DNA of 26,715 nt. Origin: a virus. The stretch lies in IMG/VR virus record IMGVR_UViG_3300046004_001760, positions 1-26,715 of that record; one strand, written 5' to 3'. The notes under the pieces are model-generated. The model saw only the letters and a program-made list of their open reading frames with translations, did not search any database and was not told where the DNA came from. Below are positions 1 through 26,715 of the stretch, in pieces. Made by a program: the position numbers and the translations under genes. Position 1 is the first letter of the stretch. The number at the start of each line of letters is the position of its first letter.

Positions 1-42
1 GATTACAATACCAGCCTGATTTATTAGAATTGTATATTTCAT
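1..42 (-). CDS. Start of an early-operon gene, cut by the window edge
   Basis: Only 14 codons are present, reading MKYTILINQAGIVI from an ATG at 42-40. The start overlaps the stop of the upstream gene as ATGA, and a GGAG Shine-Dalgarno lies 6 bases before the ATG, inside the end of that gene, so translation is probably coupled. From memory, phage replication-region proteins often begin with a similar 'KYTI.INQ' stretch, but this fragment is too short to name. Its place directly behind a replication-type winged-helix gene suggests a replication or DNA-binding role. Confidence 0.6.
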   Translation of the reverse strand, partial: MKYTILINQAGIVI

Positions 43-350
43 AATAAAACTCCGAATTCACTAGGAATTGTGTACCAACAAGCAGAATCAAATGGAGTTT
101 CATAACACTCATTTTTTAATGCCTCTAATTCAACTAAATCTAATAAAGTTTTTTGCACTTTCAGTTTTTCCATATAAGGGAATAGTTTATTAAAAGCGGG
201 AATTGTGCATTCCGCCCAATAGAATCCATCGTAGATATTAGCGTTATTAACTTTGCTTAATTCAAGCCAGTTACGAATTGTGTAAAGAAGAATTGCTGAT
301 TCAATGCCATATTTTTTGGCATCTTCTGTATCAAAACTATGTACTGCCAT
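39..350 (-). CDS. Phage replication-type winged-helix protein, short form
   Basis: This 103-aa protein resembles the N-terminal domain of many phage replication-region proteins. The pattern starts with SFDTEDAKKYGIESAILLYT, continues with a short linker and FYWAECTIPAFNKLFPYM, and then a recognition-helix-like segment (KLKVQKTLLDLVE). Relatives usually carry a second domain for helicase loading or DNA binding. Here the frame ends right after the winged helix and overlaps the next ATG, so it may be a genuinely short protein. I chose the ATG at 350; a GTG at 359 is in frame but lies inside the sequence that would form the ribosome-binding region. The start region (GGGTGA at 361-356) can pair with the structured segment just upstream, so translation may be controlled there. 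Role inferred: initiation of phage DNA replication, or regulation. Confidence 0.65.
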   Translation of the reverse strand: MAVHSFDTEDAKKYGIESAILLYTIRNWLELSKVNNANIYDGFYWAECTIPAFNKLFPYMEKLKVQKTLLDLVELEALKNECYETPFDSACWYTIPSEFGVLL

Positions 351-355
351 TTCTA

Positions 356-434
356 TCACCCATAAAAAAAGACGCTCTGCAACATGGGGTGAAGTTGGCT
401 GAAATTTGAGCCACCCGTATTACTTAACGTCTTT
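356..434 (-). promoter_or_regulatory. Structured RNA between antirepressor and replication gene, possible translational switch
   Basis: Read on the minus strand, an outer stem AAAGACG/CGTCTTT (434-428 with 374-368) is followed by a T run (to 364), as in an intrinsic terminator. Inside, GGGTG (416-412) can pair with CACCC (391-387), and TGGCT/AGCCA (413-409 with 400-396) is an alternative inner stem. TCACCC (392-387) can instead pair with GGGTGA (361-356), which overlaps the ribosome-binding region of the downstream gene. These pairings exclude each other. The setting, a structured RNA beside an antirepressor-family gene, recalls the C4 antisense RNAs of P1 and P22-like phages. C4 RNAs, however, normally lie upstream of ant rather than downstream, so that label is tentative. 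Confidence 0.45.
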
Positions 435-481
435 GTTTAAAATCTCATTTATGTGACTTCACTCACAACATAATTATATCA

Positions 482-1263
482 CTATCCCTTTGTTTTTGAA
501 AGGTCTTTTAATCCGTAATTTGGAATTTTAACGTAATTTACGCGCTTGTTTAAAACTTTTGAAAAGCACTGGCACGGCGTTTTTTGTTCAAGGTCACGAA
601 TGAAGTGCGATATTGCAGTCGGGATATGGCTTTCTTGATAGGCGAATGTCACGGTTGAATGTCCATCACTATATGAAACATAAGATTGTTTGGTTACATT
701 TAACGCCATCATTGCTTCTTCAAAAATAGCTTGGCTTAATCCTTTTGCATAAAGTGTCCGTGCATTTTTTCTTGAAAGAAACCCATGAGGCACGCCATTT
801 CGCAAATCAACACTAATCTGGTCTACTCTTGCCGCTACCTGTTCAACTTTGGCTTCATTCGCGCCAATTCTATTTTCAAGTGCAAGTGATAATTGAGCCT
901 GAGCTAAAAGCATTTCAGCGGGTGATAATGGTTTTGGTTGTGTTGAATAACCGCCTGTTTTACGAATTGTTGGCAAAACTTTCTCAACAACCCAGTCTTG
1001 AAATTTCTCAGCTTCGGCTTTATTTGATCGCATAATCAAACGATACACATCAGATTCAGGAATCCATTTTGTAGCAGGTGGCAAGTTATTGATTTTGTTT
1101 AATAACGCCGTTTCGGCGTTATTGATATTTTTACAGAGCTGATACGCTTTGTCTTGTGATGCGTACTCCAATGCGTCTGCTAAATCTTTAGCTACAAACC
1201 ATGTAGTGTAGTGCGAATAGTTGTACTTACATTGAAATTAAATACTGCTACTTGATTACTCAT
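482..1263 (-). pseudogene. BRO-N antirepressor-family gene with a frameshift near its 5' end
   Basis: An ATG at 1263 with a good site (CGGAGTTAAAA) opens MSNQVAVFNFNVSTTIRTT, a typical antirepressor start, but this frame hits TAG after 23 codons. The family's next motif, WFVAKDLADALEYASQDKA, continues in another frame from base 1201 and stays open to 482. It carries the rest of a BRO-N domain (KWIPESDVYRLIMRSN, then FQDWVVEKVLPTIRKTGGY), a coiled-coil linker (MLLAQAQLSLALENRIGANE and on), and an unknown C-terminal domain of about 100 residues. The 782-nt span is 3n+2, so one base was lost or two gained between 1201 and 1212; some codons may also be missing there. If intact it would counteract the phage repressor or bind DNA. 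Alternatives are an assembly indel, or a shortened protein from an internal TTG at about 1171. Confidence 0.75.
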
Positions 1264-1276
1264 TTTTAACTCCGTA

Positions 1277-1307
1277 AATAAAATAAACGCCACCAAAATT
1301 AGTGGCG
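1277..1307 (-). terminator. Hairpin with T-rich tail between the 74-aa gene and the antirepressor
   Basis: On the minus strand CGCCAC (1307-1302) pairs with GTGGCG (1293-1288) across an 8-base loop, followed by TTTATTTTATTT. The tail is T-rich but interrupted, so this is a weak terminator or attenuator. It would reduce read-through from the Cro-like gene into the antirepressor. Confidence 0.5.
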
Positions 1308-1322
1308 CGATAATTCAGAAAT

Positions 1323-1547
1323 TTACCCCTTTCGCTTAATAAAATCCAAAAACTGAACCCGATGATTCACCTCATCTATGGTGGTGCAAAAAACCGTCCC
1401 AATGGGAGATATTCCAATAAAAAGCGCATCACCCGATTTAGTGCCTTTGGTTGGCTTAATAATTACCCCGCCAATTTCATCAATCGAGCGTTTATTTTTT
1501 TCAAACATTTTCATTCTCTCAATTTGAGCTGCGGTTAAATCGTTCAT
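1323..1547 (-). CDS. Hypothetical 74-aa early protein
   Basis: I do not recognise the family. The protein starts MNDLTAAQIERMKMFEKNKR, a charged helix, and continues with a short beta-like core (GGVIIKPTKG, then GDALFIGISPIGTVFCTTI) and a basic C-terminus (FLDFIKRKG). It has no clear helix-turn-helix, signal peptide or membrane segment. The start is supported by AAGGAG, which lies inside the last codons of the upstream Cro-like gene. The two genes are one base apart, so they form one transcript and are probably translationally coupled. By position it takes the place of a cII-type or other early regulator, but the sequence gives no direct support for that. Confidence 0.7.
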   Translation of the reverse strand: MNDLTAAQIERMKMFEKNKRSIDEIGGVIIKPTKGTKSGDALFIGISPIGTVFCTTIDEVNHRVQFLDFIKRKG

Positions 1548-1548
1548 T

Positions 1549-1749
1549 CTAATACTCCTTTAGTTCAGGGAAGGCTTTTAATAGCCGTGGCAAAAAGCCC
1601 TTTCTTACCGCCGTAGCGATAATTCTATTTTCGATATTGATTGATAAATCCTCGCTCCACTTGCTAAGTGCTTGTTCCGATATTCCAAGCCGCTGTGAAG
1701 CCTCTCTACTTGTGCCGCCAAAAAACTCAATTACTTCTGGTTTATTCAT
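1549..1749 (-). CDS. Cro-like DNA-binding repressor
   Basis: A 66-aa protein of the Cro/YdaS-like helix-turn-helix class. It begins MNKPEVIEFFGG; SREASQRLGISEQALSKWSE then forms a clear helix-turn-helix, with the G-I-S turn and a recognition helix reading Q-A-L-S-K-W. ENRIIATAVRKGFLP follows, as in many Cro-type proteins where the helix precedes a small hydrophobic tail. I start it at the ATG at 1749, preceded by GGAGTG and three A residues; an ATG at 1767 in the same frame has a poorer site. It is the first gene behind the promoter at 1775-1802, the expected place for cro. Its likely targets are the divergent promoters and inverted repeats at 1797-1910. No partner CI-type repressor gene is in the window. 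Confidence 0.85.
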   Translation of the reverse strand: MNKPEVIEFFGGTSREASQRLGISEQALSKWSEDLSINIENRIIATAVRKGFLPRLLKAFPELKEY

Positions 1750-1774
1750 TTTCACTCCATTATTCAAAGTATAA

Positions 1775-1802
1775 ATTATAGCATTTTAAAAAAATAATTC
1801 AA
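1775..1802 (-). promoter_or_regulatory. Early minus-strand promoter for the cro operon
   Basis: On the minus strand, TTGAAT (1802-1797) is separated by 16 bases from a perfect TATAAT (1780-1775). TGC directly before the -10 makes it an extended -10. It lies 26 bases upstream of the chosen cro start. Confidence 0.75.
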
Positions 1803-1808
1803 TTTTAG

Positions 1809-1837
1809 TTGATTTTAAAATTAAACCACGCTACACT
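1809..1837 (+). promoter_or_regulatory. Candidate divergent plus-strand promoter toward the lysis genes
   Basis: TTGATT (1809-1814), a 17-base spacer and TACACT (1832-1837) make a plausible sigma-70 promoter. Its -35 lies 7 bases from the -35 of the divergent cro promoter, so one bound regulator could affect both. A transcript from here would cross a structured leader and a terminator at 2041-2067 before the lysis genes. The -10 matches consensus at only four positions. Confidence 0.4.
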
Positions 1838-1845
1838 AACTAATC

Positions 1846-1863
1846 ATTTGTTTTCGAACAAAT
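1846..1863. promoter_or_regulatory. Operator-like palindrome
   Basis: ATTTGTT-TTCG-AACAAAT is a perfect 7-base inverted repeat around 4 bases, just downstream of the plus-strand candidate promoter. Its size and position fit a binding site for a Cro or CI-type dimer. It could also be a hairpin with a TTCG loop in the transcript. No second close copy was seen in the window, which weakens the operator reading, since phage repressors often bind clustered sites. Confidence 0.45.
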
Positions 1864-2040
1864 ACGATAGTAGTTTGTAATCAGTGTTGCCAATTTTCAT
1901 AAGTTGGCAATGCGATTGGAATTACTAAAGACGTAAAACCAATAAGCGGCGTGTGTATCATCACAACGGCAAGCACGCCGTGAACTAACAAAGTCCTCAT
2001 TGATTTGTATCCTAAAACGGAACGCCGAAAGGCACATTTG

Positions 2041-2067
2041 GCGCGGTTTAATCGCCGCGCATTTTTT
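2041..2067 (+). terminator. Intrinsic terminator before the lysis genes
   Basis: GCGCGG (2041-2046) and CCGCGC (2055-2060) form a G+C-only stem with an 8-base loop, followed by A and six T residues (2062-2067). It stands 15 bases upstream of the first lysis-cassette gene, so late expression would need read-through or a promoter inside the 15-base gap, which is not seen. Confidence 0.75.
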
Positions 2068-2082
2068 AAGAGGTGAACAATT

Positions 2083-2259
2083 ATGACAACTTGGATTCCA
2101 TTTTTGTGGTCAATCGACGTGCTTTTAGGCGCATTGGTTTTGATTTTGCTATCTATTTACAGCAAAGATTTTTCATATCGAATCGAAAAAGCGCGTGTTA
2201 ATTTACGCGACAAATTGCACCTTGCGATGTCTCAGTCAGTAAAGCGGTTAGTATCATGA
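2083..2259 (+). CDS. Small single-span membrane protein, holin candidate
   Basis: This 58-aa reading frame starts at an ATG preceded by AGAGGTGAACAATT, a good binding site. It begins MTTWIPFLWSIDV, continues with a hydrophobic span of about 17 residues (LLGALVLILLSIY, roughly residues 14-26 at its core), and ends in a basic, helical tail rich in R and K (EKARVNLRDKLHLAMSQ, then KRLVS). The stop overlaps the endolysin start as ATGA. One membrane span, a charged tail and tight linkage to an endolysin gene fit a class III-like holin, a pinholin or another lysis accessory. It could equally be a spanin-like or regulatory membrane peptide. The holin role is inferred from position, not from family similarity. 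Confidence 0.65.
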   Translation: MTTWIPFLWSIDVLLGALVLILLSIYSKDFSYRIEKARVNLRDKLHLAMSQSVKRLVS

Positions 2260-2717
2260 TTCGATTTTTAATCATTACTCTGCTTTTGTTTAGTAATGAT
2301 TTGTCGGCAAAAACAAGTTACAAAGATAAGCAAATTGGATGCGCTGCACGTTTGATTTATCACGAATTACGCGGTGGATCGGATAAAGCAAAAATGGAAA
2401 TTGTGCTTAAACCAACGCTTAACCGTGCGACTGATATGTTACTTGGTGGTGTTTCCGCAGAAGGTAGTAAGGTAGAAACAAAACGGCTTGATGTTTGCGC
2501 GGTGATAAAGCAAAAAGGGCAATATCAGTGGGTAAAAAAGAAATTAAAAGTTTCCGAACAAGAAGAATGGGACGAAGCAAAAATAATGGCGAAAGACTTA
2601 CTTTCGCGCAAGTTTTATACAGTGACAGGGCGACGTTTTTTCAATAATGCTTCGCTTGGACGATTACATAAAACAAAGTCGCCTATTATTGAGTTATCAA
2701 AAATGGTTGCTTATTAA
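2256..2717 (+). CDS. SleB-type (Hydrolase_2) endolysin with N-terminal signal
   Basis: A 153-aa cell wall hydrolase. Residues 1-18 are a hydrophobic signal or signal-anchor sequence (MIRFLIITLLLFSNDLSA). The catalytic region matches the SleB pattern: AARLIYHELRGGSD, with the likely catalytic Glu at residue 37 in Y-H-E, then KPTLNRATD, DVCAVIKQKGQYQW and FFNNASLGR. Family members cleave peptidoglycan glycan strands as transglycosylases. The signal suggests Sec-dependent export, so lysis timing may depend on release or membrane depolarisation rather than passage through a large holin pore. It overlaps the preceding small membrane gene by four bases. No Rz/Rz1 spanin pair was found nearby. Confidence 0.82.
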   Translation: MIRFLIITLLLFSNDLSAKTSYKDKQIGCAARLIYHELRGGSDKAKMEIVLKPTLNRATDMLLGGVSAEGSKVETKRLDVCAVIKQKGQYQWVKKKLKVSEQEEWDEAKIMAKDLLSRKFYTVTGRRFFNNASLGRLHKTKSPIIELSKMVAY

Positions 2718-2771
2718 AATGGATTTAAATCTTGGATAGCTTTTCAATAAATACTTCAACAAAGAGAAATT

Positions 2772-3032
2772 ATGTGTAAAAAATTAAAAATCGGTGACAC
2801 AACTACCATTACCAACCTATCAAAAGGCGTAGATGAAAATGAAGGTGATATTTTGATACATGATGAATTAGAATTAAAAATTCATGATGAAGAAACTCTT
2901 GTACTGGTGGAGTGTTATAAACAAATGATGGATTTGTTCTATGAACTAGGCGCACAGCAAGAAGGTGTACTGGAAAAAGTAAGTAGATGTCAAAAATTAC
3001 TATATTCAAAAGCACAAAAACAGGTAGCTTAA
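2772..3032 (+). CDS. Hypothetical acidic 86-aa protein
   Basis: Family not recognised. The protein is acidic: a short N-terminal part with KLKIGDTTTITNL, an acidic stretch (GVDENEGDILIHDELEL), then a helical second half (LVECYKQMMDLFYELGAQQE) ending KLLYSKAQKQVA. It has no signal or membrane segment. AAAGAG precedes the ATG at a suitable distance. It lies 54 bases after the endolysin and 12 before the next gene, so it probably belongs to the same late transcript. The place would fit a lysis accessory, but the sequence does not show that. Confidence 0.65.
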   Translation: MCKKLKIGDTTTITNLSKGVDENEGDILIHDELELKIHDEETLVLVECYKQMMDLFYELGAQQEGVLEKVSRCQKLLYSKAQKQVA

Positions 3033-3044
3033 CGAGGAAATGAC

Positions 3045-3419
3045 ATGGGTGAAGCAAAAAGACGGGGTACGTTTGAAGAACGCAAGGCGCAAAGCGTACA
3101 AAAATCAGGTTACTTTTTCACGCGCGGTATTGATGACGAATTTGGCTTATTCAAAAAGACAACTAGCGAATCAATCATCATGCAGCACATCGACCAAATG
3201 CCTGATAGACAATCCATTTTGTACAGAATTCGAGAAAGAAAACGCTTAAACATAGACCTGCCTTTCATTATCAGACTGGGTGACGGTGTGATTGTGTTCT
3301 CCGTTAAGAACGGTTTTTACATGATTCTTTTTATGGGCGGAACAGATGCTGAATTGCTTGAAAAAGCGGAGCGATGGAAACAAAACCTTCTTAAATCCTT
3401 AAACCTTGCTGAGAAATAA
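3045..3419 (+). CDS. Conserved MGEAKRRG-type protein, 124 aa
   Basis: The first residues, MGEAKRRGTFEERKAQSVQK, are a recurring N-terminus in small conserved proteins of proteobacteria and phages whose function is not known to me. A mixed domain follows (DLPFIIRLGDGVIVFSVKNG, then FYMILFMGGTDAELLEKAER) with a basic, helical tail. There is no signal peptide; the hydrophobic run near FYMILFMG is too short for a clear membrane helix. The ATG at 3045 is preceded by GAGGAAATGAC. The gene ends two bases before rdgC, so the two are probably co-expressed. Confidence 0.7.
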   Translation: MGEAKRRGTFEERKAQSVQKSGYFFTRGIDDEFGLFKKTTSESIIMQHIDQMPDRQSILYRIRERKRLNIDLPFIIRLGDGVIVFSVKNGFYMILFMGGTDAELLEKAERWKQNLLKSLNLAEK

Positions 3420-3421
3420 CC

Positions 3422-4339
3422 ATGTTTAAAAATCTAATTACATTCCGTTTAACGGAAAAATTCACACTTTCAGCAGAAGAACTTGCTGAAAAATTAGCGC
3501 AATTACAATTTTTGCCATGTACAAGCCAGCAATCTTTTAGTTTTGGATGGACTGCACCGATTGGTGAAAACTTAGTCCATAAAGCAAGTTACTTTATGAT
3601 GACCTGCTTGAAAAAAGAAGAACGAATTTTGCCGTCTTCGGTTGTGAATGAGATGTTGCAAGAAAAAATAGAAGAAATCGAGGAAAAAGAAGGTCACAAA
3701 CTTGGCAAAAAAGCGCGAGCAGAACTTAAAGACAATTTGATTTTTGAACTTTTACCACGCGCATTCACGCATTCGACCAAGTTGTTTGCTTACATTGATA
3801 CTGAAAACGATTTTATCGTCATCGATAGTGCATCGACCAAGCAAGCCGAAGACCTGCTTAGTATATTGCGTAAAACACTAGGCGGTTTTCCTGCAATTCC
3901 ATTGAATACCGCATTAAAACCAGTTCTTGAAATTACGAACTGGTTGCAACATGAAAATGTAAAGTATGGACTTAATAATGTGCCGCGTGGATTTATGATT
4001 GACGATGAATGCGAATTACGCGCACCCGAAGATGGCGGCAGTATCGCTAAATTCAAACGCCAAGATTTATGGCTGCCAGAAATAAAAAATCACTTGGAAA
4101 CGGGCAAGCAGGTTGTCAAATTAGCCTTGAATTGGAAAGACCGACTTTCTTTTGTGTTGGATGAAAATTTAGGCGTGAAGCGTTTGAAATTTTTGGAATT
4201 GGTTCAAGAACAGCGTAATGAAACTAGTCCTGCAACCGAAGAAGAGCGTTTTGATGTTGATTTCATCATTATGACTGCTGAATTAAGCGAATTTCTCAAT
4301 GAATTGCTTGATGCGTTTGGCGGGGAGAATCGTGCATGA
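3422..4339 (+). CDS. rdgC: RdgC recombination-associated protein
   Basis: This 305-aa protein follows E. coli RdgC (303 aa) from end to end: MFKNLITFRLTEKFTLSAEE; LQFLPCTSQQSFSFGW; KKEERILPSSVVNEML; LLPRAFTHSTKLFAYIDT; IVIDSASTKQAEDLLSILRK; LRAPEDGGSIAKFKRQDL; ITNHLE-type segment KNHLETGKQVVKLALNWKDR; LKRLKFLE; and the C-terminal RFDVDFIIMTAELSEFLNEL (here with V for A after the D). RdgC forms a ring-shaped dimer around DNA and modulates RecA-dependent recombination and replication restart. In a phage it could protect replicating DNA, tune recombination or blunt RecA/SOS signalling; which applies here is unknown. Its place between lysis and tail genes is unusual. It overlaps the next gene by four bases. 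Confidence 0.95.
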   Translation: MFKNLITFRLTEKFTLSAEELAEKLAQLQFLPCTSQQSFSFGWTAPIGENLVHKASYFMMTCLKKEERILPSSVVNEMLQEKIEEIEEKEGHKLGKKARAELKDNLIFELLPRAFTHSTKLFAYIDTENDFIVIDSASTKQAEDLLSILRKTLGGFPAIPLNTALKPVLEITNWLQHENVKYGLNNVPRGFMIDDECELRAPEDGGSIAKFKRQDLWLPEIKNHLETGKQVVKLALNWKDRLSFVLDENLGVKRLKFLELVQEQRNETSPATEEERFDVDFIIMTAELSEFLNELLDAFGGENRA

Positions 4340-4824
4340 GCAAAGAATGGATTGAACTATTTGTAAAGGAAGTAAAGCTAGATTTTGCACAAGAAAAACG
4401 CGCTTTAAAATGGTTCGAGAAAAACCCACCTGAGCCGATTGTTGTTGGTCTTAGTGATTATCAGATTGATGATATTGGAAAAATTTGCCTTGGTGTTAAT
4501 TCTAGGTGTTTGCGCCCGTCAATGGGTGATTATATTCAGAGAATTGGAGAATATGTAAAATCCAAAACCTTTGCACAACTATCAGAAGCGATTAAAGCTG
4601 CAATGGTCGAAGTTGATATACGCAATCAAGAAATTGAAAAGCTAAATGATGACTTTATTGCGCTTGAAAGCGAATACTCAAAACTCAAAGCGCAGGTCGC
4701 CACGAAAAACGTAAGTGAAATAGTTAAAGCATCTGATGGTATCGAAGTAGAAGGCATTGACTTATATGAAACATGCGAATCATTAAAGAAATCCCGTGCC
4801 GCAATCGCACGGGCTACAAATTAA
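4336..4824 (+). CDS. Hypothetical 162-aa protein coupled to rdgC
   Basis: Family not recognised. The N-terminal half is mixed helix and strand (MSKEWIELFVKEVKLDFAQE; a PEPIVVGLSDYQIDDIGKI segment; PSMGDYIQRIGEYVKSKTFA). The second half is strongly helical with a coiled-coil appearance (IRNQEIEKLNDDFIALESEY, then SKLKAQVATKN). No signal or membrane segment is present. Its ATG overlaps the rdgC stop (ATGA) and has a strong site, GGGGAGAATCG, so it is translated with rdgC and could work with it. The end of the gene contains a 7-bp perfect hairpin in its coding sequence. Confidence 0.75.
   Translation: MSKEWIELFVKEVKLDFAQEKRALKWFEKNPPEPIVVGLSDYQIDDIGKICLGVNSRCLRPSMGDYIQRIGEYVKSKTFAQLSEAIKAAMVEVDIRNQEIEKLNDDFIALESEYSKLKAQVATKNVSEIVKASDGIEVEGIDLYETCESLKKSRAAIARATN
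4793..4813 (+). promoter_or_regulatory. G+C-rich hairpin at the 3' end of the 162-aa gene
   Basis: CCCGTGC (4793-4799) and GCACGGG (4807-4813) pair perfectly around a 7-base loop, inside the last codons of the gene. No T run follows directly, so it is not a standard terminator. It could slow decay, attenuate read-through, or be an accident of the S-R-A-A-I-A-R-A coding sequence. Confidence 0.35.
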
Positions 4825-4857
4825 CCATTTTATCACCACTTATTTTAGGATTCTAAA

Positions 4858-5280
4858 GTGACTATCAAAGTTACCGCATTTAGATTGCAAAAGCCTCTTT
4901 CATTGGAGCAGTTTTTAGTTCAAAAAGATTCATTGGAGTGTTTTGAGGTAGATAAATTAGTGTTTGTTGGATTCCAAGAGGAATACATAGGGAAAATGCT
5001 ACTTCTATCGCGTATAAATTTATCGGTATTTCCGTTTAATGGTAGCTGTTTTAAACCAGACGAACTTGGTTTGCTTGATAATTCATTTGGAATTGAAGTT
5101 ATAGTCAATAATAAAAACCTTATTTGTATCGGTAGATTTACTGAATATACTATTTCAGAAAAAATAGACTTAATAACAAATGAGTTATTTAAAATGAACT
5201 CTATTTCTTATCAAGCCTCAATCGGATTCGAGGAAGAATTAGTTGATGAAGTAAATAAATTTTTAGCAGGAAACAAATGA
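4858..5280 (+). CDS. Hypothetical 140-aa protein
   Basis: Family not recognised. The start codon is GTG, with TAGGATTC upstream; no ATG near it keeps the whole conserved-looking N-terminus (MTIKVTAFRLQKPLSLEQFL). The protein alternates strands and helices (LVFVGFQEEYIGKMLLL, FGIEVIVNNKNLICIGRF) and ends with an acidic helix (FEEELVDEVNKFLAGNK). It has no signal or membrane segment. Composition is more A+T-rich than the tail genes that follow. Its stop overlaps the next ATG (ATGA), linking it to the connector-like gene. It occupies a place where capsid-region genes would be expected in a lambda-like phage, but does not resemble a capsid, decoration or terminase protein. Confidence 0.7.
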   Translation: MTIKVTAFRLQKPLSLEQFLVQKDSLECFEVDKLVFVGFQEEYIGKMLLLSRINLSVFPFNGSCFKPDELGLLDNSFGIEVIVNNKNLICIGRFTEYTISEKIDLITNELFKMNSISYQASIGFEEELVDEVNKFLAGNK

Positions 5281-5588
5281 CATTTCCATACAAACACGCA
5301 ATCGCTGCGAAATACACTCTACCAACTGCAAAATTAGCAACGTATGGCGCGTTCACATTGCGTGTCTTTTTGATTAACGAAAAACAGCGCGTCATCGATG
5401 AAAATACAGGCGGGTTAAGTTTTGGCGATAACCAATTACTTGTCCGAATGCTTAAATCTGAATTTGACCGCGTGGGAATTGTGGCGCGTACAAATATCAC
5501 GATTGATGGCGTTAATTACTCAATTCAATCCATTCCAGCCGCAACGGCAATGGGAGAAATAACTTTACCAGTGGCGATTAAATTATGA
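5277..5588 (+). CDS. Head-tail connector-like (FII/Gifsy-2-type) small protein
   Basis: The 103-aa protein is short and beta-rich: YKHAIAAKYTLPTAKLATYG, GAFTLRVFLINEK, LSFGDNQLLVRMLKSEFDRV, then ITIDGVNYSIQSIPAATAMG and ITLPVAIKL. The last part, 'DGVxYxIxSIxxxxxMGxITLPV', has the look of small phage connector or tail-attachment proteins of the lambda FII/Gifsy-2 type, which seal the head-tail joint. Its place just before a Z-like minor tail gene agrees. The match is by pattern and size only, and a tail-side completion protein is an alternative. It starts at ATG with AGGAAACAA upstream and overlaps both neighbours by four bases. Confidence 0.5.
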   Translation: MTFPYKHAIAAKYTLPTAKLATYGAFTLRVFLINEKQRVIDENTGGLSFGDNQLLVRMLKSEFDRVGIVARTNITIDGVNYSIQSIPAATAMGEITLPVAIKL

Positions 5589-5773
5589 TTATTTTTTCCA
5601 AAGAATTTTTTATTTTTATTTTAGAAATTACTTTTCTTATGCTTGCAGAGTATTTTTTATTTGATGTAAAAAAAGACGATTTATTTATTGATGCAGCATT
5701 GGCAATTTTGATTGCTGATTTGGTAGATAGAAGAACTGAAAAAAATAAATCATGTCATTCCAAGTCAGAATAG
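5585..5773 (+). CDS. Small membrane protein overlapping two tail genes
   Basis: A 62-aa reading frame. The first half is strongly hydrophobic (FFIFILEITFLMLAEYFLF, about residues 8-26) and a second hydrophobic stretch follows (FIDAALAILIADLVD), with a polar, basic tail (RRTEKNKSCHSKSE). Its ATG overlaps the previous stop as ATGA. Its last 22 bases overlap the start of the Z-like gene, which itself lacks a clear binding site, so translation of this frame may feed ribosomes to Z. It may be a real small membrane protein or mainly a coupling frame. No family recognised. Confidence 0.5.
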   Translation: MIIFSKEFFIFILEITFLMLAEYFLFDVKKDDLFIDAALAILIADLVDRRTEKNKSCHSKSE

Positions 5774-6345
5774 AAGACGCAGGGCTATTTTCATTCGTTG
5801 AGCAATTCCCGAATGCTTTTCGTAATGCAACCCGCTCTGCAATTGGCACAACGACGACATGGGCGAAAAAACAAGCCGACAAACGTTTATCAGAAGCAAA
5901 TAAAACGCCTGATAAAACATTTAAGAAATTTCGAGACAAGAAGTTTTTTAACGATGGCTATAAAAGCGGCAAATCCGCCTATGGAAAAATTTGGATTGGT
6001 TACAACAAAGTCCGTGCAAAACGAACTGCTGATAATTCGTTTTTAGGCAAGTTAATTCAAGAGCGTGATGGCGCGTGGGCGGGGAATTATTATTTCCCGA
6101 AGGCGTTTGTTGCAACATTTGATAGTGGTCACACGGCTATTTTTAAGCGATTAAACAAGCTAACGCGAAGTGGAAAATGGAAGCCCGAAGAACAATCGGC
6201 GAATATGGCGCGAACAATACCAACGATTGATAGCATGATGCCAGACGTAACGAATGAATTGATGAATCGGTTTAACAGCAAGGTTTCGGATTACATTTCA
6301 AGCGGCAGAATTCCGTCGCCTGAAATTTTTTCACGCTTTGATTAG
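5752..6345 (+). CDS. Minor tail protein Z-like (tail completion)
   Basis: A 197-aa basic protein comparable in size to lambda gpZ (192 aa). The N-terminal part FPNAFRNATRSAIGTTTTWA with KKQADKRLSEANKTPDK resembles the 'axxxAixrtatwarsqa' region of prophage minor tail protein Z. It continues with a basic middle (KFRDKKFF, KSGKSAYGKIWIGYNKV), a strand-rich part (YYFPKAFVATFDSGHTAIFK) and a helical end (DVTNELMNRFNSKVSDYISS). In lambda, gpZ is added at the tail's upper end and is needed for DNA connection to the tail. The ATG has no good binding site and likely relies on overlap with the preceding frame. Its stop abuts the stop of the convergent minus-strand gene with no gap. Confidence 0.65.
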   Translation: MSFQVRIEDAGLFSFVEQFPNAFRNATRSAIGTTTTWAKKQADKRLSEANKTPDKTFKKFRDKKFFNDGYKSGKSAYGKIWIGYNKVRAKRTADNSFLGKLIQERDGAWAGNYYFPKAFVATFDSGHTAIFKRLNKLTRSGKWKPEEQSANMARTIPTIDSMMPDVTNELMNRFNSKVSDYISSGRIPSPEIFSRFD

Positions 6346-6573
6346 TTACGCATACATTTCATCATCTTTAACATCAGACAATGCCATTTTTTTACCAAGT
6401 TTAAAGCTGTCATTCATCGCCTCGGTAAATTCAGGAAAAAGCAACGATAAAATTGCTAGTTTTTCTGCATCGACGCTTTCATAGGTCATGGCAACCGTTG
6501 CAATGATTTTATCAACCAATTCTAATACTTCTGTAGTATCTGGTTTAACTGTGTGTTCGATTTTTGCTTTCAT
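6346..6573 (-). CDS. Hypothetical 75-aa protein, inverted cassette gene 3
   Basis: Family not recognised. The protein is helical: MKAKIEHTVKPDTTEVLELV, then DKIIATVAMTYESVDAEKLA, ILSLLFPEFTEAM and a polar tail (KLGKKMALSDVKDDEMYA). I start it at the ATG at 6573, preceded by AGAGAGTATT; a longer frame upstream lacks a site. Its first 29 bases overlap the end of the upstream cassette gene. Its stop touches the stop of the Z-like gene on the other strand, with no terminator visible between the convergent genes, so late transcription from the plus strand would run antisense through it. Confidence 0.65.
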   Translation of the reverse strand: MKAKIEHTVKPDTTEVLELVDKIIATVAMTYESVDAEKLAILSLLFPEFTEAMNDSFKLGKKMALSDVKDDEMYA

Positions 6574-6886
6574 AATACTCTCTGAATGAATTAAAACAAT
6601 TTCGTAATGCCGCCAACTTTTCACTGTCGATGTAATCAATCAAAAAGTCATCAATGCAAGACAAAACAGACGGGTTGCATAACCACGCCTGTTCATCCTT
6701 GCTAAATGCTTCGTTAATTAAATCGAGCGTTGTTTTTGGCTTTTCAACGACAGGTAAAAATTCCTTCACCCGCTCAAAACCAGCTTGATAGCCATCAGCC
6801 GACGCTTGTTTAATCATTGCTTGAGCCTGCTCAAGCGAGAAGGTAGGCGTAATCGGTTGAATGGGTTGTATAACGGGTGAATTCAT
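6545..6886 (-). CDS. Hypothetical 113-aa protein, inverted cassette gene 2
   Basis: Family not recognised. It starts with a Pro/Gln-rich segment (MNSPVIQPIQPITPTFSLEQ), then a helix-rich body (AQAMIKQASADGYQAGFERV, KTTLDLINEAFSKDEQAWLC, and DFLIDYIDSEKLAALRNCFN). AAGGAT lies 9 bases before the ATG. Its C-terminal 'Y-x-S/D-x-EKLAxL' stretch resembles the middle of the next gene (YESVDAEKLAILSLLF against YIDSEKLAALRNCF), so the two may share a short related motif or be distant paralogues. It overlaps the next gene by 29 bases. Confidence 0.65.
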   Translation of the reverse strand: MNSPVIQPIQPITPTFSLEQAQAMIKQASADGYQAGFERVKEFLPVVEKPKTTLDLINEAFSKDEQAWLCNPSVLSCIDDFLIDYIDSEKLAALRNCFNSFREYYESKNRTHS

Positions 6887-6927
6887 CTTTACTTATCCTT
6901 TTTCTTTAAATCAACTAAGCCATGTTT

Positions 6928-6941
6928 AGCCTTTTCAGGCT
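6928..6941. promoter_or_regulatory. Small hairpin between inverted-cassette genes 1 and 2
   Basis: AGCCT-TTTC-AGGCT forms a 5-bp hairpin; on the plus strand it is followed by CTTTTC. It lies just after the stop of the coiled-coil gene. It is weak on either strand and may be a partial terminator or chance. Confidence 0.25.
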
Positions 6942-6945
6942 CTTT

Positions 6946-7930
6946 TCATTGGCTAATGTTGGTTGGGGTTTGTGTGGCGCGTTGATAACCACCAACATTG
7001 ATAGCTGTTGCCATTGCTTGCTGGCTATGCTCTTGTACAGTCTGTCTTTGTTCAATACGATTCAATTGTACTGCCAAAGCATTAGCAGAGGCGGTATTAT
7101 TGATATTGTTCGTTACCTCAACATTTCCTGAGCGGAAAACATCCGCAGTTCTTCCGTGTCTTGCATCACCTTCAAGTTCTGCAATCTTGGCATAAGCCTG
7201 AACCAACTCTTTACTAGGGATATTTTCCGCAATGTAGTTTTTGAGGTCACGAATTTCCGCGCTCAGATGCCAAAACAGCCGCGCGTGTTTTATCGCCTTC
7301 GTTCATTGCGACAATCGTCAACGCATTATTACCTTGTAGCAAATTGGTATTTAGAGCGTTGATATTTTGATTCAATGAAGTAGCCAATACATTCACAGTT
7401 GCTAAAATGTTAGCCCCTGAAGCATTAACGGCGGTCGTTAAATGACTTGAATTACTGCTAATTTCGTCGCTTAATTCATACGTTGACTCTGCAATTGCTA
7501 ATTTAATATCGCCTTGACCAACTAAATTCGCAACTGCATTTGATGTTGTAGCTTGAGCCAGTGCATCTTTTGTTGCAGCAATATCACGCTGAACCGCTGC
7601 CTCGGCTTGCCAAACATCTTTACTCACCCCTGCAACATCACGACGAACTGCGCCAATATCTTGAATTGTATTGATGCCATTAACAACGCCTTGCACTTCA
7701 CTTACTGTTGCGCCACGATTATTGCTATCGTGATAATCGTTGTTTCCATGGCGATTGTTGCCATTCAAACCTAATGCGTTGGCTATAATTCCACCAACAA
7801 ATCCAGTACCAAGACCGCTTAAACCAATATCTTCTGCCATACCATTACCTTCTGTGTATTTTTTGATTAAATTTTGAACGTTAGCGTCTTTCAATAATTC
7901 GCTAACGGGACTTGTTGCATTTACCGCCAT
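6946..7930 (-). pseudogene. Phage Gly/Asn-rich coiled-coil protein gene with a frameshift
   Basis: Two frames together make one protein of about 327 aa. The first (7930-7247, 227 aa) has an N-terminal helix, a Gly-rich segment (LGTGFVGGIIANALGLNGNN) with an Asn/His-rich stretch, then long alternating helical repeats (DIGAVRRDVAGVSKDVWQAE, AVQRDIAATKDALAQATTSN) ending NEGDKTRAAVLASERGNS. The second continues at about 7260 as AEIRDLKNYIAENIPSKELV and ends in LNRIEQRQTVQEHSQQAMAT and QTPTNISQ. This order, G-rich start, coiled coil, 'DGxKTRA' and 'IRDLKNYI', matches a common phage protein of unknown function, perhaps structural. The 985-nt span is 3n+1, implying one extra base near 7261. It could be natural decay, an assembly indel or recoding. 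Its start has a hairpin-buried Shine-Dalgarno. Confidence 0.75.
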
Positions 7931-7953
7931 AAAACCTCCTAATTAAGGAGGTT
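7928..7953 (-). promoter_or_regulatory. Hairpin sequestering a perfect Shine-Dalgarno
   Basis: On the minus strand AACCTCCT (7953-7946), a 5-base loop and AGGAGGTT (7940-7933) form a perfect 8-bp stem. The second arm contains AGGAGG, the ribosome-binding site of the gene starting at 7930, four bases before its ATG. The first arm equals the anti-Shine-Dalgarno sequence of 16S rRNA. Translation of the coiled-coil gene should therefore be low unless the stem opens. Confidence 0.65.
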
Positions 7954-7979
7954 GTACATTACGACTTTTTGCATAATAA
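7952..7979 (+). promoter_or_regulatory. Candidate promoter for the tail terminator-major tail genes
   Basis: TTGTAC (7952-7957), 16 bases and TAATAA (7974-7979) lie 26 bases upstream of the gene at 8005. Since the three genes before it run the other way, a local promoter would be useful, but the -10 is weak. Confidence 0.3.
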
Positions 7980-8004
7980 TTAAAGTTCAATTTTTGGAGA
8001 TAAA

Positions 8005-8478
8005 ATGTATTCAGCACAACAAGCCTTAATTGACGAAATAAAAACGATGGTTGATGTTGTTGATAATGTCGATGTACCAGTTTTTAAAATGGTATCGACG
8101 GGTAGTGTTATCGACGCGCTTAATGACCAAGAGTTACAAGCGACTTTGCCAGCGTGCGCCGTTGCGCCAATAAAAAACCCACAACAAGATAATGCGCCTC
8201 AATCTATATCTGGTGATTTTGAAATAGTTACCCAATGCTACGCGATTACCGTTATAATTCCCGCCGAAAGTGATGTTTCTAGCCATGAAAACACTGAGGC
8301 AGTTGGTGGCGCGTTAATGCAGCGAGTTATTGAAATGGTCAATTTTTATCGCCCGACAGGTTTTAATGATTGTTTTTCGGTAATTAGCGGTTATGACCCC
8401 GCGCCAGCAATCGCTACTGATAAAGCAATGGCAGCTTTCACTCGTGCAGTTAAAATAATGCAAGTGATTAGAAAATAA
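8005..8478 (+). CDS. Tail terminator-like protein
   Basis: A 157-aa protein in the place of a tail terminator (lambda U-like), between the Z-like region and the major tail protein. The pattern is that of such small alpha/beta proteins: an N-terminal helix (YSAQQALIDEIKTMVDVVDN), a central strand pair with ITVIIPAESDVSSHEN, a helix (GGALMQRVIEMVNFY) and an end rich in strands and helix (AMAAFTRAVKIMQVIRK). The terminator hexamer caps the tail tube when it has reached its length and joins it to the connector. GGAGATAAA precedes the ATG. Assignment rests on size, position and general pattern. Confidence 0.55.
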   Translation: MYSAQQALIDEIKTMVDVVDNVDVPVFKMVSTGSVIDALNDQELQATLPACAVAPIKNPQQDNAPQSISGDFEIVTQCYAITVIIPAESDVSSHENTEAVGGALMQRVIEMVNFYRPTGFNDCFSVISGYDPAPAIATDKAMAAFTRAVKIMQVIRK

Positions 8479-8509
8479 TATCGTTGTGATGATGATAAGT
8501 TCCCACAAT

Positions 8510-8528
8510 CGCCATGTTTTTTATGGCG
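8510..8528 (+). promoter_or_regulatory. Hairpin in the leader of the major tail gene
   Basis: CGCCAT (8510-8515) pairs with ATGGCG (8523-8528) around a T-rich 7-base loop in the 94-base gap before the major tail gene. It may stabilise or regulate the leader of a highly expressed gene. No T run follows. Confidence 0.3.
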
Positions 8529-8572
8529 GCAGCAGACAGTGAGTAAAATTACTGTTATGACGGAGATTTTAT

Positions 8573-9472
8573 ATGAGTGGCTCACCACATTCCTCGCAGA
8601 ATACAACCCTGCGAATTTTTGACAATTCAACAACTGTTCAGCAGACTGCATTAGCATCTTTGCTTAATGATTTGCGCGGCTCTGACTTAACCGACGCTGA
8701 AAAAATCACCAAATTTGAAACGTATGTAACTACAGTTAGAGCGGGTTCAAATCCTAACTTCAATACTGAAATTTCAATGACAGGCGTTGCAACAACAGCG
8801 GCAGCACAGGTTGATGGTTATTATTCAGGTACATTTACAAAAGCAATTTCAGGAACAACTTTCGCGGGTTCTTATATTTCAGTAGGAACGTCAAGCGGAA
8901 AGGCAATGCTTAAATTGACAGTAGAATCCGTAACGGGAACAACACCGACTTACCCAGTTACTGTTGCTGCCGATGCGTTCACAACGGGGTTATCAGCTTC
9001 TGTAACAAACTCATCAACATGGAGCGGAACGATTACCGCGACCACAGCATCATCAATTACAGCGGGATCGAATCCTTATGAGCTTATTGATGGCATTACG
9101 GCATATAATGCAACGGGCGAAACCGAAGCGACGATTAGTGCAAAATTGCTGAACCGTAAAGGTACTTACAAAGACAAAGGTTCAACAGATGGCGGTGATT
9201 GGGGATTTGATTTCTTAGATATTCCCGATGATGTCGGTCAAATTTTATTGCGTAATGCAAAAGCGGATAAAGGGCTTTATGCTAACCGCGTTTTTGTAAA
9301 AGAAAGCACTAATACGGACGATGCAACAAATGTGATTCGTTGGTTTGGTATTTGTCTTGTGACAAAAGTTGAAGATTCAGATCCGATTGATTCAATGGTT
9401 ATGAGTAAGGCGACCTGCCCAGTTCAAGACGGACAAGTACGCGGTTCATCATCATCAACATTGTTTGATTAA
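8573..9472 (+). CDS. Major tail (tube) protein
   Basis: A 299-aa Ser/Thr/Gly-rich protein with the look of a siphovirus tail tube subunit. The N-terminal half has a helix with QQTALASLLNDLRGSDLTDA and strand-rich segments (YYSGTFTKAISGTTFAGSYI). The middle is Thr/Ser-rich, possibly an inserted Ig-like part. The second half is more ordered (DWGFDFLDIPDDVGQILLRN; ATNVIRWFGICLVTKVEDS; SMVMSKATCPVQDGQV). Hundreds of copies would polymerise around the tape measure. It has a strong GGAG site, a structured leader and a terminator directly after it, all usual for a highly expressed structural gene that must outpace its neighbours. Position between tail terminator and chaperone genes matches lambda gpV. 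Confidence 0.75.
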   Translation: MSGSPHSSQNTTLRIFDNSTTVQQTALASLLNDLRGSDLTDAEKITKFETYVTTVRAGSNPNFNTEISMTGVATTAAAQVDGYYSGTFTKAISGTTFAGSYISVGTSSGKAMLKLTVESVTGTTPTYPVTVAADAFTTGLSASVTNSSTWSGTITATTASSITAGSNPYELIDGITAYNATGETEATISAKLLNRKGTYKDKGSTDGGDWGFDFLDIPDDVGQILLRNAKADKGLYANRVFVKESTNTDDATNVIRWFGICLVTKVEDSDPIDSMVMSKATCPVQDGQVRGSSSSTLFD

Positions 9473-9481
9473 ATTTTAACG

Positions 9482-9505
9482 ACCGCGTGAGTAATTACGC
9501 GGTTT
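9482..9505 (+). terminator. Partial terminator after the major tail gene
   Basis: ACCGCGT (9482-9488) and ACGCGGT (9497-9503) pair perfectly around 8 bases, followed by TTTATTTTCT. The short T run suggests incomplete termination, lowering expression of the chaperone genes downstream. Confidence 0.65.
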
Positions 9506-9550
9506 ATTTTCTCGCCGATATGGCGTAACTTCCCAAAGCAGGTAAAATTC

Positions 9551-10009
9551 ATGGCATTAGATAATACGTTCAGAACGAGCGTACACGGTGAAAATACAAT
9601 TGTCTTTACCGTCGAAGATTCATCTTTCAATCCGATTGAGAGTGAAAACGGTGCAAAACTTACGGTTAAAATGCGTAACCCACATTCAAAAGCCGTCAAA
9701 GCAGAAGATGACCGTCAAGGTCGTGCTGTGCAATTGAAAATGAAACAAAAAGGGTCGTCTTATATCGGTCAATCGCAAGATGAACGTGAAGAAGATGGCA
9801 ATAATCGTTTAACGGCGGCTTTTGTTGAATTTGTACCGACAACACTAGACGATGGCACAACGGTTGATTTTCAGTTGGACGGCATAACATTAAAAACTGC
9901 CAAAGATTTCAAAGCGTTGATTTCAGATTTCCCAGAATGGAAAGAAAAAATCGCTGAAAAATTTATGACACTTGATAACTTTGTAAAAAAAACGTTGCTC
10001 GCTGCATAG
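9551..10009 (+). CDS. Tail assembly chaperone, short form (G-like)
   Basis: A 152-aa protein with a small beta-rich N-terminal part (FRTSVHGENTIVFTVEDSSF, GAKLTVKMRNPHSKAV), a polar middle, a strand part (TTVDFQLDGITLKTAKDF) and a C-terminal helix (FPEWKEKIAEKFMTLDNFVK). It lies directly after the major tail gene and ends just past an A-AAA-AAA slip site, with an overlapping frame behind. That is the arrangement of lambda gpG/gpGT, chaperones which bind the tape measure and recruit tube subunits. The function follows from the context; sequence similarity alone would be weak. Confidence 0.75.
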   Translation: MALDNTFRTSVHGENTIVFTVEDSSFNPIESENGAKLTVKMRNPHSKAVKAEDDRQGRAVQLKMKQKGSSYIGQSQDEREEDGNNRLTAAFVEFVPTTLDDGTTVDFQLDGITLKTAKDFKALISDFPEWKEKIAEKFMTLDNFVKKTLLAA

Positions 10010-10413
10010 CCTACGTTGAAAAAGTAGCGTGGTTAAATGCTACGCTAGAAAAATCAAAAGCTACCCGTCTAGCATTAAGTCAGGCGGGTATTGATAGCAA
10101 AAATAAAAAACTTCAATCTGAGTGTCAAGCCCGTCTAAAATTCCCAGAAATTGATGATGAATTTTATCATTTTATCACATGGATTCAGCAACTTGGTTTT
10201 TGCATGGATGGCGGAATGGGAGCGTCAAAATTAACCTATCAAGAAATTGATGCGTGGGCTAACAGAATGCGAGAAGATATTACGCCATTCGATACTGAGT
10301 TATTGCGAAAAATGTCAATTGGCTATGTAAATATGATCACGCTCGCAAGCAAGCCAGATTGCCCAGACCCAATGAAAGAACTTGAAAAAAAGATTGGCAG
10401 GGATTATGATTAG
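9551..10413 (+). CDS. Tail assembly chaperone -1 frameshift fusion (GT-like)
   Basis: Ribosomes slipping back one base at 9985-9991 would read on as NVARCIAYVEKVAWLNATLE and stay open to a TAG at 10411-10413, giving a fusion of about 287 aa (147 from the first frame, 140 from the second). The second part is helical (ATRLALSQAGIDSKNKKLQS, FYHFITWIQQLGFCMDGGMG, WANRMREDITPFDTELLRKM) and has no convincing start of its own: the only late ATG (10204) has no good binding site and would cut off the first half. In lambda, the G:GT ratio is fixed by frameshifting and is required for tail assembly. The join is predicted, not proven. Confidence 0.8.
9985..9991 (+). other. Programmed -1 ribosomal frameshift slip site
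   Basis: In the frame of the short chaperone the codons read GTA AAA AAA ACG, giving the heptamer A-AAA-AAA (X-XXY-YYZ form), within a run of eight A. The zero frame ends 15 bases after the run (TAG at 10007-10009). A possible stimulating stem TAGCGT/ACGCTA starts about 35 bases downstream, and AACGT/ACGTT is another weak option. Confidence 0.8.
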
Positions 10414-10414
10414 T

Positions 10415-10466
10415 CCGTGTTTTTAGATTTTCACGGTAAGGTGGATTAAATCTAAAAACTCACCTT
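10415..10466 (+). promoter_or_regulatory. Mutually exclusive hairpins after the chaperone genes
   Basis: A 12-bp perfect stem joins GTTTTTAGATTT (10419-10430) to AAATCTAAAAAC (10448-10459). It competes with two smaller stems: CCGTG/CACGG (10415-10419 with 10432-10436) and AAGGTG/CACCTT (10438-10443 with 10461-10466). Either the long stem or the two small ones can form, followed at once by a strong terminator. This is the form of an attenuator or of a regulatory RNA, but no ligand-binding class is recognised. Confidence 0.5.
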
Positions 10467-10469
10467 TTG

Positions 10470-10514
10470 ACCCGTTATTGACGATACTTGCCTGTCGTTG
10501 ATAACGGGTTTTTT
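10470..10514 (+). terminator. Strong intrinsic terminator
   Basis: ACCCGTTAT (10470-10478) and ATAACGGGT (10501-10509) form a 9-bp stem, extended inside by ACGA/TCGT, followed by six T (10509-10514). It separates the chaperone genes from the next two genes and the tape measure. The next start codon is only 15 bases further on, so downstream genes depend on read-through or on other promoters. Confidence 0.85.
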
Positions 10515-10528
10515 ATTGGAGAAAGAAA

Positions 10529-10819
10529 ATGAGATTTTTAATAGATTTATACGCAAGAATCATAAAAGGTGAGCGGTATTTTCTATCGGTTTGTCGTTGT
10601 ACCGCGAAAAATTATGATGGCATATTTACCGTAACAGAAAATACTACTACTTATGGCGGGCGATACTTAAACAGAGAGCAACTGATTTTGAGTAACTTAG
10701 ATTTTATCAAAAAGAACAACCCAGAAATACATAATGTTAGACTTGAAGTGTCGTTCATAACAGAAGTTTCAAAATCTGATTTTTTAGATTATAAATTGAA
10801 ACAGGAAGGTGATTTATGA
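10529..10819 (+). CDS. Hypothetical 96-aa protein between chaperones and tape measure
   Basis: Family not recognised. The sequence alternates strands and helices (MRFLIDLYARIIKGERYFLS, then GIFTVTENTTTYGGRYLNRE, and VRLEVSFITEVSKSDFLDYK). It has no signal or membrane segment. TTGGAGAAAGAAA gives a strong binding site. Its stop overlaps the next start (ATGA). Lambda-like phages normally go straight from the G/T chaperones to the tape measure, so this pair is an insertion into a usually tight gene order, and the terminator in front suggests separate control. Two possibilities are a tail accessory or a moron; the sequence does not separate them. Confidence 0.7.
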   Translation: MRFLIDLYARIIKGERYFLSVCRCTAKNYDGIFTVTENTTTYGGRYLNREQLILSNLDFIKKNNPEIHNVRLEVSFITEVSKSDFLDYKLKQEGDL

Positions 10820-11823
10820 GTACCCCAATGATTGATTTCGACCATTTCGATATTACGGCGATTGTTAGACAACGCTCTCCATTTGCGCTTAACAGGACAA
10901 CAGTGTTTTTTGATGGAGACCGTGAATCCATGTTCTTTATCTGTACCGAAGAAGAGCATGAAAAACTGGTTGCTGATTATTTGGCGTGGAAGGATGTGAA
11001 AACCGCCAGAAAATCATATATTCAGCAAAAAATTGAATTTGATAGATGTAGAAACGAACACCTAAAGAAAATACTTGCACCCGCATTTAATCGAATTTGG
11101 TCAGACATTGAGGAGCAATATGCAAAAGAAAAAGACGATTTAGCAACAAAAATGGCGCGTGATTATGGTTTTGCAGAGCCAAAACAAACACCGCCAATGC
11201 CAAAGGCGTTTAATCCTGCGAATCTTACGCAAAGCCTTACTCAAGGAGTAAAAATCGAAGAGATTGAAGATGCGTTGCCGATAATAGACTTTAAGCGAGT
11301 AAATGACTTTTCGCTCATTTACAGCTCCCCATCACATCCAAATAAATTAAAACAAAACTCAAATCACATTATGAAATTTGAAGTCGATGGTAAACCGTTT
11401 GAATTGAATTTGCTTGAGGTAAGAGGGGTTACAATTAGTGATTTAGAATTGGATTATTGCAAAAAATACAGTGCATTGTATGGTCAAAATATCAATCTCA
11501 GCTCAAGAATAATGAACTCAATTTTTCAAAAAATTATTTCAGAGATTATTGAATTACGCTGTCGAACTCTAGTAAAAATTGAAGAGATTGAAGAAACTGC
11601 TCCCATAGCCAATGCTACAACAAAAATTACGCTATCTTTTGGGCGGTCAAATATAGATGTTCATGTAAGCGAATTGGTTTATGGCGATGTTGACAAAGTA
11701 GCTAAAAGAATTTCAGATTCTTATAAAGAAAATTATCATGAAAATTTAAGCGTTAGCGATGTAAAACAAGAAATACGTCACGCTCTATTAGATAGTGTTT
11801 TTTGGAGAGACACTAAAAAATAG
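10816..11823 (+). CDS. Hypothetical 335-aa protein with a duplicated C-terminal domain
   Basis: Family not recognised. The N-terminal part (about 1-60) is strand-rich; residues about 60-115 form a charged helix, probably coiled coil (YIQQKIEFDRCRNEHLKKIL; DIEEQYAKEKDDLATKMARD); a Pro-rich linker follows. Two similar domains come next: about 184-250 (MKFEVDGKPFELNLLEVRGV, SDLELDYCKKYSALYGQNIN, then IMNSIFQKII) and about 268-330 (KITLSFGRSNIDVHVSELVY, DKVAKRISDSYKENYHENLS, then VKQEIRHALLD). Both show a beta hairpin, then a helix ending in Y, then 'N-L/I-S', then a final helix. Each is preceded by a V-K-I-E-E-I-E linker. It starts at an ATG overlapping the previous stop, after GGAAGGTGATTT. A role in tail assembly is suggested only by position. 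Confidence 0.75.
   Translation: MSTPMIDFDHFDITAIVRQRSPFALNRTTVFFDGDRESMFFICTEEEHEKLVADYLAWKDVKTARKSYIQQKIEFDRCRNEHLKKILAPAFNRIWSDIEEQYAKEKDDLATKMARDYGFAEPKQTPPMPKAFNPANLTQSLTQGVKIEEIEDALPIIDFKRVNDFSLIYSSPSHPNKLKQNSNHIMKFEVDGKPFELNLLEVRGVTISDLELDYCKKYSALYGQNINLSSRIMNSIFQKIISEIIELRCRTLVKIEEIEETAPIANATTKITLSFGRSNIDVHVSELVYGDVDKVAKRISDSYKENYHENLSVSDVKQEIRHALLDSVFWRDTKK
11248..11594 (+). repeat. Imperfect direct repeat encoding the VKIEEIE linkers
   Basis: Bases 11248-11270 and 11572-11594 agree at 22 of 23 positions. Both encode V-K-I-E-E-I-E and a following acidic residue in the same frame of the 335-aa gene. Such high DNA identity in otherwise diverged copies suggests recent exchange, or selection on this linker. 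Confidence 0.75.
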
Positions 11824-11825
11824 AT

Positions 11826-11833
11826 GCTATAAT
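11826..11833 (+). promoter_or_regulatory. Extended -10 element upstream of the tape measure gene
   Basis: TGCTATAAT includes a perfect TATAAT (11828-11833) with the extended TGC before it. The surrounding ATGCTATAATT is identical to the 11 bases at the cro promoter. No good -35 was found, which an extended -10 can tolerate. Transcription would start near 11840, inside the hairpin that follows. Confidence 0.4.
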
Positions 11834-11835
11834 TC

Positions 11836-11869
11836 CCAACAATTACTGTCGTGACGACAGCATTGTTGG
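11836..11869 (+). promoter_or_regulatory. Long hairpin over the tape measure ribosome-binding region
   Basis: CCAACAAT (11836-11843) pairs with ATTGTTGG (11862-11869); inside, CTGTCG/CGACAG (11846-11851 with 11855-11860) closes on a TGA triloop. The stem covers GG of the weak binding site GTTGGAAAT, 8-10 bases before the ATG at 11878, and may limit tape measure translation. Confidence 0.5.
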
Positions 11870-11877
11870 AAATAAAA

Positions 11878-14800
11878 ATGGCACAGCAACGCGCAACTAT
11901 CATCCTAAGTTCTGACACTCGCCAAGCCGAGGCAGGAATCAGTCGGGTTAATTCAGGATTATCCGATTCAAAAACGAAAGCCCTTGAATTATCGACGGCT
12001 TTCAATCAAATGAACCTTTCTATTGCAGGTTCAAGCTCAACATTAGGCGCATTACGAAACCTACTTAATACGTTAGGGTTAGGCGTTGCTGTGCATCAAT
12101 TAACTGAGTACATGGACGCATGGCAGAATCTTAATGCGCGTTTAAAACTCGTCACCAATTCCTACCAAGAATTTCAAGTCGCCCAAAAAGGCGTGTTCGA
12201 TATTGCCCAGCAAACGCGGCAAGGCTTAAAAGAAACCGCTGATTTGTATTACAAAGTGGCAGATTCGGTACGCTCGATGGGATTATCACAGCAACAAGTT
12301 TTGCAGCATACCCGCGCCGTTTCTCAAGCTATCGTTATTTCTGGTTCAAGTGCCGAATCTGCAAAAGCTGCACTCGTTCAGTACGGGCAAGCCATGGCAA
12401 GTAATCGGCTTGGTGGTGATGAACTTCGTAGTATCGCTGAACAAGCACCGCGATTATTCCGTTTAATTCGGGAAAATTTATCAATGACAGGTGGCGCGTT
12501 TGGAGCAACGCAAGCGCAATTCAAGGCTTTGGCAGCTGATGGATATATCACTACCGAAAAGATGATTGCAGCCGTAAATCGTGGCTCAAAATCACTTGAA
12601 TCCGAGTTTTCAAAACTCCCTTTAACGATTGGTCAAGCATGGCAATTGCTTGAAAACCAAATGTTGAAATTTATCGGGACGCAAGGCGAATCAACAGGAA
12701 TGTTCACCGCAATTGCTAATGGTGTGAAATTGCTGTCCGAAAATATCAGTGATTTGGTTAATGTGTTGGGTATTGGTGTTGCGAGTTGGGCGGCATTTAA
12801 AGCGGCAAGTTCATTGTCTGCCTTTGGTGAAGCCGTATCAAATAGAAAAAGTGAGTTAATTGCGAAAGAAATTACCGAAACTAAATTATTACAAGCCGAA
12901 AAAGAAAAACAAGCCATTGCAGAAAATGCAGCAGTAGTGTTGCGTGAACGACGAAGTTTAGCACGTTCACGAGCTATTGAACGTGAGTTAGCGGCGGAAA
13001 TTAAAGTAATCGACGCAAGCAAGGCGAAATTAGCACAAGAAGTCGAGATACAGGCGCAGCGTGATGCGATTATTGCAAAAGAAGTTTCGGCACAAGCTGA
13101 AAGAGATTCGCTATTAGTTCGCCAAGCCACACGAACAGAAGAAGCAATTATCCTTGAAAACAGAATGATTTTAGCTGAGGAGGCTAAGATAGCCCAAGCG
13201 ACTGCACTAAATTCAGCATTGGCATCTGCAACCGTTGCAAGTGAGCGTTATTCCGCTGCTCTTGAATTAGAAACTATTGCTTATTCAAATCAATCCGCAA
13301 TGACATTGTCAGCAACGGCATTGATTGAAGCGCAAGCAGTAGCGACAGCTCATGCCACGGCAATGAATGCAGCTTATACGGCATCGTTAGAGATTGTGGC
13401 AATTGAAGAAGGGAGATTAGTTTTAGCAGAAAGAGCAGAAACCATTGCATTAAATCAAGCTATTGCTGCTGAGGAATCAAAAATAATAGCCAATACAGCA
13501 TTGGCGCAATCAGAACTGGCATTATCCGCTGCAAAAAATCAGGCGAATGCTTTGTTGTTGCGAGAAGCTACGGTTGTTATCCCAGAAAACATTAGAGCGC
13601 AAAGAGAGGTTAATCGAGCTATCGGCGAAAGCATGACCACGCGCATGACTGCCGCAAATAACATCGTACTTGCTGATAGAGCGGTTGCATCTTCGATGGG
13701 CGCACGCATGGCAACAACGCAAGCCGCAAACGCCGTTGTTTTTGCAAATATCGCCGCGACAGAAGCACAAACCATTGCTGCGCGTGAACAAGCTATTGCC
13801 AATTCATTGACGACCAAAACGTTTGAATTCATGCGTGGAATTATTCCATTTTTGACAACGGAATTTAATGCACTTACCGCTGCAATGATGCGTAATCCTT
13901 TTACTGTAATTGCTGTTGCTTTAACGGCACTTGCTACTGCTGCCTATGCTTATCGTGATTCATTGATTTCAGTGGGAAATGAGCAGGCGACATTAGGGTC
14001 ATTAATTGAGGCTTCTTGGAATAAAGCGGCAAATACATTAAGCCCTGTTGCTGCATTTTTTTCTGAATTAAAAACACATATTTCAGAAATAAAATCACTT
14101 ATCCCAGAAACGGGATTGGCAATTTTTGATGATAAAACGGTAACTGTTTCAGGATTTTTAAAAGAAGGCATGAATTGGATGTTTGGCGGAATAACTAAAG
14201 ATGCCGCCAGCATTGACCAAGCAAAAAAACTACAATCCGAGCAACAAGCAGCTTTAGACCAAAATGAAAAGAATGCTTATGTCGGAAGCAAAGCGACTGA
14301 TTTATTAGAATCTCTTAGAGGTGATGCAGGTAATTTAAATATCGTCGAAAATCACCAGAAAAAAATCGCTGAAATTTACATGAAAGAAATCCGCATCAAT
14401 CAAATTTATACGAAAGAAATCACCAAAAATAACGCGCTTTTAATTCAAGCAAAAAAAGAGCATAACGCTGAAAATCAAAAATTGGCGCAACAGGCGATTG
14501 ATGACGCGCAAAAAAATATCATCCTGTCAAAATCACTCGCAGACCAGTTAATTCAAAAAGAAAACGATGCGATTGCTCAATTAAATAAAAAAGAAACTGC
14601 TGCCGATAAATCAAATCCTTTTGAAAAATTAGCGTCAAATTACGAAAAATCAGGCGCGAAACTTGATGCGACGTTTGAAAAATATGCCTCGAAATACAGG
14701 GTATCGGTTGATTTGTTGAAATCAATTGGCTTGGTTGAATCGGGTTTAAACGAAAATGTAAAAGATAGTTCAGCTCATGCAGTTGGTGTTATGCAGGTTA

Positions 14801-17800
14801 AACCAAAAGCATACGGTGGTGGTGATTATGGATTAACCGAGGCGCAATTACGCACGACAGAAGGTTCAATTGAAGCTGGTGCAAAAGCAATTTCGATGCT
14901 AATTGATAAATACAAAGATGCAAATTTAAAAACAATTGTTGCCTTGTATCATGAAGGGGAAACGGCGGTATCGCGTGCCAACATGAAAGCGCATGGCGGT
15001 AATTTGGATTTAACCACTCTGCCAAGCAAAGAAGGGCGTGATTATGTTGGCAAAGTTGAACAAGCTAATAAAGCATTAAAAGGTAATTTTTCAGAAATTG
15101 AAAGTGGTGTTAAGTCGCAAGCGGACGCACTTAAAAAATCAGAGGATGACCTAAATAAACATTTCGATGAACAAAATAAACTCCACGAAAAGGCATTGGC
15201 TCTTAAATCGAAATACACGAAAGAATCAGGCGATAAATTCTTAGTCGATGAACAGGCGGCGTGGCATTGGTTAAAATCACAGCAATTAACCCATGAACAA
15301 TACTTGCAAGTAATGAGTGGCATTGCCAAAGCGCGTGAAGAAGCTTTTGCGAAAAAAATTGAACCTGTTACGAATTACAACGCCACCATCGATGAATTAA
15401 CTCGAAATAAACAAAGTGGCGCGATTTCAAAAGGCGATTATGGTTTAGGTGTGGCGAAAGCCAATGCTGGGTTAATGAATCAATATCAAGATGTTGGAAT
15501 TCCGCAAATTCCTGTTGAGCGTGCGGGTGAGGTTGTAGCAGCGAAAAATGTCCAAGATGCCGAAAAATCAATGTCGTCATACAATGAAAAAATGAAGGAT
15601 GCGCGACAATCTATGCTTGATATGGGTGACGCGGGAAAAATGGCATTTGATGGTATTTTAGGCGGTATTAGTTCGGTAGCTGGCGCGATGTCATCTTTCG
15701 GAAAAGAAATGGAGAAATTAAACCTTTCTTTTGAAAAACAAGGGGAGGCGTATATTAAAACAATGGGCGATACGTCAATTTCACAAAAAGACCGCGAGGA
15801 TGCCACAAAAACCTATTATAAAAATAAAGAGGCTTACGAATCCGCATCATTTAAAGCTGAAATTTCAGGCGCACGTCAAATTGCAGGTGCAACATCAAAA
15901 CTTTTTGGTGAAAAATCTGCCGCTCGCAAAGCATTCCATGCTGTTGAGATTGGTATGGGGATGATTGAAATGGCGTTTGCCGCCAAAAAAATGATTGTTG
16001 ATGTCGCGGCTGGCGCGGCGAATATGTTTGCTCAAGGTGGTTTTGCAGGGTTTGCAGGTGTGGCCGCGATGGCGGCTGTGATGGGTGGATTAGGGTTTGC
16101 AATGTCTGGCAGCTCAAAAACCGTTGATAATACAACAGCGGCAACCGACCCAACGGGAACTGTTTTGGGCGAGCCTACTGCCGTATCAAATAGCCTTGAT
16201 AACATCATTAAAACGCTTAATGACATTCACGCGAGCGAATACCCAGAATTAAAAGCAATGGCAGATAATTTCCGAGGATTTGATCGTGAAATGTACAAAT
16301 TGCAGCAACAAATGTCGCGCTCAACGGTTAATTTTACCAATATGCAAGGCATGGGAATTCCAACTGCGCCGACTGGCGCAGGACAATCTAAAAATCCATT
16401 CGGCTCAGGTGCTGCAATTGCAGGAAGTTTAGCGGCTAGTGCCACATTAGGTGCGGCTGGTGTTGGAACGGCTGTTTTGGCGACGGTTGCTAATGCCGCT
16501 ATTTCAGCAGGACTTACAACAGTTGGCGGAGCAATTGGCGGTATGGCAACGACTGCAACGGGAGCAGCAATTTCAACAGGTATGGCGTTAGGCGCAACGG
16601 CATCAAGCGCAATGTTGGTTGGTGGTGCGGTTTTAGGGTTAGCAGGCGGTTTGGTTTTAGCTGGCTTGCAGTATGGTTTAGGTAAATTGCTGGGCATTGG
16701 TAAAGTAAAATATGAGCAAATCGGCGAAGGTATCGTAATCAATTCAGGAAAATTGATGCAAGACGGAATGTTATCCGCCTTAGACGCATCAACATTCCGC
16801 AAAGATATACAAACCACAAAGGGTTGGTTTAGCGATACAAAGCGCGTTATTGAAACTTACGGTCAGTTAAGCGGCGAAATCGCAGGTACATTGCAAGGTG
16901 TGAGCGATAACTTAACGGGTGGAATGTTGAGCGTCGCTGAAAATCTAAACGTGCTTGATATTTTAATGTACAAATTCACCGATGTGGCAAGTCGCCCATT
17001 CTTAAAAATCGACTTTTTCAAAGACGGTAAGCGTGTAGAAGATACGAACAAGGCATTAACCGACCAAATCAACGCATGGGCGGATAGAACGGCTAAGAAT
17101 GTGTTTGGTATTTTATTTAGTGAATATCAAAAACTAAACGAAGGCATGATGGAAACCGTGGCGCGTTTATCCATTCAAATAGCAGGTGTTAAAGGTGCTT
17201 ATGCAAAACTTGGTTTTAGTTTAGGCGAAACAAATTTAGGTTTAATCCATTTTTCGGACACGATGACGCAAATCTTTCAGTCGAGCGCGAAAGCGGATGA
17301 CGGCTTGAAAAACTTTATCGCTGGCATGAATGAAGTGTATGACTTCGCCACGAATCAAGGGCAAAAAGCGCAATTGGGATTTACCAAAGGACAACAAGCA
17401 TTAAAAGACTTGAGTTTGAATACCGATATTACCAATACCGCGCAAGTTAAAGCAGATATATTGAAACTTTCCGAAATGAATGCGAAAAACATTGAGGATA
17501 AGACTACAGCACAAGAGGCGCAAAGAAAACTAAAAGAACCTGTTGAAGCGTTCAATAATCCATCATTAGCCGTTGGAACGACGATGGAGGAATTGTTCAA
17601 AGCAATCGGTGGAAATCGAGGCGATTGGGAAACAGTTTTTGGAAAAGACTTAAACAAAGCGACTTGGGCGACATCAAAGTGGAATGAAGCCACATTTGAA
17701 AAACTGGGTGCAAAATGGAAGCCTGTAGCAGATTATTTTGATCAAATAGAAATGGTTAAATCGAGTGCAGCAGCTCAAGGTGGTGCATCGATTGATATTG

Positions 17801-20322
17801 AAACACTTACAAGCCAATTAGCCGCAGCAGATAAAGAACTTGAAAAATTAGGGCTTGATAGCGCGAAAATTATCGACGCAACGGCGTATTTAAAAGAAAA
17901 TCAAAAAACGTCAGATAAATTATCAGCCTTGCAAGATGAATACTTGAAAAAAACATTAACCAGTGAGCAGTTCTTAAAAATTGAGCGATCCCGAATTATT
18001 GATGAGCAATATAAAGACTTCCAAGGAAATATGCTTGATTATGCCAACTTAAACGAAATCACCAGCGCAATGATTAAAGCGGGTTTTGAAGATATTACAA
18101 AGGAAAGTAAAATCACAGCCTCACAATTGCAACGGTTTGTGTGGGGTTTAGAAGACGCAGCAAAAGCAATATCGAAACTCACTGAATCGACCAAATATGT
18201 GAAAGATTTCAAAGCAACGATCAGTGATTGGATAATTGGGTTGCGAATTACGTCGCTCGGAAATACCCAAACACAACTTGATGCTGCCGCTAAAAATTTC
18301 AGCGCGAAAATGAATATCATCAACAATGATTTCATGACTGCTGACCAAAAACGCACAGCCTTGAGCGGTATCACAGGCAACGCTGATCAATATATTCAAG
18401 CAATTCGCAATTTTTATGGTTCAAACAAAGAAAGCGCGGATTTAATCCAAGGCGTTATTGACCAAGTGAGCGCGTTGCCCGAAGCGTTAGATGTGCAGCA
18501 ATTACAGCTTAACGCGCTTGATGCCATCAAAAATAGTGTTGATGGTGTTGGCTTAGATGTTGGTTCAGTATTGCAACCGTCGTTAGATGAATTGCAAAAA
18601 CAATATAAAACCGCTAATGAATTGCAACCAAGTTTGATGAAAGATGCGCTTATTGGCGCGTTAGACACTTACGCAACGGGAATTTTGAATTCTTTTTACA
18701 GTGGCGATAAGAATCGCAAAGATGTAGCGGCTCAAATCACATCAACGGGGATTGCAGCGGCAAGTGGAATTTCAAATAGCAGCAATCTTTCAGAAGAGCA
18801 AAAAACCTCAACATTATCGGCGTTGAATCAAGCGACCGTTTCAGCGGGAAAATTCGCCTCGGCTTACGCGCTTATGCCAAGCGAAGAAAATTTAATGCTG
18901 ATGAAAAACTCGGTTACGGCGTTCACCAGTTTAATTTCAGAAGCGTTTAGCAATATCACCGATAAGAATTTTTCAATGGTACTTGTCAATGCGCTTGGTG
19001 GATTATCAAGCGCGTTAAATAGCTCAAATCTGCCTCTTGATGTGATGGGCGTTTTGACAGAAGGAATGAATAACGCCGTCGGGGCATGGTCTGTTGCTGC
19101 AAAAGTTGGTCAAAAAGAATCAGATACACTTGCATCGGGCGTTGTTTCTTATGGTGCATATCTTGGAAAAGTTGCGGGTGATTACACTATTGACGATGCA
19201 AAAAAATCAGAAATCTACACCAGTTTTTCAGATGCTTCATTGAAATTATTTACCCGTGTTTCAAAAAATGTTGGTGCAGAAGAAATGAAATCTTACACGC
19301 AAGATTTTGTTAGTGTGTTGATTGGAAAAGGAGTTACTAGCGAAGCGAGTGGTATTGGCGCAATGGGGCTTATTTCTGGTGTTTCTGCTGCATTAGGCTC
19401 TGCACTAACGGATGAATATAAAAATCAAGTTATTGATAAATTGCTCGCTGGTACGGATTTATTTGTTGATGGTTATCAAGACTCAATTGGCGCGGCAGGG
19501 AGTTCAGCGGATATAACCAATGCAAAATTATCGCTTGTCACAGGATTTGAAAAGTACATTTCAGATGCAAGTGGATTTCTTGCCATGAAAGATGCGACAG
19601 ATATTACGGTCGGCATCACAACATTAAATAGTGCGTTAAATGCCGTCATTGTCGAAGCTGCAAGAAAAATAAGTGAAGCATCTCAAGCCAATTACAATGC
19701 TTATGCTGGGACGAATGCTGATATAACAGGTATTTCACCAAGTGCAGATTTTTCAAACGTAGCGTTATCGACTGCAAAAACATTCAAAGATATTTATGGT
19801 GCATCGGGACTTGCAGGAGAAATCTCTCAAAAAGACCTTCTAAAACTTGCCGATTTTGCGGGGATTTCAACAGATTCCATTTTAAGAGTTACGCAAATTG
19901 GCGAGACTTTGAAAGTTTATGGAAAGAATGGTTATAGCGTGCAAGGTGATTCATTACCTATGTTTGCTAATGGCGGAGCATTCACAAATGGAATTGTTGA
20001 CCGCCCAACAGCATTCAACATGGGTTTGATGGGCGAAGCAGGTAGCGAAGCAATTTTGCCACTAGAAGAGATCAATGGCTCACTTGGCGTTAATGCAATC
20101 ATTCCAAAACAAGCCGCCAATGATTCAAATAACGAAACTGCCGAAGAAATAAAAGAACTTCGGAAAGAATTAAAAGCCGCATTAGAAGCCTTAAACCGTT
20201 CTGCACAAGCAAATATCAGAGTGAATCAAGTAGGTTTTGTGCAGTTAATTGATGAAAACAAAGCACAAAATGCGTCATTGAAATCTATCAAAACTACCAC
20301 GCAAGAGGCGGCTTATGGCTAG
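11878..20322 (+). CDS. Tape measure protein with lytic transglycosylase domain
   Basis: A 2814-aa tail length protein. Residues about 74-265 are the conserved N-terminal tape measure domain (DAWQNLNARLKLVTNSYQEF; RQGLKETADLYYKVADSVRS; GGDELRSIAEQAPRLFRLIR; GQAWQLLENQMLKFIG). Residues 320-645 are a long Ala/Glu coiled coil. A hydrophobic span follows (MRNPFTVIAVALTALATAAY, about 660-680). Residues 922-1068 are a soluble lytic transglycosylase domain (VDLLKSIGLVESGLNENVKD with catalytic Glu 954; AVGVMQVKPKAYGGGDYG; IVALYHEGE), which would cut peptidoglycan during DNA entry. Gly/Ala-rich hydrophobic segments lie at about 1358-1408 and 1512-1608. The C-terminus has FANGGAFTNGIVDRPTAFNM and GLMGEAGSEAILPLEE, typical of the family. 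I prefer ATG 11878 over an in-frame GTG at 11851, which sits in a hairpin. The stop overlaps the next gene by 8 bases. Confidence 0.97.
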   Translation: MAQQRATIILSSDTRQAEAGISRVNSGLSDSKTKALELSTAFNQMNLSIAGSSSTLGALRNLLNTLGLGVAVHQLTEYMDAWQNLNARLKLVTNSYQEFQVAQKGVFDIAQQTRQGLKETADLYYKVADSVRSMGLSQQQVLQHTRAVSQAIVISGSSAESAKAALVQYGQAMASNRLGGDELRSIAEQAPRLFRLIRENLSMTGGAFGATQAQFKALAADGYITTEKMIAAVNRGSKSLESEFSKLPLTIGQAWQLLENQMLKFIGTQGESTGMFTAIANGVKLLSENISDLVNVLGIGVASWAAFKAASSLSAFGEAVSNRKSELIAKEITETKLLQAEKEKQAIAENAAVVLRERRSLARSRAIERELAAEIKVIDASKAKLAQEVEIQAQRDAIIAKEVSAQAERDSLLVRQATRTEEAIILENRMILAEEAKIAQATALNSALASATVASERYSAALELETIAYSNQSAMTLSATALIEAQAVATAHATAMNAAYTASLEIVAIEEGRLVLAERAETIALNQAIAAEESKIIANTALAQSELALSAAKNQANALLLREATVVIPENIRAQREVNRAIGESMTTRMTAANNIVLADRAVASSMGARMATTQAANAVVFANIAATEAQTIAAREQAIANSLTTKTFEFMRGIIPFLTTEFNALTAAMMRNPFTVIAVALTALATAAYAYRDSLISVGNEQATLGSLIEASWNKAANTLSPVAAFFSELKTHISEIKSLIPETGLAIFDDKTVTVSGFLKEGMNWMFGGITKDAASIDQAKKLQSEQQAALDQNEKNAYVGSKATDLLESLRGDAGNLNIVENHQKKIAEIYMKEIRINQIYTKEITKNNALLIQAKKEHNAENQKLAQQAIDDAQKNIILSKSLADQLIQKENDAIAQLNKKETAADKSNPFEKLASNYEKSGAKLDATFEKYASKYRVSVDLLKSIGLVESGLNENVKDSSAHAVGVMQVKPKAYGGGDYGLTEAQLRTTEGSIEAGAKAISMLIDKYKDANLKTIVALYHEGETAVSRANMKAHGGNLDLTTLPSKEGRDYVGKVEQANKALKGNFSEIESGVKSQADALKKSEDDLNKHFDEQNKLHEKALALKSKYTKESGDKFLVDEQAAWHWLKSQQLTHEQYLQVMSGIAKAREEAFAKKIEPVTNYNATIDELTRNKQSGAISKGDYGLGVAKANAGLMNQYQDVGIPQIPVERAGEVVAAKNVQDAEKSMSSYNEKMKDARQSMLDMGDAGKMAFDGILGGISSVAGAMSSFGKEMEKLNLSFEKQGEAYIKTMGDTSISQKDREDATKTYYKNKEAYESASFKAEISGARQIAGATSKLFGEKSAARKAFHAVEIGMGMIEMAFAAKKMIVDVAAGAANMFAQGGFAGFAGVAAMAAVMGGLGFAMSGSSKTVDNTTAATDPTGTVLGEPTAVSNSLDNIIKTLNDIHASEYPELKAMADNFRGFDREMYKLQQQMSRSTVNFTNMQGMGIPTAPTGAGQSKNPFGSGAAIAGSLAASATLGAAGVGTAVLATVANAAISAGLTTVGGAIGGMATTATGAAISTGMALGATASSAMLVGGAVLGLAGGLVLAGLQYGLGKLLGIGKVKYEQIGEGIVINSGKLMQDGMLSALDASTFRKDIQTTKGWFSDTKRVIETYGQLSGEIAGTLQGVSDNLTGGMLSVAENLNVLDILMYKFTDVASRPFLKIDFFKDGKRVEDTNKALTDQINAWADRTAKNVFGILFSEYQKLNEGMMETVARLSIQIAGVKGAYAKLGFSLGETNLGLIHFSDTMTQIFQSSAKADDGLKNFIAGMNEVYDFATNQGQKAQLGFTKGQQALKDLSLNTDITNTAQVKADILKLSEMNAKNIEDKTTAQEAQRKLKEPVEAFNNPSLAVGTTMEELFKAIGGNRGDWETVFGKDLNKATWATSKWNEATFEKLGAKWKPVADYFDQIEMVKSSAAAQGGASIDIETLTSQLAAADKELEKLGLDSAKIIDATAYLKENQKTSDKLSALQDEYLKKTLTSEQFLKIERSRIIDEQYKDFQGNMLDYANLNEITSAMIKAGFEDITKESKITASQLQRFVWGLEDAAKAISKLTESTKYVKDFKATISDWIIGLRITSLGNTQTQLDAAAKNFSAKMNIINNDFMTADQKRTALSGITGNADQYIQAIRNFYGSNKESADLIQGVIDQVSALPEALDVQQLQLNALDAIKNSVDGVGLDVGSVLQPSLDELQKQYKTANELQPSLMKDALIGALDTYATGILNSFYSGDKNRKDVAAQITSTGIAAASGISNSSNLSEEQKTSTLSALNQATVSAGKFASAYALMPSEENLMLMKNSVTAFTSLISEAFSNITDKNFSMVLVNALGGLSSALNSSNLPLDVMGVLTEGMNNAVGAWSVAAKVGQKESDTLASGVVSYGAYLGKVAGDYTIDDAKKSEIYTSFSDASLKLFTRVSKNVGAEEMKSYTQDFVSVLIGKGVTSEASGIGAMGLISGVSAALGSALTDEYKNQVIDKLLAGTDLFVDGYQDSIGAAGSSADITNAKLSLVTGFEKYISDASGFLAMKDATDITVGITTLNSALNAVIVEAARKISEASQANYNAYAGTNADITGISPSADFSNVALSTAKTFKDIYGASGLAGEISQKDLLKLADFAGISTDSILRVTQIGETLKVYGKNGYSVQGDSLPMFANGGAFTNGIVDRPTAFNMGLMGEAGSEAILPLEEINGSLGVNAIIPKQAANDSNNETAEEIKELRKELKAALEALNRSAQANIRVNQVGFVQLIDENKAQNASLKSIKTTTQEAAYG

Positions 20323-22150
20323 AACGCAAATACAAGGCGATTGGATTGCGACGATTTCAGCGTTAGATGCGCTCGATAATCCGATTACACTGCATTATTC
20401 TGATAAGGGCTACAAAGACCCCGTTTCAGGCTTGTATTATGATTCACGGATGACGCAACCCGCTCGCATTAGGATTGGCGCGAATGACGGTGGATTATTA
20501 AAAGTCATGAATCCGCCATCAACTGGTGAAATTATTCTGGCAAACAAAGATGGTCGCTTGAATGGCTTGCTAGATTATTCGTTCGACGGGCGCGAAGTGG
20601 CATTACAGTTAGTCGCACCAGATGGTCAAGTTACGACGTGGTTAAAAGGCATTACGACGCGATTCTATCAAGATGGCACGGATATGAAATTGACGTTAAA
20701 GTCGCTAAGTGAATCCCTTGATTTGCCATTAAATCAGGCGCGTTATTCAGGCGGTGGTGGCGTTGAAGGTTTGACAACTGACATCATGGGAAACGTTAAG
20801 CCACGAGTTTATGGTTCACCGCCGAATGTAACGCCTGTTTTATGTTATGCCGCACTGGGAATTTACCAAGTTAGTGATTTAACGACCACGACCGTTACAG
20901 CAGTTTATGATAAAGGTGTTGCGATAACGCTTGGTGTAACGAGAGCAAGTCTTGCAGCTTTAATCGCAACAAGTCCTACAGCGGGAACGTTTGACCGTTT
21001 TCAAGGTTACTTTCGACTTGGGACAATGACTGTTCAGCAAATAACCTGTGATGCAAACGATACAGTAAGCGATGCGGGGGATGTTTTTGAACAGGTTTGT
21101 TCGTCCATTACATTTTCAACACCGCGTGATGTTGTAGGTGAAATCCCTGTTTTGACTGATGCGCCTACGCATAAATATCAGTTATCGGCATCCGCAACCT
21201 GCGTGATAACTTCGGTTTATGATAATGGCACACGGTTAGAATTTGAGGGTTTTTATGCGGATTTAGCCGCTTATAACGCTACTGCGCCGAGCGCGGGAAA
21301 ATGGAAATCATATCAAGGTAAAATCCGCATTTCACCAAAAATAGATACCCAATACCCTTACGCCGAAATACCATTGGGGACGATAACCTGTAATGCAACC
21401 GATAGCGCGGTGGTTTTAACTGATACTTATACCGCTACAGTGAATGCGCTCGCGATTAGTCGCTTAAATGCGTGTGGCGCGATTGGATTATATTTGAATT
21501 CTGAGGTAACGATTCGCAGTGTATTAGACCAAATTTGCAAATCTTGTGGCGCGTATTGGTGGTTCGGAGATAGTGAAAATGTCGAGGTTTATAATACCAA
21601 TCAACTTAACGCGCAGATTTACCAAGAGCCATCCGCCACGCCTGATTTAACGCTTTACCCTTATCGTACCGAAGGATCAACCATTGCGAGAACATCAACA
21701 GGGATTGGCGAAAACGGATTACCGATTTATTCGGTGGTTGCTAATTACCGAAAAAACTGGACGGTACAAACGGATGTTTTACTTGCAACGCCTCAAGCGC
21801 GAAAAGCAATTATTGCTGTTGATTCACTGGTGCAAGAATCCGCAGATTTGGCGGGAACAAAAGCACGTCATCCGCAATCAACGCGCTTAACATTTGAATC
21901 ATTATTGAATTCACAGACAGATGCCCAAGCTGTTACAGTTCGATTATTAAATTTTCTAAAAAAACGCTGTGATGTGGTCGAATTAGAATACATTTATTCA
22001 GAATTACCGCGCACATGGCTAGGAATGACTGTGAAACTTTATTACCCGCGATTCAGTTATAATGATGGTGTGAGTTTTATTTTAGTTAGTAGCGAGGTCG
22101 ATGTTTTGCTGAAAACAGTCAAAATGCGCTTGATGGGGTACAAGGTATGA
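20315..22150 (+). CDS. Tail-tip/baseplate hub-like protein with a tandem duplicated module
   Basis: A 611-aa protein following the tape measure, where tail-tip proteins sit. The N-terminal part (ITLHYSDKGYKDPVSGLYYD; QPARIRIGANDGGL; GEIILANKDGRLNGLLDYSF, then DGREVALQL) matches a known type of phage tail protein found in many proteobacterial phages. A module is repeated: about 193-250 (VTAVYDKGVAITLGVTRASL, AGTFDRFQGYFRLG, QITCDAND) and about 298-363 (ITSVYDNGTRLEFEGFYADL, AGKWKSYQGKIRIS, GTITCNATDS). The C-terminal third contains ICKSCGAYWWFGDSENVEVY and ends in strand-rich segments. I infer a hub or adaptor role at the tail tip; the exact lambda counterpart is not clear. It overlaps both neighbours by 4-8 bases. 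Confidence 0.75.
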   Translation: MARTQIQGDWIATISALDALDNPITLHYSDKGYKDPVSGLYYDSRMTQPARIRIGANDGGLLKVMNPPSTGEIILANKDGRLNGLLDYSFDGREVALQLVAPDGQVTTWLKGITTRFYQDGTDMKLTLKSLSESLDLPLNQARYSGGGGVEGLTTDIMGNVKPRVYGSPPNVTPVLCYAALGIYQVSDLTTTTVTAVYDKGVAITLGVTRASLAALIATSPTAGTFDRFQGYFRLGTMTVQQITCDANDTVSDAGDVFEQVCSSITFSTPRDVVGEIPVLTDAPTHKYQLSASATCVITSVYDNGTRLEFEGFYADLAAYNATAPSAGKWKSYQGKIRISPKIDTQYPYAEIPLGTITCNATDSAVVLTDTYTATVNALAISRLNACGAIGLYLNSEVTIRSVLDQICKSCGAYWWFGDSENVEVYNTNQLNAQIYQEPSATPDLTLYPYRTEGSTIARTSTGIGENGLPIYSVVANYRKNWTVQTDVLLATPQARKAIIAVDSLVQESADLAGTKARHPQSTRLTFESLLNSQTDAQAVTVRLLNFLKKRCDVVELEYIYSELPRTWLGMTVKLYYPRFSYNDGVSFILVSSEVDVLLKTVKMRLMGYKV

Positions 22151-23367
22151 GTAATATCGCAATAGCCTTTCCGAATCGAATTTTAGAGCAGAAAAAACTG
22201 CATTACACTTTGGCAGATTGGAATACGAATTTACCGATTGATAACATTTTAACGGATGTTTTGCCTGAAACAGCACGGACTGAAACAGGTGTTAGAACGG
22301 TAAATTTTGGCATTTCGTTATCGAATTTACCGTATCGCACCCTTGGCGCGATGGCATTAGTGAATCACAGCTTAAGCACGTCGGCAAAAGTGCGGTTTTG
22401 TGTGTTTAATGAACCGCCGATTGATTACGGATCTAATACAATCGCATTTAATGCAACTGGAAATATCAGCATCATAACCGATACGGTGATTGTGGTTACA
22501 GGATGGACAACTGGGACAAAAATTAAACTGTTTCCGTTGCCAAAAAGTCGCACGAATAAATTCACGACTTCATACATTGAAGGTACGTTTGTTTCTTATA
22601 CCACTGGAACAAAAAGCCTTGTCATTACGGTAACCGCAATCGATCACCAAGCTGGTGACGCATCGGCAGCCGATAGATGGTATGTTGGGTTTGGAAATCA
22701 AGTTGGAAAAACAGAATGCGCCATTCACAATGTGCCGACATGGGTAGATTGTTGGCAGCGGATTTATCTAACAAATTCACCTGAGTTGTCATGGCGTAGT
22801 CGTAATTTTTGGCGCGGAACGGTTGAACTTGAAATTATGGAATTAGTGACTAAAATTCACATTTCATTTTTAAGCGATCAATACGCTCGGCAACCATTAG
22901 GCACACATTTAAATATTGCGATAGACGATTCAAGCGAGCCTGAAACGTGGTCAGATGGAACAAGCAACCCTAATTTTAAAAATCACATTGAATTAGGACG
23001 TGTATTTATGGGTGGCTATTTAATGCCAAACCTGAATGCTGAATATGGCGATATTTCGCACGGTGTCGTTGATAATTCTGATTTCCAACAATCAGACAGT
23101 GGACAAAAGTTTTTTCACGAAAAATCACGCGCACGTACCGTCGCTATTCAATGGAATTATTTTGATAAAGATGAAGCAATGCAAATGCTGTTGTCACAAT
23201 TGCAGCAAGGGATTAGCCGTGAAGTGCTTTACACTTACTCGGTTGATAAAATTGACAGTTATCAATTGTTGCAATCGTTTGTCGGGCGATACAAAGATTT
23301 AAACCCGCTTACCCAACCTGATTTTGGGCGTTGGGGGGCAAGTATTAACCTAGAGGAAATTTTATGA
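22147..23367 (+). CDS. Tail-tip structural protein
   Basis: A 406-aa protein that usually accompanies the preceding hub-like gene in phages with this tail-tip arrangement. Visible parts: an N-terminal LPYRTLGAMALVNHSLSTSA strand motif, a central inserted region (about 90-190; GTKIKLFPLPKSRTNKFTT and WYVGFGNQVG), CWQRIYLTNSPELSWRSRNF, ELVTKIHISFLSDQYARQPL, then HIELGRVFMGGYLMPNLNAE and a C-terminal part with DEAMQMLLSQLQQGISREVL. The 'lGRlFmGGylmPxxN' pattern followed by a domain about residue length and rotation is typical of the family. Function in detail is unknown; it likely forms part of the tail tip. Starts overlap as ATGA. Confidence 0.7.
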   Translation: MSNIAIAFPNRILEQKKLHYTLADWNTNLPIDNILTDVLPETARTETGVRTVNFGISLSNLPYRTLGAMALVNHSLSTSAKVRFCVFNEPPIDYGSNTIAFNATGNISIITDTVIVVTGWTTGTKIKLFPLPKSRTNKFTTSYIEGTFVSYTTGTKSLVITVTAIDHQAGDASAADRWYVGFGNQVGKTECAIHNVPTWVDCWQRIYLTNSPELSWRSRNFWRGTVELEIMELVTKIHISFLSDQYARQPLGTHLNIAIDDSSEPETWSDGTSNPNFKNHIELGRVFMGGYLMPNLNAEYGDISHGVVDNSDFQQSDSGQKFFHEKSRARTVAIQWNYFDKDEAMQMLLSQLQQGISREVLYTYSVDKIDSYQLLQSFVGRYKDLNPLTQPDFGRWGASINLEEIL

Positions 23368-23999
23368 CAATTACCGTTACCGTACCTGCGGAGATGTCGT
23401 TTGATAATACAGTTCATGTTTATACGGACGATTCTGATCCGCTAACAGGTTTAGATAGTGGTGGTCATGTTGAGCGCATGATTCCATGCGTTAAAGACAT
23501 TGTTTCAGTTGCAGATTATGTTGTTAATCTTGCAACTGGTACGGCGCAAGATGCAATAGATTCAGCAGCAAGTGCTGCTGCTGCGGCAAATAGTGCAGCA
23601 ACCTTAACTGCGACAAGTACAACCAGTACGTTAATTGGTACTGGTTCAAAAACATTCACTACGCAAAGTGGCAAACAGTTTCAAGCGGGGCAAACCTTAA
23701 AGATTGTCTCGCAAGCAAATAGTAATAACTACATGACTGGGACGGTGACAAGTTATTCGACCACGTCTCTTGTTTTCGATGTTGCATTAGTTGGTGGGAG
23801 CGGTACGTTTGCAGATTGGAATATCAGTGTCAGCGGCATTCAAGGCGCAACAGGCGCGGCGGGTGCTAACACAACGGCAACTAACGTAACAAATACGCCC
23901 GCAGGTGGAATTTCGGCAACGAATGTTCAAGCAGCATTAAATGAACTCGATACTGAAAAATTCTCGCGCGGAAAAATACTTTTTTTAATAGGGAGGTAA
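23364..23999 (+). CDS. Tail fibre protein with short collagen-like segment
   Basis: A 211-aa protein. The N-terminal part (MTITVTVPAEMSFDNTVHVY to VVNLATGTAQ) is probably the tail attachment domain. An Ala-rich coiled coil comes next (AIDSAASAAAAANSAATLTA, about 65-84), then a beta-rich domain (SGKQFQAGQTLKIVSQANSN; TGTVTSYSTTSLVFDVALVG) that repeats in many phage fibres, a very short collagen-like GIQGATGAAGAN, and ISATNVQAALNELDTEKFSR. Fibres of this type usually continue with further domains; this one stops soon after (GKILFLIGR). The following small genes may provide the remaining modules. Binding site: AGAGGAAATTTT, with a 4-base overlap. Confidence 0.75.
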   Translation: MTITVTVPAEMSFDNTVHVYTDDSDPLTGLDSGGHVERMIPCVKDIVSVADYVVNLATGTAQDAIDSAASAAAAANSAATLTATSTTSTLIGTGSKTFTTQSGKQFQAGQTLKIVSQANSNNYMTGTVTSYSTTSLVFDVALVGGSGTFADWNISVSGIQGATGAAGANTTATNVTNTPAGGISATNVQAALNELDTEKFSRGKILFLIGR

Positions 24000-24002
24000 A
24001 AA

Positions 24003-24317
24003 ATGGCATATTTCAATGACTCGGTAGATTTAGCTGCAACAACAAACACGACGCTGCGAACTGTAACGACTGGTCAAACTGCGTCATATACTGTCAGTTT
24101 TGCAAATCGCACGGCATCAGCAATCAATGTCAGGTTTGCACACGCAGCAGCAACAGGAACGCCTGCACTAGCGGAATGGAAGGCTTACGATGTTTCTATC
24201 CCTCCAGCTTCAATACCGTATGAAATTACGGGGCTGATTGCTACTACGGCGAAAAATATCGTTGCGTATGCAAGTGCGACGGGGATTTCAGTTAGTGTTT
24301 ATGGATTCGAGGAGTAA
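24003..24317 (+). CDS. Small beta-rich tail fibre-associated protein, 104 aa
   Basis: A Thr/Ala-rich single-domain protein (VDLAATTNTTLRTVTTGQTA; SYTVSFANRTASAINVRFAH; SIPYEITGLIATTAKNIVAY, then ISVSVYGFEE) resembling the small beta-sandwich proteins found next to phage tail fibres. These may decorate the fibre or stabilise its trimer; the function is not established. A very good binding site (GGGAGGTAAAAA) suggests strong expression. It lies three bases from the fibre gene and four from the next. Confidence 0.65.
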   Translation: MAYFNDSVDLAATTNTTLRTVTTGQTASYTVSFANRTASAINVRFAHAAATGTPALAEWKAYDVSIPPASIPYEITGLIATTAKNIVAYASATGISVSVYGFEE

Positions 24318-24320
24318 TTT

Positions 24321-24650
24321 ATGGGGCAGAGTTATCCAAGTAATGCTGCGACAGCAGCACAAGTTGCGGCACTACCAACAACCGCGTCACTAGCATCACA
24401 AAGCAATGTGGCGATTAAGTCGATACAGCGAGGTATTATTGGAATTCCAAACGGAAGCACTTCCGCCACCGCTACTATTACATCGGTAAACACTAGCAAA
24501 ACGGAATTACGATATTTAGGTTATAACTATGCTTCGACAAATATTCAATCGGCGTTAACTCTAACAAATTCAACTACAGTTACCGCATCATTACCTAGCA
24601 ACGCGGCTGCAACATTCAATGTATATTGGGAACTAACGGAGTATTACTAA
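24321..24650 (+). CDS. Small tail-tip protein, 109 aa
   Basis: The motif AIKSIQRGIIGIPNGSTSAT with TITSVNTSKTELRYLGYNY is recurrent in small phage proteins encoded near fibre genes. The N-terminus (YPSNAATAAQVAALPTTASL) is a helical adapter-like segment, and the C-terminal part is strand-rich (SALTLTNSTTVTASLPSNAA, then FNVYWELTEYY). A binding role as a fibre module or receptor contact is inferred. The binding site GAGGAGTAATTT is strong. Its stop overlaps the next start (TAATG). Confidence 0.65.
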   Translation: MGQSYPSNAATAAQVAALPTTASLASQSNVAIKSIQRGIIGIPNGSTSATATITSVNTSKTELRYLGYNYASTNIQSALTLTNSTTVTASLPSNAAATFNVYWELTEYY

Positions 24651-25051
24651 TGTATTATGCACAATTAACAAATGGAATCGTGACAAGTGTCACAGAAACA
24701 ACTGAAGCATTACCTGAATCGCCTGACCATATCGTTATCGATTCTTTTAACATGTCGTTAATCGGAAAGGCTCACGATGGCGTAAATTTTCATAAGCAGA
24801 TAATCAGCTTAGAACAAGCAAAAGCCGCAAAAATCGCGCAAATTCGTCAAGCGCAAGCGGAGAAAATCAACGCTTTGGCGTGGCGAGTTGAGCGAGCAAA
24901 AGAGCGCGAGCTTATCGGTGCAGTAGGTGAAAGCGTGATTGAAGTTTTAACTTTGCGTGAAAACATTCGTCAAAAAGGAAATATTGCTTGCGCTAATGTT
25001 GAAATGCTGACTGATTTGCAGAGCGTGCAGGGTTTCGATTGGTCAATTTAA
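24650..25051 (+). CDS. Tail fibre assembly-like protein, 133 aa
   Basis: I start it at ATG 24650 (site CGGAG, overlapping the previous stop) rather than eight codons upstream, within the previous gene. The N-terminus MYYAQLTNGIVTSVTETTEA is like the 'M.YA...nG.V..v' opening of phage tail fibre assembly or DUF-type adapter proteins. A helical region follows (ISLEQAKAAKIAQIRQAQAE, KINALAWRVERAKERELIGA), ending in GFDWSI. Fibre assembly chaperones help trimerise fibres. The similarity is in pattern and location only, so the assignment is modest. Confidence 0.55.
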   Translation: MYYAQLTNGIVTSVTETTEALPESPDHIVIDSFNMSLIGKAHDGVNFHKQIISLEQAKAAKIAQIRQAQAEKINALAWRVERAKERELIGAVGESVIEVLTLRENIRQKGNIACANVEMLTDLQSVQGFDWSI

Positions 25052-25089
25052 TTTAGAAAAGCCCTCACGATACAATTTTGGAGAAATTT

Positions 25090-25428
25090 ATGCGTAAAGA
25101 TGCAGTTCAAGTTTTTGTTAATGTCACCGCGTCAGCAAGTGACCAAGTTAGTGAAATTGTAGAGGTTCGGGATGAATCAAGGACTAATTCAATTCAGTCA
25201 ATTATTGAAGGTACTGGCGCAGTATCGGCAACAGTTAATTGGTATGGTTCAAACGTGAAAGACACATCGACAGGTGAGCTTATTGGAATAAATGCGTTAT
25301 CTGGAACAACAAAAGATTCAAGTGGTGGCGGTGATAATAGCGTTCAATGGGCTTATGTTTGGGCTGTTATACCTGCGAATTCAATCACAGGAACTGGCGC
25401 GGTTGTTAATTCATATTTTGGGAATTAG
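25090..25428 (+). CDS. Small phage structural-like protein, 112 aa
   Basis: The ATG at 25090 has GGAGAAATTT directly upstream; an in-frame TTG at 25078 overlaps that site and is unlikely to be the start. The protein is strand-rich with Ser/Thr/Gly (DAVQVFVNVTASASDQVSEI; IIEGTGAVSATVNWYGSNVK; SVQWAYVWAVIPANSITGTG), like a beta-sandwich attached to a phage surface structure. Family role unknown. It belongs to the row of small fibre-module genes. Confidence 0.6.
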   Translation: MRKDAVQVFVNVTASASDQVSEIVEVRDESRTNSIQSIIEGTGAVSATVNWYGSNVKDTSTGELIGINALSGTTKDSSGGGDNSVQWAYVWAVIPANSITGTGAVVNSYFGN

Positions 25429-25430
25429 TC

Positions 25431-25655
25431 ATGGGTTCAACAACAATATATTCTGCTTTTAGTGGAACTAGGAACTCAATAGATTTAACAGGTGCAAGTG
25501 CGAATCAAGTTATCGGTGTTAATGCTGAAAATAACGCAACTGAATTTAAAACCATTTCAGCAGGTTCAAACGTCACTGTAACCCATACAGAAAACACAAT
25601 CACTATTTCAGCAACAGGCGGAAGCTCAGGCTTCGCCCATTCATTTATGTTCTAA
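25431..25655 (+). CDS. Short fibre-repeat protein, 74 aa
   Basis: Nearly the whole protein consists of a motif common in large phage tail fibres: ANQVIGVNAENNATEFKTIS, then AGSNVTVTHTENTITISATG. In other phages this lies inside proteins of several hundred residues, often before a receptor-binding domain. Here it ends soon after (SSGFAHSFMF) with a proper stop. It may be a stand-alone module or a fragment of a fibre that has been split by recombination. The binding site is poor (GGGAATTAGTC). Confidence 0.55.
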   Translation: MGSTTIYSAFSGTRNSIDLTGASANQVIGVNAENNATEFKTISAGSNVTVTHTENTITISATGGSSGFAHSFMF

Positions 25656-25664
25656 GGAGCTATC

Positions 25665-25994
25665 ATGACAGAAACATATAAACCATTAGGTCAAAGTAAA
25701 CCAGCTGCTACAACACCAACGGATATTTATACAGTACCTGCTGCTACCTCAGCAGTTCTTTCTACCGTATTTATATGTAACCAAGGGTCAGTTACGGATA
25801 CTTTCCGAGTTTCAGTTAGAGTTGCAGGTGGAGCCGCTGACGTTAAGCAGTACCTAGTCTTTGATAAAACAATTAATGCTAAAGACGCGTACCCAATATT
25901 ACTAAAATTTGGTCTAGCCGCCACTGACGTAGTTACTGTTTATTCTGGTTTAGGTAATATCAGTTTCAATTTATCAGGTGCAGAGATTAGTTAA
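25665..25994 (+). CDS. Conserved small tail protein, 109 aa
   Basis: The protein matches a common small phage protein pattern: YKPLGQSKPAATTPTDIYTV, PAATSAVLSTVFICNQGS, DTFRVSVRVAGGAADVKQYL, VFDKTINAKDAYPILLKFG, VVTVYSGLGNISFNLSGAEI. It is an all-beta domain, probably decorating the tail or attached to the tip. Its molecular role is not known to me. It has a strong site (AAGGAGCTATC) and overlaps the next ATG at TAATG. Confidence 0.7.
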   Translation: MTETYKPLGQSKPAATTPTDIYTVPAATSAVLSTVFICNQGSVTDTFRVSVRVAGGAADVKQYLVFDKTINAKDAYPILLKFGLAATDVVTVYSGLGNISFNLSGAEIS

Positions 25995-26715
25995 TGGACG
26001 GTTTAACTGGTTTACCAGAAGCTATAACTCCTGATATACCTGAGGCTTCAACTTGGGCTAGAAACGGAGGTTGGTTGACTCTGCCAGATGTTACTGGCTT
26101 ACAGAAGTTTGCTGGGTTAGTTCGGGTTGATAACAACTCGATGAATTATTTAGCCTTATCTGCAGCTGGTAATTATACTGTAGATTGGGGTGATGGCACA
26201 GTTGAGAACATAGCAACTGGCGTTCAAGCTAATCATTTGTATGACTATTCAACTTATGATGCTGCGGGTACTACATTAGTTACGCATAATGGTGAAACAT
26301 ATAAACAAGCTATTGTTACTGTTGTGCCTAATGGTGGTAATTTAACTGCACTTGATTTGAATAAACGGAATAGTTCGTTACCTACTAATACTTCGATTAG
26401 TTCTTTGTGGCTTGATATTGTGGTTGAGGGAAATAACTTAACATCACTAACCGTAGGTGCTGCATCACCTACTATCTATCAAAGGTGGTTAGAACAAGTT
26501 AAAGTAAAGAATAACATAGTAGGTACAACAGGTTTAGCGAACTTAGCCTCTACCTCATGTACACGGTTAGCAAATGTGGAACTGTTTGTATATTCAACCG
26601 CAACTTCACTAGCCAGCACTTTTCAAACGTGTCGCTCACTCCAATCCGTAACCATCACAGGGGATACCTCAAATGTTACAACCTGTGCGTCAGTGTTCTA
26701 TAACTGCACAGCCAT
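25994..26715 (+). CDS. PKD-like plus leucine-rich-repeat-like fibre or surface protein, 3' end missing
   Basis: The frame is open for 240 codons from an ATG that overlaps the previous stop, to the window end. After an N-terminal tail segment (MDGLTGLPEAITPDIPEAST), a PKD-type beta-sandwich is visible (AAGNYTVDWGDGTVENIATG, then NHLYDYSTY; V-D-W-G-D-G-T is diagnostic). The rest resembles BspA-type leucine-rich repeats with hydrophobic turns and Ser/Thr (LTSLTVGA; TRLANVELFVYSTATSLAST; RSLQSVTITGDTSNVTTCAS, then VFYNCTA). Phage proteins of this build are probable receptor-binding fibres. Composition changes here: GCG and CGC are visibly rarer than in the tape measure, suggesting a separately acquired module. 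Confidence 0.7.
   Translation, partial: MDGLTGLPEAITPDIPEASTWARNGGWLTLPDVTGLQKFAGLVRVDNNSMNYLALSAAGNYTVDWGDGTVENIATGVQANHLYDYSTYDAAGTTLVTHNGETYKQAIVTVVPNGGNLTALDLNKRNSSLPTNTSISSLWLDIVVEGNNLTSLTVGAASPTIYQRWLEQVKVKNNIVGTTGLANLASTSCTRLANVELFVYSTATSLASTFQTCRSLQSVTITGDTSNVTTCASVFYNCTA

Follow-up and report, generated by a model that had tools for sequence, protein, structure and literature searches.

Gene order in lambda, phage WO and F-type pyocins

The genes of phage lambda are arranged in the order lysis, head, Z/U/V and tail. The DNA analysed here is an IMG/VR virus record taken in its entirety (26,715 bases, linear and without end repeats; hereafter the window). It resembles lambda in that divergent regulators are followed by lysis genes and then by co-directional neck and tail genes (Table 1), but differs in having no head module between lysis and neck, and in carrying an inverted cassette at the neck-tail boundary.

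A different arrangement is described for the Wolbachia phage WO, where the lysis cassette lies directly 5' of the tail module, and variants differ in how the head and other modules are ordered and oriented (PMC9203015). The adjoining lysis cassette and tail module are what phage WO and the window have in common; the genes themselves are unrelated, the lysis genes of phage WO are of a different (patatin) type, and rdgC, present in the window, goes unmentioned in the part of the published account considered here (PMC9203015). With phage WO as a precedent for lysis genes beside the tail and for variable modules, the arrangement of the window falls within known mosaicism.

At trp, in a chromosomal site between trpE and trpGCD, F-type pyocin clusters combine 13-17 F genes with lysis genes and regulators (PMC9810705), and a replication gene is not expected in them. 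Like the window, they bring regulators and lysis genes together with a non-contractile tail in a single cluster (PMC9810705); unlike them, the window carries Neck1 and a replication gene, and its tape measure is very long. The parts lists are similar, and the kinds of element are different. We conclude, with a probability of roughly 0.83, that the window represents part of a mosaic, rearranged siphophage with a tail predicted at about 400 nm, and that the head module of this phage lies beyond the 26.7-kb contig.

Table 1. Features of the window, with coordinates, strand and the evidence for each assignment
Feature	Coordinates	Strand	Evidence
Start of a further leftward gene (MKYTILINQAGIVI...)	1..43	-	Translation; leaves contig at left end
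Replication-initiation protein, short form	39..359	-	phrog_11233, E 4.9e-20
Bro-N anti-repressor	482..1171	-	phrog_130, E 7.9e-26; PF02498
Cro-like regulator	1549..1767	-	phrog_409, E 5e-8; P22_Cro below cut-off
Strongly folded leader before lysis cassette	1880..2066	+	z = -4.09; intrinsic terminator 2041-2060 at its end
58-aa single-TM protein	2083..2259	+	Translation; putatively holin-like from position
Weak cell-wall hydrolase, signal-like N-terminus	2256..2717	+	PF07486, 20.2 bits; phrog_938, E 9e-4
Two small genes, no assigned function (ORFs 2772-3032, 3045-3419)	2772..3419	+	ORFs, translations
rdgC	3422..4339	+	PF04381, E 4.5e-111
Two small genes, no assigned function (ORFs 4336-4824, 4858-5280)	4336..5280	+	ORFs, translations
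103-aa gene in the place of the head-closure (FII-like) gene	5277..5588	+	Position and size only
62-aa ORF	5585..5773	+	ORF
Neck1 / tail completion protein (Z, HK97 gp10 type)	5752..6345	+	phrog_27, E 2.1e-13
Three-gene cassette between Neck1 and presumed tail terminator	6346..7930	-	Match to L069 trio
Tail terminator, probable	8005..8478	+	Position, size; phrog_28023 (unknown function), E 2.4e-5
Major tail protein (tail tube), probable	8573..9472	+	phrog_158, E 5e-4, weak match
Tail assembly chaperone	10204..10413	+	PF23812, 26.5 bits (cut-off 27); homologue in G001
Tape measure protein, 2,823 aa, SLT domain	11851..20322	+	TMP_3, E 2.3e-53; SLT, E 2.3e-12
Tail tip and fibre region	20315..26713	+	Relatives 42-90% identical; severed by right end

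The block between the lysis and neck genes

An earlier note on this DNA, made from the letters alone, had reported that no head module separates the lysis genes from the tail, and this was borne out: the block at 2718-5752 consists of RdgC and small ORFs, none with a head-family match, so that the window departs here from the lambda-like order. The note had counted rdgC and five small genes. The rdgC assignment held, the best RdgC matches showing only 39-44% identity, while the small ORFs number six (those five together with another, of 62 aa), their lengths ranging from 62 to 162 aa. The product of ORF 3045-3419 bears an MGEAKRRG motif at its N-terminus. Three of the small ORFs (2772-3032, 4858-5280 and 5585-5773) have a GC content of 24-32%, against 37-44% in rdgC, the neck gene and most tail genes, as expected of inserted accessory genes; ORF 4858-5280, at 30% GC, is insertion-like.

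Searches with PHROGs and Pfam gave no credible match to a head family for any scanned window protein, the sole head-family rows being at chance level (replication protein, E 0.045; ORF 4336, E 0.049). Head families were likewise absent from an NCBIfam scan of ten window proteins, and single-family searches of the window for terminase, portal, one capsid family and head closure returned nothing. Open frames in the block, RdgC aside, reach 170 codons at most, which leaves no room for a terminase, portal or major capsid gene hidden by divergence. Across the 26.7-kb contig, no head gene of the window phage itself was seen.

What the note had called an uncertain connector is real, its product matching a family annotated as 'tail completion or Neck1 protein', and the window thus has the head-to-tail neck protein of a siphophage. 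Upstream of it, the 103-aa gene is, from its position and size, a candidate for the head-closure gene. Its product had no family match in PHROGs or Pfam, the search of the window with the head-closure family phrog_161 found nothing, tblastn returned one weak match at E 8, and the structure model (mean pLDDT 46.5) was too poor for use.

Contig ends and the left arm

Coding sequence is severed at both ends of the contig, by the leftward gene at the left and by the fibre ORF 25994-26713, still open, at the right. Because both ends lie within genes, the absence of a gene from the contig says little about its absence from the genome. Inside the left end, the match of the replication-initiation protein to its family covers only positions 1-97 of 297. 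A scan with the anti-repressor recovered 48 loci, and none of these has another gene in common with the window.

The leader that precedes the lysis cassette folds into several hairpins, and no shuffled sequence was as stable; Rfam yielded no match to it. It could be a late-operon leader or an antitermination site. The lysis genes named in the earlier note stand in weaker form, the cassette at 2083-2717 being recognised from the single-TM ORF and from one hydrolase match below the PF07486 cut-off of 27 bits. The product of the second ORF is about 30% identical to phage hydrolases and is probably an endolysin. In layout, the leader and the lysis ORFs look like the opening part of a lambda-type late operon.

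The tail module and the inverted cassette

Tape measure, tail tube and tip genes are present, as in a siphophage, and no window protein matched a tail sheath in PHROGs or Pfam. The earlier description of the tail as complete has to be given up, since the fibre region leaves the contig at its right end. For the probable tail terminator the structure model was too poor for use (mean pLDDT 39.3), and neither the terminator nor the tail tube had a match among named phages by tblastn. Phage Tsamsa has a tape measure of 3,123 aa and a tail of 440 nm (PMC3903500); by proportion, the tape measure of the window predicts a tail about 400 nm long. After the chaperone region and ahead of the tape-measure genes lies a hairpin of 18 pairs with a T-run (10469-10510), and the two genes that follow it (10529-11823) are AT-rich. 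The second of these, a 335-aa gene with no assigned function (10816-11823), lies immediately before the tape measure, and only the first 69 residues of its product clearly match a 162-aa gene in the same place in a relative of the window (G002).

The cassette between Neck1 and the presumed tail terminator has a counterpart in the relative L069. Its first gene is 54% identical to L069:8009-8998 (E 2e-34), and the scores of its second and third genes against the next two L069 genes were reached in 0 and 1 of 2000 shuffles. The L069 trio (8009-9666) comes after the fibre genes and shares the strand of the tail, so that the cassette of the window, on this comparison of sequences, is moved and inverted relative to L069; either arrangement may be ancestral. 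The inversion supports the view, offered in the earlier note as one of two readings, that the phage is rearranged. The first cassette gene (6905-7930, minus strand) is frameshifted near 7247, its frame running for about 100 codons in another phase, which may be a read error or a real disruption.

Relatives of the tail tip

Relatives were gathered with the tail-tip proteins encoded at 20315-22150 and 22147-23367, which yielded eight other viral records. Terminase and portal genes were found in all three records of 60-80 kb (G001, G005 and G007; IMG/VR 3300042894_002769, 3300046004_001101 and 3300046005_001038) and a capsid gene of phrog_247 in two of them (G001 and G007), while terminase, portal and the phrog_247 capsid were found in none of the five records of 11-26 kb (G002, G003, G004, G006 and G008). 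The presence of head genes therefore tracks the length of the record. G001, at 79 kb, is probably complete, because it has an exact 127-base terminal repeat. Its genes follow the usual order of terminase, portal, scaffold, capsid, adaptor, head closure, Neck1, terminator, tail tube, chaperone and tape measure. The tape measure of G001 has 4,147 aa (L004:1719-14162), predicting a tail of about 580-600 nm.

The three long records resemble the window in their tail-tip proteins (42-65% identity) and in the end of the tape measure. They differ from it in having other neck and tube genes and in carrying lysozymes behind the tail, on the opposite strand; in G001 and G007 the head module lies directly 5' of neck and tail, G005 and G007 have a DNA polymerase of their own, and G001, the one of the three that was checked, is without rdgC. 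Only chaperone, tape-measure and tip parts are common to the window and the long records, in which its neck and tail-tube genes have no detectable relatives; the long records consequently inform on the tail tip only. Scans of viral contigs with Neck1, RdgC and the tail tube found no relatives, and a scan with the tape measure found only G002, already among the eight. EBPR siphovirus 2, whose tip protein is 25% identical, was considered as a guide to the heads and rejected, its sequence being partial.

Alternative explanations

The earlier note had left two readings side by side, a phage whose head genes lie elsewhere and an F-type tailocin, that is, a set of regulatory, lysis and tail genes clustered in the chromosome and producing headless, non-contractile tails that kill related bacteria. 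The first is favoured by Neck1, by the replication and anti-repressor genes, by the open ends and by the head genes in all relatives of at least 60 kb. The second has in its favour that regulators, lysis genes and a tail without head genes are the build of published pyocin clusters (PMC9810705), but it fails on the replication-initiation gene, since genes for genome replication are not expected in an F-type tailocin. Neck1 and a tape measure that predicts so long a tail also count against it, as does a tip family that occurs in ordinary phages carrying head genes. Bacterial flanking genes were not seen in the virus record, and the tail-tip protein had no relative in a one-per-species collection of bacterial genomes at the sensitivity used. 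We regard a tailocin as very unlikely. Very unlikely, too, is a self-replicating headless element, with neck-bearing tails of about 400 nm, that would be a new kind of tailocin or a satellite tailing the heads of another phage.

An assembly chimera, in which two phages of one metagenome were fused in or near the block and the missing head module is an artefact, is unlikely. The record is an assembled viral contig whose composition shifts inside the block (24-42% GC by gene), and scans of viral contigs found no second, independent contig with the same junction. However, adjoining genes share a few bases at 5277, 5585 and 5752, and at 6345/6346 one gene meets the next without a gap. Such overlaps and abutting neighbours are typical of natural phage genomes and rare in a random join, and so argue against an assembly join at those points; moreover, the tetranucleotide correlation between the left block and the tube/chaperone block (0.90-0.91) is like the values within the tail. 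It is most improbable, too, that the window belongs to a defective prophage or tail-only satellite that is without its former head genes and either uses borrowed heads or makes tails alone. The short replication gene, the frameshifted cassette gene and the lack of head genes in the contig would suit such an element, but all major tail genes are open, including the 8.5-kb tape measure, the lone frameshift may be a read error, and a contig with both ends open does not show a loss.

A probable rearranged siphophage and its meaning

In the rearranged siphophage that we favour, the head module (terminase, portal and capsid) would lie outside the contig instead of taking the place between lysis and tail that it has in lambda. 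Recombination would have put the lysis cassette, rdgC and the low-GC insertions immediately 5' of the neck genes, and would have brought the three-gene cassette, in inverted orientation, to its place after Neck1 and before the tail terminator. Genes in another part of the genome would supply the heads, and these would be coupled to the tails through Neck1 and perhaps the product of the gene at 5277. We infer in this way the existence of head genes in the window phage, their location and the assembly of its virions.

A missing head module is weak evidence for a tailocin when both ends of a contig are open, and here a head module is present in every relative whose length would allow one to be seen. 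Head-to-tail gene order is usually rigid in phages. The junction of lysis genes, rdgC and neck, together with the inverted cassette, would add an example in which that order is broken, with the break 5' of the neck genes.
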